Shown here: in pieces, positions 1 to 64,000 of the stretch
Layout: the number at the start of each line of letters is the position of its first letter
Numbering within the stretch: position 1 is the first letter of the stretch
Notes under the pieces: model-generated
Database searches by the model: none
Told to the model about the DNA's origin: nothing
What the model saw: only the letters and a program-made list of their open reading frames with translations
Assembly: GCA_001801025.1 (NCBI GenBank)
Contig: MGWO01000007.1
Location: 806,001 to 870,000, forward strand
Origin: Gallionellales bacterium GWA2_54_124
GTDB taxonomy: Bacteria > Pseudomonadota > Gammaproteobacteria > Burkholderiales > Gallionellaceae
Length of the DNA stretch: 64,000 nucleotides
Direction of reading: 5' to 3'
Position numbers and translations under genes: made by a program

Positions 1-129
1 CCCTCTCTTAAAACTCACTATGAGGATGATGCCATATTGGTAAAAAAGAAAATGTCGGCCAATGTCGTTATTTTTTGTAGGATAACTCCTGTTTTGTATT
101 TTTTAGCTCGTCAATGATTCGGCTGGTCT

Positions 130-564
130 TTAAAGCTTTGTGCGGACCCACTGGACGATCCCGTTCATATCCATGGCGCCAGCCTGTCTTGCTATTTCGC
201 GGCCGTTTTTGAATAATGCCAAGGTCGGGATGCTGCGGATGTTATATTGAGCGGCCAGTTGCTGCGCCTGTTCGGTATCCAGTTTTGCAAGCCGCATCCG
301 GGGTTCGAGTATTGCTGCTGCTTTTACAAAAGCCGGCGCCATCATCTTGCAAGGACCGCACCAGGGTGCCCAGAAATCCACCAGTACCGGAATATCGCTG
401 CGCGTGATGTGACGGTTGAAATTTCCTGTATTGAGTTCGGCCGGATGTGCGTTGAACAGTGAGGCCCTGCATTTTCCGCAGACCGGATTGTCAGCTAATT
501 TATCGCTAGGTACCCGGTTGATCCCGTCGCAATGCGGGCAGACGATGTGCAAAGATTCAGTCAT
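130..564 (-). CDS. trxC: Thioredoxin 2 (TrxC)
   Basis: Thioredoxin 2 is a cytoplasmic thiol-disulfide reductase with an N-terminal zinc ribbon. In this 144-aa protein the ribbon shows as two CxxC pairs (CPHC near residue 9 and CGKC near 29). The thioredoxin fold follows, with the active site WCGPC at about 68-72 and the cis-proline region SIPTL. Length matches the family (about 140-145 aa). The start is supported by the ribosome site TAGGAG shortly upstream. It lies 36 bp downstream of nadC on the same strand, so the two may be cotranscribed. Identification is firm because zinc ribbon plus WCGPC separates TrxC from TrxA. Confidence 0.95.
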   Translation of the reverse strand: MTESLHIVCPHCDGINRVPSDKLADNPVCGKCRASLFNAHPAELNTGNFNRHITRSDIPVLVDFWAPWCGPCKMMAPAFVKAAAILEPRMRLAKLDTEQAQQLAAQYNIRSIPTLALFKNGREIARQAGAMDMNGIVQWVRTKL

Positions 565-600
565 GATTTTCTCCTAAAATATTTCACCACTTCCCACTTG

Positions 601-1434
601 CTACATAATCCTCATCGATAAATCCAGCGCTTCGATATCCTTGGTGAGCGCGCCGATGGAGATACGGTCCACGCCAGTTTCGGCAATTTCACGCAAACCC
701 GATAAGGTGATGCCGCCAGAGGCTTCCAATTCAGCGCGCCCGTCAGTGTGTTCTACGGCAAAACGCAAAGCTTCCAGATCGAAATTGTCGAGCAGAATCA
801 GCTTTGCGCCGGCGTCCAGTGCTTCATCCAGTTGCATCATATTTTCCACTTCGATCTGTACGCTGATGCCGGGTTTGGCCAGTTTGAATGCGGCATCCAT
901 GACAGCTTGGATACTGCCCGCCGCTGCGATATGGTTTTCCTTGATCAGAATGCCATCAAAAAGTCCTGCGCGCTGATTATGTCCTCCGCCGACTGTCACA
1001 GCATATTTTTGTGCATGGCGCAGCCCGGGCAAGGTTTTTCGCGTATCCATAATTTTGACATCAATGCCAGCCACCGCATCGACATAGCGGCGGGTGTGTG
1101 TGGCGGTCGCGGACAGGGTCTGCAACAGGTTTAGCGCGCTGCGCTCCCCAGTTAGCAATGCGCGCGCGCGCCCCTCAATTTCACACAGGGTTTGTCCGGG
1201 ACGCAGTGCATCGCCATCCTTTGCATGCCAGGTGATGACGCACTCGGGATCGAGCGCCAGAAAGCATTCGTTAAACCATGCGCTGCCGCACAGGACGCCG
1301 CTCTGGCGCGTGATGACCTGTGCGCGGGCTTTTGCATTTTCTGGCAAGAGTTGCGCGGTCAAATCGCCGCTGGCGACATCCTCCTTGAGCGAATTTTTAA
1401 CATTGTTTTGAATGACTGCGGTTAGATTGTTCAT
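601..1434 (-). CDS. nadC: Nicotinate-nucleotide pyrophosphorylase (carboxylating)
   Basis: Quinolinate phosphoribosyltransferase converts quinolinate and PRPP to nicotinate mononucleotide in de novo NAD synthesis. The protein shows the family motifs: GDLTA near the N-terminus, MDTRKTLPGLR in the middle, a glycine-rich GGGHNQRAGLFD, the lysine-containing ILIKENH, and the phosphate-binding EASGGI near the C-terminus. I chose the ATG at 1434 (277 aa) because it gives the usual family length and N-terminus. An in-frame ATG at 1482 would add 16 residues, and neither start has a strong ribosome site. trxC follows on the same strand; clpB is divergent. Confidence 0.93.
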   Translation of the reverse strand: MNNLTAVIQNNVKNSLKEDVASGDLTAQLLPENAKARAQVITRQSGVLCGSAWFNECFLALDPECVITWHAKDGDALRPGQTLCEIEGRARALLTGERSALNLLQTLSATATHTRRYVDAVAGIDVKIMDTRKTLPGLRHAQKYAVTVGGGHNQRAGLFDGILIKENHIAAAGSIQAVMDAAFKLAKPGISVQIEVENMMQLDEALDAGAKLILLDNFDLEALRFAVEHTDGRAELEASGGITLSGLREIAETGVDRISIGALTKDIEALDLSMRIM

Positions 1435-1490
1435 AGCTGCGGCGAGTATTGTCCGATAAGGTAGCGTAGTATAAGCGTTCATCGTGCAGA

Positions 1491-1519
1491 CTTGAAATTG
1501 TTCCTCTCTCCCCCCACCT
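1491..1519 (+). promoter_or_regulatory. Sigma32-type heat-shock promoter of clpB
   Basis: CTTGAA at 1491-1496, a 15-bp spacer, then CCCCACCT at 1512-1519. This is close to the RpoH consensus CTTGAA-N13-16-CCCCATNT and lies 37 bp upstream of the clpB start. Heat-shock control of clpB is the known pattern in proteobacteria. Confidence 0.72.
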
Positions 1520-1555
1520 GCGCATTAACTGAATTGTTTATCTAAGGAGAGCATC

Positions 1556-4144
1556 ATGCGTTTCGATAAATTTACCACCAAATTGCAGCAAGCACTGACC
1601 GATGCGCAGAGTCTGGCGGTCGGCTCAGATTCGCAGTTTATTGAGCCGCAGCATTTGTTGCTGGCGATGTTGAACGACGCCGACAGTGGTGCCGGATCAC
1701 TGCTGGCTCGTGCAGGCGGTAACGTTAACGCTTTGAGAGTCGCATTGACAGATGCGGTGTCGCGTTTGCCTAAAGTGGAAGGGCATGGCGGAGAAGTTCA
1801 GGTGGGACGTGATTTGTCCAATCTGTTTAACTTGACCGACAAGGAAGCGCAGAAACGCAGCGATCAGTTTATTGCAAGTGAAATGTTTTTACTGGCAGCA
1901 ACAGGGGATAGGGGGGAAACCGGACGCTTGCTGAAAACCCACGGGGTTGCGCGTGCGCCGCTGGAACAGGCGATTGCTGCAGTACGCGGCGGAGAGTCAG
2001 TCGGCTCTCAAGAGGCTGAAGGGCAGCGAGAATCCTTAAAAAAATTCACCATTGATCTGACTGAGCGGGCAAGGCAGGGGAAGCTGGATCCTGTGATTGG
2101 ACGGGATGACGAAATCCGCCGCGCGATTCAGGTGTTGCAGCGCCGTACCAAGAATAACCCCGTGCTGATAGGGGAACCGGGCGTCGGCAAGACTGCCATT
2201 GTCGAGGGCCTCGCGCAGCGCATCGTCAATGGTGAAGTGCCCGAATCGCTCAAAAACAAAAAAGTGCTGAGTCTGGATATGGCAGCACTGCTGGCAGGTG
2301 CCAAGTATCGTGGCGAATTCGAGGAGCGGCTGAAAAATGTGCTCAAAGAACTGGCGATGGATGAAGGGCAAACGATCGTCTTCATTGATGAATTGCACAC
2401 CATGGTGGGTGCGGGTAAGGCAGAAGGCGCGATGGATGCGGGAAATATGCTCAAACCCGCTTTAGCGCGCGGGGAATTACATTGTGTGGGTGCAACCACG
2501 CTTGATGAATATCGCAAATATATCGAGAAAGATGCCGCGTTGGAACGCCGCTTCCAGAAGGTGCTGGTGGATGAGCCGACTGTTGAGTCGACCATCGCGA
2601 TTCTGCGCGGCTTGAAAGACAAATATGAGGCTCATCACACTGGCGTGGTGATCACTGACCCTGCCATCGTCGCGGCGGCGGAACTCTCCAATCGTTATAT
2701 CACAGATCGTTTTTTACCGGATAAAGCGATCGACCTGATCGATGAAGCCGCTTCGCGTTTGAAGATGGAAAACGAGTCCACTCCCGAAGTGATCGACAAA
2801 CTCGATCGCCGCATTATTCAGCTCAAGATTGAGCGTGAGGCGATGAAGAAGGAAAAGGATGAGGCCTCGAAAAAACGCATGCAGTTGATCGAAGATGAGC
2901 TGTTGAAACTGCAACGAGAATCGAATGATTTTAAAGAGATTTTAAAGGCGGAAAAAGGCGCGGCACAGGGCGCGGCGGAAGTTAAAAAGGAAATCGATCA
3001 GATCAAAAATGAGATGACCAGGCTGCAACGGGAAGGTCGATTGGAACAAGTCGCCGAGTTGCAATATGGCATGCTGCCTCAGTTGAACGCTAAATTGCAA
3101 GAGGCCACCAGTGCCGAGGAGCGCGGCGACAAGCCTAAGAATCGACTATTGCGCACCCATGTCGGCGCAGAAGAAATCGCCGAAGTGGTCAGTCGCGCGA
3201 CCGGTATTCCCGTCTCAAAAATGATGACGGGAGAGCGCGATAAGTTGCTAAAAATGGAAGACAAACTGCATGAGCGTGTTGTGGGGCAGGATGAGGCGGT
3301 GCGACTGGTGTCAGATGCGATCCGTCGTTCGCGCTCTGGTTTGTCCGATCCTAACCGTCCCTATGGTTCCTTCCTGTTTTTAGGGCCTACCGGTGTTGGC
3401 AAGACCGAACTGTGTAAGGCGCTGGCAGGCTTTATGTTTGACTCCGAAGATCATCTGATCCGCATCGATATGTCTGAGTATATGGAGAAACATTCGGTCG
3501 CACGTCTGATCGGTGCTCCTCCCGGTTATGTTGGCTATGAAGAAGGCGGTGGCTTGACCGAGGCTGTGCGTCGCAAGCCCTATTCGGTGATTTTGCTCGA
3601 TGAGGTCGAAAAAGCGCACCCTGATGTGTTTAATGTCTTGCTGCAAGCATTGGATGACGGCCGCATGACTGATGGGCAGGGGCGTACAGTGGACTTTAAA
3701 AACACTGTGATTGTGATGACTTCCAATTTGGGTTCGCAGATGATCCAGCAGATGTCGGGTGACGATTATCAGGTGATCAAGCTTGCGGTGATGGGTGAAG
3801 TTAAAACCTATTTCAGGCCGGAGTTCATCAACCGGATCGACGAGGTGGTGGTGTTCCACGCGCTGGATGAGAAAAATATCAAATCGATCGCGCGCATCCA
3901 GTTGCAGTATCTGGAAAAACGTCTGGCGGCGATGGAGATGAAGCTGGCTGTGAGTGAGTCGGCTTTAGCTGAGATTGCGACTGCCGGATTTGATCCTGTG
4001 TATGGGGCAAGGCCGTTGAAGCGTGCCATTCAGTCGCAACTGGAAAATCCACTGGCTAAGCTGATATTGGAAGGACGTTTCTCCGCAAAAGATACAATAC
4101 AAGTAGATTGCCGGGGCGGGGTGATGAAATTCGAGAAGGCTTGA
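1556..4144 (+). CDS. clpB: ATP-dependent disaggregase ClpB
   Basis: ClpB is a cytoplasmic hexameric AAA+ chaperone that, with DnaK, extracts polypeptides from aggregates. The 862-aa length is typical. The order is an N-terminal Clp repeat domain (about 1-145), AAA-1 with Walker [10 protein letters not shown] near residue 205 and Walker B FIDELH, a long coiled-coil middle domain (about 400-525) rich in charged heptads, then AAA-2 with Walker [10 protein letters not shown] near 605 and [11 protein letters not shown]. The middle domain and the absence of a ClpP-binding loop fit ClpB better than ClpA or ClpC. AAGGAGA precedes the ATG. A sigma32-type promoter lies upstream and a strong terminator downstream, so the gene is probably monocistronic. 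Confidence 0.98.
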
Positions 4145-4166
4145 CGGGGCGCGTGAGTGATTTCGG

Positions 4167-4197
4167 GGGGTATTAGCTAATGAGCTAATACCCCTTT
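4167..4197 (+). terminator. Rho-independent terminator after clpB
   Basis: A perfect 12-bp stem (GGGGTATTAGCT / AGCTAATACCCC) with loop AATG is followed by TTT, 23 bp after the clpB stop. Confidence 0.8.
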
Positions 4198-4355
4198 ATC
4201 TGAATTTGATTTATAGTGACCCGCTGTTGTCGAAATTTATTCCGTCTGTAGCCTTCGGTTGTTAAGTTTCGGTTAGTCGTTCAGCACAACGCATTGGCAG
4301 TTCAGCAGGTATTTAAGCCGTTTGTGGGATCAATAACGCACTTGGCAGGATAAAT

Positions 4356-5516
4356 ATGTCCCGGAAATACATGTATGGTGCATTACTGTTATTCTGTCTG
4401 CACGGTGGTGTTGCGGCGTCTGCGGAAACGCCACAGGTGTCCTCGGCCGTAAAATTTGAACCCGTGCCGGTTTTTTCGATTTTTCCTCCCCTGAAAAAAA
4501 GTGGTTCTGCCGATGATGCATTGGCCACCGGACGTGTGGTTGATGGCACTTATGTTATGGCAGAGCCGGCAAGCCGTCCGTGGCGTATCGCTTTCCTGTT
4601 TCCGCATGTTAAAGATCCTTACTGGGTTGATTGCACCTATGGCTTAATCAGCGAAGCTAAACGTCTGGGTGTTGCTATTGATATCTTTCCCGCCGATGGT
4701 TACGACGATCTGATCGGGCAATTGCGTAAGTTGGATGAGGTCATTGCGGCAAAATACGATGCGATCGTCATTTCACCTATCAGTCAGACCGCTAACAACC
4801 CGGGTATTGCCAAAGCGCGTGCACGAGGCATCCCAGTTTTTCAACTGGCGAACGACAGTACCAGTGACGATTTGACCATAAAAATTACCTCGTCGCTAAA
4901 AGGTATGGGCGTTGATACCATGGGTTGGGTCATTCGCGATGCGCAGCGGCGTGGTTTAAAGGCGGTTACTATTGCCTTATTGCCGGGGCCTGCCGATGCG
5001 GGATGGGTGATGGGGGAGGTGGCGGGGACGCGCGCTGCCGCAAAAAAATCGCCGATTAAAGTTAATATTGCCGATATCCGATACGGCGACAGCGATCTGG
5101 TTGGACAATCGCAATTGGCAGAGCGGTTGCTGGCTGTGCACGGCTCAAAGCTGGACTATATTTTAGGCTGTACGGCGTGTGCGCCCGCCGCTATTTTGCC
5201 GGTTCATGACGCCGGGTTAAAGGAAAAAATAAGAATAGTTGCTTATGGACTGACCCGCGAGATGATAGGCCATATTCGTCGTGGTGAAATTTATGCGGCC
5301 ACTGACGTTAAGGGGGTGAGTCAGGCGCGGGTCGCTATCAATGCGGCAGTCAATTATCTGGAGGGGCGCATCGAATCGCGTCCTCATACTATTTTGATTA
5401 AGCTCGGCATGGTTGATCGTGACAATTATGCGCAGTACAACTACGATGTCTCAACGTCCCCTCCGGCTTACAGGACCGTGTTTTCCTACGATCCGGCTGT
5501 AAAAATAGCAAAATGA
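4356..5516 (+). CDS. TorT-like periplasmic substrate-binding protein
   Basis: A 386-aa exported protein of the periplasmic binding protein type I fold, closest in character to TorT, the partner of the TorS sensor kinase. It starts with a signal peptide (MSRKYMYGALLLFCLHGG, cleavage near ASAE). The mature part has PWRIAFLFPHVKDPYW, typical of sugar/TorT-like binding proteins, then YDAIVISPIS and a glycine-rich DAGWVMGEVAG segment. Its stop overlaps the start of the diguanylate cyclase gene (ATGA), so the two are translationally coupled. The ligand cannot be read from sequence. It probably presents a small molecule to the periplasmic domain of that cyclase; this is inference from coupling. AGGA lies 5 bp before the ATG. 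Confidence 0.8.
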   Translation: MSRKYMYGALLLFCLHGGVAASAETPQVSSAVKFEPVPVFSIFPPLKKSGSADDALATGRVVDGTYVMAEPASRPWRIAFLFPHVKDPYWVDCTYGLISEAKRLGVAIDIFPADGYDDLIGQLRKLDEVIAAKYDAIVISPISQTANNPGIAKARARGIPVFQLANDSTSDDLTIKITSSLKGMGVDTMGWVIRDAQRRGLKAVTIALLPGPADAGWVMGEVAGTRAAAKKSPIKVNIADIRYGDSDLVGQSQLAERLLAVHGSKLDYILGCTACAPAAILPVHDAGLKEKIRIVAYGLTREMIGHIRRGEIYAATDVKGVSQARVAINAAVNYLEGRIESRPHTILIKLGMVDRDNYAQYNYDVSTSPPAYRTVFSYDPAVKIAK

Positions 5517-7312
5517 ACACATTGCGATTGCGAACCCGATTACTGTTAGGCACAATTTTTTTCGGTGTTCTGATCACAGTCGTCTCCATGCTGGTCGTAT
5601 CATGGGCCGTCAGCCGCCAATACATGGAGCAAGCCAGTGAGCATTCGGCAAAGGATGCCGCAATTATTAACGATAATTTGAGTGAGCGTAAGTCCAATCA
5701 GTTGATCGCATCGCGCCAGCTGGCAAGTCAAAAAAATTTAGGATCGACGCTCTGGTATCTGTCCCAATATGCGCATATTGGGGAAAATCGTGAAACGTTA
5801 TTCGTCACTTACCAGCAATTGGTTAAAGACACCTATAAAATCGGTCGCGTTGCAAAATTATCAGATATCGCTATTTATGATTTTGAAGGGGAACTGGTAA
5901 GTTTTGCTCAGTTTGACGGACATCGTACGCAGGTCGGTTTTGTAGAACGCACTCCGAAAGTCGTGTTCTCCGTTGCCGTATTAGCGGATGGTGAAGAGTT
6001 GACCCGGAATAACATGCGAACGATCAGCAGTGTTGCCGGATTGAGTGCGCAGTTAGGCGACGCTATGCTAAATCATGAAAAGATCGACTACGTCATCAAT
6101 GCCGGTGGATTGGCAATCCGGTCGCAAATGCCGATTATGGGCGAGGTATTCGGGCAGGGGGTGCAGGCTAAGCAACTCGGATGGGTAGTGATGGTGCAGC
6201 CGTTAGGGCAGGCTTTTGTTGATCATGTTTCGCAACTGACTGACACTCGAGTCAATATTTTTGTCGGTAATACGTTAAGCAGTGCAAATTTGCCGGCTTA
6301 TCACACCTTGTCAGGCGGTGCGGCAGATAAGATGAATGAGGGGGGCTTTAATGAAATTGTGATTGGGCGAGACTCTTTTTATCAGCGCCTGTTACCGGTC
6401 ATGGGCGAAGGCCGTCGTGTCGCGACAATCGCGGTATTGAGTTCGCAGGAGGCTGTATTAAAAAATACCAGACAAATGCTCGAGATACTGGGATTGATTG
6501 CTATTTCCAGTCTGGTGGTTATTTTGCCGTTCGCTTGGTATTTAGCAAACTCGATTGCACGTCCATTGACCCTGCTAAGTCGTGTCTTTCGGGGTGTGGC
6601 AAGTGGACGCGGGATGATCAATCGTGAGCTTGCCGAATTGGCGGGGCGTCGTGGAGACGAAATGGGGGAGCTTGCCGAAAGTTTTTTTGCGATGAGTCAA
6701 GCCGTAAAACAGAAAATTCAACAGATTAACGAGATCAATGCCTCTTTAGAAGACAGCGTTGCTCAGCGTACCCGCGAGTTGCAGATTGCTAACGATGAAC
6801 TCACCAAATTGGCGACTCATGATGCGCTGACCGGACTGCCTAATCGGCAGTTGGTGAATGATCGTCTGCTGCAGGCATTGTCGGCAGCGCGGCGCGAACA
6901 AACTACCATGGCACTGATGTTTATCGATCTGGATGAGTTCAAACCGGTCAATGACAAATATGGTCATGCAGTGGGTGATTTGTTGCTCAAAGAAGCGGCC
7001 AGACGCATCCACGAATGTCTGCGTAAATCAGATACAGTGGCACGCATCGGCGGAGATGAATTTATCGTGCTATTGCCCGTTATTGAAACTGAACTGGATG
7101 CTTGCGGGGTTGCAGAGAAAATTCGCGCCTCGCTTAATCTGCCGTTTTACCTGTCGGGTGAGCAGTTGAGCATCTCATCGAGCATAGGGATTGCTATTTA
7201 TCCTCAACACGGTCTCGATGAGCACGCTTTGTGCCAACATGCAGATATTGCAATGTATCAAGCGAAAAACAGCGGGCGCAATGCGGTGAGGCTTTTTCGG
7301 GCAGCGGCGTAG
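5513..7312 (+). CDS. Membrane-bound diguanylate cyclase (periplasmic sensor-HAMP-GGDEF)
   Basis: A 599-aa cyclic di-GMP synthase. A first membrane segment lies at about 10-30 (LLLGTIFFGVLITVVSMLVV) and is followed by a periplasmic region of about 290 residues. A second segment (GLIAISSLVVILPFAWYL, about 325-345) leads to a HAMP-like linker beginning RPLTLLSRVF and a short coiled coil. The C-terminal GGDEF domain keeps the active site GGDEF near residue 511 and the substrate region DALTGLPNR. No inhibitory RxxD site directly precedes GGDEF (the preceding residues are SDTVARI). The gene overlaps the upstream TorT-like gene by 4 bp, suggesting that binding protein and cyclase form one sensory unit. 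Confidence 0.88.
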   Translation: MNTLRLRTRLLLGTIFFGVLITVVSMLVVSWAVSRQYMEQASEHSAKDAAIINDNLSERKSNQLIASRQLASQKNLGSTLWYLSQYAHIGENRETLFVTYQQLVKDTYKIGRVAKLSDIAIYDFEGELVSFAQFDGHRTQVGFVERTPKVVFSVAVLADGEELTRNNMRTISSVAGLSAQLGDAMLNHEKIDYVINAGGLAIRSQMPIMGEVFGQGVQAKQLGWVVMVQPLGQAFVDHVSQLTDTRVNIFVGNTLSSANLPAYHTLSGGAADKMNEGGFNEIVIGRDSFYQRLLPVMGEGRRVATIAVLSSQEAVLKNTRQMLEILGLIAISSLVVILPFAWYLANSIARPLTLLSRVFRGVASGRGMINRELAELAGRRGDEMGELAESFFAMSQAVKQKIQQINEINASLEDSVAQRTRELQIANDELTKLATHDALTGLPNRQLVNDRLLQALSAARREQTTMALMFIDLDEFKPVNDKYGHAVGDLLLKEAARRIHECLRKSDTVARIGGDEFIVLLPVIETELDACGVAEKIRASLNLPFYLSGEQLSISSSIGIAIYPQHGLDEHALCQHADIAMYQAKNSGRNAVRLFRAAA

Positions 7313-7348
7313 CTAAGAAGATTTTTAAGCATGTCGTAAGCATTTTAT

Positions 7349-8383
7349 TTACGGTGCAGGATTCGGATACTGTTTGTGGATGGCGTCGATCTGATCGATG
7401 ACCTCTGCCGGCAGTGTCAGTTCGGTACTCGCCAGATTGTTCAGCAATTGCGAGTGCGTTGTTGCGCCCAGAATCACGCTCGCGGTGAACCAGCGGGTGC
7501 GTGCATAGGCTAAGGCCATCTGCGCGGGGTTAAGTCCGGCTTGCATGGCGATTTGTACATAGGCGGCGCAGGCCACGGGGACGTTGATCTTGTTGTAGCG
7601 CTGGCCGAAACCGGGAAACAGTGTGATGCGTCCGGCGGCCTTCGGGGCGGCGATATACTTGCCTGACAGATGGCCGAAGGCTAGCGGGCTGTAAGCTAAG
7701 AGTCCGATGTGGGCATGATGGCAGACTTCGGCAAGCCCGCTCTCAAAGGTGCGGTTCATCAGATGGTAGGCATTCTGGATGCTGATCACTTTCGGTAGTC
7801 CCATTTGCTCTGCACAGCGCACAAACTCGGCGACCCCCCATGGCGTTTCGTTGGACAGGCCGATATGACGTATTTTCCCCGCTTTGACTAATTCGGAGAG
7901 TGCCAGAAGTTGTTCTGCAATCGGTGTGGTTTCGTGTTCCTGTGATGCTTCATAGCTGGTCGCACCGAACATCGGTACATACCGGTCCGGCCAGTGAATC
8001 TGGTACAAGTCCAGATAATCGGTCTGCAAGCGCTTTAAGCTGCTGTCGATTGCAGCGTTCAGGTGTGCTTTGTTAATGCGCGGGCCGTTGCGTATCCACG
8101 AGAATCCGCGAGCAGGGCCCGCAATTTTACTGGCTATGATCAACTGATCGCGTCGCTGGTGTTTGAGCCATGAGCCGATATAGCGTTCGGTGAGTCCTTG
8201 GGTTTCAGCTCTGGGTGCCACCGGATACATCTCGGCGGTATCGATAAAATTCACGCCGTGCGTTGTGGCCAGATCAAGTTGCGCGTGGGCTTCCGTCTCG
8301 CTGTTCTGCTCACCGAAAGTCATGGTTCCCAAGCTGAGTGCTGACACCTTTAAATCGCTATTGCCTAATTGCCGGTATTCCAT
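7349..8383 (-). CDS. tas: Aldo/keto reductase, Tas family
   Basis: A 344-aa cytoplasmic NADPH-dependent oxidoreductase of the AKR superfamily. It begins MEYRQLGNSDLKVSALSLGTM, shows FIDTAEMYP (catalytic Asp and Tyr), a lysine in IIASKIAG and the conserved YLDLYQIHWPD, and has length and N-terminus typical of Tas/YajO proteins. Substrate is unknown; in E. coli the tas gene complements tyrosine auxotrophy. CAGGGAG precedes the ATG. It is transcribed toward the diguanylate cyclase gene. Family assignment is firm; the symbol is likely but not proven. Confidence 0.85.
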   Translation of the reverse strand: MEYRQLGNSDLKVSALSLGTMTFGEQNSETEAHAQLDLATTHGVNFIDTAEMYPVAPRAETQGLTERYIGSWLKHQRRDQLIIASKIAGPARGFSWIRNGPRINKAHLNAAIDSSLKRLQTDYLDLYQIHWPDRYVPMFGATSYEASQEHETTPIAEQLLALSELVKAGKIRHIGLSNETPWGVAEFVRCAEQMGLPKVISIQNAYHLMNRTFESGLAEVCHHAHIGLLAYSPLAFGHLSGKYIAAPKAAGRITLFPGFGQRYNKINVPVACAAYVQIAMQAGLNPAQMALAYARTRWFTASVILGATTHSQLLNNLASTELTLPAEVIDQIDAIHKQYPNPAP

Positions 8384-8695
8384 CGTTACGCTCCCTGTTG
8401 ATCCGTACTGATTTTAACCTTGAAAATGATTTTGTCACCACCTTTCAGGTAGCAAAATTATGCATGAGATGAGCAATGTTACATGGCTTATAGTCGCGCT
8501 GATTAACCTCTTTGGACGCATAAAATTGCGGTGGAGAAAGTTAAGAGCGAATTTAATACATCTGAGAGTATTAAATCTAAAAATTTGGTTTGAACAATTT
8601 GGGGACGCTGTTGAACGGGGGGCTGAGACAGGGTACGAAAGTAATAAGTGCTGTGGTGTGAGGTTTTGAGGTGTGTTGCGAGGGGTCGAGGCATT

Positions 8696-8729
8696 AAAAA
8701 GGGGACTCCAACCATCAAGTTGTGTCCCC
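8696..8729 (-). terminator. Orphaned rho-independent terminator of tRNA-Ser
   Basis: On the minus strand GGGGAC and CAAC pair with GTTG and GTCCCC around a short loop, followed by TTTTT. It lies just beyond the displaced tRNA-Ser 3' fragment and points away from it, so it was probably the native terminator of the tRNA before the element inserted. Confidence 0.65.
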
Positions 8730-8738
8730 TGATCGTTC

Positions 8739-8774
8739 CACATTGATTTTAAATAATCATTTAAAATCAATGTG
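8739..8774. repeat. Perfect 15-bp inverted repeat beside the tRNA 3' fragment
   Basis: CACATTGATTTTAAA and its exact reverse complement are separated by 6 bp (TAATCA). AT-rich and without a T-run of its own, it lies 12 bp from the tRNA 3' end, upstream of the terminator on the minus strand. Its role is unknown; it could be a 3'-trailer hairpin. Confidence 0.8.
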
Positions 8775-8785
8775 TTTTCGCTAGC

Positions 8786-8850
8786 TGGCGGAGAAGGGGG
8801 GATTCGAACCCCCGTTGGGATATTATCCAAAACACGCTTTCCAGGCGTGC
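8786..8850 (-). pseudogene. Displaced 3' fragment of tRNA-Ser (attL)
   Basis: This 65-bp block matches 36826-36890 with one mismatch (8829 A versus 36869 C). It contains the CCA end, T arm, variable arm and anticodon arm of tRNA-Ser but lacks the D arm and the 5' acceptor strand. The mismatch breaks a pair in the variable-arm stem, so this is the non-functional copy left at the far end of the inserted element. Confidence 0.92.
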
Positions 8851-8921
8851 TATTTAAAAGTTTCTAAGCCTTATGTTGACTGGCTTTGTGCATAATACTA
8901 TGATGCATAAAGTATTTATTG

Positions 8922-8940
8922 GCACAATTCTGGCACAGTG
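8922..8940 (+). repeat. Integrase-proximal copy of the 19-bp end repeat
   Basis: GCACAATTCTGGCACAGTG, identical to 36742-36760 and one base different from 36684-36702. It contains two TGGCACA steps spaced 11 bp apart (one helical turn) counting the preceding TG. It ends 7 bp before the integrase ATG. A likely arm-type recombinase site, possibly also an autoregulatory operator. Confidence 0.7.
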
Positions 8941-8947
8941 AGGGCTT

Positions 8948-9949
8948 ATGGCGACGATCAGAAAAAAGGGGGAATGCCAGTGGCATGTCCAAATTCGGAA
9001 GAAAGGCTATCCTCCGGTCACTAAGACTTTCTTTACTTGGACTGAGGCTGATGCGTGGGCCAAAGTAACCGAGTCAGAAATGGTACGAGGCGTTTTCGTT
9101 GACCGTTCTGATTCTGAGCGCACGACAATCTCCGATGTAATTAATCGGTTCTCAATTGAGTTTGCCCCCTATCACTACCGGCAGCGAGAAGATAAAAAGG
9201 AAGCTTGGCGGTTTCAGTGCCAGCGTCTTAAAGACAAGTTGGGCCTGTATTCACTGGCGGCACTCGACCAGAAACTCGTTGCAGCTTACCGTGATGATCG
9301 CCTGAAAGAAGTGGGTGAAAGTACGGTTAGGAAAGAGCTGTACATGCTTTCTAAGGTGCTGCGTTTCGCAGAAGTCGAGATTGGCATTGCGCTTCCACGT
9401 GGCAATCCCGTCCTGAAAATCAGAAAACCGGCAGATGGAAAATCGCGAGACAGGCGTTTGACCCAGGATGAATGGAGTCGCCTTGAAATCCAATGTCGCA
9501 AAAGCCGAAATATTTATCTGTGGCCAGCCGTGGAACTGGCGGTAGAAACGGCGATGCGGCAAGGAGAACTGCTTGGCTTGCAGTGGAAAAATATAGATAA
9601 AAATCGTCCTATCGCATTTTTAGAGCAGACCAAAAATGGTGATGCGCGAGCCGTGCCACTTTCTTCGCGTGCAGTGGCAATCTTGAAAGACTTAACCCGT
9701 TCGATTGATGGCAAGGTGCTACCCGTTGAACGCATGACCATTTATCATGCCTTTATGGCCGCTGTGAAGCGCGCAAAGATAAATGATTATACTTTTCATG
9801 ATCTCCGGCACGAAGCTCTGTCACGGCTGGCAGAACGCGGCGATTTATCCGTACTGGAGATTGCTTCAATTTCTGGTCACAAGACTTTGCAGGTGCTCAA
9901 GGGCTACATCCACCTCCAAGCCGAAAAGCTGGCGGTAAAGCTGGGCTAG
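8948..9949 (+). CDS. int: Tyrosine recombinase/integrase of the element
   Basis: A 333-aa phage-type integrase that would catalyse site-specific insertion and excision at tRNA-Ser. An N-terminal arm-binding-like segment is followed by a SAM-like core-binding domain (about 60-160) and the catalytic domain. Catalytic residues visible are Arg in TAMRQGELLGL, His-x-x-Arg in HDLRHEA, His in SGHKTLQ and the nucleophile Tyr in KGYIHL close to the C-terminus. Full length for the family and apparently intact. GAGGG precedes the ATG. The gene sits about 100 bp inside attL and reads into the element; the 19-bp end repeat directly upstream suggests autoregulation. Confidence 0.95.
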   Translation: MATIRKKGECQWHVQIRKKGYPPVTKTFFTWTEADAWAKVTESEMVRGVFVDRSDSERTTISDVINRFSIEFAPYHYRQREDKKEAWRFQCQRLKDKLGLYSLAALDQKLVAAYRDDRLKEVGESTVRKELYMLSKVLRFAEVEIGIALPRGNPVLKIRKPADGKSRDRRLTQDEWSRLEIQCRKSRNIYLWPAVELAVETAMRQGELLGLQWKNIDKNRPIAFLEQTKNGDARAVPLSSRAVAILKDLTRSIDGKVLPVERMTIYHAFMAAVKRAKINDYTFHDLRHEALSRLAERGDLSVLEIASISGHKTLQVLKGYIHLQAEKLAVKLG

Positions 9950-10114
9950 CCAGACTGCATATTGAGCAGGTACATGACCTTGATATTTTCGATATGGATG
10001 CCTTGGTTCGCTTGTGGAGACTCCAGCTAAAAATCACATTTGTATTGGATAATGCTGGCAGAGCCTCTACACTTCGGTATTCATTCCAACGCTAGATAAA
10101 AATCAATAATAACC

Positions 10115-11653
10115 ATGGCTAAAGCAACAAAAGAAACTAAAGACGAACCGTTGGAAAAGCAGCTATGGAAAGCGGCCGACAAGCTGCGTAAGAATATCGA
10201 CGCTGCCGAATATAAGCATGTGGTGATGGGGCTGATCTTCCTGAAATATATCTCCGACTCATTCGAGGAGATGTTCACCAAGCTGCAAGCAGGCGAAGGG
10301 GAGATGGCCGGAGCTGATCCCGAAGACAATGATGAATACAAGGCGGAAAATATTTTCTTCGTTCCGCCTGAAGCCCGCTGGTCATACCTTGTAGCCAAAG
10401 CTAAGCTGCCTACCATCGGCACCGTGGTAGATGAGGCGATGGATGCCATCGAGAAGGAAAATCCCTCGCTCAAGGGCGTGCTGCCCAAGGTATTCGCGCG
10501 GCAAAACCTCGACCCTGCAAGCCTCGGCGGTTTGATTGATCTGGTGGGCAACATTGCGCTGGGCGATGCCAAATCGCGCAGCGCCGATGTGCTGGGGCAT
10601 GTGTTCGAATATTTTCTCGGTGAATTCGCGCTGGCAGAAGGCAAACAGGGCGGACAGTTCTACACGCCGCGCAGCATCGTAGAGTTGCTGGTCGCCATGC
10701 TAGAGCCCTACAAGGGCCGCGTGTTCGATCCCTGCTGTGGTTCGGGCGGTATGTTCGTTCAATCGGAAAAATTCGTCGGCGAACATCAAGGACGTGTCAA
10801 CGACATCTCAATCTACGGGCAGGAGAGCAACCAGACCACCTGGCGACTGGCGAAGATGAACCTCGCCATACGCGGCATCGACAGCTCGCAGGTGAAGTGG
10901 AACAACGAGGGGTCCTTCCTCAACGATGCCCACAAAGACCTGAAAGCCGATTTTATCATCGCCAACCCGCCGTTCAATGTCAGCGATTGGAGCGGCGAGC
11001 TGCTGCGCGGCGATGGCCGCTGGCAGTTTGGTGCGCCGCCTGCGGGCAATGCCAACTTCGCGTGGTTGCAGCACTTCGCCTATCACCTCAACCCGCAGGG
11101 AAAAGCGGGCGTGGTGCTGGCCAAAGGCGCGCTCACCAGCAAGACCAGCGGCGAAGGCGAGATCCGCAAGGCACTTATCGCCGACGGCAATCTGATCGAC
11201 TGCGTTGTCAACCTGCCCGCCAAACTATTTTTGAATACCCAGATACCGGCGGCGCTGTGGTTCTTGAACCGCGCACGCAACAATGGTCACCCGCGAAAAA
11301 ACGAAATCCTGTTCATCGATGCGCGCAACCTCGGACACCTCATCAACCGCCGCACCAAGGAACTCTCGCACGAGGACATCCAGCAGATCGCCGACACCTA
11401 CCATGCTTGGAGCACCGGCGAAGGTGCGTATGAAGATGTGAAAGGCTTCTGCGCCTCCGTGCCGTTGTCGCGCGCGGAAGAACTGGGCTATGTGCTCACG
11501 CCGGGGCGATATGTCGGCCTGCCGGACGAGGAGGACGATTTCAATTTTGCCGAGCGCTTCGCTACGTTGAAAGCGGATTTTGAAGCGCAGTTGCTGGAAG
11601 AGACAAAGCTGAATAAGGTCATTGCTGAGAATCTGGCGAAGGTGCAGGCATGA
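10115..11653 (+). CDS. hsdM: Type I restriction-modification system, methyltransferase subunit HsdM
   Basis: The modification subunit, an N6-adenine methyltransferase working with HsdS. This 512-aa protein has the HsdM N-terminal helical domain ([14 protein letters not shown], about 1-140), the SAM-binding motif [11 protein letters not shown] near residue 203 and the catalytic NPPF near 282 ([12 protein letters not shown]). The length is normal. Its stop overlaps the hsdS start (ATGA). It is the first gene of a long plus-strand operon ending at hsdR; 165 bp without a gene separate it from the integrase. Confidence 0.97.
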
Positions 11654-12852
11654 GTGAGTGGGATGAGCTCACGATAGGTGAACTACCGCTGATTATCGGT
11701 GATGGAAATTATTCATCGAAGTATCCTTCAGCAAAGGAATTTAAGGTGGCAGGGATTCCGTTTATCTCAAATAAGGACATTAAGAATGGCAGGATACTTT
11801 CAGAGGATTTACGCTACATATCACCTGAAAAGCATGCAGAGTTAAAAAAAGGCCACATCAAAGAACATGATATTTTGGTTTCGACTCGTGCAAACATTGG
11901 TGATATAGCATATGTTGATGCTTCATTTGAAGATGCAAATATCAACGCTCAACTTGTATTCTTGCGTTGTGACGAAAAAAAGCTTCACTCTAAATTCCTT
12001 TACCACCTTCTGTCGAGCAAGCATTACCACTCAATTTTTCAAAATCACGCGTCAGGTAGTGCGCAGATGCAATTGCCGATTTCTGCTCTCCGCGATATTC
12101 CAATTAGTTTTCCTGAGTATGATGAACAAAAGGCAATTGCAGGTGTGTTGAGCAGCCTCGACGATAAAATAGACCTGTTGCACCGCCAGAATAAAACCCT
12201 GGAAGCTATGGCCGCAACCCTGTTCCGTCAGTGGTTCGTGGAACAGGCGCAGGAGGATTGGGAGGAAGTTGCTCTTGAGGATGTTACCCGCAGAATTACC
12301 GATGGTGCACATGCAAGTCCGTCTACTGTCGAGGTTGGGCTGCCCATGGCATCTGTTAAGGATATGTACCAATGGGGAATAAACACGGCAAGCTGCCGTC
12401 AAATTTCTCAAGAAAATTTTAATGAATTGGTAAGGACGGATTGTCGTCCCTTGAAGAATGATATTTTGATTGCCAAGGACGGCAGCTACTTAAAACACGT
12501 CTTTGTGGCTGAGGATGATATGGACGTTGTCATCTTGTCATCAATTGCCATATTGAGGCCAAATAAGAAATACCATCCATTGTTATTAGCAACCTTTCTG
12601 AAACTGGATTCCACCAGAGAAGGTTTGGCGAACATTGTCACCGGTGCAGTGATCCCTCGCATTGTCCTAAAGGATTTTCGCAAATATAAGTTACTGCTAC
12701 CACCTAAACAGCTTCAGGATCAAGCGTTGACATCCATTCAACCTATCTATGAAAAATGCTGGGAGAACGATAGGCAAATCCGCACCCTCGAAAACCTCCG
12801 CGACACCCTGCTGCCCAAGCTGATGAGCGGTGAAATACGAGTCAACCATTAA
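11650..12852 (+). CDS. hsdS: Type I restriction-modification system, specificity subunit HsdS
   Basis: The DNA sequence-recognition subunit, 400 aa, with the usual two target-recognition domains, each followed by a conserved helical repeat. TRD1 begins near residue 5 ([10 protein letters not shown]) and TRD2 near 203 ([17 protein letters not shown]). The central spacer helix contains [19 protein letters not shown] and the C-terminal one [20 protein letters not shown]. It ends SGEIRVNH, the usual HsdS tail. Its start overlaps hsdM by 4 bp. The recognition site cannot be read from sequence. The next gene starts within or just after its 3' end. Confidence 0.95.
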
Positions 12853-12871
12853 TCAATTACAGACAACCAAG

Positions 12872-14734
12872 ATGACCCAACAACAAATTAAAGAGATGAG
12901 TCGAAATGAATTCGCTGATGCAATAAATAAAACATATTCTCATGTTGGAAATTTCATTCTATTGGGACTAACAGGTCGTACAGGCTCAGGTTGTTCAACG
13001 GCAGCTAAAATTCTAGGACAAGAAAATGCTTCTCCGATCAGCGAGTCGGCAATTTACACATCGACAAACGACAAGAGAAAGCTGGGAATAATCCACAAAT
13101 ATACTCAAAAAAATTGGGAACCTTTTTACTCAATTCGAGTTACTACAGTTATTACCTATTTCATCCTTGATCTTGAGTTTGGTCAGTTTGCCAAGTTTCT
13201 ATCAGAGGTTGTACTAGGCAATGATGCAGAAAATATTGCTAATAAGTTAGCCAGCTTTAAAACTGAGTACGAAGAAGCTCACGGCCTAGTCAAAGAATTA
13301 AAGAATTTACCAGAAGATAGTAAAGGGAATGTGAAAGCTAGAGCGAAACGCTCGATTGAGATTTTCTTTGAAGTGCTCCCGCAATTTACCGAAAAACTGA
13401 AGGAGGCATTACAGGAACTGATTGGAGTCGATTCCTACGTGCTTTTATACCAAGAGGCAGGCGATAACATTCGAGCTTCTGGTAAAGCAAATATTAAGGA
13501 GTTTGTTGCCAAAGAGATTTTTTTCTTGCCTCGCGTAATAAATAAGATTGTTCGCGCTCTTCAATACAAACATAAGGACGAAGGTAAAGAAAACCTATTC
13601 ATTGTTATTGACGCAATTCGCAACCCATATGAAGCAGAATACTTTAAACAAAGGCATGCGCATTTTTTTCTTGTTGCCGTTAATACGCCTAACTCTGAAA
13701 GGCTTGCCCACCTAAGAGACAGCCATAAGCTGTCAGATGTTCAAATTCAAAAGCTAGATTTTAAGGAATATCCAAAGAAAACATCTGGAATTGAGATGTT
13801 TGTTTCCCAGAATATCCAACGTTGCATTGAGTTGGCGGATATACATATAACCAACCCAAAAAGACAAAAGTTCAATAATACCGAACTGGCAAATCAATTG
13901 TATTGGTATGTCACGTTGATCAAACATCCAGGTCTTGTAACACCGACGGCCATTGAGCGATCGATGCAACTGGCCTTTACTGCCAAGCTTAATTCTGGTT
14001 GTATTTCTAGACAGGTTGGCGCGGTAATAACTGATTCAAGCTACTCAGTTAAAGCTGTTGGATGGAATAGTGTTCCGGAGGGACAAGTGCCTTGTCTTCT
14101 TCGCGGTGTTGATGAATTACTACATGGCGTCAGTGATACATCTACGTTCAGTGAATATGAACAAAATAGCACGGAGTTTCGCAAAGTTATTGATATAAGC
14201 TTTTCTGAAATTATTAAGGACGATGGCTTAGGCGGAAGGCGCTTTCCATACTGCTTCAAAGATGTTTATAACGAAGTGGAGGCGGAGAAGAATCAAGTGC
14301 ATACAAGATCTCTTCATGCCGAAGAAAATGCCTTCCTTCAAATCACTAAATATGGAGGGGGCGGAATAAAGGGGGGAGTGCTTTTTACAACTGCCAGCCC
14401 ATGTGAACTTTGTTCCAAAAAGGCATACCAGATTGGAATCGAAAAAATCTACTTCATCGATCCTTATCCTGGTATATCGAATGATCACATTCTTAAGTCC
14501 GGGAACAGCAATCCAGAATTGATATTGTTCGGCGGAGCAATAGGTTCTGCATACCATCGAATTTATCAGTCGATCATGCCATACAAAGATGAGTTGCAGG
14601 TTCTAACCGGGTATAAGTTGAGTGGCGGGAAGAAAAAAATATACAAAAAATCACGGCACGAAGAAGAGCTTGAGCGGAAAATTGAAAAACTTGAGCTTGA
14701 ACTCCAGAAGCTGACTTTAACTCAAGGCAGCTAG
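12872..14734 (+). CDS. Anti-phage dCTP/dCMP deaminase-type protein (P-loop + deaminase)
   Basis: A 620-aa two-domain protein. The N-terminal P-loop NTPase-like domain has GLTGRTGSGCST at about 31-42, where the Walker lysine position is Cys. The C-terminal part is a zinc-dependent dCMP-deaminase-like domain with HAEEN near 481 (zinc ligand and proton shuttle) and SPCELCSKK near 508 (the two cysteine ligands). This architecture matches the anti-phage cytidine deaminase defence family (DCD/AvcD), which depletes dCTP/dCMP during infection. A charged coiled coil closes the protein. An upstream GTG at 12830 would overlap hsdS, but it falls in the conserved HsdS tail, so I prefer the ATG at 12872. 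The gene lies inside the hsd operon. Confidence 0.85.
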   Translation: MTQQQIKEMSRNEFADAINKTYSHVGNFILLGLTGRTGSGCSTAAKILGQENASPISESAIYTSTNDKRKLGIIHKYTQKNWEPFYSIRVTTVITYFILDLEFGQFAKFLSEVVLGNDAENIANKLASFKTEYEEAHGLVKELKNLPEDSKGNVKARAKRSIEIFFEVLPQFTEKLKEALQELIGVDSYVLLYQEAGDNIRASGKANIKEFVAKEIFFLPRVINKIVRALQYKHKDEGKENLFIVIDAIRNPYEAEYFKQRHAHFFLVAVNTPNSERLAHLRDSHKLSDVQIQKLDFKEYPKKTSGIEMFVSQNIQRCIELADIHITNPKRQKFNNTELANQLYWYVTLIKHPGLVTPTAIERSMQLAFTAKLNSGCISRQVGAVITDSSYSVKAVGWNSVPEGQVPCLLRGVDELLHGVSDTSTFSEYEQNSTEFRKVIDISFSEIIKDDGLGGRRFPYCFKDVYNEVEAEKNQVHTRSLHAEENAFLQITKYGGGGIKGGVLFTTASPCELCSKKAYQIGIEKIYFIDPYPGISNDHILKSGNSNPELILFGGAIGSAYHRIYQSIMPYKDELQVLTGYKLSGGKKKIYKKSRHEEELERKIEKLELELQKLTLTQGS

Positions 14735-14741
14735 GGACACT

Positions 14742-14879
14742 ATGAAGCTCAATGCGTTCGCCCGCGAGGACTTTTCCGCCAAGCTGTTCGAGCGCTTGGG
14801 TTCTGCCTTCATCAACAATCTAGGTTGTGAAATTATGTTGCCGACGGTGATGAGTGACGAAGTACGAGTAGAGTTCTAA
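14742..14879 (+). pseudogene. Small ORF, probable remnant of an hsdS 3' end
   Basis: A 45-aa reading frame (MKLNAFAREDFSAKLFERLG... ending VMSDEVRVEF). Its last codons resemble the HsdS tail at 12808-12840: LPTVMSDEVRV versus [11 protein letters not shown], about 24 of 33 bases identical by eye. The first 28 residues are not recognised. The most likely reading is a leftover of a second hsdS copy or of a recombination at the hsdS end that brought in the deaminase gene. It might still be translated, but no function is suggested. Confidence 0.45.
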
Positions 14880-14882
14880 ATT

Positions 14883-15704
14883 ATGTCCACGTTAAAAGCA
14901 CACGACAAGGTTATCTTCGAGAAGTTGTTTGATCGTGGAGGTTATGTACTGGACTTTACTGACCCCACTTACGCCGAATTCTTTCGTGAGCACGGCATCA
15001 ATATTGATGCCAATAAATACCGGATCAACGGTTCATCCAAGATGAAGCGCCTTCGGGCATTTTGGGAAATTGAATCGGATGCGATTGTTGTAAAAGTTCT
15101 GACGGCGATGCTTGAGTATGCTTGTGTGGTCGAGAAAGTCGATGGCGCGGATCGAACAAAAGCGATTTCAATTCTCAGTCGTCTGTCAGGGAAAGTGCCG
15201 AATACTGAACAGTCTGTGCAAACGCAGGAAGATTTTCTCAAACAGGTATTTTCTGACCTTAAGCTTGCAAAATTAAATATAGATGCGCAGTTGCAGTCTG
15301 TGATTGAGCAGCGAATTGATGAGATTCACCGGTCGCTAAAGTCCGAAGCTGCCTTAGCGACCATATTTTTATGTGGCAGCACATTGGAAGGACTGCTGCT
15401 TGACGCGGCGACCAAACAGCCGCAGCAATTCAATTCCGCTAAGTCTGCCCCAAAGGATAAGGAAGACAAGGTGTTTCAACTGCATTCGTGGTCGCTCGAA
15501 AGTCTGATCAATGTGGCTCACGAGGTTGGATTGCTGTCTTTGGATGTAAAGAAATACGGACACGCGCTAAAAGATTTCAGAAATTTCATCCACCCGCGCC
15601 AGCAGGCCTCGCAAGGCTTCAAGCCGGACCAACATACAGCCAAAATCAGTTGGCAAGTTTTGCAAGCTGCCATTGCTGATTTAAGCGGGCAAAGGAACAA
15701 GTGA
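14883..15704 (+). CDS. Conserved RM-associated protein of unknown function (HEPN-like C-terminus?)
   Basis: A 273-aa soluble protein. Proteins of this look are, from memory, frequent passengers of type I RM loci; no named domain is certain. The N-terminal half (about 1-95) is a small mixed domain. The C-terminal half (about 130-265) is helical, with FLCGSTLEGLLLDAA and DFRNFIHPRQQ. The R-N-F-I-H stretch recalls the R-x(4-6)-H motif of HEPN ribonucleases, but the spacing is one short, so this is only a hint. It starts 4 bp after the hsdS-like remnant and overlaps the GTG of the next frame, so it is part of the hsd operon. Confidence 0.6.
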   Translation: MSTLKAHDKVIFEKLFDRGGYVLDFTDPTYAEFFREHGINIDANKYRINGSSKMKRLRAFWEIESDAIVVKVLTAMLEYACVVEKVDGADRTKAISILSRLSGKVPNTEQSVQTQEDFLKQVFSDLKLAKLNIDAQLQSVIEQRIDEIHRSLKSEAALATIFLCGSTLEGLLLDAATKQPQQFNSAKSAPKDKEDKVFQLHSWSLESLINVAHEVGLLSLDVKKYGHALKDFRNFIHPRQQASQGFKPDQHTAKISWQVLQAAIADLSGQRNK

Positions 15705-15778
15705 ACAGTCAGGCTGATGAGCGTCAGGGTGCAGGTGGCGTTGAGTGCTTAGCGACAATCGTCGTACAGGGAGAGGCG

Positions 15779-16756
15779 ATGGAAGAGTCAAAAATCCAGA
15801 TTTTCCAGGCTGCCGATGGTGTGGTGCGGCTTGAGGTCGCGCTGGATCAGGACACGGTGTGGCTGTCTCAAGCGCAGATGGTCGAGTTGTTCGGTCGGGA
15901 TCAGTCGGTGGTCTCGCGGCATATTCGCAATGCCTTGTTCGAGGGCGAGGTGAGCAAAAAAAGCAATATGCAAAAAATGCATATTGCAACTTCCGACAAG
16001 CCGGTCGCCTTCTATGATCTGGATGTGGTGATTTCAGTCGGTTACCGCATCAAGTCCGAGCGGGGCGTGCAGTTCAGACGCTGGGCGACCCAGGTGTTGC
16101 GCCAGTATCTGGTGCAGGGCTACAGCATCAATCAGCAGCGGCTTGAGGCGCAGCAGGAAAAACTGACCGAACTCAAGCAGGCGATAGCCTTGTCGGCCAG
16201 ATTGATTCACAGCAAAAATTTATCTAGCGGGGAATCGCAGAGCATACTGGCAATTCTGGAGAAATACAGTCACGCGCTGACTGTGCTGGATGACTACGAT
16301 CACCAGCGCTTGCAGGTGGCGGGAACGCATGCGCCAGCGCAACCCAGGATTACCTATGATGAGGCGGTGCAGCAGATATTGCTGTGGCGTGAACGGGAGG
16401 GGCTCGGCGGATTATTCGGAAATGAGAAGGATGATTCCTTCAAGAGTTCGTTGGAGACTATATACCAGACTTTCGATGGTACGGAGTTGTATCCCAGCAT
16501 TGAAGAGAAGTCGGCTAATTTGCTGTATTTCATCGTGAAGAACCATTCGTTCACCGATGGCAACAAGCGAATAGCCGCCGCAATTTTTGTCTGGTTTCTG
16601 GAGCGTCATGACTTTTTGTATAACGCCGAAGGGGAAAAGCGCATTGCCGATAATGCGCTGGTTGCGTTTACCCTGTTGATTGCCGAAAGCAAGCCGGATG
16701 AAAGGGAAATGATGGTTAAAGTGATTATCAATCTGATCAATGGCAAGAATATATGA
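15779..16756 (+). CDS. RhuM-Fic/Doc fusion protein
   Basis: A 325-aa protein combining an N-terminal RhuM domain (WLSQAQMVELFGRDQSVVSRHI through VGYRIKSERGVQFRRWATQV, about 25-130) with a C-terminal Fic/Doc domain carrying HSFTDGNKRIAA at about 258-269. The Fic core HxFxxGNKR is complete and has the Lys variant found in Doc-type enzymes, which modify targets by phosphotransfer. The ATG at 15779 is chosen because GGAGAGG precedes it; an in-frame GTG at 15701 has no such site. It overlaps hsdR by 4 bp (ATGA). The role is unproven; a toxin or defence effector cotranscribed with RM genes is the likely reading. Confidence 0.8.
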   Translation: MEESKIQIFQAADGVVRLEVALDQDTVWLSQAQMVELFGRDQSVVSRHIRNALFEGEVSKKSNMQKMHIATSDKPVAFYDLDVVISVGYRIKSERGVQFRRWATQVLRQYLVQGYSINQQRLEAQQEKLTELKQAIALSARLIHSKNLSSGESQSILAILEKYSHALTVLDDYDHQRLQVAGTHAPAQPRITYDEAVQQILLWREREGLGGLFGNEKDDSFKSSLETIYQTFDGTELYPSIEEKSANLLYFIVKNHSFTDGNKRIAAAIFVWFLERHDFLYNAEGEKRIADNALVAFTLLIAESKPDEREMMVKVIINLINGKNI

Positions 16757-19700
16757 GCAAACTCACCGAATCCGCCATCGAAGACTTTGCCATCAAGCTA
16801 TTTAAGCGTATGGGATACAGCTACGTTTATGCGCCGTACATTGCACCCGATGGCGAACAGCCGGAGCGTAGACATTACGGTGAAGTATTGCTGACAGGGC
16901 GGCTGGAGCAGGCGGTGAAGCGTATCAATCCCAAGTTGTCGCCTGCGATGTTGCAAGATGCTCTCAAGGAGGTGCAGCGCATCAGTTCGCCGGAGATGTT
17001 GGCGAATAACGAAGTGTTTCACCGCCTGCTAACCGAGGGCGTGAAAGTGAGCCGATCACAAGACGGCGACGAGCGCGGCGATCTGGTGTGGTTGATCGAC
17101 TTCGCTCACCCGGAAAATAACGAGTTCGTCGTCGCCAACCAATTTACCGTCATTGAGAACCATCAAAACAAACGCCCCGATCTGGTACTGTTCGTCAACG
17201 GCATTCCGCTGGTGGTGATCGAGCTGAAAAACGCCATAGATGAAAACGCCACGATTAAGACGGCATATCTGCAGCTTGAAACCTACAAACAGACCATCCC
17301 CAGCCTGTTTACTTCCAATGCCTTGCTGGTGATCTCGGACGGACTGGAAGCCAAGGCGGGTTCGCTTTCCGCAGGTTTTAGCCGTTTCATGGTTTGGAAA
17401 AGCGCAGATGGCAAGGCAGAAGCCTCGCATCTGGTAAGCCAGTTGGAAACGTTGATACTAGGTATGTTGAATAAGGCTACGCTGCTGGATTTGCTGCGCC
17501 ACTTTATTGTGTTTGAGAAGAGCAAGAAAGAAGACCCGCAAACTGGCGTGATTAGCATCAGTACGGTGAAGAAACTTGCGGCTTATCACCAGTATTACGC
17601 AGTGAATGCAGCGGTGGCTTCGACGTTGCGCGCGGCACACGTGGATAGTGCAAGTACGAGCGGGGAGCTGCGTGCTGAGCAGACCCCGGCCAGTTATGGC
17701 CTGTCAAGCGTAACCCAGCAGCCTAAAGGTGACAAAAAGGCTGGGGTGGTATGGCATACGCAGGGTTCGGGTAAGTCGCTTTCCATGGTGTTTTACACAG
17801 GCAAGATTGTGCTAGCGCTGGATAACCCAACCGTGCTTGTAATTACCGACCGAAACGATCTGGATGATCAGCTGTTTGATACCTTCGCTTCATCCAAGCA
17901 ATTGTTGCGGCAGGACCCAGTGCAGGCAGCGGATCGCGGGCAGTTGAAGGAGTTGCTAAAGGTGGTCTCGGGTGGCGTGATCTTTTCCACCATACAGAAA
18001 TTCCAGCCTGATGATGGCAATGTGTATGAGCCGCTGTCCGACCGCCGCAATATTGTGGTGATTGTCGATGAGGCGCACCGCACGCAGTACGGCTTTAGCG
18101 CCAAGACCGTGGACGATAAAAATGCCGATGGTGAGGTGATTGGCAAAAAGGTGGTGTATGGTTTTGCCAAATACCTGCGCGACGCGCTGCCAAACGCAAC
18201 CTATCTGGGTTTTACCGGCACACCGATTGAAAAAACTGATGTGAACACCCCGGCGGTGTTCGGCAACTATGTGGACATCTACGACATTGCGCAGGCGGTG
18301 GAGGATGGCGCGACGGTACGGATTTATTACGAAAGCCGTCTGGCAAAAGTCGGCTTGAGCGAAGAAGGCAAAAAGCTAATAGCCGAACTGGACGAAGAGC
18401 TGGATCAGGAGGAACTGACTGATACGCAGAAAGCCAAGGCAAAGTGGACCAAGATGGAGGCGCTGATCGGCAGTGAGCAGCGTATCAAGAATATTGCCAA
18501 GGACATCGTGGCACACTTCGAGGCACGGCAGGAGGTGTTTGCAGGCAAGGGTATGGTGGTGAGTATGTCGCGGCGCATTGCCGCAGAATTGTACAAAGAG
18601 ATCATTGTGCTCAGGCCTGAGTGGTACTCCGACGATTTGAACAAAGGCGCAATCAAGGTGGTGATGACGGCTGCCTCCAGCGACGGCCCGCTACTGGCCA
18701 AACATCACACCACCAAAGAGCAGCGCAAGCAATTGGCCGAGCGGATGAAGAACGACGACGATCCGCTCAAACTTGTGATCGTGCGCGATATGTGGTTGAC
18801 CGGTTTCGATGCCCCCAGCATGCACACACTTTACATCGACAAGCCGATGAAGGGGCACAACCTGATGCAGGCTATTGCGCGTGTAAATCGGGTACACAAG
18901 GACAAGCCGGGCGGGCTGGTGGTGGATTATCTAGGTATCGCCGCTGATCTTAAAGAAGCACTGTCGTTTTATTCAGATGCGGGTGGCAAGGGCGATCCTG
19001 CACTGGCGCAGGAGCAGGCGGTGAGCCTGATGTTGGAGAAGCTGGAAGTGGTGTCGGCGATGTACCACGGCTTTGCCTATGAAAATTATTTTGAGGCGGA
19101 GACCTCGAAAAAGCTATCACTGATACTGGCGGCAGAAGAACATATTCTCGGACTAGAGGATGGCAGAAAACGCTATATCAACGAGGTGACCGCTCTGTCA
19201 CTGGCATTTGCCATTGCCGTGCCGCACGAGCAGGCGATGGATGCACGCGACGAAGTGGGATTTTTTCAAGCTGTAAAAGCACGCCTTGCCAAGTTTGACG
19301 GTACGGGGGCAGGACGCAGCAACGAAGAGATCGAAACCACTATTCGCCAAGTGATCGACAAGGTGCTGGTGTCCGAACAGGTTATCGATATATTCGACGC
19401 GGCGGGCATCAAAAAACCGGATATTTCTGTGTTGTCTGAAGAGTTTTTGTCTGAACTGAAAGGGTACGTACACAAAAATGTAGCCCTCGAAGTGCTGAAA
19501 AAGCTGCTCAATGACGAATTGAAAGCACGCGCCAAGAAGAATCTGGTTCAGAGCAAGAGTCTGATGGAGATGCTGGAAAATTCTATAAAAAAATACCACA
19601 ACAAGGTATTGACCGCAGCTGAAGTGATGGAAGAGCTGATCAAAATCAGCAAGGAAATTGTTGCGTCGGACGCCGAAGCCTCGCACATGGGACTGAGCGA

Positions 19701-19977
19701 TTTCGAGTATGCGTTCTACACGGCGGTCGCCAACAATGCGAGTGCAAAAGAGCTGATGCAACAAGACAAGTTGCGCGAGTTGGCCGTAGTGCTGACACAG
19801 CGGGTGCGTGAGAATGCGTCAATTGACTGGACGATCAAGGAAAATGTGAGAGCCAAGTTGAAAGTGATTGTGAAGCGAACCTTGCGCCAATTCGGTTATC
19901 CGCCGGACATGCAGTTGCTGGCCACTGAAACGGTGTTAAAGCAGGCCGAGATGATTGCGGATGAATTGACTGGCTAG
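16753..19977 (+). CDS. hsdR: Type I restriction-modification system, restriction subunit HsdR
   Basis: The motor-nuclease subunit, 1074 aa, full length. The N-terminal PD-(D/E)xK nuclease is seen as RPDLVLFVNG and VVIELKNA (about 140-160). The SF2 translocase follows with Walker A HTQGSGKSLSM near 336, DEAH in VIVDEAHRTQYG near 440, the TGTP motif in GFTGTPIEK and the arginine-containing ARVNRVHK. The C-terminal helical region would bind the M2S core. It overlaps RhuM-Fic by 4 bp and ends the hsd operon. It appears intact. Confidence 0.97.
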   Translation: MSKLTESAIEDFAIKLFKRMGYSYVYAPYIAPDGEQPERRHYGEVLLTGRLEQAVKRINPKLSPAMLQDALKEVQRISSPEMLANNEVFHRLLTEGVKVSRSQDGDERGDLVWLIDFAHPENNEFVVANQFTVIENHQNKRPDLVLFVNGIPLVVIELKNAIDENATIKTAYLQLETYKQTIPSLFTSNALLVISDGLEAKAGSLSAGFSRFMVWKSADGKAEASHLVSQLETLILGMLNKATLLDLLRHFIVFEKSKKEDPQTGVISISTVKKLAAYHQYYAVNAAVASTLRAAHVDSASTSGELRAEQTPASYGLSSVTQQPKGDKKAGVVWHTQGSGKSLSMVFYTGKIVLALDNPTVLVITDRNDLDDQLFDTFASSKQLLRQDPVQAADRGQLKELLKVVSGGVIFSTIQKFQPDDGNVYEPLSDRRNIVVIVDEAHRTQYGFSAKTVDDKNADGEVIGKKVVYGFAKYLRDALPNATYLGFTGTPIEKTDVNTPAVFGNYVDIYDIAQAVEDGATVRIYYESRLAKVGLSEEGKKLIAELDEELDQEELTDTQKAKAKWTKMEALIGSEQRIKNIAKDIVAHFEARQEVFAGKGMVVSMSRRIAAELYKEIIVLRPEWYSDDLNKGAIKVVMTAASSDGPLLAKHHTTKEQRKQLAERMKNDDDPLKLVIVRDMWLTGFDAPSMHTLYIDKPMKGHNLMQAIARVNRVHKDKPGGLVVDYLGIAADLKEALSFYSDAGGKGDPALAQEQAVSLMLEKLEVVSAMYHGFAYENYFEAETSKKLSLILAAEEHILGLEDGRKRYINEVTALSLAFAIAVPHEQAMDARDEVGFFQAVKARLAKFDGTGAGRSNEEIETTIRQVIDKVLVSEQVIDIFDAAGIKKPDISVLSEEFLSELKGYVHKNVALEVLKKLLNDELKARAKKNLVQSKSLMEMLENSIKKYHNKVLTAAEVMEELIKISKEIVASDAEASHMGLSDFEYAFYTAVANNASAKELMQQDKLRELAVVLTQRVRENASIDWTIKENVRAKLKVIVKRTLRQFGYPPDMQLLATETVLKQAEMIADELTG

Positions 19978-20128
19978 TCAAGTTCTTCATCTGTAGTTGC
20001 CATGATTTGATCTGATAGGCAGTGCTTTAATCTTTTAATATTTAAAATCAATATGTTATTTGAAAATATTCATGTTATGGTTTGAGCAGAGCTAAGAAGG
20101 TAGCTTCAAACAATATGGAAAATAAACG

Positions 20129-20725
20129 ATGAGCTGGATAAACATGCTTGTACCTGTGGTCAGTTTGATTGCGGGCTGGTTTCTTAGTGAGATGTCGAAA
20201 AAGTCTCAGATTAGCAGGGAGAGAAGAGCGCTCGTTGGTCGTGCCTTGTCAAATTTATTGGAATTGCACCATCAAATACGTGCTGTTGAAACAGTTTTGC
20301 AGTTGCTCACTAGTCGTTTTAACCTGACAACAGAAGCCGAAGCTGTCGTTCGCCAGATTATTCAACAAATAATTCCAGAAAATGATGAGTATGTTGCTCG
20401 ATATGAAGAAGCGGTTGCGCAGTTATCTGAGAGTGATCCGATTACGGCATTTCGACTGAGTACAAATGCACAAATACCTCGATTTATTACTAAACTGCGT
20501 ACGCTTTCATCGCTTAATGGAATTCAGAATGACGAAATGTCATTTTTTGAAAAACAATTGAAAGATTTATTTGTTCCTCATATCGAGAATGCTATTAAGG
20601 AGTTGGCTCGGCTTCATGGGCGAGCAACTAGTCGTCAAGTTCATGCTATGTTGGATTCACCTCGCGAGATTCCAGATGAAATAAATGTGCTTATTCAGAA
20701 AATGCAGGGTGATCATCAAGAATAG
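20129..20725 (+). CDS. Membrane-anchored hypothetical protein
   Basis: A 198-aa protein not recognised by family. One N-terminal hydrophobic segment (MLVPVVSLIAGWFLSEM, about 6-22) is followed by a basic stretch, predicting a short anchor with a cytoplasmic body. The body is helical and polar. It stands alone between hsdR (151 bp upstream) and the ATPase gene (about 185 bp downstream), in AT-rich DNA. It could be a cargo accessory gene; no function can be assigned. Confidence 0.55.
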   Translation: MSWINMLVPVVSLIAGWFLSEMSKKSQISRERRALVGRALSNLLELHHQIRAVETVLQLLTSRFNLTTEAEAVVRQIIQQIIPENDEYVARYEEAVAQLSESDPITAFRLSTNAQIPRFITKLRTLSSLNGIQNDEMSFFEKQLKDLFVPHIENAIKELARLHGRATSRQVHAMLDSPREIPDEINVLIQKMQGDHQE

Positions 20726-20911
20726 GTTTCGGGGGGAAATGCGAAATATTGAATTGTTTTTCTGCTATTGCCAATGACAGTATCATTTTTATTTGTGACT
20801 TGCCGAGAAAGTTGCCGGAATAGGTTTGCATCGCTTGATTGTCAATATAAACCATGTTATTTTCCTATACCAACAAAATTATGTTGATAATGCAAAATAA
20901 AGGTGAATATA

Positions 20912-22093
20912 GTGCTGCATAGCTATGCATTCTCAAACTTCCAGTCCTTCCGTGAGCGGATCGAAGTCGATCTGACTATCAGCCGTAAGGTTGCCATGAC
21001 CGAGTGGATGAGTGATGTGCCGACCGGCGAGCGGGTATCCAAACTGATGGCGGTGATTGGCCCGAATGGCAGCGGCAAGACCGCGCTGCTGAAGCCGATG
21101 GCATTTATCAGTTGGTTCATCACAAACTCATTTCAATCGCTGCATGATGCAGGCATTCCTATTGCCCCGCACGCCGCGAACGCAAATGAGCCGAGTGAGC
21201 TGGAGTGCATGGTGGACTTTGACGGAAAGCTGTGGCGTTATGTGTTGCGCTGCACGCCTGAACGGGTGCTGCATGAAGCGCTTTACCAAAAGCGTGAACG
21301 ATTTGGTTATGTCTTTGTTCGGGATTGGGATGCTGAAACCAAGACCTATGTGGTCAAGCAACAGGATTTTGGTTTAGCTCCGCAAGAAGCACGCAAGGTG
21401 CGCCCAAATGTTTCGCTGATTGCCTGGGCGGCGCAATTTGGTGTGCCGCTGGCGATGCGCATGACCGCGCCCTATGTGAATACCAATGTCAATTTGCTGG
21501 GCCGCATGCCGATTGGCAGTCAGGATGTTCAGGTGGCAGCGCAACATTTTTCAGTCCATGCTGTTCAACGTGAACGGATGGAACTCTTGTTGTCTGCATG
21601 GGATTTAGGCTTGTCCGGCATCGAGTTGCAGGAATTTGTCGTTAATAATCCACAGGAACCAAGCCAGACCGTATGGGTGCCGTTTGGCAAACACAAAAAC
21701 AGGAACACTGAATTTAAGTTGCCTTTTGCACTTGAATCAAGCGGCACGCAAGGTGCGTTTGTCCTATTGTCACGGCTATTGCAAACACTAGAAATTGGCG
21801 GTTTGGCGGTAATTGACGAATTCGAGAATGATTTGCATCCGCACATGCTGGAGCCTATTCTCGACTTGTTCGCAAATCCCTCAGCGAACCCGCACAATGC
21901 GCAACTGTTATTCACCTGCCACGCCATCGAAGTGTTGAATCTGGTGCATAAATCGCAGGTGATATTGGTGCAAAAAAATGAAGACTGCGAAAGTTCAGCC
22001 AGTCGCATGGATGCGGTGGAAGGTATCCGTAATGATGACAATTTTTATGCTAAATACATGGCGGGCGCTTATGGCGCTGTGCCAGTACTCTGA
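20912..22093 (+). CDS. AAA/ABC-type ATPase of an RloA/AbiL-like defence pair
   Basis: A 393-aa cytoplasmic ATPase with an SMC/ABC-like fold split around an insert. Walker A is GPNGSGKTALL near residue 50; the signature-like SSGTQGAF and Walker B LAVIDEFENDLHP lie near 290-315, followed by the switch His in FTCHAIEVL. This is the AAA_15/AAA_21 arrangement seen in OLD-, RloA- and AbiLi-type proteins. The GTG at 20912 is preferred because AAAGGTG is well spaced before it; a GTG at 20903 is also in frame. It is followed after 5 bp by a TOPRIM-like gene, so the two form a unit, probably an abortive-infection system. Confidence 0.8.
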   Translation: MLHSYAFSNFQSFRERIEVDLTISRKVAMTEWMSDVPTGERVSKLMAVIGPNGSGKTALLKPMAFISWFITNSFQSLHDAGIPIAPHAANANEPSELECMVDFDGKLWRYVLRCTPERVLHEALYQKRERFGYVFVRDWDAETKTYVVKQQDFGLAPQEARKVRPNVSLIAWAAQFGVPLAMRMTAPYVNTNVNLLGRMPIGSQDVQVAAQHFSVHAVQRERMELLLSAWDLGLSGIELQEFVVNNPQEPSQTVWVPFGKHKNRNTEFKLPFALESSGTQGAFVLLSRLLQTLEIGGLAVIDEFENDLHPHMLEPILDLFANPSANPHNAQLLFTCHAIEVLNLVHKSQVILVQKNEDCESSASRMDAVEGIRNDDNFYAKYMAGAYGAVPVL

Positions 22094-22098
22094 TTGCC

Positions 22099-22596
22099 AT
22101 GGCTATCTGGAAAGCACAGCGTACTTTATTGATCGTCGGCGAAGGACGCCATGAAGACGCGTTTCTGAATCATCTCAAACAGCTTTATGTGCCGCGTGGC
22201 TGCGGGCTTTCGGTGACGATCAAGAATGCCCGTGGTAAAGGGGCTTTGCATGTGATTGACTGGACAGCCAAGCAAATTGCCAACGCTGATTATGATGCAG
22301 TTGCCGCCCTGCTCGATACGGACACTGACTGGAATAGCAAAACTGAAAAATTGGCGAAAAGCAAAAAAATACAGGTTCTAAAATCTGAGCCTTGCCTTGA
22401 GGCGATGATGTTGCGGTTGCTTGGAAAGTCAGCCAATGGTGACGCTCATGCCCTTAAAAAACAGTTCGCCCCATTCGTAAATAACGATCCGACGCAACGG
22501 GATAACTATGCGCAGCATTTTGGCTCGGCTTGCTTGCTGGCGGGTAGAAACAAAGAACCGACGATAGATGCACTGCTCAAGTTATTTGGTCACTGA
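22099..22596 (+). CDS. RloB/TOPRIM-like partner of the AAA ATPase
   Basis: A 165-aa protein with a TOPRIM-type layout: LLIVGEGRHEDAFL near the N-terminus (conserved Glu) and AALLDTDTDW near residue 75 (acidic metal-binding triad). The length is short for the RloB family (about 200 aa) but the motifs are in order. In related pairs the TOPRIM protein is the nuclease effector released by the ATPase; here that is inference. It begins 5 bp after the ATPase stop and faces the HAD gene tail to tail. Confidence 0.72.
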   Translation: MAIWKAQRTLLIVGEGRHEDAFLNHLKQLYVPRGCGLSVTIKNARGKGALHVIDWTAKQIANADYDAVAALLDTDTDWNSKTEKLAKSKKIQVLKSEPCLEAMMLRLLGKSANGDAHALKKQFAPFVNNDPTQRDNYAQHFGSACLLAGRNKEPTIDALLKLFGH

Positions 22597-22630
22597 GAAT
22601 TTGCTGGCAAGCATTGCGTAGTTTTGATCG

Positions 22631-23092
22631 TTATATGTAAAAATCTTGGATTTTCTTAATAATGGCCGCCACGTCTGACTCAGTGAGGCCGGTTGCTCCA
22701 TCAACAAGATGCAGTGTCGGTGAGGCTGGTGGAAAGGACACGGCAATATCATCCACGGCAAGCCACGGTCTTTGATACTGCCCGTTGCCGGTAAGCCATA
22801 AGCGACATTCAATATGACGGCGATGATGCGGCCCGTGAATTAGCGCCCCCTTCTCACGAAAAATAGAAGGTGTTGCCCCGACAAACCGGTGCGTGAATTC
22901 CCGCCCATTGCCATGTGTCACTAACTCAAGCAACTCGTCTTGACTGTAGATTTCTCTCCATGACGTAGAAAAAACAACGTCAACATCTGGGCAGGCACGC
23001 AGGATTTTCCATAGCAATTCGATGCGGCAAAAATCCGGTTCTGTTCTCAAAAGAGGATGAAGCACCCCGTCGAAATCAAGGAATAGGATCAT
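22631..23092 (-). CDS. HAD-family protein similar to RNA-repair HAD domains
   Basis: A 153-aa HAD phosphatase-fold protein. Motif I is LFLDFDGVLHP (nucleophile and acid Asp), motif II STSWRE, and the distal acid is in LAVDD near residue 105. DFDGVLHP with STSW is typical of the HAD domain in Swiss-army-knife RNA repair proteins. The ATG at 23092 is supported by AAAGGA and by its 4-bp overlap (ATGA) with the stop of the exonuclease gene upstream. A possible role in processing RNA or DNA 3' ends together with the exonucleases is inference. Confidence 0.72.
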   Translation of the reverse strand: MILFLDFDGVLHPLLRTEPDFCRIELLWKILRACPDVDVVFSTSWREIYSQDELLELVTHGNGREFTHRFVGATPSIFREKGALIHGPHHRRHIECRLWLTGNGQYQRPWLAVDDIAVSFPPASPTLHLVDGATGLTESDVAAIIKKIQDFYI

Positions 23093-23607
23093 ATTCTTTT
23101 CCTTTGAAAACAACGATGCGCAAACCAGATACATCGAGCATCCCATAGTGCCTGGTGTCGGACTGCACCAAGTGACTTATTGGTGCGCCAGTAGTCGGCC
23201 ACTGCGTTGTTATATCGGAAGCGTTCGGTATCAGATTCAAAGTTGCAGACATGGTGGCATTGGCGCGTCAGGTTTTCAGGCCAGCCATAGTGGTCGAACA
23301 TCTCCGATACCCAAGGCCAGTCATAATTAGGTGCATCTGAATAGAGGGTCACTTTCTCGGCGAAACCCTCAATCCACGCTTTCAATCGTGCCGCACAGTC
23401 GGCTTCTGGTAACGCATATTCGGCGCCTTGTAGCAATGGAAGCACTACCTCGATCACAAAATCAGAGCATGTTCTTTTTTCCCAGGTGTCAGCTAGCTCG
23501 ATATATAGCTCGTTGCCATTACTGGCTATCAACCCTATGCTAATCAGGCATGGGTCATACTTGATGCCAATTAAGTCTGAAAATTCACAATCAAAATATA
23601 CGTTCAC
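23089..23607 (-). CDS. DEDDh 3'-5' exonuclease (copy 1)
   Basis: A 172-aa exonuclease of the Rv2179c-like exoribonuclease group. Catalytic motifs: DxE in VYFDCEFSD, a central Asp in YSDAPNYDWPW, and HxxxxD in RHQALWDAR. The GTG at 23607 is preferred, with GAGGGAG upstream; the ATG at 23625 lacks a site. It overlaps the HAD gene by 4 bp. The gene 65 bp upstream encodes a clear paralogue of the same length, sharing the SDAPxYDW and FDHxGWPENL blocks. The substrate is probably RNA by family analogy. Confidence 0.78.
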   Translation of the reverse strand: MNVYFDCEFSDLIGIKYDPCLISIGLIASNGNELYIELADTWEKRTCSDFVIEVVLPLLQGAEYALPEADCAARLKAWIEGFAEKVTLYSDAPNYDWPWVSEMFDHYGWPENLTRQCHHVCNFESDTERFRYNNAVADYWRTNKSLGAVRHQALWDARCIWFAHRCFQRKRI

Positions 23608-23671
23608 GGCGACTCCCTCAAGCACCTAGCGTTTTGCCCGTTCGACAGGTAAAAACCATCGTCGTGCGTCA

Positions 23672-24190
23672 TCAAATGCCCCGTCTAATTGCGAACTTCC
23701 ATGCGAACAACATACTTCTTGCATCAACCAGTGCATGATGCTGGCGTGCGCCGTTGTCTTTCCAAAAATTAGCAAGTGCCGCGCCATACCGATGTCGTTG
23801 CTTGTATTCCTCGAAGCAAAGTAATGAACACTTTTTGCGCAGATTTTCAGGCCAGCCGTTATGGTCGAATATTTCCTGAATAAACGGCCAGTCGTAGGTT
23901 GGCGCATCGCTAACCAATACCACCTCTTTACTGGTGAGGCTTTCAATCCATGCCTTGAGACGCACGGCCAGCTCAGACACGCCCATACGATATTCGCCAC
24001 CTTCCAGTAGCGGCACGACGGTATCGAGTACAAACATAGAACATAAATGTTCATCGTAGGTGTCAGTTAGCTCTGCATAGAATTCGCGGCTGTCCGTGGA
24101 AACGCAACCGATAGAAATTAGGTATCGGTGGCCGTTCTTGTCCGGCTGGGTATTGGCGAATTCGGTATCGAAAAACACTTGCATCATCAT
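23672..24190 (-). CDS. DEDDh 3'-5' exonuclease (copy 2)
   Basis: A 172-aa paralogue of the following gene. Catalytic motifs: DxE in VFFDTEFAN, the central Asp in VSDAPTYDWPF, and HHALVDAR as HxxxxD. All acidic residues are present, so it should be active. Three ATG codons start the frame; the third (24184) is best spaced from AGAGGA. It lies 4 bp after a small gene and 64 bp before copy 1, so all four genes from 24458 to 22631 are probably one transcript. Confidence 0.78.
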   Translation of the reverse strand: MMMQVFFDTEFANTQPDKNGHRYLISIGCVSTDSREFYAELTDTYDEHLCSMFVLDTVVPLLEGGEYRMGVSELAVRLKAWIESLTSKEVVLVSDAPTYDWPFIQEIFDHNGWPENLRKKCSLLCFEEYKQRHRYGAALANFWKDNGARQHHALVDARSMLFAWKFAIRRGI

Positions 24191-24194
24191 TCCT

Positions 24195-24458
24195 CTATGG
24201 CGATTCGCTCAGACCAAGCACTTCGCGTTTTTCCCAGCTCGACAGATGACTGTATTGGGCGGCATTCGCTTCCGCCTCGATCTCCTGCTCCAACTGCATC
24301 TCGAACGCCACTTGATATTCCTGCGCCTCGATCAACGTTTTCACCTTCGCAGGCCAGCCCAGCATCCAGCGGTTTGCCAGCTCTATGCCCGTGCGTGTCT
24401 GAGTTATCAGACTATGTAGATCTTTTGGATATACCTGCGGCTTGTATAAATTTTGCAT
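24195..24458 (-). CDS. Small protein of unknown function leading the exonuclease/HAD cluster
   Basis: An 87-aa polar, largely helical protein (MQNLYKPQVYPKDLHSLITQ..., with a Glu-rich stretch near 55-68). Not recognised. Position is its main support: it is the first gene of the minus-strand cluster, with 4 bp to the exonuclease copy 2 start, and CTGGAGGAATAC-type ribosome site just before the ATG. It could be a regulator or a small partner protein; there is no evidence for either. Confidence 0.6.
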   Translation of the reverse strand: MQNLYKPQVYPKDLHSLITQTRTGIELANRWMLGWPAKVKTLIEAQEYQVAFEMQLEQEIEAEANAAQYSHLSSWEKREVLGLSESP

Positions 24459-24560
24459 TCCGTATTCCTCCAGCAGAAAAATTGTGAAGCGTAGTTATGA
24501 AGCAAAATTATAAACTTAATTTATAATAATTTATTGTTTATATTCAAATAGTTAAAATAT

Positions 24561-24604
24561 AGTTTGTTAGCAGTTTGTTATCTGTTTGTTAACACTTTGT
24601 TATC
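24561..24604. repeat. Four tandem 11-bp repeats (iteron-like)
   Basis: AGTTTGTTAGC, AGTTTGTTATC, TGTTTGTTAAC and ACTTTGTTATC follow each other without gaps, so each is one helical turn apart. They lie in AT-rich DNA upstream of the exonuclease/HAD cluster and downstream of the relaxase gene. A protein-binding array is likely. Confidence 0.75.
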
Positions 24605-24655
24605 ACTTCAAAAATAGTGTCCTGAAAAATATCTTTCATTTACATGGAGTTATGA

Positions 24656-26818
24656 TTAGTGAGTCTGAGACAGGTTTTTAGATTTTTGAAGCCATATTTT
24701 TACGTCAGGCTTACCATTTTTATAGTTAATTTGAAATTTCTCCCCTACGCGCATCTGTTTGAAAGCTTCGTTCATTGGAAGTTTGCGCAAATACCCCCGG
24801 CGTACTTCAATAAATATTGCGTCTGCTTCAATCGAATGAACGGCACCTGTATAACTGCCACATACCAAATCGGCGGGCTGAGCGTCAGCAGTCATGCGAC
24901 GACGCTCCGTTTCAACCGCTTGGTTTAAATTGTCATCAGCAAACATGAAACCATGTTTTGCGGCTAGTTCAACGCATAATTGCCGGAACTCGACATCACC
25001 TGTGATCGTGAGCTTCCCATATTTCTGTACGCCCAATTGCAACGCGGCAAACACCGTATCTGGATCGTGCTGTTGTGCGATATTGATTTTTTCACCGACA
25101 TCAGTAAAAGACAGCGTGCCGGTGACACTCCGATACTCGATTGCTCCGCGTGCCAAATCAACGATGGCACTAAAATTCCGAATATCCGCTTGCGCGAGTT
25201 TCAGAGGAAAAACAGTTCCGCTCTGACCGGACAATTGCGCTTCATCCTTGATGGCATCCAACTCTGACTTTTTCTTCCGTTCTGCTTTGAGCTGAATGGC
25301 TGCATCTAATGCCTGTTGCTGCTGAACTGACGCCTCCAGCGTTGCCAGCCATTCCGCATAATCCGGCAGTTTTGGTGAAACCAACGATTTGCGCGCTCTT
25401 GTGAGGTTTTCTTGTAAAGCTGCTTTTTCATCGGCCTGTTGCTTGGCAAGTAGCATTTTTTTAATTTTCAACGCAGCTGGATCGTGATGTTGTTTCTCAA
25501 ACAGAACCTTCCTTTTTTTGCGCTGTATCTCGGCGAGAGCCGTGCGCGTTTCCTGATGTTGTTGAACCATAGCTTTTCTCTCAGACGCAACACTGGCTCG
25601 TTGCGACACTATCAAAGGTCGCTGTTCTGCCAGAAATGCACGATATTCATCAAGTAGTTGCTTTGGCTGCGCTTGCGAATCTGTTGTTTGTGCAACATGC
25701 ACCACCAGGTTGTCACGATCTCGTTCAGGATCGTAGAACAGGCCGCGCTTCACTAACCCATTCCATCCGTAGGCCTTACCAAGCTGACTGCCGGAAAACG
25801 ACACGCCATCGCATTCGAACGAAAATCCATTCATGCGTCCTGTACTGGCGATGTGGGCGCGGTACTTGATGCCATACGCTGATAATGCCTCTGCAAATTG
25901 TGTGGCCGTCAGCTCGCCGGGTTTTGAATCAATGTTGCACCATAATGCATAGTCACTTTGGGCTTCGAGTGCATCGAGGTGAAGAATCTCATCGCTAGGC
26001 GGAAGCACGTTGTCTCGGTTACTGTCATGATCAAACGGGATTTCAGCTTCATGACATAGCGGCCTAACTGGTCTATCCAAAACCGGGAATGACGGTGGTA
26101 TCACGGCTCTCGTGCCGAGACGAAGCCCTAAAGCAGCGGCTCGATCACGGTATATTTGTGACTGCTCGCGGTCGCTGCCTACATCAGACTTGTCCTCGGC
26201 TTTTGGAAAATGCTCATCAAAAATCCTGTCTATGATTTTTTGCAATCGCTCTTTGGGCGGCATTCTGTCCAGTCGATCAGCAAGTTCCTGTTCACCTTTC
26301 TTTAATCTTGTTCTATCCGGCGAAACAGCATTGCCTTCACGATCAAGCTCAACACCTTTGGTGACCGTCAGGCCGTGGTCGCGTTCGAGCTGCTGAATAA
26401 TTTTGGTGCTGATTAGGTTTTCGTTCTTGCCAAGATACAACCGCCCATCAAGGCCAATCCGCGAGGCGATGATGTGGATGTGCTGCCCATTGGCGTCACC
26501 GTGCTGAATATAGGCGCGCTGGTGCAGCTCTGTAAAACCCATGCGACGCATGTAATCGTCGGCAACCTTTACCCATTGATCATCGTTTAATTTTTCGCCA
26601 GTTGGAAGACGTAGCGAGTTGTGCCAGACGGGCTTCTTGATGTCAGGTCTGACTTGTCGCGCAATTGCAAATTCAGAGGCAAGTTCGGATGGCGTAGCGC
26701 CATCCATGTTGCCGCCCAAATGCCGTCCCGGTTCAACATCGTTGCTGTCACGCTCAAAGGCGTAATTCAGTGCGCCTCTGAACCCGCGTCCCCGACTAAT
26801 TTTCTGCATTCCCTTCAT
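24656..26818 (-). CDS. Relaxase/mobilization nuclease (MOBP-type, TraI-like) with LPD7 domain
   Basis: A 720-aa relaxase that would nick oriT and pilot the DNA strand in conjugation. The HUH motif is visible as QHGDANGQHIHIIASRI near residues 104-120; the N-terminus (SRGRGFRGALNYAFE) carries a candidate catalytic Tyr. The middle is a long charged coiled coil (about 400-540). The C-terminus holds an LPD7-like domain (ISFTDVGE-type region to AAKHGFMFADDN, about 560-680). Its start overlaps the MobC-like gene by 23 bp. Together with the divergent TraKLM-like genes this is the IncP arrangement. Confidence 0.88.
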   Translation of the reverse strand: MKGMQKISRGRGFRGALNYAFERDSNDVEPGRHLGGNMDGATPSELASEFAIARQVRPDIKKPVWHNSLRLPTGEKLNDDQWVKVADDYMRRMGFTELHQRAYIQHGDANGQHIHIIASRIGLDGRLYLGKNENLISTKIIQQLERDHGLTVTKGVELDREGNAVSPDRTRLKKGEQELADRLDRMPPKERLQKIIDRIFDEHFPKAEDKSDVGSDREQSQIYRDRAAALGLRLGTRAVIPPSFPVLDRPVRPLCHEAEIPFDHDSNRDNVLPPSDEILHLDALEAQSDYALWCNIDSKPGELTATQFAEALSAYGIKYRAHIASTGRMNGFSFECDGVSFSGSQLGKAYGWNGLVKRGLFYDPERDRDNLVVHVAQTTDSQAQPKQLLDEYRAFLAEQRPLIVSQRASVASERKAMVQQHQETRTALAEIQRKKRKVLFEKQHHDPAALKIKKMLLAKQQADEKAALQENLTRARKSLVSPKLPDYAEWLATLEASVQQQQALDAAIQLKAERKKKSELDAIKDEAQLSGQSGTVFPLKLAQADIRNFSAIVDLARGAIEYRSVTGTLSFTDVGEKINIAQQHDPDTVFAALQLGVQKYGKLTITGDVEFRQLCVELAAKHGFMFADDNLNQAVETERRRMTADAQPADLVCGSYTGAVHSIEADAIFIEVRRGYLRKLPMNEAFKQMRVGEKFQINYKNGKPDVKIWLQKSKNLSQTH

Positions 26819-27185
26819 CGGGTTCTCCCGTGCCGAGCAGATCGCGACGAAGCGCCTTCACTTGTGAAAGTACCTCTCCCAGAAAATTCGATGGATAGCC
26901 ACTGGCTCGCCCTTGGTTGATTGCAGTTTGAAATTGATTCAAGTTGGCGGCCAGCCGGGCAAGTTCAATCCATGCTTCGCGGTTGACTGCCGGAATGAAA
27001 CAAGGAAGTTGATCAATGGCCGCCATGCGCAGCCACTCACCACGCTCAAAATTAGACCGCCGCGCATCAAGCAAATTAAGCTCATTTTTGTTCAGGCGCA
27101 CAGACACGCAATGATTTCTGCGTTCATTTGCATCAAGCGGAATCGGCCCGCGCCGACGCTTGCGATCTTCGTTTATTTCAGTCAT
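26796..27185 (-). CDS. MobC/TraJ-like relaxosome accessory protein
   Basis: A 129-aa basic protein with an N-terminal ribbon-helix-helix-like segment (NHCVSVRLNKNELNLLDARR) and a C-terminal region (LARLAANLNQFQTAIN) characteristic of MobC-type relaxosome proteins. It would bind oriT and recruit the relaxase. The ATG at 27185 has GGAGG 5 bp upstream; the longer frame from 27221 has none. It overlaps the relaxase gene, indicating coupling, and lies directly beside the candidate oriT. Confidence 0.8.
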   Translation of the reverse strand: MTEINEDRKRRRGPIPLDANERRNHCVSVRLNKNELNLLDARRSNFERGEWLRMAAIDQLPCFIPAVNREAWIELARLAANLNQFQTAINQGRASGYPSNFLGEVLSQVKALRRDLLGTGEPDEGNAEN

Positions 27186-27246
27186 GAAACCTCCATCAAG
27201 GTTGATTAATTCATATTGCAAGCGGAGCGAGTAGCACGCCGCAGGC

Positions 27247-27284
27247 GCAAGGAGAATTCAAGCGAAGCGCGAATTAGCCCTTGC
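27247..27284. other. Candidate origin of transfer (oriT) inverted repeat
   Basis: Nested arms GCAAGG/CCTTGC and AATTC/GAATT form an imperfect palindrome of 38 bp in the gap between the divergent mobC-like and traK-like genes. In IncP plasmids oriT lies exactly between traJ and traK. CTCCTG just to the right (27284-27289) resembles the tail of MOBP nic sites (TCCTG). The nic position is not proven. Confidence 0.5.
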
Positions 27285-27413
27285 TCCTGAGTAATCTTAC
27301 GCATGAAAAATAGAACAAAAATATCAATAAAAAACATTGTTATTTATAGACTTAGGCGTAATCACGAAATCAACAATAATGGATACAAATCAACAAATAA
27401 CAGATAAAGACGA

Positions 27414-27764
27414 ATGAAGAATCTTGAAGAATTCTTGGCAAAAACTAAACCTGGGGCAAAAAAATCGCGACTTCACGAGTTTTTGCCAGCGTTGAAATCC
27501 CTACAGGACAAAAAATACACGCTGAAACAAATTCAAGATTTTCTGAAGGAAAACGAGGTTGAAGTTTCGGTTGCATGGCTGTCAGCATTTTTGCGAACAA
27601 ACATCAATTCAAGCGATAGACAGAACTTGATTATTCCTTCAGCACCACAACGACCAGCAGCAAATACATCAAGAGAAAACCCGTTGCGCGCCCTGTCGGG
27701 CAAACCGAAGGAAGGGGAGTTCAATCCTATTCCGCCGGTCAAAATTGAAATTGATAATTCTTGA
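27414..27764 (+). CDS. TraK-like oriT-binding protein
   Basis: A 116-aa basic protein. The region ALKSLQDKKYTLKQIQDFLKENEVEVSV to AFLR (about 27-62) looks like the helix-turn-helix of TraK-family proteins, with tip sequence LKQIQDFL. The C-terminal third is proline-rich and probably disordered. In IncP plasmids TraK binds and bends oriT DNA next to the nic site; this gene is the first one on the plus strand after the candidate oriT and is followed by TraL- and TraM-like genes. Confidence 0.65.
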   Translation: MKNLEEFLAKTKPGAKKSRLHEFLPALKSLQDKKYTLKQIQDFLKENEVEVSVAWLSAFLRTNINSSDRQNLIIPSAPQRPAANTSRENPLRALSGKPKEGEFNPIPPVKIEIDNS

Positions 27765-27774
27765 AAGGAAACAA

Positions 27775-28509
27775 ATGAACAGCATTCACATGGTGTTACA
27801 AGGTAAAGGCGGAGTAGGTAAATCGTTAGTTGCCGTACTTTTGGCTCAATATCTCCAAAGCAAAGGCGGCAATATTATTTGTGCCGACACAGATCCGGTT
27901 AATGCGACCTTTACACAATATGCATCGCTGAACGTGGCGCACATAGACATCGCAGAAGCTGGCAATGTGATCCAGCGCAAGTTTGACCCATTAATGGAAT
28001 TAATTATTTCCACCGAAGCTGACTTCGTTCTGGATAACGGCGCTGCGACTTTCATGCCGCTAACTCGCTATCTGTCAGAAAATGACATCTTTCGCATTAT
28101 GTCCGAAGCAGGGAAACAGGTTTTCGTCCATACGGTACTGACAGGTGGGCAAGCCAAGACAGACACGTACAACGGTTTTGTGGAACTGGTTGGCAAGGTG
28201 AATGACTTTGCAAAAATTGTCGTTTGGGAAAACGAATTCTGGGGGCGCGTTGAGTACGAAGGAACTAATCCAATTACCTCGACCAGACTTTTCAAAGATG
28301 CTGACAAGGCTGGAAAAATTGCCGGTGTCGTGAAGATTGTTGATCGTAGTCAGTCTGACACCTTTGTCGGAGACCTAAAGCAAATGACTGAAAGCCATAT
28401 GACGTTGGCAGATGTAATGGCGTCTGATGAGTTCAACTTTCTCGCAAAGAATAGATTGCAGAAGGTCGTTACGGGCATTTTTTCTGAACTCGATAAAGTG
28501 AATTGGTGA
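27775..28509 (+). CDS. TraL/StbB-like ParA-type ATPase
   Basis: A 244-aa P-loop ATPase of the MinD/ParA superfamily. The deviant Walker A is QGKGGVGKSLVA near residue 9-19, and Walker B-like ICADTDPVN follows at about 38-46. It matches the size and position of TraL in IncP-type mobilization modules, between TraK- and TraM-like genes. Its exact role in transfer is not established. AAAGGA precedes the ATG at 27775; the reading frame extends upstream without a better start. Confidence 0.75.
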   Translation: MNSIHMVLQGKGGVGKSLVAVLLAQYLQSKGGNIICADTDPVNATFTQYASLNVAHIDIAEAGNVIQRKFDPLMELIISTEADFVLDNGAATFMPLTRYLSENDIFRIMSEAGKQVFVHTVLTGGQAKTDTYNGFVELVGKVNDFAKIVVWENEFWGRVEYEGTNPITSTRLFKDADKAGKIAGVVKIVDRSQSDTFVGDLKQMTESHMTLADVMASDEFNFLAKNRLQKVVTGIFSELDKVNW

Positions 28510-28514
28510 GCGCG

Positions 28515-29096
28515 ATGGACATTACAAAATTGCAGTCAATTTTGATGGCGCGAGGTATTCGAGTTGCTGATAACGACCCTGTATTTACTTTGGTTGCGCT
28601 CAATGAAGTCATGCTGGAAGAAATGTCGAGGAAACACCAACTAGCATTTCGCGACATCGACAAAAAGGTGGTTGGTGAGTTGTCTGGCATTGTCACTCAG
28701 ACAGTAAACCAGATTGCGAGAAAGGAAGCTGAGGCTAGGGTTGTTATGGCCGACGCAAAAAAAATTGCATGGGTTGTTGGTGGCGTACTTGCTGGACTGG
28801 CAGTGTTTGGCCTTGGTGTGACATATGGGGTAATTTACGCCACCTGGCACGTTCCAGCATGGATAAAGCAAGGTGGTGTTTTTTCTGAGTTGACATCATC
28901 GCTCATGCGAGCGCCAGTGGGCGGGGTGGGATTTTTTGTGATCGCACTGACGCTGTTTTTATTGCAGAGGAGTATCAGCGATTCAATTTCGGAAAATGAG
29001 GCGGATGAAATAGCCATGAAAATTTTTGTTAATTTGTTTGCCACTATATTTGCAGCGATGGGCGCTTGGCTGAGCTTTTTGATGATGTTTCAGTAG
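28515..29096 (+). CDS. TraM-like membrane protein of the mobilization module
   Basis: A 193-aa protein with a soluble N-terminal part (about 1-75, including MEEMSRKHQ-type charged helix), then three hydrophobic segments: AWVVGGVLAGLAVFGLGV near 90, GGVGFFVIALTLFLL near 140, and IFAAMGAWLSFLMMF at the end. Positional equivalent of TraM after TraK/TraL; family resemblance is weak. The ATG at 28515 is preferred over an overlapping TTG. It is the last gene of its operon. Confidence 0.55.
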   Translation: MDITKLQSILMARGIRVADNDPVFTLVALNEVMLEEMSRKHQLAFRDIDKKVVGELSGIVTQTVNQIARKEAEARVVMADAKKIAWVVGGVLAGLAVFGLGVTYGVIYATWHVPAWIKQGGVFSELTSSLMRAPVGGVGFFVIALTLFLLQRSISDSISENEADEIAMKIFVNLFATIFAAMGAWLSFLMMFQ

Positions 29097-29198
29097 CTGG
29101 AAATGTGGGCGGCGGCAAGTGGCCGGGCATTTATTGAAACAATGCCGTCGTTCCTAACGACCTCTCCTCGGTCAGCAGCCGGTGGCGTCAAGATGGAC

Positions 29199-29231
29199 CT
29201 ATGGCCGCTATGGGATGCACAGCGGCCATAG
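29199..29231. repeat. Perfect 11-bp inverted repeat in a convergent gap
   Basis: CTATGGCCGCT and its exact complement AGCGGCCATAG enclose an 11-bp loop. It lies between the 3' ends of the TraM-like gene and the KTSC gene. Without T-runs on either side it is only a possible bidirectional terminator. Confidence 0.55.
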
Positions 29232-29292
29232 ACTCAGGGATCACCATTCAGATAATGCAGGTAACTAAAGCGATGCTGCCCCCATGAGTTAA

Positions 29293-29505
29293 TCAAACTT
29301 TAGAATATCGATACGCCCCTTTGATCCTAGCCGCCAAATATCCGCCGACGGAATCTGCATCGCGCAATCCAATAAATACATCTTCCTGTACATCAAAGTA
29401 TTGATACATCGTGCCGTTTTTAAATTCCACCTGCAATGTGGAACTATCCTCATCATAGCCAACAGCTTCAACATTGGTTGAATCAACATGTATCATTTTC
29501 ATCAT
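29293..29505 (-). CDS. KTSC-domain protein
   Basis: A 70-aa protein consisting of one KTSC domain: VDSTNVEAVGYDEDSSTLQV, FKNGTMYQYFDV, and the C-terminal SVGGYLAARIKGAYRY. The function of the domain is unknown. AGGAGA precedes the ATG. It starts 11 bp after the HerA stop on the same strand, so it should be the third gene of the SIR2-HerA transcript. Confidence 0.82.
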   Translation of the reverse strand: MMKMIHVDSTNVEAVGYDEDSSTLQVEFKNGTMYQYFDVQEDVFIGLRDADSVGGYLAARIKGAYRYSKV

Positions 29506-29516
29506 ACTTCTCCTGT

Positions 29517-31388
29517 TTATTTTACTTTATCGATTTTCGGATTTTGTGCTCTCCAAGTTTCAACTAGCTCCTCATAATGGGGTTCAGTTTCCATCTTGAT
29601 TCCCCATCCACCAGGATTTTGTGAATCTTCCAAAGAGACGTCATCATAAATAATGGGATCTTGGCTATCAGGCCTTCTACTCCTCGGCGGGGCCTCTATT
29701 GTTGTCCGCATTGGCAATTTGACGGCTTCACCCAAAATTATCGCTTCACCTGTACGTAAAATGGGCAGCATATCTGTTAAGCCATCCAAGTTGTCTGACA
29801 AAGCGGACGTAATGTGGCTTCTATCAGATGCATTCGTTAATCTGAGCGCGAAGAATGTTCCGCATTGCGAAAGTATTGTGGGGTTAATTTCTGACGGCCT
29901 TTGACTCACAATCATGGCACCAATTCCATACTTCCTCCCCTCTTTGACAATACGTTGAACTATCTTTGATGCCATCCCTTTAAAGTCATCATTTAAATAA
30001 ATATGCGCTTCTTCCATGACAACAAGTAGGGGTCTATGCCGACCTCCTTGAGACAAATTTCTAGCCCAGAACATAGCCTCATAAAGCAACCGAAGAAGTG
30101 CGCCTATTGTTGTTTGCAAAATATCGGCTGGGATACCAGATAAGTCCAAAATAGTAACGGGCTTATCACTGCCTATCCAATTTCTTAACAAGCGATCCAA
30201 ATCTTGTCCAACTTCTCCTTTAACGTCAGGCATCCATTTATTGGGCTTGAAAATAAAATCATACCTAGGAATCCTTAGCTTAGTACCCAATAATAGAAGC
30301 TGCTTCCCAATATTTAATGAACCCGGCAAATTGAATATTTTTTCTTCCCCGGCTTCAGTCACAATGTTTTTGAAGATTGGGGCGATGCCTTTAATTGGAT
30401 CACCCTTTAATTCATTACCTTTCGCATCAGTTTCATAAGCCAAATTATCGCTCGGTTTACCTGGCCGACCTTTGTAATATGTGCCAAACACTTCAACAAA
30501 TAATTCATACCACAAGTGATGAATGCTAAACGGAATTGGTGAGTCAACACTGAGAGTGTCGGCAGATGCACCTTTTCGAGGGTATTTTGCCAAGGATTCA
30601 ATTTTATATTTCTGAACTCTCTCCATTACAATGTTTTTATCTTTTTCATTACTAAACTCGCCGAAGCTAATTTCGCATAACTCATCAAAGTTTAGTGCCC
30701 AAAAGGGTATATGCAACTCCTTCTCTTTAAGCTTTGAAGTGGCATCACTGTTAATTTTATATATATTTGCTTTTTCTTGTAACGCTTGGCCATATTCACC
30801 ATGAAGGTCCAGCATGATTATTCTGGCAGATGGATATTTGTCGCTGTCAGACAACGCATTCATGATGCTTGAAACTGTTGTTGACTTGCCGGAACCGGTT
30901 GTGCCGACAACGGCAGAGTGTCTGGTAATTAGCTTATTTACGTCTATTAATGCAGGGATAGTTTCTGCATTTGAAATGTGGCCTAACTTTACGAAATAGG
31001 GCTTATCTGGTTGCCCATAAATATTTTTAAGCTCTTTTTCTGACACTAAATGAACTTCATCGCCAATAGTTGGGTACTGTGAAAGACCTCTTTGAAATAC
31101 GCCGTTTCTAGGCCCTTCTCCAATCAGTTGAATTGTCATCCATCTATTACCATAGCTATGATTTTCAACTTGGCTTTCAGGTACAGCACTTGCGCCTACT
31201 TGGCTGATAATTCCAAATAAATCATTAAATCCGATCGGTATACGAATAAAGCTACCTATCTGACCGACTCTATATCCTTGACCGTCAATATACACAAACC
31301 CCGTTAACGATTCCTTAGATAAGGAAATGCTGACTGTAGTCCCTTTAACATCTTGGACATCTCCAAGATATGTTTCTTTGTTAGACAT
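29517..31388 (-). CDS. herA: HerA-type ATPase/helicase of a SIR2-HerA defence system
   Basis: A 623-aa FtsK/HerA-superfamily ATPase. An N-terminal HAS-barrel-like region (about 1-130) precedes Walker A GTTGSGKSTT near 160-168, Walker B LLVVMEEAHIYL and the sensor region MIVSQRPSEI. SIR2-HerA pairs are known anti-phage systems in which the complex depletes NAD and attacks nucleic acid. The ATG at 31388 overlaps the last codons of the SIR2 gene and has AAGGAAGA upstream; an ATG at 31412 lies further inside that gene. Length and motifs suggest an intact protein. Confidence 0.88.
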   Translation of the reverse strand: MSNKETYLGDVQDVKGTTVSISLSKESLTGFVYIDGQGYRVGQIGSFIRIPIGFNDLFGIISQVGASAVPESQVENHSYGNRWMTIQLIGEGPRNGVFQRGLSQYPTIGDEVHLVSEKELKNIYGQPDKPYFVKLGHISNAETIPALIDVNKLITRHSAVVGTTGSGKSTTVSSIMNALSDSDKYPSARIIMLDLHGEYGQALQEKANIYKINSDATSKLKEKELHIPFWALNFDELCEISFGEFSNEKDKNIVMERVQKYKIESLAKYPRKGASADTLSVDSPIPFSIHHLWYELFVEVFGTYYKGRPGKPSDNLAYETDAKGNELKGDPIKGIAPIFKNIVTEAGEEKIFNLPGSLNIGKQLLLLGTKLRIPRYDFIFKPNKWMPDVKGEVGQDLDRLLRNWIGSDKPVTILDLSGIPADILQTTIGALLRLLYEAMFWARNLSQGGRHRPLLVVMEEAHIYLNDDFKGMASKIVQRIVKEGRKYGIGAMIVSQRPSEINPTILSQCGTFFALRLTNASDRSHITSALSDNLDGLTDMLPILRTGEAIILGEAVKLPMRTTIEAPPRSRRPDSQDPIIYDDVSLEDSQNPGGWGIKMETEPHYEELVETWRAQNPKIDKVK

Positions 31389-32607
31389 TCTTATCTTCCT
31401 TGGAAGCGCCAATTATTTTTTTAAGAAAATCAGTAAATACAGAAAAGTCCCCAAGTTTAATTAAGTCTTTAGGACTTTCAGAACCATCAGTTTGTTTGTC
31501 ATGACAAACAAATCTCAATAGATCAGGGTCGTCATCGTCTTTGTTTTTTCCTCTATGCCAGCGTCCTAGATTTGTTCCGATTATGGCTTTGTCAAAGGTC
31601 CAAATATTTAGATTATGCTGTTTTTTGGCTAACCGATAAGCTTCCGGATACCTTTCTACCGATTCACCAGAGTCAGTTGCATCTTCATATCTTTCAAACA
31701 TTAGCCCAAGCACCATCGCAGTTGGATTTGCCGTGAGCGCATTGATAATCGTGTCGTTCAAATGACCATCATTAAACGAATAACCAGACAGGATTAAAAA
31801 TGACGATTTTTTTCGAATAAATCTATTCAATTGATCGATCAAAGCCAGATAAGGCATTTTCCGACTTTCTTCATATTTCAAATGTGATGGATAAATTAAA
31901 TGCGATGCATCTTTTTTTATCTCTGAAGAACGATAGACCTTTTTTTGCCCACCTATTTTTTCCTGATACCAATTAATTGATCCGTGTATTTTCCAGAGTC
32001 TCGACCAGTGTGTGGGTATCAAATTATCTTCTACAGCCCGAAGATCAAAGAATGAACTTCTCGACCCCACAAACCCATCAAAATAGGGCACCTCTAAATC
32101 TTCCAGCGCTTGTTCCATTAAAAGATCGTAATTTGTTGTAAAGAGTTCTACCGCGACTTTTCGATCTATTGATCTTATCCATTTGCAAAGTCGATGGTAT
32201 GGCGTTTCTTGGCTCGGTAAACTTACATCTAATCTTTCCGCTATAACTGTGCAAATTTTTTTCTCCAAACCTAATAAATCCTGCTCGCATAGCCCTCTTA
32301 CATCCCCACCTTTTGATACCAGCAACAAGCTACGTAAAAAACTTAAAATATCTTCAATATTTTCAGTGCATTTCTCAGCTTTTTTTAACTCTGCCAGCAG
32401 TACAGAATACTTATTATCGTCTTTCAGTTGCTCATTAATATACTTGGTAAGATTGGCGACATCAGGTATCAACGGCCATTTACCTTCAGGCATTTCTACG
32501 GATAACGGGCAGCCCGCCGAAATAAAAAAACCGATTGACTCATTATCTTGCGACAGTGATTGCCTAAGATATTTCAAATGCCGAATAGGATCATGGAAAT
32601 TGTCCAT
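31381..32607 (-). CDS. SIR2-like NADase of a SIR2-HerA defence system
   Basis: A 408-aa SIR2-fold protein. The NAD-binding GAGxS-like motif appears as FFISAGCPLSV near 27-37, the TNYD motif as LFTTNYDLLMEQAL near 155-165, and the catalytic His in WKIHGSINW near 205. The C-terminal Rossmann part has FLILSGYSFNDGHLND. These features match defence-type SIR2 effectors, not deacetylases. Its stop overlaps the herA start, giving coupled production. The 17-bp motif shared with 24582-24598 lies 13 bp upstream of its start. Confidence 0.88.
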   Translation of the reverse strand: MDNFHDPIRHLKYLRQSLSQDNESIGFFISAGCPLSVEMPEGKWPLIPDVANLTKYINEQLKDDNKYSVLLAELKKAEKCTENIEDILSFLRSLLLVSKGGDVRGLCEQDLLGLEKKICTVIAERLDVSLPSQETPYHRLCKWIRSIDRKVAVELFTTNYDLLMEQALEDLEVPYFDGFVGSRSSFFDLRAVEDNLIPTHWSRLWKIHGSINWYQEKIGGQKKVYRSSEIKKDASHLIYPSHLKYEESRKMPYLALIDQLNRFIRKKSSFLILSGYSFNDGHLNDTIINALTANPTAMVLGLMFERYEDATDSGESVERYPEAYRLAKKQHNLNIWTFDKAIIGTNLGRWHRGKNKDDDDPDLLRFVCHDKQTDGSESPKDLIKLGDFSVFTDFLKKIIGASKEDKNV

Positions 32608-32619
32608 TTAATTGCTCCA

Positions 32620-32636
32620 CTGTTTGTTAACACTTT
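32620..32636. repeat. 17-bp motif shared with the 24561-24604 array
   Basis: CTGTTTGTTAACACTTT is identical to 24582-24598. Here it lies immediately upstream of the SIR2-HerA-KTSC operon. It may be an operator common to two defence operons; chance is not excluded. Confidence 0.55.
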
Positions 32637-32669
32637 AGGCTCAACGTCACCTGCGCTTAGGGCTTTTAG

Positions 32670-32855
32670 TTAAAGTCCATCGATTTCAAGTAGCGATTTA
32701 CCCGCGATACGCTGCAAGCCCTATATATCCCAACTGTCACTCCCATTCCGTACCCGCTCGATTAGCTCCACACGTTTGGCCCACTGCTTCATAATGGCTT
32801 TGCGTTCTTTATCCAGGCCTTCTTGCATCGTGGTAAATGCTTCGACGATCAAGAC
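32670..32855 (-). pseudogene. Decayed C-terminal fragment of a second DUF2130 gene
   Basis: Translation of the minus strand gives EAFTTMQEGLDKERKAIMK, QWAKRVELIERV, an in-frame TAG after SWDI, then GLQRIAGKSLLEIDGL and TAA. This is the typical C-terminal end of DUF2130 proteins (usually ...YGDLQGIAGKSL...). It has no start and contains an internal stop. The intact gene next door ends differently, so this is a remnant of another copy. Confidence 0.7.
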
Positions 32856-32939
32856 TAAAGGGGACAGCGTCACATTATTTATTCGGCAATGTGTGTTGCA
32901 AGTGCTTCAGAAAATAATTCGATACTGACCGGTGTCATT

Positions 32940-34349
32940 TCATCCAACATCGGAAGTATCATTATTCTTGAGCTCGGCGAACTTGGCCGCCATCGTCGGG
33001 TTGGATCGAGTTAGCTTTTTGATTGTCACGTCCTGCGCCTTGTCGTTCGCAAGACGAAGGTTCCGGTCGGTGCCGAGCAATGCCTCCTTCGTCTTCTGCA
33101 GGTGGTCAATAGACTTGTCGATCTCGTCAATTGCCGCTTGGAAACGCTTGGAGGCGAGGTCGTAGTTCTTGGCGAATGCAGTCTTGAACGTCTCGAGATT
33201 GGTTTCGAAGTGCGTGATGTCTATGTTCTGCGCCCTAACGAGCGCAAGCTCTGTCTTGTACTTGAGCGAGTTTATCGCCGCATTTCTTAGCAGCGTGATG
33301 ATTGGGAGAAAGAACTGCGGTCGGACGATGTACATCTTCGGGTAGCGGTGGAATACATCGACGATTCCGGTGTTGTAGAGTTCACTGTCGGGTTCGAGCA
33401 GGGAGACCAACACAGCATACTCGCACCCCTTCTCGGCGCGATCCTTGTCGAGCTCTTTGAGAAAGTCTTCGTTCTTTTTCTTGGCAGCTGTTTCATCGCT
33501 CTCATTCTTCATCTCAAACATGATTGAGACAATCTCGGTGCCAGCCTCATCCGAGTCGCGAAAGACGTAGTCGCCCTTGCTGCCAGTTCGTGCGTCATTG
33601 TCCTTTTCGAAGTATGCCCTCGGAAATGCCATCGCTCTAATGCGGTTGAACTCAGTCTCGCAGTGCTGTTCGAGTGTTTCACCAACCATCTTGGTTGACA
33701 GGCGTGCCTTCATATCCCGTAGGCGATCAATCGTGTCATCGCGATCCTTAATCTGCGTCTCGTACTTGTCCTTTAGCGACTTTTCGGCGAGCTGCTTCTC
33801 AAGCTTCGCTAGATCAATACCACTCTTCAGTTCGTCGCGCTCCTTCTCAACCACACTGACTGCCTCAGTGATTGCGAGCTTCTGCGCAAGCTCTATTGAG
33901 TAGAGCTTGGCCTTCAGCCCCTGAATCTCCGAGTCCTTCGTAGCGGCGGCACTCTGCAGTTCGCTCACACGCTTCGCCTCGGCTAGCTCTGAAGCAGCTT
34001 GCTTCTCATGCTTTACCTGTGAAAGTTCGTTCGCGAGAGCGTCACGTTCTTTTTCCACGATACTTAGGGCCTCGGTCACGGCGAGCTTCCGCACGACCTC
34101 ACCTGCATCTAGCTTGGCCTTCAGCTCCTTGATCTCGGAGTCCTTGACTGCTGCAGCTTTGTGCAACTCGGCGGCGACCTTAATTTCGGCGAGTTCGACG
34201 GCATTCCGCTTGTCCTGTTCGGCCAGTTCGAGCCGCTCATGTAACTGCTGCTCGAACTCACTGTCGCGAACCTGCTTCAGGATGTCCGCGTACCCCGCCT
34301 CGTCTATCTTGAATGCTTTCCCGCAGTGCGGGCAAATAATTTCGTGCAT
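32940..34349 (-). CDS. DUF2130 protein with coiled coil and nuclease-like domain
   Basis: A 469-aa protein. An N-terminal CPHCGKAF (a single CxxC) leads into a long coiled coil (about 30-220), then the DUF2130 domain. The latter shows KGDYVFRD and MFEMKNE, the D...ExK pattern of PD-(D/E)xK nucleases, near 255-285. The coiled coil contains a tandem duplication of about 69 residues (52-120 and 121-189). The function of the family is unknown; it recurs in defence and RM neighbourhoods. It is located between SIR2-HerA and the replication/regulation end of the element. Confidence 0.75.
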
Positions 34350-34883
34350 ATCTACATTCCCGCCTTCGTCAAAATTTGCTTTAGACCCATGGAGCAGTTC
34401 GTTTCGCCTCCAGCATCGCAGTATGGTACGCGAGTTGACTCATTTTGAGTTTGATACCGGCGAAAGCTAATTTTTATAAGTTGGGCTCATGTGTCATGAA
34501 TTATGATAATCGGCAAAAAAGAACAGGTTAGATTGCGGCAAACAACAAAGCAATAGGCCAAAGTGTGTAGATAGGGCCTCTATATTTTGAACGACTTCTT
34601 TAAAATACATAGCGGCCATGGGTTAATTTGATTGCCAATGTCAGCTCATGCCGAAGAGCAAGCCTTCATGTTCATCGCTGTGATTGACGTGCATGGCACC
34701 GTGCAACTCGTCTTGGCAGATTGTATATCACGAAGCTGTCGTTAGCGTTGTTCACAGCATAGTTTCTATAGTTCTTTAAATATAAAAGATATAGTTACGA
34801 TTCACGAGTGAATCGTATTCACTGGGATTTGATATGATTCACTGGTGAATCATAGTGCTTATTCATTGATGAATCATACGTGC
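34350..34883. other. 534-bp region without a clear gene
   Basis: No supported gene. A minus-strand stretch near 34645-34735 (ICQDELHGAMHVNHSDEHEG...) reads like a coding remnant but is unidentified. The right end holds a cluster of palindromes, listed separately. Confidence 0.5.
34798..34874. repeat. Cluster of three palindromes around ATTCAC-NN-GTGAAT
   Basis: CGATTCAC-GA-GTGAATCG at 34798-34815, ATGATTCAC-TG-GTGAATCAT at 34834-34853 and ATTCAT-TG-ATGAAT at 34861-34874, with a half site at 34817-34823. All share one consensus. They adjoin the 3' end of a winged-helix gene. Candidate iterons or operators. Confidence 0.78.
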
Positions 34884-35498
34884 TTATTTTTTAGGCAGTC
34901 GTTTGGCTAGGTTTGGAGCGATCCGGGCGAACAGTTCTGCACCTAACTGCCTGTGGTACTCATCACTTTCTGTTGATGAGCTTGTCGGTAGTGAGGATGC
35001 CTTGATAGAAGATTTTAAGGTTTTTGATTTGTCATCCCATACAAATCCATCTCCTGGCACGATCTCAACTTCCGCCCACGTTTCTTTGTCTTCCTCGCCT
35101 GTCTTTAGGAGCTGGTTAATTCGTTTTAGCTGGTCGCGCAAATTGGCTGGCACATAGTCAACCACAACAAAGCACATAACCTTGCCACCAAGTCTCACGG
35201 CAAGCCGTTCACGTGCAACGTAGGTCTGCCCCTTGCGTTTGAATTTGGCGCTATCAACAATGCGAAGCATATGCGCGTCTTTAAGAATATCAACAGCTCG
35301 GGAAACTGTTGGCTGAGATAAGCCAATTTTGTTGCCAATTTCACGCATACCTGGATATGCCTCACCGGTCATGAAGTCGGCGTAGCACTTGATTACAGAC
35401 CAAACGGCATATGCATTTACCCCGATTTCAGCCACGATTCCTGATGTGAACATATCACGCTGCTGCGTTTGAAACGTGCTGTCGATTTCGCCTTCCAT
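34884..35498 (-). CDS. Winged-helix DNA-binding protein (replication/regulatory type)
   Basis: A 204-aa protein. Residues about 20-110 form a winged-helix domain: GVNAYAVWSVIKCYADF, then the MarR/replication-initiator-like MREIGNKIGLSQPTVSRAVDIL as helix-turn-helix. The C-terminal part is charged and Ser-rich. The ATG at 35498 is preferred over the TTG before it. Downstream lies a cluster of palindromes it might bind. It could be a small replication initiator, as found in IMEs, or a transcription regulator; sequence alone does not decide. Confidence 0.65.
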   Translation of the reverse strand: MEGEIDSTFQTQQRDMFTSGIVAEIGVNAYAVWSVIKCYADFMTGEAYPGMREIGNKIGLSQPTVSRAVDILKDAHMLRIVDSAKFKRKGQTYVARERLAVRLGGKVMCFVVVDYVPANLRDQLKRINQLLKTGEEDKETWAEVEIVPGDGFVWDDKSKTLKSSIKASSLPTSSSTESDEYHRQLGAELFARIAPNLAKRLPKK

Positions 35499-35516
35499 CA
35501 AATTGCTTTCCGAGAC

Positions 35517-35846
35517 TCAGCGTACAGCCATTTTTTTGGCTAATTTTTCCGAATTCGTAGGCGCGCCGCGTTTTCTTCTCGCATTTAAAGTTGGCTCGAT
35601 TGCTAATGACGGCTTGAATGGTTTCGTAGAAAAATCCGGATTTGACCCATGAGAGCGTTTTTGTCGATTATAAAAATCAATCACATCACTGCGCAGCCAG
35701 AGCAATCGCTTTTGACCTTCAATAATCAATCGAGGAGGAAGTGCGCCAGGATTTTTCACCAAAGTTGTACGGATGGTCTTTACCGCCAGATGAATTTCAT
35801 TGCTTAACTGCTGAATATCCAATGCAATGCTACTTGAATTGTCCAC
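35517..35846 (-). CDS. AlpA/excisionase-like DNA-binding protein
   Basis: A 109-aa basic protein with a MerR/AlpA-like helix-turn-helix: IQQLSNEIHLAVKTIRTTLV, then the wing with LPPRLIIEGQKRLLWLRSDV, which recalls excisionases (wing residues before W). The C-terminal tail is Lys/Arg-rich. It starts with GTG behind AGGGG. It lies 18 bp upstream of the winged-helix gene on the same strand and divergent from the next gene. A recombination directionality or control role is likely for its position. Confidence 0.65.
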   Translation of the reverse strand: MDNSSSIALDIQQLSNEIHLAVKTIRTTLVKNPGALPPRLIIEGQKRLLWLRSDVIDFYNRQKRSHGSNPDFSTKPFKPSLAIEPTLNARRKRGAPTNSEKLAKKMAVR

Positions 35847-35923
35847 TTGTATACCCCTTATTTGCTACGATGGGGATATTATTGTTGTTCTAGTTAAATA
35901 TGATGGTACAGTTAATAAACATA

Positions 35924-35941
35924 ATTAATTATATAATTAAT
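35924..35941. promoter_or_regulatory. 18-bp AT palindrome in a divergent promoter region
   Basis: ATTAATTATATAATTAAT is a perfect palindrome between the divergent excisionase-like gene and the following gene. A possible operator; AT-only palindromes also arise by chance. Confidence 0.4.
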
Positions 35942-35963
35942 GTTCTATAAAATAGGGGTAATT

Positions 35964-36683
35964 ATGGCGAGATCTAAGGATAGTGATGAATTGAAAATGC
36001 TCAAAAAAGAAGCTACTCAAAAATTTATAGCGTTAATTGAAGATAGCTGCAAACTTCGTACAAAGGAGCTTGAGGAAAAACTGGGTATTGGAGATGGAAC
36101 GGGTACTGTTTGGTGTAAATACAGGAGAGGCAGCAAGTCTATGGCGTTACCAAACTTGCATTCAAAAATCAAAAAGTCGATAAAGGACGGCCTTCTTCCT
36201 GCGAATATCGGACAGCAACTGCTTAGTGAAGTGATAAATCAGGAAATTAAATTAGAAATGGCTGATTGGACCATCAACGAAAGCTATGTTTATGATCCTA
36301 GAGAGTCACAACTCAAAGAATTCATGTTGGCCGTCGAACAGCTTATTTTGCAGGCAAACAATTTACTTGAAGAACATCAACCCAAAAATATTGTTGCTGC
36401 TCTTGCGCCACTCCATAAACTGATTCTTGATTTATCCTCCCGAAAGGAGGAAACCGTAAAGTCTGTTCAGCGGGGTGAATCAGTTGAAGCACTACTTTTG
36501 CGTGATATACGGAAAAAATGGGGCGAAGAGGTATCAGAAGACGATGTGTGGAAGATGTTCGGCGCAAAACATGGGCTTGATATTATTGATGGGTTTGCGA
36601 CATCACAGTCAGTTGCCAATAAAATGGCAGAAGCTCGAAAAGAGGCTTTAGATGCCATGAATTTTTCTTCCATAGCGGGCTGA
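35964..36683 (+). CDS. Hypothetical protein at the right end of the element
   Basis: A 239-aa protein, not recognised. Basic N-terminal third (MARSKDSDELKMLKKEATQK, and KYRRGSKSM near 55) suggests DNA binding; the rest is helical. The ATG at 35964 follows AGGGGT; an upstream ATG at 35940 is possible. It ends immediately before the two end repeats and attR, so it could take part in recombination or its control. That is inference from position. Confidence 0.55.
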   Translation: MARSKDSDELKMLKKEATQKFIALIEDSCKLRTKELEEKLGIGDGTGTVWCKYRRGSKSMALPNLHSKIKKSIKDGLLPANIGQQLLSEVINQEIKLEMADWTINESYVYDPRESQLKEFMLAVEQLILQANNLLEEHQPKNIVAALAPLHKLILDLSSRKEETVKSVQRGESVEALLLRDIRKKWGEEVSEDDVWKMFGAKHGLDIIDGFATSQSVANKMAEARKEALDAMNFSSIAG

Positions 36684-36702
36684 GCACAGTTCTGGCACAG
36701 TG
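36684..36702 (+). repeat. Right-end copy 1 of the 19-bp end repeat
   Basis: GCACAGTTCTGGCACAGTG, one base different from the other two copies. It directly follows the stop of the last cargo gene. Probable integrase arm site. Confidence 0.68.
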
Positions 36703-36730
36703 AAAGAAACAATAATATGGGGATTTAGAG

Positions 36731-36775
36731 CAACTTTCTTGGCACAATTCTGGCACAGTGCCAGCAAGAAAGTTG
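36731..36775 (+). repeat. Right-end copy 2 of the end repeat inside a nested palindrome
   Basis: The 19-bp motif at 36742-36760 sits between 11-bp inverted arms CAACTTTCTTG (36731-36741) and CAAGAAAGTTG (36765-36775). A second, 7-bp palindrome CTGGCAC-A-GTGCCAG occupies 36750-36764. It lies 51 bp from attR. Probably a recombinase or accessory-factor assembly site. Confidence 0.7.
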
Positions 36776-36786
36776 TCTTATTTGAG

Positions 36787-36816
36787 GTTACGCTTGTTGG
36801 TTAAAACAAGCGTAAC
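36787..36816. repeat. 12-bp inverted repeat next to attR
   Basis: GTTACGCTTGTT and AACAAGCGTAAC flank a 6-bp loop, 10 bp beyond the 3' end of the intact tRNA-Ser. It may act as the element-supplied 3' hairpin for the tRNA transcript; no strong T-run follows. Confidence 0.55.
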
Positions 36817-36825
36817 TCATTGATT

Positions 36826-36916
36826 TGGCGGAGAAGGGGGGATTCGAACCCCCGTTGGGATATTATCCCAAACACGCTTTCCAGGCGTGCGACTTAAACC
36901 GCTCATCCACCTCTCC
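36826..36916 (-). tRNA. tRNA-Ser(GGA), host gene of the insertion
   Basis: A 91-nt tRNA including encoded CCA. The acceptor strands GGAGAGG and CTTCTCC pair (one G-U), the anticodon loop reads CTGGAAA (anticodon GGA) and the long variable arm typical of class II Ser tRNAs is perfectly paired (TTGGGATA/TATCCCAA). The T arm GGGGGTTCGAATCCCCC is canonical. The 3' part is within the element's right direct repeat (attR), so insertion restored the gene. Its promoter lies on the chromosomal side. Confidence 0.97.
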
Positions 36917-36927
36917 GAAGGGCGAGC

Positions 36928-36956
36928 AGAATAAACCAGATTGCGCTTTAGTGCAA
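36928..36956 (-). promoter_or_regulatory. Promoter of tRNA-Ser
   Basis: On the minus strand TTGCAC (-35), 17 bp, TATTCT (-10), 11 nt before the mature 5' end. Since it lies outside the element, the tRNA remains expressed after insertion. Confidence 0.65.
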
Positions 36957-37053
36957 TCGGCATGTGGCATATTTAAAATACTCAGCGCAAAATCAGCATT
37001 GTCAGAGTGTTTTTACACTAAACTCACAAGTCCTAAAAAATGCAGATAAATAC

Positions 37054-38049
37054 ATGCGTCTGATTCTTGCCCCGATGGAGGGACTGGCCGATTCCAGTCT
37101 GCGCGACATATTGACGCGACTGGGCGGCATTGATCTTTGTGTGGCTGAATTCGTGCGTGTCACGAATCATCTGCTTACCGAAAAATTTGTGCTGCGCACG
37201 GTGCCTGAACTCGATCACGGAGGTTGCACACCGGCCGGTGTTCCGGTGCGTGTGCAGTTGCTGGGAAGCGATCCCGTCTGTCTTGCTGAAAATGCTGCAT
37301 TCATTGCAAGTTTGGGTGCGCCGGGGATTGATCTTAACTTTGGTTGTCCGGCACCGACCGTTAACCGGCATGGCGGCGGTGCTGTCCTGCTTGCGTTCCC
37401 TGAGCAAATCCACGACATTGTCGCGGCCACGCGCCGGGCTGTGCCTGAAGGTATTCCTGTGACAGCCAAGATGCGGCTGGGACTTTCCGATACTTCGCTG
37501 ACCTTGGAATGCGCTCGTGCAATTGAGGCTGGCGGCGCCGATGAAATCACCGTTCATGCACGTACGCGCTCAGATGGCTATCGTCCGCCTGCGAGGTGGG
37601 AGTGGCTCAGCCAGATTCGTGAGGTGGTGACGTTGCCGATGGTGGTTAACGGGGATGTCTGGACGCCGGAGGATGGTGAGGATATTCGCCGGATCAGCGG
37701 CTGTGAAGATGTGATGATAGGGCGCGGGGTGATCCTCAGGCCTGATCTGATGCGGCGCATCAAAGAGGGGGGGGATGCGATGGACTGGCAGGCGTTGCGG
37801 CCCTGGGTGCTCGATTACTTCGATCTGTTGTGTGATCGGATGGAGCACCGGCACGCGCCGGGGCGGCTCAAGCAATGGATGGGTATGATGCGCGCGGCAT
37901 ATCCTGAAGCGCAGGAGCAGTACCAGTCGTTGCGCACTGAGCGGGATCCGACGGCTGTCAGACGCATCCTGTCGGCTTATCAACGGGACGGCGGGAGTCA
38001 GGCCTTGGGTGGCCTGGTGGGCATTGAATGCGGGGTAAGTGATGACTAA
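37054..38049 (+). CDS. dusC: tRNA-dihydrouridine synthase C
   Basis: A 331-aa FMN-dependent enzyme reducing uridine to dihydrouridine in tRNA (position 16 for DusC). It begins MRLILAPMEGLADSSLRDIL, has the catalytic Cys in NFGCPAPTVNRHGGGA, EITVHARTR and the FMN phosphate region MIGRGVI. The ATG at 37054 matches the family N-terminus; the reading frame extends upstream without similarity. The Dus group C is inferred from the start and length (E. coli DusC is 315 aa). Its end overlaps the GspE-type gene. Confidence 0.9.
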   Translation: MRLILAPMEGLADSSLRDILTRLGGIDLCVAEFVRVTNHLLTEKFVLRTVPELDHGGCTPAGVPVRVQLLGSDPVCLAENAAFIASLGAPGIDLNFGCPAPTVNRHGGGAVLLAFPEQIHDIVAATRRAVPEGIPVTAKMRLGLSDTSLTLECARAIEAGGADEITVHARTRSDGYRPPARWEWLSQIREVVTLPMVVNGDVWTPEDGEDIRRISGCEDVMIGRGVILRPDLMRRIKEGGDAMDWQALRPWVLDYFDLLCDRMEHRHAPGRLKQWMGMMRAAYPEAQEQYQSLRTERDPTAVRRILSAYQRDGGSQALGGLVGIECGVSDD

Positions 38050-39814
38050 GGACGCGATACCGCTTGAGGCGAGATTGACGCTCGGCCAGTTATTAAGCTG
38101 GCTGGTGCAGGATGGCGTGATCCTAAGGGATGATGCTGAACAGCTTGCGGGTAATCGGGAGCGCGGAGTGTATCCGCTGGTGGTGATCGCGGAGCAAAAG
38201 TGGCTCAGCCGGACATTGCCCGCGAGGCTCTTGACGGTCGAATATCTGACCGAGTGGCTGGCCGCGCGCACGGGCATGGTCTATTTTCATATCGATCCTT
38301 TGCAACTCAATTTTGGCAGCGTCGCCAATGTGGTTTCAAAATCCTACGCCGAGCGGCTCAAAATCATGCCGGTAAAGGTCGGTGACGGCGAAGTGGTGAT
38401 TGCAACCTCAGAGCCGTTTGTGACGGAGTGGGTCGCGGAGCTCGAACGCATTCTGAATCTTAAGATTACCCGGGTTTTGGCCAGCCCGCTCGATATCAAC
38501 CGCTATCTGCCGGAAATCTATAGTCTTGCCAATTCGGTGCAGCAGGCGAGCCGGGCGAGAGCGGGGCAGGCGGTTGGCGTGCAAAATTTTGAGCAACTGG
38601 TCGAACTTGGTAAAAACAAGAATCTCGATGCAAACGAGCAGCATATTGTGACTTTGGTGGACTGGCTGTTTAAATACGCCTTCGAGCAGCGTGCCAGCGA
38701 TATCCACCTTGAGCCGCGCCGCGACATTGGCATCGTGCGTTTTCGTATCGATGGGGTGCTGCATCAGGTTTATCAGTTGCCAGCCAGCGTCAATAACGCC
38801 ATTACCAATCGCATCAAGCTGTTGGGGCGCATGGATATGGTGGAAAAGCGCCGCCCTCAGGACGGGCGCATCAAGACGGTGAGTACGGCAGGCGACGAAA
38901 TTGAATTGCGATTGTCCACAATGCCCACCGCCTTTGGCGAAAAGCTGGTGATGCGGATTTTTGATCCGGAAATTCTGGTGAAAAGTTTTGCCGATCTGGG
39001 TTTTTCGCGGGGGCAGACGGCGCTTTGGAATCAATGGACGGCTCAGCCTTGCGGCATCATTCTGGTGACCGGGCCGACAGGATCGGGAAAAACGACGACG
39101 CTGTATTCAACGCTCAGGCAGCTGGCGACACCGGAAGTCAATGTTTGCACCGTGGAAGACCCGATCGAGATGATCGAGCCTGCGTTCAATCAGATGCAGG
39201 TGCAGCAAAATATCGGTCTGAATTTTGCCACTGGCGTGCGCACGCTGTTGCGGCAGGACCCCGATATTATTATGGTCGGCGAAATTCGTGATGCGGAAAC
39301 GGCCGAAATGGCGATACAGGCCGCACTCACGGGGCATCTGGTGTTGTCGTCGCTGCATACGGGGGATGCGCCTTCCGCCATTATGCGTCTGCACGAGCTG
39401 GGGGTGCCGTCCTATCTGCTTAATTCAACCCTGCTGGGCGTGATGGCGCAGCGTCTGGTGCGCACACTGTGCCCGCATTGTAAGGCGGCAGGGGCGGTCA
39501 GCGCTGATGAGTGGCAGGAGCTGGTTCGTCCGTGGCAGTCGGCCGTGCCGTCCAATGTCAGTGTGGCGACAGGCTGCCTGGAGTGTCGTATGACCGGCTA
39601 TCGCGGCCGCACGGGTATTTATGAAATGCTGCCGTTTAGCATCGATATGCAAAAGCTGGTGTCAGGCGATGCCGATCTGGCGGCGATCAAGGCGCTGGCA
39701 ATCAAGGAGGGTATGAAGCCGTTGCGGCTCTCGGGCGCCGAAAAAGTGGCCGCAGGGCTGACGACTTTGGCTGAGGTCGTCAAAGTGGCGCCACCGTTTG
39801 AATCGAATTTTTGA
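38042..39814 (+). CDS. GspE/PilB-type secretion/pilus assembly ATPase
   Basis: A 590-aa type II secretion/type IV pilus ATPase. The N-terminal MshEN/GspE-N domain is about 60-170; the ATPase core has Walker A GPTGSGKTTT near 345, an Asp box (EDPIEM), Walker B IIMVGEIRDAETAE, and His box LSSLHTGDAPSAI. The C-terminal zinc-binding cysteines are CPHC and CLEC. It overlaps dusC by 8 bp and no other secretion or pilus genes are next to it, so its machine is encoded elsewhere. ATG at 38042 is preferred to the GTG just before. Confidence 0.88.
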   Translation: MTKDAIPLEARLTLGQLLSWLVQDGVILRDDAEQLAGNRERGVYPLVVIAEQKWLSRTLPARLLTVEYLTEWLAARTGMVYFHIDPLQLNFGSVANVVSKSYAERLKIMPVKVGDGEVVIATSEPFVTEWVAELERILNLKITRVLASPLDINRYLPEIYSLANSVQQASRARAGQAVGVQNFEQLVELGKNKNLDANEQHIVTLVDWLFKYAFEQRASDIHLEPRRDIGIVRFRIDGVLHQVYQLPASVNNAITNRIKLLGRMDMVEKRRPQDGRIKTVSTAGDEIELRLSTMPTAFGEKLVMRIFDPEILVKSFADLGFSRGQTALWNQWTAQPCGIILVTGPTGSGKTTTLYSTLRQLATPEVNVCTVEDPIEMIEPAFNQMQVQQNIGLNFATGVRTLLRQDPDIIMVGEIRDAETAEMAIQAALTGHLVLSSLHTGDAPSAIMRLHELGVPSYLLNSTLLGVMAQRLVRTLCPHCKAAGAVSADEWQELVRPWQSAVPSNVSVATGCLECRMTGYRGRTGIYEMLPFSIDMQKLVSGDADLAAIKALAIKEGMKPLRLSGAEKVAAGLTTLAEVVKVAPPFESNF

Positions 39815-39826
39815 TTGATAAGCGTG

Positions 39827-39856
39827 TTGAGCCGGATGGTAAATTGGTGGTAGAAT
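39827..39856 (+). promoter_or_regulatory. Promoter of rpsB-tsf
   Basis: TTGAGC (39827-39832), 18 bp, TAGAAT (39851-39856). A GC-rich leader of about 105 nt follows, able to fold; in other bacteria this leader is the site of S2 autoregulation. Confidence 0.55.
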
Positions 39857-39966
39857 GCGCGTTGCATCGGAATTGGCCGGTGCAAATTTCCCGCTCGCAC
39901 AAGTTGGGGTGCTCGTAAGAGTCAGGCTGGCGAGTGGTAGTTTTAACCCTTACGTTAGGAATAAAC

Positions 39967-40695
39967 ATGGCTGTAACAATGCGTCAAATGCTGGATGCTG
40001 GTGTTCACTTTGGTCACCAAACCCGTTTCTGGAATCCTAAGATGGCTCCGTTCATCTTCGGTCACCGCAATCGTATTCACATCATCAACCTGGAAAAATC
40101 CGTAGCGCTGTTTGCAGAAGCCGAAAGCTATGTGCGCAAATTGTCCGCGAAAAAGGGCACCGTCCTGTTCGTCGCGACTAAGCGCCAGGCTCGTGAGATT
40201 TTGCAAGAAGAAGCTGTTCGTGCAAATTCACCGTTCGTAAATCACCGCTGGTTGGGTGGTATGCTCACCAACTACAAGACTGTTCAGCAATCGATCAAGC
40301 GTCTGCGCGAACTCGAGGCGATCACCGCTGAAGGCGCTGAAGGCGTTTCCAAGAAAGAGGCGCTGGTTATGGCGCGCGAACTGGAAAAGCTCAATCGCAG
40401 TCTGGGCGGTATCAAGGATATGCCTAATCTGCCGGATGCAATTTTCGTCATCGACGTGGGCTATCAAAAGGGCGCAATCGTTGAAGCCAAAAAGCTGGGT
40501 ATCCCTGTTATCGGTATCGTCGATACCAACAACTCGCCAGCCGGTGTGGATTTTGTAATCCCTGGTAACGACGATTCGACTCAGGCAATCCGTTTGTATG
40601 CACGCGGTATCGCTGATGCGGTATTGGAAGGTCGCGCACAGGCATTGAATGAATTGGTTCAGCAGGTCGCTGAAGAGCCAGAACAAGCAGCCTAA
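39967..40695 (+). CDS. rpsB: 30S ribosomal protein S2
   Basis: A 242-aa S2 protein. It begins [18 protein letters not shown] and shows [20 protein letters not shown] and GGMLTNYKT, as well as [13 protein letters not shown] near the end. TTAGGA precedes the ATG at 39967. First gene of the rpsB-tsf operon, followed by an intergenic attenuator. Confidence 0.98.
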
Positions 40696-40714
40696 GTTGT
40701 TTTTAGGCGTTGAA

Positions 40715-40737
40715 AGGGGCGCAAGCCCCTTTTTTTG
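40715..40737 (+). terminator. Attenuator/terminator between rpsB and tsf
   Basis: AGGGGC-GCAA-GCCCCT followed by a T run. The position between rpsB and tsf is the usual partial terminator that adjusts the S2 to EF-Ts ratio. Confidence 0.85.
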
Positions 40738-40767
40738 TAAGTTTTTTAAGAATTTTTGGAGTTAGTT

Positions 40768-41667
40768 ATGGCAGAAATTACTGCAAGTATGGTTAAAGAA
40801 TTGCGTGAAGCCACCGGCCTCGGCATGATGGAATGTAAAAAAGCGCTGGTTGAAGCAAACGGTGATTTCAAGGTGGCTGAAGAGCAAATGCGCATCAAGA
40901 GCGGCGCGAAGGCCAGCAAGGCTTCTTCACGTGTCACGGCTGAAGGTGTGGTAAGTGCTTTTATCGCTGCTGATGCTAAGTCGGGTGCGGTTGCTGAAGT
41001 GAACTGCGAGACTGACTTTGTTGCTAAGAACGACGACTTTGTTGCTTTTGCAAAGAATGTTGCCGAAACTGTTGCAAAGAATAATCCTGCGGATATCGCT
41101 GCGTTGTCCGAGCTCACGATTGCCAACGGAACCGATACGGTTGAAGCAACCCGCAAGGCGCTGGTAATGAAGCTGGGTGAAAATTTGACTGTTCGTCGTA
41201 TCGAACGTTACGAAACGACTACAGGCACACTGGCAAGCTATCTGCACGGCAGCAAGATCGGTGTTCTGCTGAATTTTACTGGCGGCGATGAAGCTTTGGG
41301 TCGTGATATCTGCATGCACATCGCAGCTTCTAAGCCTAAATCGGTTGATAGTTCAGGTGTTAATCCTGCGGATATCGAAACTGAACGCCGCATTGCAATC
41401 GAAAAAGCACGCGAAGCCGGCAAGGCCGAAGCGATGTTGGAAAAAATCGCTGAAGGTACTGTGCAGAAATTCCTGAGGGAAGTAACGCTGCTGGGTCAGG
41501 TTTTCGTTAAGGCTGAAGATGGCAAGCAAACCATCGAGCAACTGTTGAAGGCGCGCGGCGCTTCGGTGTCTGCATTCCAGATGTTCGTGGTCGGTGAAGG
41601 CATCGAGAAGAAGGTAGAAGACTACGCGGCAGAAGTTGCTGCAACCATCGCAGCTGCACAAGGATAA
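40768..41667 (+). CDS. tsf: Elongation factor Ts
   Basis: A 299-aa guanine nucleotide exchange factor for EF-Tu. The N-terminal UBA-like domain contains [20 protein letters not shown] and the exchange domain carries the [10 protein letters not shown] block near 80. Full length. GGAG lies before the ATG at 40768. Followed 5 bp later by pyrH. Confidence 0.98.
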
Positions 41668-41672
41668 TTGCC

Positions 41673-42392
41673 ATGAGCGCACCCGTTTATAAACGTATTC
41701 TGTTAAAACTTTCCGGCGAAGCCCTGATGGGCGACGACAGTTATGGTATCAATCGCACGGTCATCGAGCGCATCGTTGCCGAGATAGCAGAAGTCGTGGC
41801 GATGGGTGTGCAAGTGGCGATGGTCATCGGCGGCGGCAATATCTTTCGCGGTGTGGCGCCTGCCGCAGCGGGAATGGACAGAGCGACCGCCGATTACATG
41901 GGGATGCTGGCCACGGTGATGAACTCAATGGCGCTGCAGGATGCGATGAATCGCGCGGGGCTCGATTGCCGCGTGCAGTCAGCGCTGAATCTGGAGCAAG
42001 TTGCTGAGCCTTTCATTCGCGGCAAGGCCCTGCGTTATCTGGAAGAAGGCAAGGTCGTCATTTTTGCGGCAGGTATCGGTAGTCCGTTTTTTACCACCGA
42101 TACGGCTGCCGCTTTACGCGGCGTGGAAATGAGTGCCGAAGTTGTGATCAAGGCCACCAAGGTGGATGGAATTTATACTGCAGATCCTAAAAAGGATCCG
42201 CATGCGGTTCGCTATCAGAGTCTTAGCTTTGATGAAGCGATCAGCAAGAATTTACAGGTAATGGATGCCACCGCGCTGACTTTGTGCCGTGATCAGAAAT
42301 TGCCTATCATCGTATTTAGCATCTTCAAGGCAGGCGCATTAAAACGCGTGGTGTTCGGTGAAGGTGAAGGTACGCTGGTACGTGTTGAGTAG
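41673..42392 (+). CDS. pyrH: Uridylate kinase
   Basis: A 239-aa UMP kinase phosphorylating UMP to UDP, of the amino-acid-kinase fold. Motifs: [24 protein letters not shown], and the C-terminal GTLV. The distal [11 protein letters not shown] block binds nucleotide. Part of the tsf-pyrH-frr order conserved in bacteria. Confidence 0.97.
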
Positions 42393-42418
42393 CACACTCG
42401 TAAAGACAGGAGAAAGCT

Positions 42419-42976
42419 GTGATTACTGAAATCAGAAAAGATGCCGAAGCCAGAATGCGCAAGTCGCTGGACGCCTTGCGCGCGGATTTGGGCAAGGTTC
42501 GTACCGGTCGCGCTCATACAGGTTTGTTGGACCATGTGATGGTGGATTATTACGGTAGTCCGACGCTGGTGACCCAGGTTGCCAATATCACGCTGGTCGA
42601 TGCGCGCACCATCGGTGTGCAGCCCTATGAAAAAAATATGGTTGGCAAGGTCGAGCGCGCGATTCGTGATGCGGATCTGGGGCTCAATCCCGCCACGAAC
42701 GGCGAACTGATCCGCGTTCCGATGCCGATGCTGACCGAAGAGCGTCGTCGCGATATGATCAAACTGGTCAAGTCAGAAGGCGAAGATGCGAAAATTGCGG
42801 TGCGCAATATTCGTCGCGATGCCAATGGTTCTCTGAAAGACTTGCTCAAGAAAAAAGAAATCTCCGAAGACGACGAGCGTCGCGTTCAGGATGATATTCA
42901 GAAACTAACCGACCGTTTTGTTTCTGAAATTGACCAGATGCTGGCTGCCAAAGAAGTTGATTTGATGGCCGTCTAA
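42419..42976 (+). CDS. frr: Ribosome recycling factor
   Basis: A 185-aa recycling factor which, with EF-G, splits the post-termination ribosome. It has [25 protein letters not shown]-like [11 protein letters not shown] and the long three-helix ends. A GTG start at 42419 preceded by AGGAGAAA fits. Confidence 0.97.
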
Positions 42977-43055
42977 TTGGAATGAGGATTGAGCAGCGTA
43001 AGGTTTTTAACTCGATCCTCAGTGCTCGTTCTCAGTCCTCAATCCGCGATCCTAT

Positions 43056-43841
43056 ATGACTAAACAGCCCAGTTCCACGCGTGCTATTCCGGATGTGGCT
43101 CGTGTGCCGCGTCATATTGCCATCATCATGGATGGTAACGGGCGCTGGGCGAAGCAGCGCTTCATGCCGCGCATTATGGGGCATCAGCGCGGCGTAGAAT
43201 CCTTGCGCGCGGCGGTGCGTGCCTGCCGCGATCTGGGCGTACAATATCTGACTGTTTTTGCCTTCAGCAGCGAGAACTGGCGTCGTCCGGTCGATGAAGT
43301 CTCCTTTTTGATGTCGTTGTTCCTGAAAATGCTGGAGCGCGAAGTCGCCAGCCTGCATAAAAATAATATCCGTTTGAAAATCATCGGTGACCGCAGCCGT
43401 TTTGATGAAAAACTGCAAAATACGATGTTGCATGCAGAATCGCTCACGTCCGGCAACACCGGCTTGACGCTCACCATTGCGGCAAACTACGGCGGACGCT
43501 GGGATATGATGGCCGCCGTGCAGCGTTTGCTGAGCGTTCATCCAGAACTTGCGACTTCATTTACTGAGGATGATCTGCAGCCCTATCTGTCTATGGGGGA
43601 TGCGCCTGAGCCGGATCTCTTTATCCGTACCGGTGGCGAGATGCGCATCAGCAATTTCATGTTGTGGCAGTTAGCTTATACGGAGCTGTATTTCACCGAT
43701 ACCCTGTGGCCGGTTTTCGACCGGAAAGAGCTCGAAAAGGCCATTGCTTCGTATCAAAATCGCGAACGTCGTTTTGGTCGCACCAGTGAGCAACTGGTCG
43801 GTGTCCCTGTGCAATCGAATGAAGGAGAGCGGCGTGCTTAA
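43056..43841 (+). CDS. uppS: Undecaprenyl diphosphate synthase
   Basis: A 261-aa cis-prenyltransferase producing the C55 carrier for peptidoglycan. Signature blocks are HIAIIMDGNGRWAKQR (catalytic Asp), FAFSSENWRRP and the C-terminal DLFIRTGGEMRISNF. Its 3' end overlaps cdsA by 8 bp. Confidence 0.97.
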   Translation: MTKQPSSTRAIPDVARVPRHIAIIMDGNGRWAKQRFMPRIMGHQRGVESLRAAVRACRDLGVQYLTVFAFSSENWRRPVDEVSFLMSLFLKMLEREVASLHKNNIRLKIIGDRSRFDEKLQNTMLHAESLTSGNTGLTLTIAANYGGRWDMMAAVQRLLSVHPELATSFTEDDLQPYLSMGDAPEPDLFIRTGGEMRISNFMLWQLAYTELYFTDTLWPVFDRKELEKAIASYQNRERRFGRTSEQLVGVPVQSNEGERRA

Positions 43842-44646
43842 ATCCAGAATCATTACTGCCATCATCCTGTTGCTGTTGCTGTTGGGTGTGCTTTTTACCT
43901 TGCCGGACGGGTGGTGGTCAGCTCTGGTCGTGCTGGTTGTGATGCAGGGGACGCTTGAATGGTCGAAATTGGCTAAATTGCAGCTTAAGGGCGCCTACGT
44001 AAATGCGGGGCTGACACTGGCTGCCATGCTGGCTTTGATCTGGTTTGATACGCATTACAGCGAGCCTGACCGGCTGTTTGTTCATTTGATGATCTACGCC
44101 GTTTCCGCATTGCTGTGGTTAATTATTGTGCCGACCTGGATGATCGCATCCTGGCGCGTTGAGAGCCCGGCACTGATGGCGGTAGTGGGGGGGGCGGTTT
44201 TGATTCCAACGGGGCTTGCCATGCTCGATTTGCACGCAGTGAGTCCCTGGGTCTTGCTGCTGCTGATGGCGCTGGTGTGGGTTGCGGACATCGGGGCTTA
44301 TTTTTCAGGTCGCAGGTTCGGTAAAAACAAACTGGCGCCCAGCATTAGTCCCGGAAAAACCTGGGAAGGGGTGGCAGGCGGCATGTTCGCTGTGACGATT
44401 TATGTGCTGATCGTCTGGTATATCTTTCCGTTCGCCATGCTGCCTATTATTTTGCTGGCGGCCTGGTGGTGGGTCGGATTAGCCGTGATTGGCGATTTGT
44501 TTGAATCCGCGATTAAGCGTCAGGCTGGGGTGAAAGACAGCGGAACCCTGCTGCCGGGGCACGGCGGTCTGCTCGATCGTATCGATGCATTGACTCCGAC
44601 GCTGCCGCTTGCTGCGATGGTGATTCTGTTAGGGCAGTTTAGTTAA
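43834..44646 (+). CDS. cdsA: Phosphatidate cytidylyltransferase
   Basis: A 270-aa integral membrane enzyme making CDP-diacylglycerol from phosphatidate and CTP. About eight hydrophobic segments; the family signature near the C-terminus appears as [18 protein letters not shown] and LDRIDAL. The GTG at 43834 has GGAGAG just before it and overlaps the uppS stop; longer upstream frames are inside uppS. Confidence 0.94.
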
Positions 44647-44647
44647 T

Positions 44648-45829
44648 ATGCAAAACATTACGGTATTAGGTTCAACCGGCAGTATTGGCACGAGTACACT
44701 GGATGTGGTAGCGCGACACCCTGACAAGTACCGGATTACGGCGCTAACGGCCCATCGTCAGATCGACCTGTTGTTTCGCCAGTGCATGCAGTTCAAACCC
44801 GGCTTTGCCGTGTTGCCGGATGAGAATTCCGCTGCTCAGTTGCGTGCGCTGCTGTGCGATGCCGGTCTTGCGACCGAGGTGTTGTGCGGCGTGGATGCGT
44901 TAGAACAGGTGTGCGTGTTGCCGGAAGTCGATGCGGTGATGGCGGCGATTGTCGGTGCGGCAGGCTTGCGTCCTACGCTGGCTGCGGCGAAAGCGGGCAA
45001 AAAAATCCTGCTCGCAAACAAGGAAACGCTGGTGCTGGCGGGCAGTGTGTTTATGGACGCGGTGCGTAGCAGCGGTTCGGCACTGCTGCCGATAGACAGC
45101 GAACACAACGCGATTTTTCAGGCCTTACCGCGCAATTACAGCGGCAATATGGCTGACCATGGCGTGCGGCGCATCCTGCTCACCGCATCCGGCGGGCCGT
45201 TCCGCAATACGCCGCTGGACGCGTTGCATAATGTCACGCCGGATCAGGCCTGCGCGCATCCCAACTGGACGATGGGTCGTAAAATTTCGGTCGATTCAGC
45301 TAGCATGATGAATAAAGGGCTGGAAGTCATCGAAGCGCACTGGCTGTTCAATGCCGCGGCCGATGATATTCAGGTGGTCATCCACCCGCAGAGCGTGATT
45401 CATTCGCTGGTTGAATATATCGACGGCTCGGTGATTGCGCAGTTAGGTAACCCTGATATGCGCACGCCGATTGCCTACGGCCTAGCTTATCCGGAGCGGA
45501 TCGATTCAGGCGTTGCATCGCTCGACTTATTCAAGGTGTCCACGTTAAGTTTTGACGAACCTGACGTCGGGCGTTTTCCTTGCCTTGCGCTGGCCTATCA
45601 GGCGCTGCGCGCTGCCGGAACGGCACCTGCCGTGCTCAATGCGGCAAATGAAATTGCGGTTGCCGCCTTTTTAGATCATAAAATTTCATTTTTATCGATT
45701 CCGCGTGTGATTGATAATGTGCTCAATCATTTGCAGGTCAATGCAGTCACCGGCCTTGACGATGTGCTCGATGCGGATTTGAGTGCGCGCCGCGCTGCTG
45801 AGAAAATCATCGCTTCATTCGTTAAATGA
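44648..45829 (+). CDS. dxr: 1-deoxy-D-xylulose 5-phosphate reductoisomerase
   Basis: A 393-aa MEP-pathway enzyme converting DXP to MEP with NADPH. N-terminal Rossmann motif [13 protein letters not shown], metal-binding region [16 protein letters not shown]-like LTASGGPF, and [16 protein letters not shown]. It overlaps rseP by 4 bp. Confidence 0.97.
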
Positions 45830-47181
45830 TGACGCTGTTATCCTTCGCGGCAGCCATCGCACTGCTGGTGGTCTTTCATGAGTACGGCCATTACTGGGTA
45901 GCGCGCCGCTGCGGGGTTAAGGTGCTGCGTTTTTCGCTGGGTTTCGGCCCTGTTTTGTACCGCAAGCATTTTGCCGGTTCCGATACCGAATGGGTGTTGT
46001 CAGCGATCCCGCTGGGCGGTTACGTCAAGATGCTCGACGAGCGTGAAGGTGAAGTGCTGCCCGGAGAGCTGGATAAGGCTTTCAATAGAAAACCTGTTTT
46101 GCAGCGTATGGCGATCGTTGCGGCAGGTCCCGTTGCTAATTTATTGCTGGCTGTTTTTTTATATTGGATTTTGTTCGTGCACGGCGTGCCGGGTTTGAAA
46201 CCGGTGCTAGGTGAAGTCGTTCAGGGAACCCCTGCGGCTAATGCGCAGATGACGACGGGTGAGACGATTATACGCATCAACGAGGAGCCGATTCCAAGCT
46301 GGCAGGAGCTGCGCTGGACGCTTTTGACGCTGGCGTTGCAAAAGGGCGACGTGACTGTTGAGGCACAAACGTCAAGCGGTACCACGGTGCGGCATACCTT
46401 GAGTTTGAACAGTATTGATGCGCGGGATCTGGATGGCGAGTTTCTCGATAAACTCGGATTGCATTTAAATCAGCCCGCTGTTTTTCCGGTCATCGGAAAA
46501 CTGACTGCCGATGGCGTCGCCCGACTGGCGGGTTTACAGGAGTCGGATCTCGTTTTGCGTGCTGACGGCAAAACGCTCGCCAGCTGGAGCGCATTAGTCG
46601 ATGTCATTCGCACGCATCCCGGACAGTCTGTTTCGCTTGAAATTCAGCGTGATGGAGTTGTACGAACGATTTTGTTGACCCCGCAATCGGTTTTAGAATC
46701 AGGCCGGATGGTTGGGAAAATCGGCGCCGCGCCTCGCGTCGATCCTGCGGTGATTGCGGCGATGTTCACCGAGGTGAGCTACGGTCCGATAGATGCGATC
46801 GGGCAGTCGCTGAAAAAGACATGGGATACCGCGGTTATCAGCTTGAAAATGCTGGGTAAAATGCTGATGGGCGAGGTGTCCATGAAAAATATCAGCGGGC
46901 CTATTACGATCGCAGATTATGCCGGGCAGTCGGCGCACATGGGACTTGCCGCCTATCTGGGATTTTTGGCCCTGATCAGCATCAGTCTGGGGGTTCTGAA
47001 TTTACTGCCGGTTCCCTTATTGGATGGCGGACACTTGCTGTATTATGTCGCAGAATTGATCAAAGGCAGTCCGGTTTCCGAGCAGGCTTGGGAAATCGGT
47101 CAGAAGATCGGCATTGCATTACTGGGTACCCTGATGGTTTTTGCCATCTATAATGATATTAATCGCCTCATCTCAGGTTAG
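45826..47181 (+). CDS. rseP: Site-2 protease RseP
   Basis: A 451-aa inner-membrane zinc metalloprotease that cleaves RseA-type anti-sigma factors. HEYGH (zinc ligands and catalytic Glu) lies near residues 19-23 in the first membrane helix, followed by two PDZ-like regions (about 110-300) and the third zinc ligand in [13 protein letters not shown] near 390. Membrane helices fit the family layout. Adjacent to bamA, as is usual. Confidence 0.96.
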
Positions 47182-47187
47182 TACTAA

Positions 47188-49461
47188 ATGAACAAGACAA
47201 AACTGGCAGGAATTCTTTCATTGTTGTTTGCAGCGCCCGCATGGGCGATTAGTCCCTTTACGGTAACTGATATTCGTGTCGAAGGCATACAGCGCACGGA
47301 AGCGGGTACGGTATTTAGCTACCTTCCCGTCAAAGTCGGCGAGGTCATGAATGACGAGCAGGCCGCTGTCGCGATCCGCGCCTTGTATGGCACCGGTTTC
47401 TTTAAGGATGTGCGCCTCGAAGTTGAACAGGGTGTGCTGATCGTGCTGGTTAAAGAGCGTCCGTCGATTGCCAGTATTCAGGTTAACGGCGTCAAAGATT
47501 TTTCCAAGGATCAGCTTAAAGACAATATGAAGTACGCAGGCTTAGCTGAAGCGCGTATCTTCGATAAAGGCGCGATGGATAAGGCGGTGCAGGATTTGAA
47601 GCGTCAGTACGTGGCGCGCGGTAAATACGGCGTGAGCGTGAATTCCAAGGTGACGGAACTGGAACGCAACCGCGTCGGCGTTGTGTTTGACGTGGTCGAA
47701 GGAGAGGTTTCCAAGATCAAACAGATTAATATCGTCGGAAATAAGGCTTATTCTGAAGCGGACCTGCTCGATTTGATGAAGCTTAGCACGCCTGACTGGA
47801 TGAGCTGGATGAGCAAGAACGATCAGTACTCGAAGCAGAAGTTGTCAGCCGATATGGAGTCGATGCGTTCGTTCTACATGGACAGCGGTTTTTTGGAATT
47901 CAATATCAATTCTACGCAAATTTCCATTACGCCGGATAAGAAGGATATCTATATCACCATCAATGTTACTGAGGGTGAAAAATACACGATTTCTAAAGTT
48001 GCCGTTTCCGGAAATACGCTGGTTGCTAAGGAAGAGATCGAAAAACTCGTTCAGGTAAAACCGAACGATGCATTTTCCCGTAAGGCGTTGTCTGAAACCA
48101 GTAAGCTGGTCGGTGAACGATTAGCGGCAGAAGGGTATGCTTTTGCAAACGTTAATGCGATTCCCGACCTGAACAAGGAAAAGCATGAAGTCGCGTTTAA
48201 CTTTGTGATAGATCCGGGCCAGCGTGTGTATATCCGCCGCATTAATATCGCGGGCAATACCAAGACGCGAGATGAAGTGATCCGTCGCGAATTCCGACAA
48301 GTTGAAGGTGCCTGGTTTGACGTCACTAAAATTAAAAAGTCCAAACAACGCGTTGACCGGTTGAATTTCTTTTCTGAAGTGAATGTTGAAACGCCCGCCG
48401 TACAGGGAACTTCCGATCAAATGGATGTGAATGCCTCTGTCAAGGAAAAATCGACGGGTAGTTTTACGGTCGGTGCGGGTATTAGTCAGGGTGAAGGTCT
48501 GGTGCTCTCGGGTGGCGTCTCGCAGGCAAACTTGTTTGGTAGCGGTAATATGCTCTCAACCCAGTTAAATACCAGCAAAATCAACAAGAATATATCAGTG
48601 TCGTATACCAATCCGTATTATACGGACGAGGGTGTCAGTCGCGGTTTCGATATTTATCAGCGCAATACCAACGCGATCAATACGGTGATGAGTCAATACA
48701 CCTCGTCTACCACAGGCGGCGGTGTGCGTTACGGGATACCCATCAGCGAAGATCAAAATATCTCTTTCGGTTTGTCGGCTGAAAAATCATCGATCGGTTT
48801 GACAGCACTCAGCCCGTTATCCTATCAGAACTATGTGGCGACCTTCGGCAGTACCAACACGACGGTGCTGGGCACTTTAGGCTGGGGGCGCGACAGTCGT
48901 GACAGTGCAATCTACACCACCGAGGGTACGGTGCAACGCGCCTATGCAGAGGTGGCTTTGCCGGTGATGGATATGCGTTATTACAAGGTCAATTATGATC
49001 AACAGTGGTATTACCCGATTTCATCGGACTTTACCCTGATGCTCAATGGTATGGCCGGTGCAGGGCAGGGGTATGGCGGCAAGCAAATGCCGTTCTTCAA
49101 GAATTTTTATGCGGGCGGTACGGGATCGGTGCGTGGTTATGAAGCCAACTCGCTGGGACCGCGTGACGCCAATAATTTTTCACTGGGCGGACAGCGTCGC
49201 GTCGCGGGAAGCATGGAGATTATGGCACCGATTCCGGGTATCAAGGATAAATCGGTTCGTTTGAGCGGCTTTGTCGATGGCGGGGCTGTCTATGGTACGG
49301 GTACGCTGCCCGGCAGTGTCGGGATGCGTTATTCATACGGTGCTGCGGTCACCTGGTTATCACCGATGGGGCCGTTGAAATTCAGTTACGGCTTGCCGCT
49401 GAATAAGCAGGCTGTTGATAAGTTGCAGGCCTTTCAGTTTACTTTGGGTACAATGTTCTAG
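47188..49461 (+). CDS. bamA: Outer membrane assembly factor BamA
   Basis: A 757-aa outer-membrane protein with a signal peptide (MNKTKLAGILSLLFAAPAWA), five POTRA domains (about 24-420) and a C-terminal beta-barrel ending in FTLGTMF, with aromatic final residue. Barrel features include GGTGSVRGYEANSLGPRD, the conserved VRGY loop motif. It assembles other outer-membrane proteins. Located between rseP and ompH. Confidence 0.97.
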   Translation: MNKTKLAGILSLLFAAPAWAISPFTVTDIRVEGIQRTEAGTVFSYLPVKVGEVMNDEQAAVAIRALYGTGFFKDVRLEVEQGVLIVLVKERPSIASIQVNGVKDFSKDQLKDNMKYAGLAEARIFDKGAMDKAVQDLKRQYVARGKYGVSVNSKVTELERNRVGVVFDVVEGEVSKIKQINIVGNKAYSEADLLDLMKLSTPDWMSWMSKNDQYSKQKLSADMESMRSFYMDSGFLEFNINSTQISITPDKKDIYITINVTEGEKYTISKVAVSGNTLVAKEEIEKLVQVKPNDAFSRKALSETSKLVGERLAAEGYAFANVNAIPDLNKEKHEVAFNFVIDPGQRVYIRRINIAGNTKTRDEVIRREFRQVEGAWFDVTKIKKSKQRVDRLNFFSEVNVETPAVQGTSDQMDVNASVKEKSTGSFTVGAGISQGEGLVLSGGVSQANLFGSGNMLSTQLNTSKINKNISVSYTNPYYTDEGVSRGFDIYQRNTNAINTVMSQYTSSTTGGGVRYGIPISEDQNISFGLSAEKSSIGLTALSPLSYQNYVATFGSTNTTVLGTLGWGRDSRDSAIYTTEGTVQRAYAEVALPVMDMRYYKVNYDQQWYYPISSDFTLMLNGMAGAGQGYGGKQMPFFKNFYAGGTGSVRGYEANSLGPRDANNFSLGGQRRVAGSMEIMAPIPGIKDKSVRLSGFVDGGAVYGTGTLPGSVGMRYSYGAAVTWLSPMGPLKFSYGLPLNKQAVDKLQAFQFTLGTMF

Positions 49462-49520
49462 ACGTGTCTGTTCGACTGCCTGTACCGGGTAAAAATAAAT
49501 AGGAACTCAAGGAGCTCACG

Positions 49521-50036
49521 ATGGATACGAAAATGATTAAGTTGGCGTTTATTGCAGCGTTGCTGGCTGCAGGATCTGCTGTGGCGGGGGATTTTAAGGT
49601 CGGTGTGGTCGATACAGAGCGCGTACTGCGCGAATCAGCACCTGCGGTTAAGGCCGAAAAGAAAATCGAAAAAGAGTTTTCCGGACGCGATCAGGAAATC
49701 AAAAAAACCATGAAGCAGGCCAAAGATTTGCAGGTGCTGCTGGAAAAGGACGCGAGCACGCTGCCTGAGTCGGACCGGCGCAACAAGGAGCGCGAACTCA
49801 ATGCGCTTAACGTTAATTTGCAACGCATGCAGCGCGAATTTCGCGAGGATTTGAGTTTGCGCAAGAATGAAGAGTTAGCCGTGGTGCTGGAACGTGCCAA
49901 CAAGGCTATTCAAATGATTGCCGAAACAGAAAAATTTGATTTGATTTTGCAAGAAGCGGTTTATCGCAATCCTAAGATCGATATTACCGATAAGGTTATC
50001 AAAAATCTTGCATCGGACAAAACAGACAACAAGTAA
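49521..50036 (+). CDS. ompH: Periplasmic chaperone OmpH/Skp
   Basis: A 171-aa exported chaperone for outer-membrane proteins. Signal peptide ends near AVAGD; the mature part begins FKVGVVDTERVLRESAP and forms a long charged coiled coil. Between bamA and lpxD, as in many proteobacteria. Confidence 0.93.
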   Translation: MDTKMIKLAFIAALLAAGSAVAGDFKVGVVDTERVLRESAPAVKAEKKIEKEFSGRDQEIKKTMKQAKDLQVLLEKDASTLPESDRRNKERELNALNVNLQRMQREFREDLSLRKNEELAVVLERANKAIQMIAETEKFDLILQEAVYRNPKIDITDKVIKNLASDKTDNK

Positions 50037-50044
50037 CCGATAGC

Positions 50045-51094
50045 ATGGCTTATACATTAGCTCAGATTGCGCAGCAATTAGGCGGGCGCCTGTTAGGTGA
50101 TGGCGAGGTGCTCATCGGTCAGATTTCCACGCTTGAGAGAGCAGCGGCAGGTCAGATCAGTTTTCTTACCAACAGTAAATATCATGCGCAGCTAGCGAAT
50201 ACCGGCGCGTCAGCTGTCATACTCGGCGAGGCGGATGCGGATGCGACCGATTTGCCGCGAATTATTTCCGAAAATCCCTACGCCTATTTTGCCCGGGTCT
50301 CCGCCTTACTTAATCCCGCTTCTGAATTCAGGCCCGGAGTGCATCCGGCAGCTGTGGTTGGTGAAGGTGCGCAGATTGATCCAACTGCTTGTATTTGCGC
50401 GACGGCGGTGATCGGCGCGGGCGCCGTGATCGGTGCATATACCCTGATTGGTGAGGGATGCAGCATCGGAGATAACGTCGTGATTGGCTGTCATGTCAGG
50501 CTCTATCCCCGGGTAGTGATTTACCACGATTGCGTGATCGGCGATAACCTGATCGCGCATTCCGGCGTGGTGATCGGCTCCGATGGGTTTGGCATCGCGA
50601 TGGACGAGGGGCGCTGGCTGAAGATTCCGCAAATCGGTCGGGTTGTGATCGGCTCTGATGTGGAAATCGGTGCAAATACCACCATTGATCGCGGTGCGCT
50701 GGACGATACGGTGATCGAAGACGGCGTTAAACTCGACAACCAGATTCAGATCGCGCACAACGTGCGCATCGGTGCGCATACCGCGATTGCAGGCTGCGTG
50801 GGGATTGCCGGCAGTACCACGATAGGAAAATACTGTCAGATCGGAGGCAGTGCGGGTATCTTGGGGCATTTGAAGATCGCGGATCGTGTGGTGATTTCTT
50901 CATTTACCCTGATCGGAAAATCCATCCGCGAAGCGGGTTCTTATGCAGCAATCTATCCCTTTGCAAAGACGGACGACTGGCGCAAAAATGCGGTTCACCT
51001 GCGTCATCTGGATGAAATGGCGAAACGCTTGAAAATACTGGAGCAAGAGATGTGCTTGCTAAAACAAGAATCACAGAAAGGTAATACAGAATGA
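50045..51094 (+). CDS. lpxD: UDP-3-O-acylglucosamine N-acyltransferase
   Basis: A 349-aa lipid A biosynthesis enzyme adding the second 3-hydroxyacyl chain. N-terminal uridine-binding domain ([16 protein letters not shown]), then many left-handed beta-helix hexapeptide repeats (about 105-310; catalytic His in [15 protein letters not shown]-type region) and a C-terminal helix. Overlaps fabZ by 4 bp. Confidence 0.96.
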
Positions 51095-51561
51095 GTACTC
51101 AGTCCGAGAAGACCAGCCACGCGATGGACATCCATGCAATTCTTGAGAGCTTGCCGCACCGTTATCCTTTTTTATTGGTTGATCGCGTGTTATCGGTTGA
51201 GCCGGGGAAAAATATCGTTGCCCTGAAAAATGTTACGATCAACGAGCCGTTTTTCCCGGGGCATTATCCGCATCATCCGGTGATGCCGGGTGTGCTGATT
51301 ATTGAGGCGATGGCACAGGTTGCAGCTTTGCTGTCTTTTCAGACCATGGAAAAAAATCCGGATGAAAAAACGGTGTATTATTTTGCCGGTATCGACGGCG
51401 CGCGCTTTAAACGTCCTGTTACCCCCGGTGACCAGCTCATTTTTAAGGTGGAATTGACCCGCAGCATGCGCGGTGTTTACAAATTTAAAGCCATCGCTGA
51501 AGTTGACGGGCAGTTGGCAGCTGAGGCTGAACTCATGTGCACGGTTAAGACGGTGGCTTGA
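51091..51561 (+). CDS. fabZ: 3-hydroxyacyl-ACP dehydratase FabZ
   Basis: A 156-aa hot-dog-fold dehydratase of fatty acid synthesis. Motifs: [35 protein letters not shown] (catalytic His and Glu) and [12 protein letters not shown]. It overlaps both lpxD and lpxA, coupling fatty acid and lipid A supply. Confidence 0.97.
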
Positions 51562-52337
51562 TGACTCAGTCGAAAATACATCCAAGCGCGATTATTCATC
51601 CTAATGCGCGTCTGGCACCTGACGTTGAAGTCGGTGCATACTCGCTGATCGGCGAACATGTCACAATCGGTGCAGGTACGGTGGTAGGTCCCCATGTGGT
51701 CATCAACGGTCATACGATGATCGGTGAACACAACCATATTTTTCAATTTTGTTCGCTGGGCGAAGTGCCGCAGGATAAAAAATATGCAGGTGAGCCGACA
51801 AGGCTTGAAATCGGCGATCACAACACCATCCGGGAATTTTGTACTTTCAATCTCGGTACGGCGCAGGATGGTGGCGTGACGCGCGTCGGAAATCACAACT
51901 GGATTATGGCCTATGTGCATCTGGCGCATGACTGTCAGGTTGGCAATCACACGATTTTTGCCAACAATGCACAGCTGGCAGGTCATGTTGAAGTTGCAGA
52001 TTATGCGATTTTGGGCGGTTTTACCGTCGTACATCAGTTTGTTCGCATCGGCGCGCACATCATCACCGGCATGGGCACGATTCTGCTTCAGGATGTGCCT
52101 CCCTTTGTGCTGGTGTCGGGTAATCCGAGTGCGCCGCACGGGATTAACTCTGAAGGCTTGAAGCGACGCGGGTTTTCGAGTGCATCGGTGATGGCCATCA
52201 AGCGAGCTTACAAAACCTTGTATAAATCAGGCTTGAGTCTGGTCGATGCACAGGCTGCCATCGCAAAAATGGATCAGGCCGAGTTGCAACCTCTGGCCGA
52301 TTTTCTGGCGAGTACTCAGCGCGGCATCGTTCGGTAG
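51561..52337 (+). CDS. lpxA: UDP-N-acetylglucosamine acyltransferase
   Basis: A 258-aa enzyme for the first step of lipid A synthesis. Begins with [20 protein letters not shown], contains hexapeptide repeats of the beta-helix and the catalytic His in [14 protein letters not shown]. The C-terminal helical domain follows ([12 protein letters not shown]). The ATG at 51561 overlaps the fabZ stop by one base. Confidence 0.97.
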
Positions 52338-52343
52338 TCGGGT

Positions 52344-53498
52344 ATGGTCCAGAAAACACTTGTCATCGGTATCGTCGCGGGCGAGGCATCAGGTGACCTG
52401 CTCGCAAGCCATTTGATGGCGGCTCTTAAACTGGCTCGTCCGGATGTCGAGTTTGTCGGTATTGGCGGGCCTAAAATGCAGTCCGCCGGCATGCAAGTTT
52501 TGTTTCCGATGGAAAAGCTTGCGGTGTTCGGCTATGTCGAAGTGCTGCGCCATTATCGTGAAATTACAGGTATCCGGGCTAAGTTGCGTGCGTACTTTCT
52601 GGCACAGCGTCCGGCCTTATTCATTGGTATTGATGCTCCTGACTTTAACCTTGATCTGGAACAGGCGCTCAAAGGGCAGGGTATTCCAACGGTGCACTAT
52701 GTCAGCCCTTCTATTTGGGCGTGGCGCGGCGAGCGGATCAAAAAAATCAAGCGGGCTGTGACGCACATGCTGGCGCTCTTTCCGCATGAGCCCAAACTGT
52801 ATCGGGATGCTGGAATTCCGGTTGATTATGTCGGTCATCCGTTAGCTGACATCCTTCCCGATTCGCCCAATCGCGACCGGATGCGTGAGGCGATGCGCAT
52901 CCCCCTGTCTGCCAGGGTGTTTGCTTTTCTGCCCGGTAGTCGTCAGTCTGAGGTGAAACAACTGGCTTGTTTGTATATCGAAACGGCTAAGCTGATTTTG
53001 CAGCAGGAGCCCGAAGCCCGCTTTCTGGTGCCGCTGGTCAGCCGTGAAACGCGGACTATTTTTGAGCAGGCCATTTACGATTGCGATGCGGATGTGTTGC
53101 CGTTTGTACTGTTGTTCGGCCATGCGCAGGACGCGATGATCGCGGCCAATATTGTGCTGGTGGCCTCCGGTACGGCGACGCTCGAATGCGCCTTACTCAA
53201 ACGCCCCATGGTGATTACTTATCGCTTGAATCCGATGACATGGCGGATGATGAAGCGCAAAAGCTATTTGCCTTACTTCGGTTTACCTAATATTTTATGC
53301 GGACGCTTTGTCGTGCCCGAACTAATACAGGACGATGCAACCCCTGATAATCTTGCTCAGGCTTTGCTCAACTTGCTGAACGACAAGGATGCCATCGCGC
53401 AGCTGGAAGGTACTTTTGCTGAGCTGCATGCCACGCTGCGCCAGAATACCGCAGAAAAAGCCGCTGCTGCAATTCTGCCATATCTGCCTGCAGTCTGA
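52344..53498 (+). CDS. lpxB: Lipid-A-disaccharide synthase
   Basis: A 384-aa glycosyltransferase joining UDP-diacylglucosamine and lipid X. Markers: [45 protein letters not shown] and LPGSRQSEV. It follows lpxA by 6 bp and its stop overlaps the rnhB start (TGATG). Confidence 0.97.
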
Positions 53499-54112
53499 TG
53501 CCGCTCTTCAGTTCAGGTGAGATGGCGTTAAATTACGAAAAATTCACACTGATCTGTGGTGTGGATGAAGCAGGGCGGGGGCCGTTGGCCGGACCCGTCA
53601 GCGCGGCGGCGGTGATTCTTGACCCGGCTAATCCCATCCCCGGCCTGAATGATTCGAAAAAGCTCAGCGAAAAACAGCGCGAAAAATTAGCGCCGCTGAT
53701 CCGTGAGCGTGCGCTGGCCTGGGCGGTGGCCTATGCTACAGTTGAGGAAATTGACCTGCTCAATATTCTGCAGGCGACGCTGCTGGCCATGCAGCGGGCG
53801 GTGCAGGCCTTGCAGGTTCAGCCGCAACTTGTGTTAGTCGACGGTCTGTATTGTCCCGATACGGGGATTGCCAGTGAAGCGATTGTAAAGGGCGACAGCA
53901 AAGTGGCCGCGATATCCGCAGCCTCCATACTGGCCAAAACTTCGCGAGACACATTGATGCTGCAACTTCATGAGCAGTATCCGCAATATGGGTTCGCGAT
54001 TCACAAGGGCTATCCTACCGCAGCTCATATTGCTGCTTTGCAGGCGCATGGCATCAGCGCGGTTCATCGCAGGAGTTTCAAGCCTGTACGCGTGCTGATT
54101 AAGCGAGACTGA
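53498..54112 (+). CDS. rnhB: Ribonuclease HII
   Basis: A 204-aa RNase HII degrading RNA in RNA-DNA hybrids and single ribonucleotides. The catalytic [14 protein letters not shown] block, [13 protein letters not shown], and the further acidic residue in [17 protein letters not shown] are present, with the distal HKGYPTAAH. The ATG at 53498 overlaps the lpxB stop; an internal ATG at 53522 with AGGTGAG is an alternative start. Confidence 0.95.
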
Positions 54113-54186
54113 ACGAATAAAGGGTCAGCAGACTCGTCTGATCAAGGCTAGAATACAAAACCCATATTTCCCGGAGTTCGACTGCT

Positions 54187-55851
54187 TTGGCTACTATCCT
54201 CCCTCAGGGTTCGAGCATTTTCGACAAACACGTAGAAAACGAATACGTTCGTTTCGATAAATTGTCTGCGCTGGTCATCGATGACATCAGTTCGATGCGG
54301 CATGCGATACGCACGCAATTGCAGTCGATCGGAATGAATTCTGTGGGTGTAGCCGTCAACGCGCATGAAGCGTTGGAGTTGATCGGAGTGAATACCTATG
54401 ATGTGATCCTGTGTGATTACAATCTGAATAAGTCGAGCTCAGGCCAGCACTTTTTAGAATATCTGCGTAACGAAAATCTTCTCAGCGGCACCACGCTGTT
54501 TATCATGCTGACCGCTGAAACGGAATACAGTTTTGTGGCTAATGCGGTCGAATTTATCCCCGACGATTATTTGCTCAAGCCCTGTTCAGAGACGAAGTTG
54601 CGTTCTAGACTTGAACGACTGATAGACCGGCGTACTTATTTGATACGGGTGCTCAAAGCGATGGATATCCGTCGTTATGACGTGGCGATACATGAGTGCA
54701 ATAAGTTGCTCGCAACGGCTGCAGATGACCGGCGCAGGATGGATGTGTTACGGCGCAAGGCTGAAGCTCAGTTAAAACTCGAAGACTATACCGCGGTGCT
54801 CGATACCTATGCGCGGGCCGCGACCATCCGGGCGGATGCCCCGTGGATACTGCTGGGCATGGCACGCGCGCATTACGCGCTCGGCGATTCTCCGCAGGCA
54901 TCCTCTCTTGCCAGTGAACTGATCGATAAAAATAAGAATTATGTCGCGGCTTATGAGCTGCTGGCAAAAGTTCGCCTGGAAGCAGACGACGAAGAGGGAG
55001 CTTTTGATCTGCTCTTACGCTCATCCGTAATTTTGCCCAGTGCAAAGCGACTCCGTTCCGTCGCGCAAGCAGCCTTTTTGTTAGGAAGGCTTGACGAAGC
55101 TAAAGCCAATGCGGAGGCCGCAATTCAGTTATCTACAGGTTCGATGGTCGAGCGGTCCGGCGACTACCTGTCGCTTGCCCAGACGCTGGTGGATATGGGC
55201 GACCATAAGTCGGCCATATCCACGCTGGAGAAAAACGCCCGCAAACATGGCGATGAGGGGATATTCGGTGTGGCGAAGGGCGCCATACTCGCTCAGGCTT
55301 ATTTCGATGCCGGTGAACGTGAAAAGGCAAAAAAATTGATGGATCGTTCGATTTCTCTGCTGGCCAGCCGTAAAAACAGTTTTGTGATGACGGCATTGGG
55401 GAAAGCCGCGCTTAAAGTGGGGGACGTAATTCTTGGTTTGAAGTTGTTAACCAAGGCCATTCAGTGTAGCGGAAAGGATGAAATGCGCATCGCGCGACAC
55501 GTCAAAAAATCCATGGTAGACACCGGGCAAAAGGATAAGGTGGAGGATGTCATCGATGGCGGACGCAAGCGGATTTTACTGCTGGTCGATGAGGCAACTA
55601 AACTGATGCGAACTGCGCATTTCGAAGAGGCTAATCAGATGGTTGTTGAAGCACTCGATATTCAGGAAGAGAACATCGAAACGCTGATGACCGCAGCGCA
55701 GTTGCATTTGCTGTGGTTAAAGCACGAGGGGCTGGATGACAAGATTATGGCGCGTGCTAAGACCTATTTGTCGATGCTGGATAAACTCGTGCCAAACAAT
55801 CAGAAGGTGATGAATTTTTACCGGTTTTTTAATGAGATTGCGAGCAAATAA
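54187..55851 (+). CDS. Response regulator with TPR repeats
   Basis: A 554-aa protein with an N-terminal receiver domain (about 28-150): acidic pair in LVIDDISSMR, phosphoacceptor Asp in DVILCDYNLN, and Lys in YLLKPCSE. Tetratricopeptide-type repeats occupy the remaining about 380 residues, including YAALDTYARAATI-like helices; no DNA-binding or enzymatic output is seen, so signalling is likely through protein contacts. Starts with TTG at 54187. The next gene, 1 bp away, encodes a histidine kinase-like ATPase, likely its partner. A CheY-CheZ pair lies beyond it. Confidence 0.85.
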   Translation: MATILPQGSSIFDKHVENEYVRFDKLSALVIDDISSMRHAIRTQLQSIGMNSVGVAVNAHEALELIGVNTYDVILCDYNLNKSSSGQHFLEYLRNENLLSGTTLFIMLTAETEYSFVANAVEFIPDDYLLKPCSETKLRSRLERLIDRRTYLIRVLKAMDIRRYDVAIHECNKLLATAADDRRRMDVLRRKAEAQLKLEDYTAVLDTYARAATIRADAPWILLGMARAHYALGDSPQASSLASELIDKNKNYVAAYELLAKVRLEADDEEGAFDLLLRSSVILPSAKRLRSVAQAAFLLGRLDEAKANAEAAIQLSTGSMVERSGDYLSLAQTLVDMGDHKSAISTLEKNARKHGDEGIFGVAKGAILAQAYFDAGEREKAKKLMDRSISLLASRKNSFVMTALGKAALKVGDVILGLKLLTKAIQCSGKDEMRIARHVKKSMVDTGQKDKVEDVIDGGRKRILLLVDEATKLMRTAHFEEANQMVVEALDIQEENIETLMTAAQLHLLWLKHEGLDDKIMARAKTYLSMLDKLVPNNQKVMNFYRFFNEIASK

Positions 55852-56517
55852 ATGGAAAAAACCTTGTCTGCGCTAGTTGTTCATGACATTAAAAATGCCC
55901 TGGCCTTGCTGGAAATCGATCTTGAGCAATTGATACACCGGGAGGATGCGCCGACTGAAGGGATCCGGGCGTATCGGCGCTGCGTCGATTTGAAGAGCCG
56001 TCTGATCAGTTTTTTAACGCTTTATAAGTATGATCAGTCTGGGCTGCAACCGCTGACACAGGAAGTCGTTTTGCTCGAATTTATCGAAGATCTGGTTCGT
56101 CACAGTCAATCCGGCATGGCACCGGAAAGTCACCATGGTCACAAAATTACAGTGAGCATTGATTACGAGAAGATGCAGATGGGCCGCATGGCGACAGCGT
56201 GGCTGGATGAGAATCTGGTGGAGTTGGCGATGGAGTCCGCGCTCAATAATGCGATTCGTTATGCGCATCACCGGGTTGATGTCTGGGTTGAGCAAACCCC
56301 GGACGCGCTGATTTTAAATGTGCAGGATGACGGCGTCGGTGTTGGTGTGGTCGGTGCGCTGATGCAGCGCAACATTCCTGATCAGTCATCCTCGACAGGG
56401 CTGGGGTTGGCTTTGTGCAAGGCAGTGGCTGAAGCGCATGGGAGGGGCGAGGTTCGACTTGAAAGTATCTCGGGTGGCGGTACGTTGTTTTCAATGACGT
56501 TGCGCTCTGCGTCATGA
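55852..56517 (+). CDS. Minimal soluble histidine kinase
   Basis: A 221-aa kinase without membrane or sensor domain. H-box VVHDIKNALALLEID at about 9-23, N-box ALNNAIRYAHH near 130, G1 DDGVGVG near 160 and G2 GLGLALCKAV near 183. It immediately follows the REC-TPR gene, so input may come through that protein's TPR part. It converges on cheZ. Confidence 0.85.
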   Translation: MEKTLSALVVHDIKNALALLEIDLEQLIHREDAPTEGIRAYRRCVDLKSRLISFLTLYKYDQSGLQPLTQEVVLLEFIEDLVRHSQSGMAPESHHGHKITVSIDYEKMQMGRMATAWLDENLVELAMESALNNAIRYAHHRVDVWVEQTPDALILNVQDDGVGVGVVGALMQRNIPDQSSSTGLGLALCKAVAEAHGRGEVRLESISGGGTLFSMTLRSAS

Positions 56518-56537
56518 GCCGTTTTGTGCATATTTTT

Positions 56538-57251
56538 TTAGAATCCTAAACTCTCCAGTAGATCGTCCACCTGATCCTGGTTAGTCACCACATTGTGGTT
56601 GTTCTGATTAATCACAGGGCCGTTTTCCAGACTGGTGTCGGGTTCTGACCGGTCTTCTGCGGGCGAATTTTCCAGCAGCAGACCGAGTAGTTGTCGCTCC
56701 ATATTTTGTGTCAGATCGATAATTTTCTTGATGACTTGACCGGTTAAATCCTGAAAGTCCTGTGCCATCATAATTTCTATCAGATAAGCATTCGCCGTGC
56801 TGGTTTTTTCCGGCAGGGCTTGCAAAAAGGCTTTGTTGTGCATGACTAAAGCTTTGAATTCCTCGGGGCTTAATTTTCCTGCCAGCAGCAGATCCCATTG
56901 CTGATCAAGTTGCTGGGATTCTGCCTCTAGATTTTGCACCAGGGGTTGTGCCGCTTCCGTCGCATTGAGCACGCGTTCGGCAGCTTGTTGTGTCAGCGTG
57001 GCAACATAATTCAACCGGTCGCGGGCATCGGGAATCGAGGAGGCGACCTGTTCAATGTGTGCGTTTAAACCCAATTCGCGCAGCGTGTCGTGCAAGGTTC
57101 TGGTAATTTGCCCCAGTTGATTAATCAAACGGGTGGGCGCGGCCTCTATGGGGTCGGTAGCAGCAGGCTTGTTATTCGCCAGTATGCTTTCAAACAGCAA
57201 TTCAAGATCTTCGTCGTTCGATTTGTTCAAGTTTGTCATACCCGTGTTCAC
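56538..57251 (-). CDS. cheZ: Protein phosphatase CheZ
   Basis: A 237-aa chemotaxis phosphatase for CheY-P. The catalytic region is [20 protein letters not shown] (DLTGQ with the essential Gln) near 168-180 and the C-terminal CheY-binding tail is [13 protein letters not shown]. Overlaps the end of cheY by 4 bp. Confidence 0.95.
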
Positions 57252-57637
57252 TTGTTCAAACTTTGAAATATTTTTTTCAGTTTTTCATCCAGCGTCGCCG
57301 CAGTGAATGGTTTGACCACATAGCCTGATGCGCCCGCTTGAGCGGCTTCGATAATGTTTTCGCGCTTGGCTTCTGCGGTGACCATCAGGACGGGCAGATG
57401 GCGCAGTTTGGCATCCGCACGAATCTCGCGCAACAGTTCGATCCCTGTCATGTTGGGCATGTTCCAGTCTGATACGACAAAATCATACGTGTCTGCACGT
57501 AATTTTTTCAACGCTTCTACGCCGTCTTCCGCTTCCTGAGTATTAGTAAAACCTAGTTCTTTGAGTAGGTTTTTGACAATGCGGCGCATGGTGGAAAAAT
57601 CATCCACGACCAAAAATCTAGTATCTTCAATTCCCAT
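57248..57637 (-). CDS. cheY: Chemotaxis response regulator CheY
   Basis: A 129-aa single-domain receiver controlling the flagellar switch. Acidic pocket [18 protein letters not shown], phosphoacceptor Asp in [13 protein letters not shown] and Lys in [11 protein letters not shown] match CheY. Coupled to cheZ. Confidence 0.96.
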
Positions 57638-57697
57638 GAGGCTCCTCTTGCAACGCGTATGCAGTCTTTACGTGACAAAGCTGTGTTGAAAAAATGT

Positions 57698-58486
57698 TCA
57701 GGCTTCAGTTGAACCCAGCGAGGTGGTGTTGAAACCGCCATCGACATAAGTGATTTCACCGGTGATGCCGCTGGCCAGATCGCTGCACAGGAAGGCTGCG
57801 GCATTGCCTACCTCATCGGCCGTGACGTTCCGCTTGAGTGGCGCGTGTTTTTCGTTGTAACCCAGCAGCTTTCCGAAATCAGCAATGCCCGCTGCCGCCA
57901 GCGTACGGATAGGGCCGGCCGAAATGCCGTTTGCGCGGATGCCGCGTGCGCCCAGTTGCATCGCAAGATATCGCACAGACGCTTCAAGGCTGGCTTTGGC
58001 CATCCCCATCACGTTGTAATGCGGCATGGTGCGCACAGCGCCCAGATAGCTTAGCGTTAATATGGCTGCATTGCGTCCCTCCATCATCGGCAGCGCGGCT
58101 TTGGCCATCGCAGGAAAACTGTAGGAACTGATGTCGTGGGCAACCCGAAATGCTTCGCGGCTGAATCCGTCGAGGAATTCACCTTCGAGCGCTTCGCGCG
58201 GCGCGAAGGCGATCGCGTGTACAAACCCGTCAAAGCCATCCCAGTGCTGTTTCAAATTGATGAACAAATTGTTGATGTCGTCATCGGAGGCGACATCGCA
58301 TTCAAACACCAGTTCGCTGTTAAATTCGCGTGCTAATCCCAGCACACGCTCGCGCACGCGTTCGCCCTGATAGGTGAACGCCAGTTGTGCGCCTTCGCGG
58401 TGCATGGCAACGGCGACGCCATAGGCGATGGATCGGGTGCTGATCATGCCGGTAATCAAAATTCGTTTGTTGGCCAAAAATCCCAT
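57698..58486 (-). CDS. fabI: Enoyl-ACP reductase (NADH)
   Basis: A 262-aa short-chain reductase of fatty acid elongation. Motifs: [40 protein letters not shown] (Tyr-x6-Lys) and the C-terminal [15 protein letters not shown]. The ATG at 58486 has GAAGGAG before it; the longer frame upstream is inside the intergenic region. Confidence 0.97.
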
Positions 58487-58600
58487 GTGTACTCCTTCAG
58501 GTTGGTCAAAAGTGGGCGGATTATAAAGCAATTGAATGACGCGCATCGGGCGTATGCAATCGTATATAATCCTGAGTTGTTCAATTTCAGGTCTTTTTTC

Positions 58601-59215
58601 ATGCTGGAAGTCAGCAATCTTGCTTGTAGTCGCGGTGATCATCGCCTGTTTTCGGGATTATGCTTTACGCTGTCGCCGGGGCAGATCATGCAAATTCAGG
58701 GCGCGAATGGCAGCGGTAAGACCAGTTTGTTGCGTACTTTATGCGGCTTTATTATCCCTGATGAGGGCTGTATCTCATGGGATGGTACCGATGTGCGTGA
58801 ATTGGATGAAGATTATTTCTCCCAAATGATGTATTTGGGGCATTTGAATGCCATTAAGGATGAATTGAGTGCGCTTGAGAATCTGCGCATTTCGGCTGGT
58901 TTGTCGGGCATGGAACTAAGTGAGGTGGATGCCATTGCCGCCTTGCGACGTATGGGTTTAAAGGGACGCGAGCGTTTGCCGGCTAAGGTGCTCTCGCAAG
59001 GGCAGCGCCGCCGTGTTGCATTAGCGCGCCTGCTGGTGAGTGATGCCAGGCTGTGGGTGCTGGATGAACCTTTGGCCGCTTTAGATGTCGGAGCGGTGGC
59101 GTTGATCGGGGAGTTGATCAGTGAGCATCTGGCAAGGGGGGGGATGGTGATTTTTACCACCCATCAGCCGCTGGTTGTGGCGGGTATGGAGATGCGCAGT
59201 TTGTCGCTGTCATGA
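58601..59215 (+). CDS. ccmA: Heme exporter ATP-binding protein CcmA
   Basis: A 204-aa ABC ATPase of the System I cytochrome c maturation apparatus, working with CcmB/C to release holo-CcmE. Walker [12 protein letters not shown] near 36, signature [15 protein letters not shown], Walker [13 protein letters not shown], His in TTHQPL. The ATG at 58601 starts with the family N-terminus. TATAAT at 58565 is a possible -10. First gene of ccmABCDEFGH. Confidence 0.95.
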
Positions 59216-59895
59216 AAAAGTTATCTTTGCTTTCATTATTGCTGCTGGTGGTGCGCCGGGATCTCGTGCTGGCCATGCGTCGCCGCGCGGATGTACTGAC
59301 GACGCTGTTCTTTTTTGTGATGGTGGTGAGCCTGTTCCCGCTGGGCGTGGGGCCTGAAATGGATATGTTGCGCAAAATGGCACCCGGTGTTTTGTGGGTA
59401 GCAGCCTTACTCGCATCAATGTTGTCGTTGGGGCGTTTGTTCTCTGCTGACTATTTGGATGGTACGCTAGAGCAAATGCTGCTAGCACCCCAGTCTTTGT
59501 CGGTGCTGGTGCTGGGCAAAATGGTCTCGCACTGGATGGTTTCCGGTTTGCCGCTGGTCTTGATGACGCCGGTGCTGGGTTTACAGTTCGATATGTCGGT
59601 CGATGCGATCGGTGTACTGATGTTGAGTTTGTTCTTGGGTACACCTATTTTGAGCATGGTCGGTGCAATCGGTGCCGCGCTGACTTTAGGCTTGCGTGGC
59701 GGCGGGGTGCTGCTGTCCTTGCTGGTACTGCCTTTGTGTATACCCGTGCTGATTTTTGGCACCGGTGCCGTGCAGGCGGTGACCAGTGGTTTGAATGTGT
59801 CGTCTCATCTATCCTTGATGGGCGCATTGCTGATTTTGGCGCTGGCCTTTACCCCGTGGGTGACGGCGCAGGCATTAAGAATTTCGATGGAGTAA
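59212..59895 (+). CDS. ccmB: Heme exporter protein CcmB
   Basis: A 227-aa membrane protein with six predicted segments, including RRDLVLAMRRRADVLTTLFF at the start and the conserved LEQMLLAPQSL loop. Permease partner of CcmA. Overlaps ccmA by 4 bp and ccmC by one base. Confidence 0.95.
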   Translation: MKKLSLLSLLLLVVRRDLVLAMRRRADVLTTLFFFVMVVSLFPLGVGPEMDMLRKMAPGVLWVAALLASMLSLGRLFSADYLDGTLEQMLLAPQSLSVLVLGKMVSHWMVSGLPLVLMTPVLGLQFDMSVDAIGVLMLSLFLGTPILSMVGAIGAALTLGLRGGGVLLSLLVLPLCIPVLIFGTGAVQAVTSGLNVSSHLSLMGALLILALAFTPWVTAQALRISME

Positions 59896-60632
59896 TGATG
59901 GCAATTAACTGGTTTAAATACTCAGCACCTACCACCTTCTATCCGCTCGCCGGCAGGTTGATTCCCTGGTTTGCAATCTCCTCGGCGATCCTGTTCGCGG
60001 TCGGTTTGTATATCGGTTTTGTCGTGGCGCCAGCCGATGCGACGCAGGGCGAGTTCTATCGCATCATCTTTATTCACGTCCCGTCCTCGATTATTTCGAT
60101 GTTTTTGTATCTGATTATGGCAGGCTACGCCGCACTGGGGCTGATCTTTAACACGCGATTGTCCTCGATGATGGCCAGCGCGATTGCGCCGACCGGCGCC
60201 CTGTTTGCCTTTATCTCGCTCTGGACCGGTGCACTGTGGGGTAAGCCGATGTGGGGAGCGTGGTGGGTTTGGGATGCGCGCCTGACCTCTGAACTGATCT
60301 TGCTGTTTTTGTATCTGGGTTTTATTGCGCTGCATGCTTCGATTGACGATCCCCGCCGGGCTGACCGTGCCGCAGCCCTGCTGGCGATCATAGGTTCTGT
60401 GAACGTGCCTATCATTTATTTCTCGGTCAAATGGTGGAATACCCTGCATCAGGGCTCGACCATCAAGTACTCCGGTACCTCGATGCACATCGCGATGCAG
60501 CAGGCGATGTTCACCATGCTGGCCGCCTGCTGGCTGTATGCGGTTGCGGTTGCGCTTGCGCGGGTGCGCAGCATTATTCTCGAACGCGAAAAAAATACCA
60601 AGTGGATCACTGAACTGGCGGAGGTTAAGTAA
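59895..60632 (+). CDS. ccmC: Heme lyase/exporter protein CcmC
   Basis: A 245-aa membrane protein of the heme-handling family. The WWD-type motif is WGKPMWGAWWVWDARLTSELI; His in HVPSSIISMF and HQGSTIKYSGTSMH regions are the axial ligands. It loads heme on CcmE. ATG at 59895 or 59898, both in frame. Confidence 0.95.
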   Translation: MMAINWFKYSAPTTFYPLAGRLIPWFAISSAILFAVGLYIGFVVAPADATQGEFYRIIFIHVPSSIISMFLYLIMAGYAALGLIFNTRLSSMMASAIAPTGALFAFISLWTGALWGKPMWGAWWVWDARLTSELILLFLYLGFIALHASIDDPRRADRAAALLAIIGSVNVPIIYFSVKWWNTLHQGSTIKYSGTSMHIAMQQAMFTMLAACWLYAVAVALARVRSIILEREKNTKWITELAEVK

Positions 60633-60799
60633 TGGGGCTGGACATCTGGATGAGAGAAAATCCGCTTACCTATATCTGGGTGGGCTCTTACGCAGTTGCT
60701 TTTATCATCTTCGCGGTTGAAATCGCGATGGTGATACACAAACGAAAAATTACCCTGCAGCAGGTGCGCCTGATGCGCGAAGCTTCGGAAGAGGAATAA
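60632..60799 (+). CDS. ccmD: Heme exporter protein CcmD
   Basis: A 55-aa single-pass protein: [19 protein letters not shown] followed by a basic helix ([16 protein letters not shown]). It stabilises the CcmABCE complex. Its ATG overlaps the ccmC stop by one base and ccmE follows after one base. Confidence 0.92.
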
Positions 60800-60800
60800 G

Positions 60801-61256
60801 ATGAAACCGCGTCAAAAAAGAACTTTATACATTGTGCTTGCAGTGGCGGCAGTAGGGCTCGCGGTAGGTTTAGTGCTCAATGCGCTCAAAGATAACGTCA
60901 GTCTGTATTTCACGCCGACTCAGGTTTACAACAAAGAAGCCCCGCAGGGACGCAGTTTTCGGATTGGCGGGCTGGTTGAAGAGGGCAGTATCCAGCGTGA
61001 AAAAGACGGCCTGACCGTGCATTTCATGATTACCGATTTAAAGCAAAAATTGCCGGTTGTCTATAAAGGCATCCTGCCCGACTTATTCAAGGAAGGTAAG
61101 GGTGTTGTCGCGCAAGGCAAGATGGAAGCGGATGGCGTGATGCACGCCTCGGAAGTGCTGGCCAAGCACGATGAAAACTACATGCCGCCTGAAGCTGCCG
61201 ACGCCTTGAAGAAGGCGGAAGCCACCTCTGCGGTCAGCGCCCCTGCTGCAAAATAA
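60801..61256 (+). CDS. ccmE: Cytochrome c maturation heme chaperone CcmE
   Basis: A 151-aa periplasmic-facing protein with one N-terminal anchor. The beta-barrel contains [12 protein letters not shown]; the heme-binding His is in [12 protein letters not shown] near residue 123, the CcmE-type HxxxY motif. Confidence 0.96.
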
Positions 61257-61273
61257 TCGTTGAAAGATCATAC

Positions 61274-63271
61274 ATGATTCCAGAACTAGGTCATTTTTCT
61301 CTCATTGTCGCGCTGTCTCTGGCGATCGTCTTGGGCGTGCTGCCGATATGGGGCGCCGCGCGCAACAACCCTGTCCTGATGGGGGTTGCCCGTCCCCTGG
61401 CTTACGGTCAGCTAGTTTTTATTAGCCTTGCGTTTGCTGCCCTTGCCTATGCTTTTTTGGGTAATGATTTCTCGGTGCTGTATGTCGCGCAGCATTCCAA
61501 TTCGCAGTTGCCCGGACAATATCGCTTCGCGGCGATCTGGGGCGGACATGAGGGCTCGCTCCTGCTGTGGGCCTTGCTGCTATCGGTCTGGACTGCAGGT
61601 GTTGCGATGTTTAGCCGTCATTTGCCAGAAGAGATGGTCGCACGCGTGCTGGGCGTGATGGGATTGATTTCGGTTGGATTCCTGCTGTTCATGCTGTTCA
61701 CCAGCAGCCCGTTTGATCGTCTGTTGCCAGCGGCGGCCGATGGCCGCGATCTGAATCCGCTGTTGCAGGATCCGGGGCTGGTGATCCATCCTCCTATGCT
61801 CTATATGGGCTACGTCGGGTTCTCCGTGGCTTACGCCTTTGCGATCTCAGCCTTGCTGGGCGGAAAACTTGATGCAACCTGGGCGCGCTGGTCGCGTCCG
61901 TGGACGACGGTGGCGTGGGTCTTCATGACCATCGGCATCGCGCTGGGCAGCGGCTGGGCTTATTACGAGCTGGGCTGGGGGGGGTGGTGGTTCTGGGATC
62001 CGGTCGAGAACGCCTCGTTTATGCCATGGTTGTTAGGCACGGCCTTGATTCATTCGCTGGCCGTAACTGAAAAGCGCGGCGCATTTAAAAGCTGGACGGT
62101 GTTGCTGGCGATCGCGGCATTTTCGTTTAGCCTGCTGGGTACCTTCCTCGTACGCTCGGGTGTGTTGACCTCGGTACACTCGTTCGCTGCCGACCCTAAG
62201 CGCGGTATCTTTATTTTGAGTTTTCTGGTGCTGGTGATCGGCGCTTCCTTGCTGTTGTTCGCCTGGCGCGCACCGAAAGTCGGCTTGGGCGGCAAATTCG
62301 ATATGTTGTCGCGTGAGTCCTTGCTGCTGTCGAATAACGTGCTGCTGTCGGTTGCCTCGGCCTCTGTATTCATCGGAACGCTGTATCCGCTTTTCATGGA
62401 TGCCTTAGGTTACGGCAAACTCTCGGTCGGTCCTCCGTACTTTGAAGCCGTGTTCGTGCCGTTGATGATGCCGATGGTGTTCATGATGGGCTTAGGCCCG
62501 CTGGCGCGCTGGAAAAAAATGGCGGTGCCGGATCTTGCGCAGCGCGTGAAATGGGCGTTTGCCAGCGCGCTGGTATTGGCCTTGCTGCTGCCGCTGCTGA
62601 TGGGGCGATTCTTATCGCTGGAATCAAATAAATGGTCACCGATGATCGTCCTTGGTCTGCTGATGGCGTTCTGGATTATCTCGACCCTGTTTGTCGGCTT
62701 GCGCCAGCGTTTGGCAGGGCACGGCGCGTTCATGGCGCGGGTGCGCAAGCAAAGCTTGAGCTATTACGGCATGCAACTGGCGCATTTGGGCGTGGCGTTG
62801 TTTATCATCGGCGTGACGCTGGTGAAGGGCTATGAAACAGAACGTGATGTGCGCATGAACGTGGGCGATACCGTGGTTGCGGGCGGCTATGAGTTCCGTT
62901 TTAACGGCGTGACCGAAACGGAAGGGCCGAATTATGTTGCAGGTGTCGGCCATGTCACGGTCAGTCATGATGGCAAAATAGTCGGCGAATTGACGCCTGA
63001 AAAGCGTCAGTACAATGTCTCCGGCATGCCGTTGACGGAAGCGGCGATCCAGACCGGTGTGTTCCGCGATCTGTATGTGTCGCTGGGCGAGCCTATTCCT
63101 GAATCAGAAGGTGCCTGGGCAGTACGCGTTTATATCAAACCGTTTATCGACTGGATTTGGGCCGGCACGCTGTTGATGGCGCTGGGCGGTATTTTGGCTG
63201 TGTCTGACCGTCGTTATCGCATCCACAAGAAGGCGGCGGTTGTGCCAACAATTGATCAAGGAGCAGCATAA
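61274..63271 (+). CDS. ccmF: Cytochrome c heme lyase subunit CcmF
   Basis: A 665-aa polytopic membrane protein with about 15 hydrophobic segments. The WWD domain is WGGWWFWDPVENASFMPWL near 236; conserved His residues occur in GGHEGSLLLW, VIHPPMLYMGY and AVTEKRGAFK-adjacent regions. With CcmH it attaches heme to apocytochrome c. Its stop overlaps ccmG. Confidence 0.97.
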   Translation: MIPELGHFSLIVALSLAIVLGVLPIWGAARNNPVLMGVARPLAYGQLVFISLAFAALAYAFLGNDFSVLYVAQHSNSQLPGQYRFAAIWGGHEGSLLLWALLLSVWTAGVAMFSRHLPEEMVARVLGVMGLISVGFLLFMLFTSSPFDRLLPAAADGRDLNPLLQDPGLVIHPPMLYMGYVGFSVAYAFAISALLGGKLDATWARWSRPWTTVAWVFMTIGIALGSGWAYYELGWGGWWFWDPVENASFMPWLLGTALIHSLAVTEKRGAFKSWTVLLAIAAFSFSLLGTFLVRSGVLTSVHSFAADPKRGIFILSFLVLVIGASLLLFAWRAPKVGLGGKFDMLSRESLLLSNNVLLSVASASVFIGTLYPLFMDALGYGKLSVGPPYFEAVFVPLMMPMVFMMGLGPLARWKKMAVPDLAQRVKWAFASALVLALLLPLLMGRFLSLESNKWSPMIVLGLLMAFWIISTLFVGLRQRLAGHGAFMARVRKQSLSYYGMQLAHLGVALFIIGVTLVKGYETERDVRMNVGDTVVAGGYEFRFNGVTETEGPNYVAGVGHVTVSHDGKIVGELTPEKRQYNVSGMPLTEAAIQTGVFRDLYVSLGEPIPESEGAWAVRVYIKPFIDWIWAGTLLMALGGILAVSDRRYRIHKKAAVVPTIDQGAA

Positions 63272-63798
63272 TGATGCGTTTCATCCTACCCTTTGTGATT
63301 TTTCTGGTTCTGTCGGTTTTTTTATATAAAGGTCTGGGTCGCGATACCCGTGAAGTCCCCTCACCGCTGGTAGGCCGTGCAGCGCCTGCCTTTGTGTTAC
63401 CGCTCTTGCATGAGCCTGAAAAGAAGTTTTCACCCAAAGATATGCAAGGCAAAGTCTGGCTGCTCAACGTCTGGGCATCCTGGTGCGGTGCCTGCAAGGA
63501 CGAACATCCGCTCTTGATGGAATTGTCCCGTCAGAATATCGTGCCTATTGTGGGTCTCGATTACAAGGATAAGGCTGTTGATGGCGAGATGACATTAAGG
63601 CGGGCGGGCGATCCGTATTCACTGGTGATCGCAGATCTAGATGGTAAAGTCGGCTTTGATTACGGTGTGTATGGCGTGCCGGAAACCTATGTGATCGACA
63701 AGCAGGGGGTGATCGCCTACAAGCTGATCGGCGCGCTGACTGCGAAAAATCTGCGTGAAACCATCCTTCCGATGGTCGCGGGGTTGCAAGCCAAATGA
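63271..63798 (+). CDS. ccmG: Thiol:disulfide interchange protein CcmG (DsbE)
   Basis: A 175-aa membrane-anchored thioredoxin that keeps apocytochrome cysteines reduced. N-terminal anchor (FILPFVIFLVLSVFL), active site WASWCGACKDEHPLL near 70 and YGVYGVPETYVID cis-Pro loop. The inter-cysteine pair is Gly-Ala; many family members have other residues there. Overlaps ccmF by one base and ccmH by four. Confidence 0.95.
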   Translation: MMRFILPFVIFLVLSVFLYKGLGRDTREVPSPLVGRAAPAFVLPLLHEPEKKFSPKDMQGKVWLLNVWASWCGACKDEHPLLMELSRQNIVPIVGLDYKDKAVDGEMTLRRAGDPYSLVIADLDGKVGFDYGVYGVPETYVIDKQGVIAYKLIGALTAKNLRETILPMVAGLQAK

Positions 63799-64000
63799 GA
63801 TACCTTTCAATTTTACTGTTGTGCCTGCTGCCGGCTTTGTCGTTCGCCGGTGTTGCAAAGGACATTGCGGATGATCCAGTGATGGAACGCCGCATGATGC
63901 TGCTGGCTGAAAAAGTGCGTTGCCTGGTGTGCCAGAGTGAGCCTGTGTCCAATTCTCATTCGGACTGGTCGAAAGATGTACGTCAGATTATGCGTGAGAA
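63795..64000 (+). CDS. ccmH: Cytochrome c-type biogenesis protein CcmH (partial)
   Basis: The first 68 codons only; the gene continues beyond the window. Signal peptide MRYLSILLLCLLPALSFAG, then the redox motif KVRCLVCQSEPVSNS (LRCxxCQ family). It would reduce apocytochrome c haem-binding cysteines. Confidence 0.93.
   Translation, partial: MRYLSILLLCLLPALSFAGVAKDIADDPVMERRMMLLAEKVRCLVCQSEPVSNSHSDWSKDVRQIMRE

Follow-up and report, generated by a model that had tools for sequence, protein, structure and literature searches.

The question raised by this locus is what two exonucleases, a phosphatase, and a small orphan gene do together in DNA that carries both defense and mobilization genes. The window (the whole stretch of DNA analyzed, 64,000 nucleotides in length) contains all four of the packed minus-strand genes originally predicted to form a defense cluster, at positions 22631 to 24458, with the gaps and the overlap as claimed. 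In the direction of transcription, these are a small orphan open reading frame (ORF) of 87 amino acids (24195 to 24458); ExoA (23672 to 24190), a DEDDh 3'-5' exonuclease with an RNase AS-like fold, of 172 amino acids from the first ATG; ExoB (23089 to 23607), a DEDDh exonuclease paralogous to ExoA; and a HAD_SAK_2 phosphatase of 153 amino acids (22631 to 23092) that is capless in its predicted model. The small ORF and ExoA are separated by 4 bp and the two exonucleases by 64 bp, while the ATG of the HAD gene overlaps the stop codon of ExoB by 4 bp (ATGA), the junction expected from the predicted coupling of these two genes. The exonucleases were said to be identical in length, which holds for the chosen starts, as ExoB is also 172 amino acids when read from the GTG at 23607, but not for an earlier GTG in the open-reading-frame listing, which gives 178 amino acids. 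An upstream ATG in the same listing gives the HAD protein 171 amino acids.

Using Pfam and PADLOC, HsdM and HsdR (type I restriction), an AbiLi/AbiLii-like pair, SIR2, and HerA were identified in the same window, in agreement with the defense-island setting put forward for the cluster. Mobilization genes are also there, directly upstream of the four genes and on the same strand. The cluster is the first set of genes after a MOBP-type relaxase with an LPD7 domain (24656 to 26818; PF03432, 1.9e-24; PF18821, 1.6e-13), from which it is separated by 197 bp, and the relaxase gene is preceded by one for a MobC/NikA-like mobilization protein (26796 to 27221; PF21983, 5e-5, 23.8 bits, below the 27-bit cut-off).

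Two old exonuclease paralogues and a predicted capless HAD phosphatase

ExoA and ExoB share 48% identity. In all 37 exonucleases compared, these two among them, the DxE, D...D, and HxAxxD motifs are intact; those of ExoB read FDCEF, SDAPNYD, and RHQALWDA. The pair are thus paralogues with complete catalytic motifs, as had been claimed, and the exonuclease tree marks them as old ones. ExoA is nearest to a copy from Sideroxydans (74%), ExoB forms a long branch of its own within the Gallionellaceae clade to which ExoA also belongs, and genome G063 and loci L157 and L158 retain exonucleases of a second class beside the first. A recent duplication in place was therefore rejected.

Against PF16473, the family of RNase AS and Rv2179c-like proteins, ExoA scored 1.2e-5 (25.6 bits) and ExoB 0.02 (15 bits). 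As both fall below the 27-bit Pfam cut-off, they are best described as relatives of the RNase AS family and not as filed members of it. ExoA scored 30.5 bits against the RNase_AS equivalog NF033638, for which the cut-off is 200, and ExoB matched PHROG 2259 at 8.2e-20. The AlphaFold2 model of ExoA (pLDDT 95.1) found its best folds in the PDB among RNase AS structures (4hec, 4oke, and 6s0m; Z about 20, root mean square deviation [rmsd] 2.3 to 2.5 over 151 to 158 residues), with 4oke_A giving a Z of 20.0 and an rmsd of 2.4 over 155 residues. A sequence profile of the exonuclease family matched 6s0m at 6.2e-15, in line with the fold result. The next folds, at a Z of about 14, were the CBASS protein Cap18 (7t2s; 14.3), RNase T, and oligoribonuclease; structure comparison of the predicted model also placed the fold near that of TREX, which, like RNase T, acts on DNA. 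ExoA therefore resembles RNase AS in its DEDDh motifs and its fold but differs in being only 22 to 25% identical to it, in lying on a mobile element, and in being paired with a HAD protein. Cap18 shares the DEDDh fold but is more distant from ExoA than RNase AS is, and neither a CD-NTase nor a HORMA partner was found among those window proteins (part of the ORFs) that were scanned with Pfam and PADLOC. In PADLOC, ExoA matched a CRISPR-associated DEDDh model at 6.7e-6 and an exonuclease "Effector" model at 0.0049.

The HAD protein belongs to PF18143 (HAD_SAK_2), which it matched at 2.2e-18 with 67.4 bits against a cut-off of 27.5. In an alignment it keeps DFDGVLHP, STSW, and DD, which we take to be the DxD, S/T, and DD catalytic motifs of HAD enzymes. 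Its AlphaFold2 model (pLDDT 93.4) gave no Foldseek match at E values up to 0.001, and a second structure comparison placed it nearest (Z about 10) to MDP-1 and SCP1/FCP1, which are phosphatases of the capless kind. HADs without a cap generally favor macromolecules as substrates. In the available text of PMC7824862, HAD_SAK proteins are predicted to be RNA terminal phosphatases of jumbo-phage RNA repair, with calcineurin-like enzymes and Pol-beta nucleotidyltransferases as coworkers. The protein in the window resembles these "Swiss Army Knife" RNA repair phosphatases in scoring well above the family cut-off, in being a standalone domain, and in its kept motifs. It differs in its surroundings, as the host genome (99.99% complete) yielded no match to RtcB (PF01139) or to the PF09414 RNA ligase in a search whose positive controls matched, and as its relatives occur in one to four copies beside DEDDh exonucleases. 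The HAD protein also matched 1,859 plasmid records; in the three enterobacterial plasmids examined, it is present without an annotated exonuclease.

Linkage of the exonuclease and HAD genes and a larger operon

Co-occurrence of the two families was examined in 300 genomes of the order, among which the exonuclease profile was matched in 27 and the HAD in 23. Both were present in nine, against 2.07 expected (hypergeometric, 3.5e-5, with kin genomes counted as independent); three of the nine belong to one genus. Within 6 kb, 18 exonuclease-HAD pairs were found on seven contigs, compared with 0.13 expected from random placement, uncorrected for kinship. For phosphoesterases and AAA+ proteins, the same analysis took in the strongest matches only, at 51 phosphoesterase places (48 of the 77 genomes matched) and 10 AAA+ loci, and missing genome lengths were set to 4 Mb. 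The predicted association of exonuclease and HAD is thus a real, recurring one.

A set of 69 exonuclease loci was assembled from 29 loci of the order sample, 34 on contigs of named genomes, and six on plasmids (6 of 15 plasmid matches). In this set L164 duplicates L077; L156, L159, and L160 were excluded as repeats of loci in G063 and G068, the weakest order-sample matches (such as L110 and L111) lie outside the set, and genes were called with a simple ORF picker and not with a trained gene finder. Searching with HMMs, a HAD was found within 5 kb at 17 of the 69 loci (9 of 29 order-sample, 7 of 34 named-genome, and 1 of 6 plasmid loci). A total of 44 loci have no HAD, AAA+, phosphoesterase, DSP, nucleotidyltransferase, or CGDGW-domain partner within 5 kb, a figure that is an upper bound because at 22 of the 69 the sequence on at least one side is shorter than 5 kb. 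At seven of the 44, a further exonuclease, a relaxase, or a member of the unnamed family c12 is present, and at L090, counted among the 25 loci with a partner, that partner is the CGDGW domain only. The link between exonuclease and HAD is therefore frequent and not obligate. Loci with a partner tend to group together on the exonuclease tree, with 19 changes of partner status against 25.1 after shuffling (4 of 500 shuffles were as low), a clustering to which near copies contribute.

Comparison of gene neighborhoods places the exonuclease and HAD genes in a larger modular operon, of which the window contains a cut-down form. The parts of this operon are a Lon-like AAA+ ATPase, one to three exonucleases (once with an additional fragment), one to four HADs, phosphoesterases of as many as three kinds, DSP phosphatases, and, once, a Pol-beta nucleotidyltransferase; the DSP and nucleotidyltransferase matches are weak (9.3e-5 and below), at or under the cut-offs. 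The arrangement in "Candidatus Ferrigenium altingense" (L158) reads AAA+, exonuclease fragment, two exonucleases, DSP, exonuclease, HAD, phosphoesterase, HAD, two phosphoesterases, and HAD. A Sideroxydans locus (L157), near which a WYL regulator and an SNF2 helicase are encoded, has AAA+, phosphoesterase, three exonucleases, two HADs, and two phosphoesterases, and L079 has AAA+, exonuclease, Pol-beta nucleotidyltransferase, HAD, DSP, phosphoesterase, and DSP. A Rhodoferax plasmid (L004) carries AAA+, HAD, exonuclease, and phosphoesterase, while L147, with AAA+, phosphoesterase, HAD, phosphoesterase, and DSP, is without an exonuclease. L093 also carries a larger form.

The Lon-like ATPase domain of the AAA+ protein (7.4e-33) extends over about 150 residues; from the length of the protein and the absence of a protease match, it is considered to be without the Lon protease. 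Six of the 10 AAA+ loci that matched most strongly in the order sample adjoin an exonuclease, HAD, or phosphoesterase, and no such gene was found in the stretches fetched for the other four (G068:C16, G377, G369, and G435, the last of which reaches a contig end). The AAA+ family of the cassettes is absent from the window's genome, in which the sole AAA+ match (1.2e-35) lies in a Lon-size frame of 804 amino acids.

It is unlikely that these genes merely gathered in a cargo hotspot and do no joint work. A loose gathering would be consistent with the 44 partnerless loci (the upper bound given above) and with the variation in gene order and copy number between loci. The 18 linked pairs argue against it, as do the overlapping genes in the cassettes of the window, L012, L004, L075, L157, and L158 and the clustering of partner status on the tree, bearing in mind the near copies.

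Equally unlikely, on the present evidence, is that the set destroys the nucleotide messengers with which CBASS, type III CRISPR, or comparable systems signal and so shields an incoming element. The fold kinship of ExoA with oligoribonuclease (Z about 14) and the match of the main phosphoesterase to a 3',5'-cAMP phosphodiesterase model (1.9e-8, below cut-off) point this way, and a place at the relaxase would suit counter-defense. However, the nearest solved relative of ExoA is by a wide margin RNase AS and not oligoribonuclease, and the main phosphoesterase type has no match anywhere in the window's genome.

The small gene is not a core part of the cassette, as it was found in only 2 of the 158 genomes searched in the family and 4 of the 300 in the order, where one match is weak, and in no viral contig. 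It has no match in Pfam, PADLOC, NCBIfam, or PHROG. Relatives with 78 to 80% identity occupy the same position in two copies in G063, others were found in G191 (4.1e-26) and, as a weak fragment, in G379, and a distant match is present on an Acidovorax plasmid (34%, E value of 8e-3). The four genes had been presented as one unit. That description holds for the recurring exonuclease-HAD pair but not for the rare small gene, and the set as a whole is a cut-down form of the AAA+/phosphoesterase operon.

Relatives of the exonuclease were identified in 39 viral loci. Among the 38 in which the exonuclease was seen, many of them on short contigs, none has a HAD, AAA+, phosphoesterase, or relaxase gene, and a phage origin of the exonuclease-HAD pair was rejected on this count. 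When ExoA alone was used as the query, no viral stretch was matched.

Relaxase-adjacent cassettes and exchange of cargo

Within the window's genus, five multi-gene cassettes (the window, L012, L013, L075, and L100) have a relaxase followed by a short ORF, after which come exonuclease and/or HAD genes, with a phosphoesterase in addition in L012 and L100; the relaxase of L013 is a weak Pfam match (0.0013). No relaxase match was found at four single-type Gallionella loci, of which two have a HAD alone (L101 and L109) and two an exonuclease without a HAD (L172 and L175). On a Caballeronia plasmid the exonuclease lies 12 bp behind TraI/MobA(P), and Rhodoferax and Polaromonas plasmids that carry the exonuclease are typed as MOBP. 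Of the 69 exonuclease loci, 5 have a relaxase immediately upstream and 10 have one no more than 5 kb away, so that this position is a habit of some lineages and no rule; given these counts and the four Gallionella loci, the relaxase was rejected as a constant neighbor.

The gap between relaxase and cargo in the window holds four 11-bp direct repeats (AACAAAnnGnT-like, minus strand, 24558 to 24601), the last of which deviates. This array, in front of the small gene, is common to the window and L012 (G063:C4) and is degenerate in L013; it is possibly a regulatory site.

The relaxase of the window is 90% identical to that of G063:C4, and comparison of the two loci gave Ks values of 0.19 for both relaxase and MobC. 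In the cargo, Ks was 1.02 for the small gene and 2.39 for the HAD (measured against one of four possible partner copies in L012), and it was saturated for the exonuclease. The converse was found within G063, where two loci with dissimilar relaxases have close cargo (exonuclease Ks of 0.17). Cargo and transfer genes have thus been exchanged against each other. In every cargo gene compared, pN was lower than pS, indicative of purifying selection.

These results bear on two further explanations. The first, that the set is a stand-alone antiphage system whose enzymes break down RNA of the phage or of the host upon infection, is close to the original prediction and is regarded as quite improbable. 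The restriction-modification, Abi, and SIR2-HerA genes of the window, the weak match of ExoA to the CRISPR-associated DEDDh model, its fold kinship with Cap18, and the WYL and SNF2 genes close to L157 are in keeping with it. Set against these, the small gene, ExoB, and HAD matched no family in PADLOC 2.0.0 at E values up to 0.01; the set in the window has no recognized sensor or toxic effector; the multi-gene cassettes of the genus sit behind relaxases; and relatives are found on mobilizable plasmids. Moreover, as given in the available text of PMC9122588, a catalytic mutant of Cap18 left CBASS protection unaffected. The label of defense system was for these reasons not retained; an end-processing accessory of a mobile element, perhaps for counter-defense, fits better.

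The second, and the least probable of the alternatives considered, is that the enzymes process DNA for transfer, trimming and dephosphorylating 3' ends, either on the strand that is transferred or on intermediates of integration. The place behind relaxases in the five genus cassettes and on the Caballeronia plasmid would suit such a task, and ExoA has a fold akin to the DNA-acting RNase T and TREX. However, both the sequence and the fold of ExoA are closest to an exoribonuclease, 59 of the 69 exonuclease loci have no relaxase within 5 kb, and the exonuclease is found on viral contigs too.

A possible end-processing kit of mobile elements

It is tentatively proposed that a mobilizable element carries the four genes as a cut-down cargo cassette, taken from the larger set of AAA+ ATPase, DEDDh exonucleases, HAD phosphatases, calcineurin-like phosphoesterases, and DSP phosphatases, and that the HAD and exonucleases may process RNA ends and so counter RNA-cleaving defenses of the host. 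The predicted assignment of the domains to RNA-end processing is sound insofar as they fit the processing of nucleic-acid ends; that the ends are of RNA rather than DNA is what we infer. Phosphorylated ends are left by metal-independent RNases, and their clearance is predicted for HAD phosphatases of this family in the available text of PMC7824862 and PMC9503650. The capless HAD would accordingly remove terminal phosphates, for example those from RNases that leave 3'-phosphate ends, to yield a free 3'-OH. ExoA and ExoB, presumably with differing substrate preferences, could then trim or clear the RNA, and the cell or the incoming element would in this order of steps clear or reset ends cut by host RNA-cleaving defenses. 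As DEDDh exonucleases require a free 3'-OH, the predicted phosphate clearance makes the HAD and the exonucleases a plausible heal-and-trim pair. The two RNA-ligase families missing from the host genome make repair by cutting and rejoining less likely, and the relaxase-adjacent position and the turnover of cargo would suit a counter-defense role.

A broader interpretation, which is held with more doubt, is that the cassette is a reduced form of an undescribed, AAA+-centered end-processing system of mobile elements, with enzymes amplified or swapped and placed in some lineages behind relaxases, and that it would act as a ligase-free counter-defense toolkit for RNA ends. Among the nearest known counterparts are the jumbo-phage RNA-repair sets of PMC7824862, which, in the available text, likewise have a HAD of the same family, a calcineurin-like phosphatase, and a Pol-beta nucleotidyltransferase as end-healing enzymes. 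Those sets are tied there to RNA ligases and polynucleotide kinases, with a DEDDh exonuclease unnamed in that text, whereas here exonucleases are present, a Lon-like AAA+ protein is added in the larger forms, and no ligase of the two families was found. Among the matches listed in a search of literature titles and abstract openings, the operon is undescribed; Burroughs and Aravind 2016 (doi 10.1093/nar/gkw722) may cover it.

If the proposal is true, mobile elements carry a swappable end-processing kit, in some lineages directly behind a transfer gene, a location that would be well suited to early action after entry into a new host. The response to RNA damage in bacterial conflicts would gain a ligase-free branch, and a testable function would be suggested for plasmid-borne "HAD domain-containing" proteins and orphan "3'-5' exoribonucleases". 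Overall, the end-processing cassette may help mobile DNA to deal with nucleic-acid ends that are damaged or foreign.

Repeats and defense-type genes in the window

Four 11-bp direct repeats occupy the gap between the relaxase gene and the cargo (window 24558-24601). The window shares these repeats with two loci in one same-genus genome, and they resemble an operator or iteron array. A pair consisting of an AbiLi-like ATPase gene and an RloB/AbiLii-like gene (window 20903-22596) is convergent with the exonuclease/HAD cluster, the stops lying 34 bp apart. Elsewhere, a HerA/DUF87 gene is overlapped by a SIR2-domain gene, forming a SIR2-HerA-like pair (window 29517-32607). The gene at window 12830-14734, flanked by HsdM and HsdR, encodes a large protein whose cytidine/dCMP deaminase domain matches the PADLOC dCTPase model (1.2e-135).

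HAD variants in related loci

One of the four HAD copies at L012, a locus from the genus of the window host, is truncated and lacks the DD motif (8812-9234), which points to turnover of genes within the array. The HADs of L004 (Rhodoferax plasmid; 3075-4013) and L079 (7613-8569) carry an N-terminal domain marked by a CGDGW motif. This domain is also found on its own (L093:4999-5463), and the stand-alone form has no Pfam name.

Neighboring regulators and AAA+ genes

In Sideroxydans (L157), a WYL-WCX regulator (11573-12550) lies close to the exonuclease/HAD operon, with an SNF2-type helicase beyond it, making a link to a defense neighbor possible. At two further loci, L227 and L228, phosphoesterases adjoin AAA+ relatives and no exonuclease or HAD matches were found; thus, the AAA+/phosphoesterase pairing seems broader than the exonuclease/HAD set.
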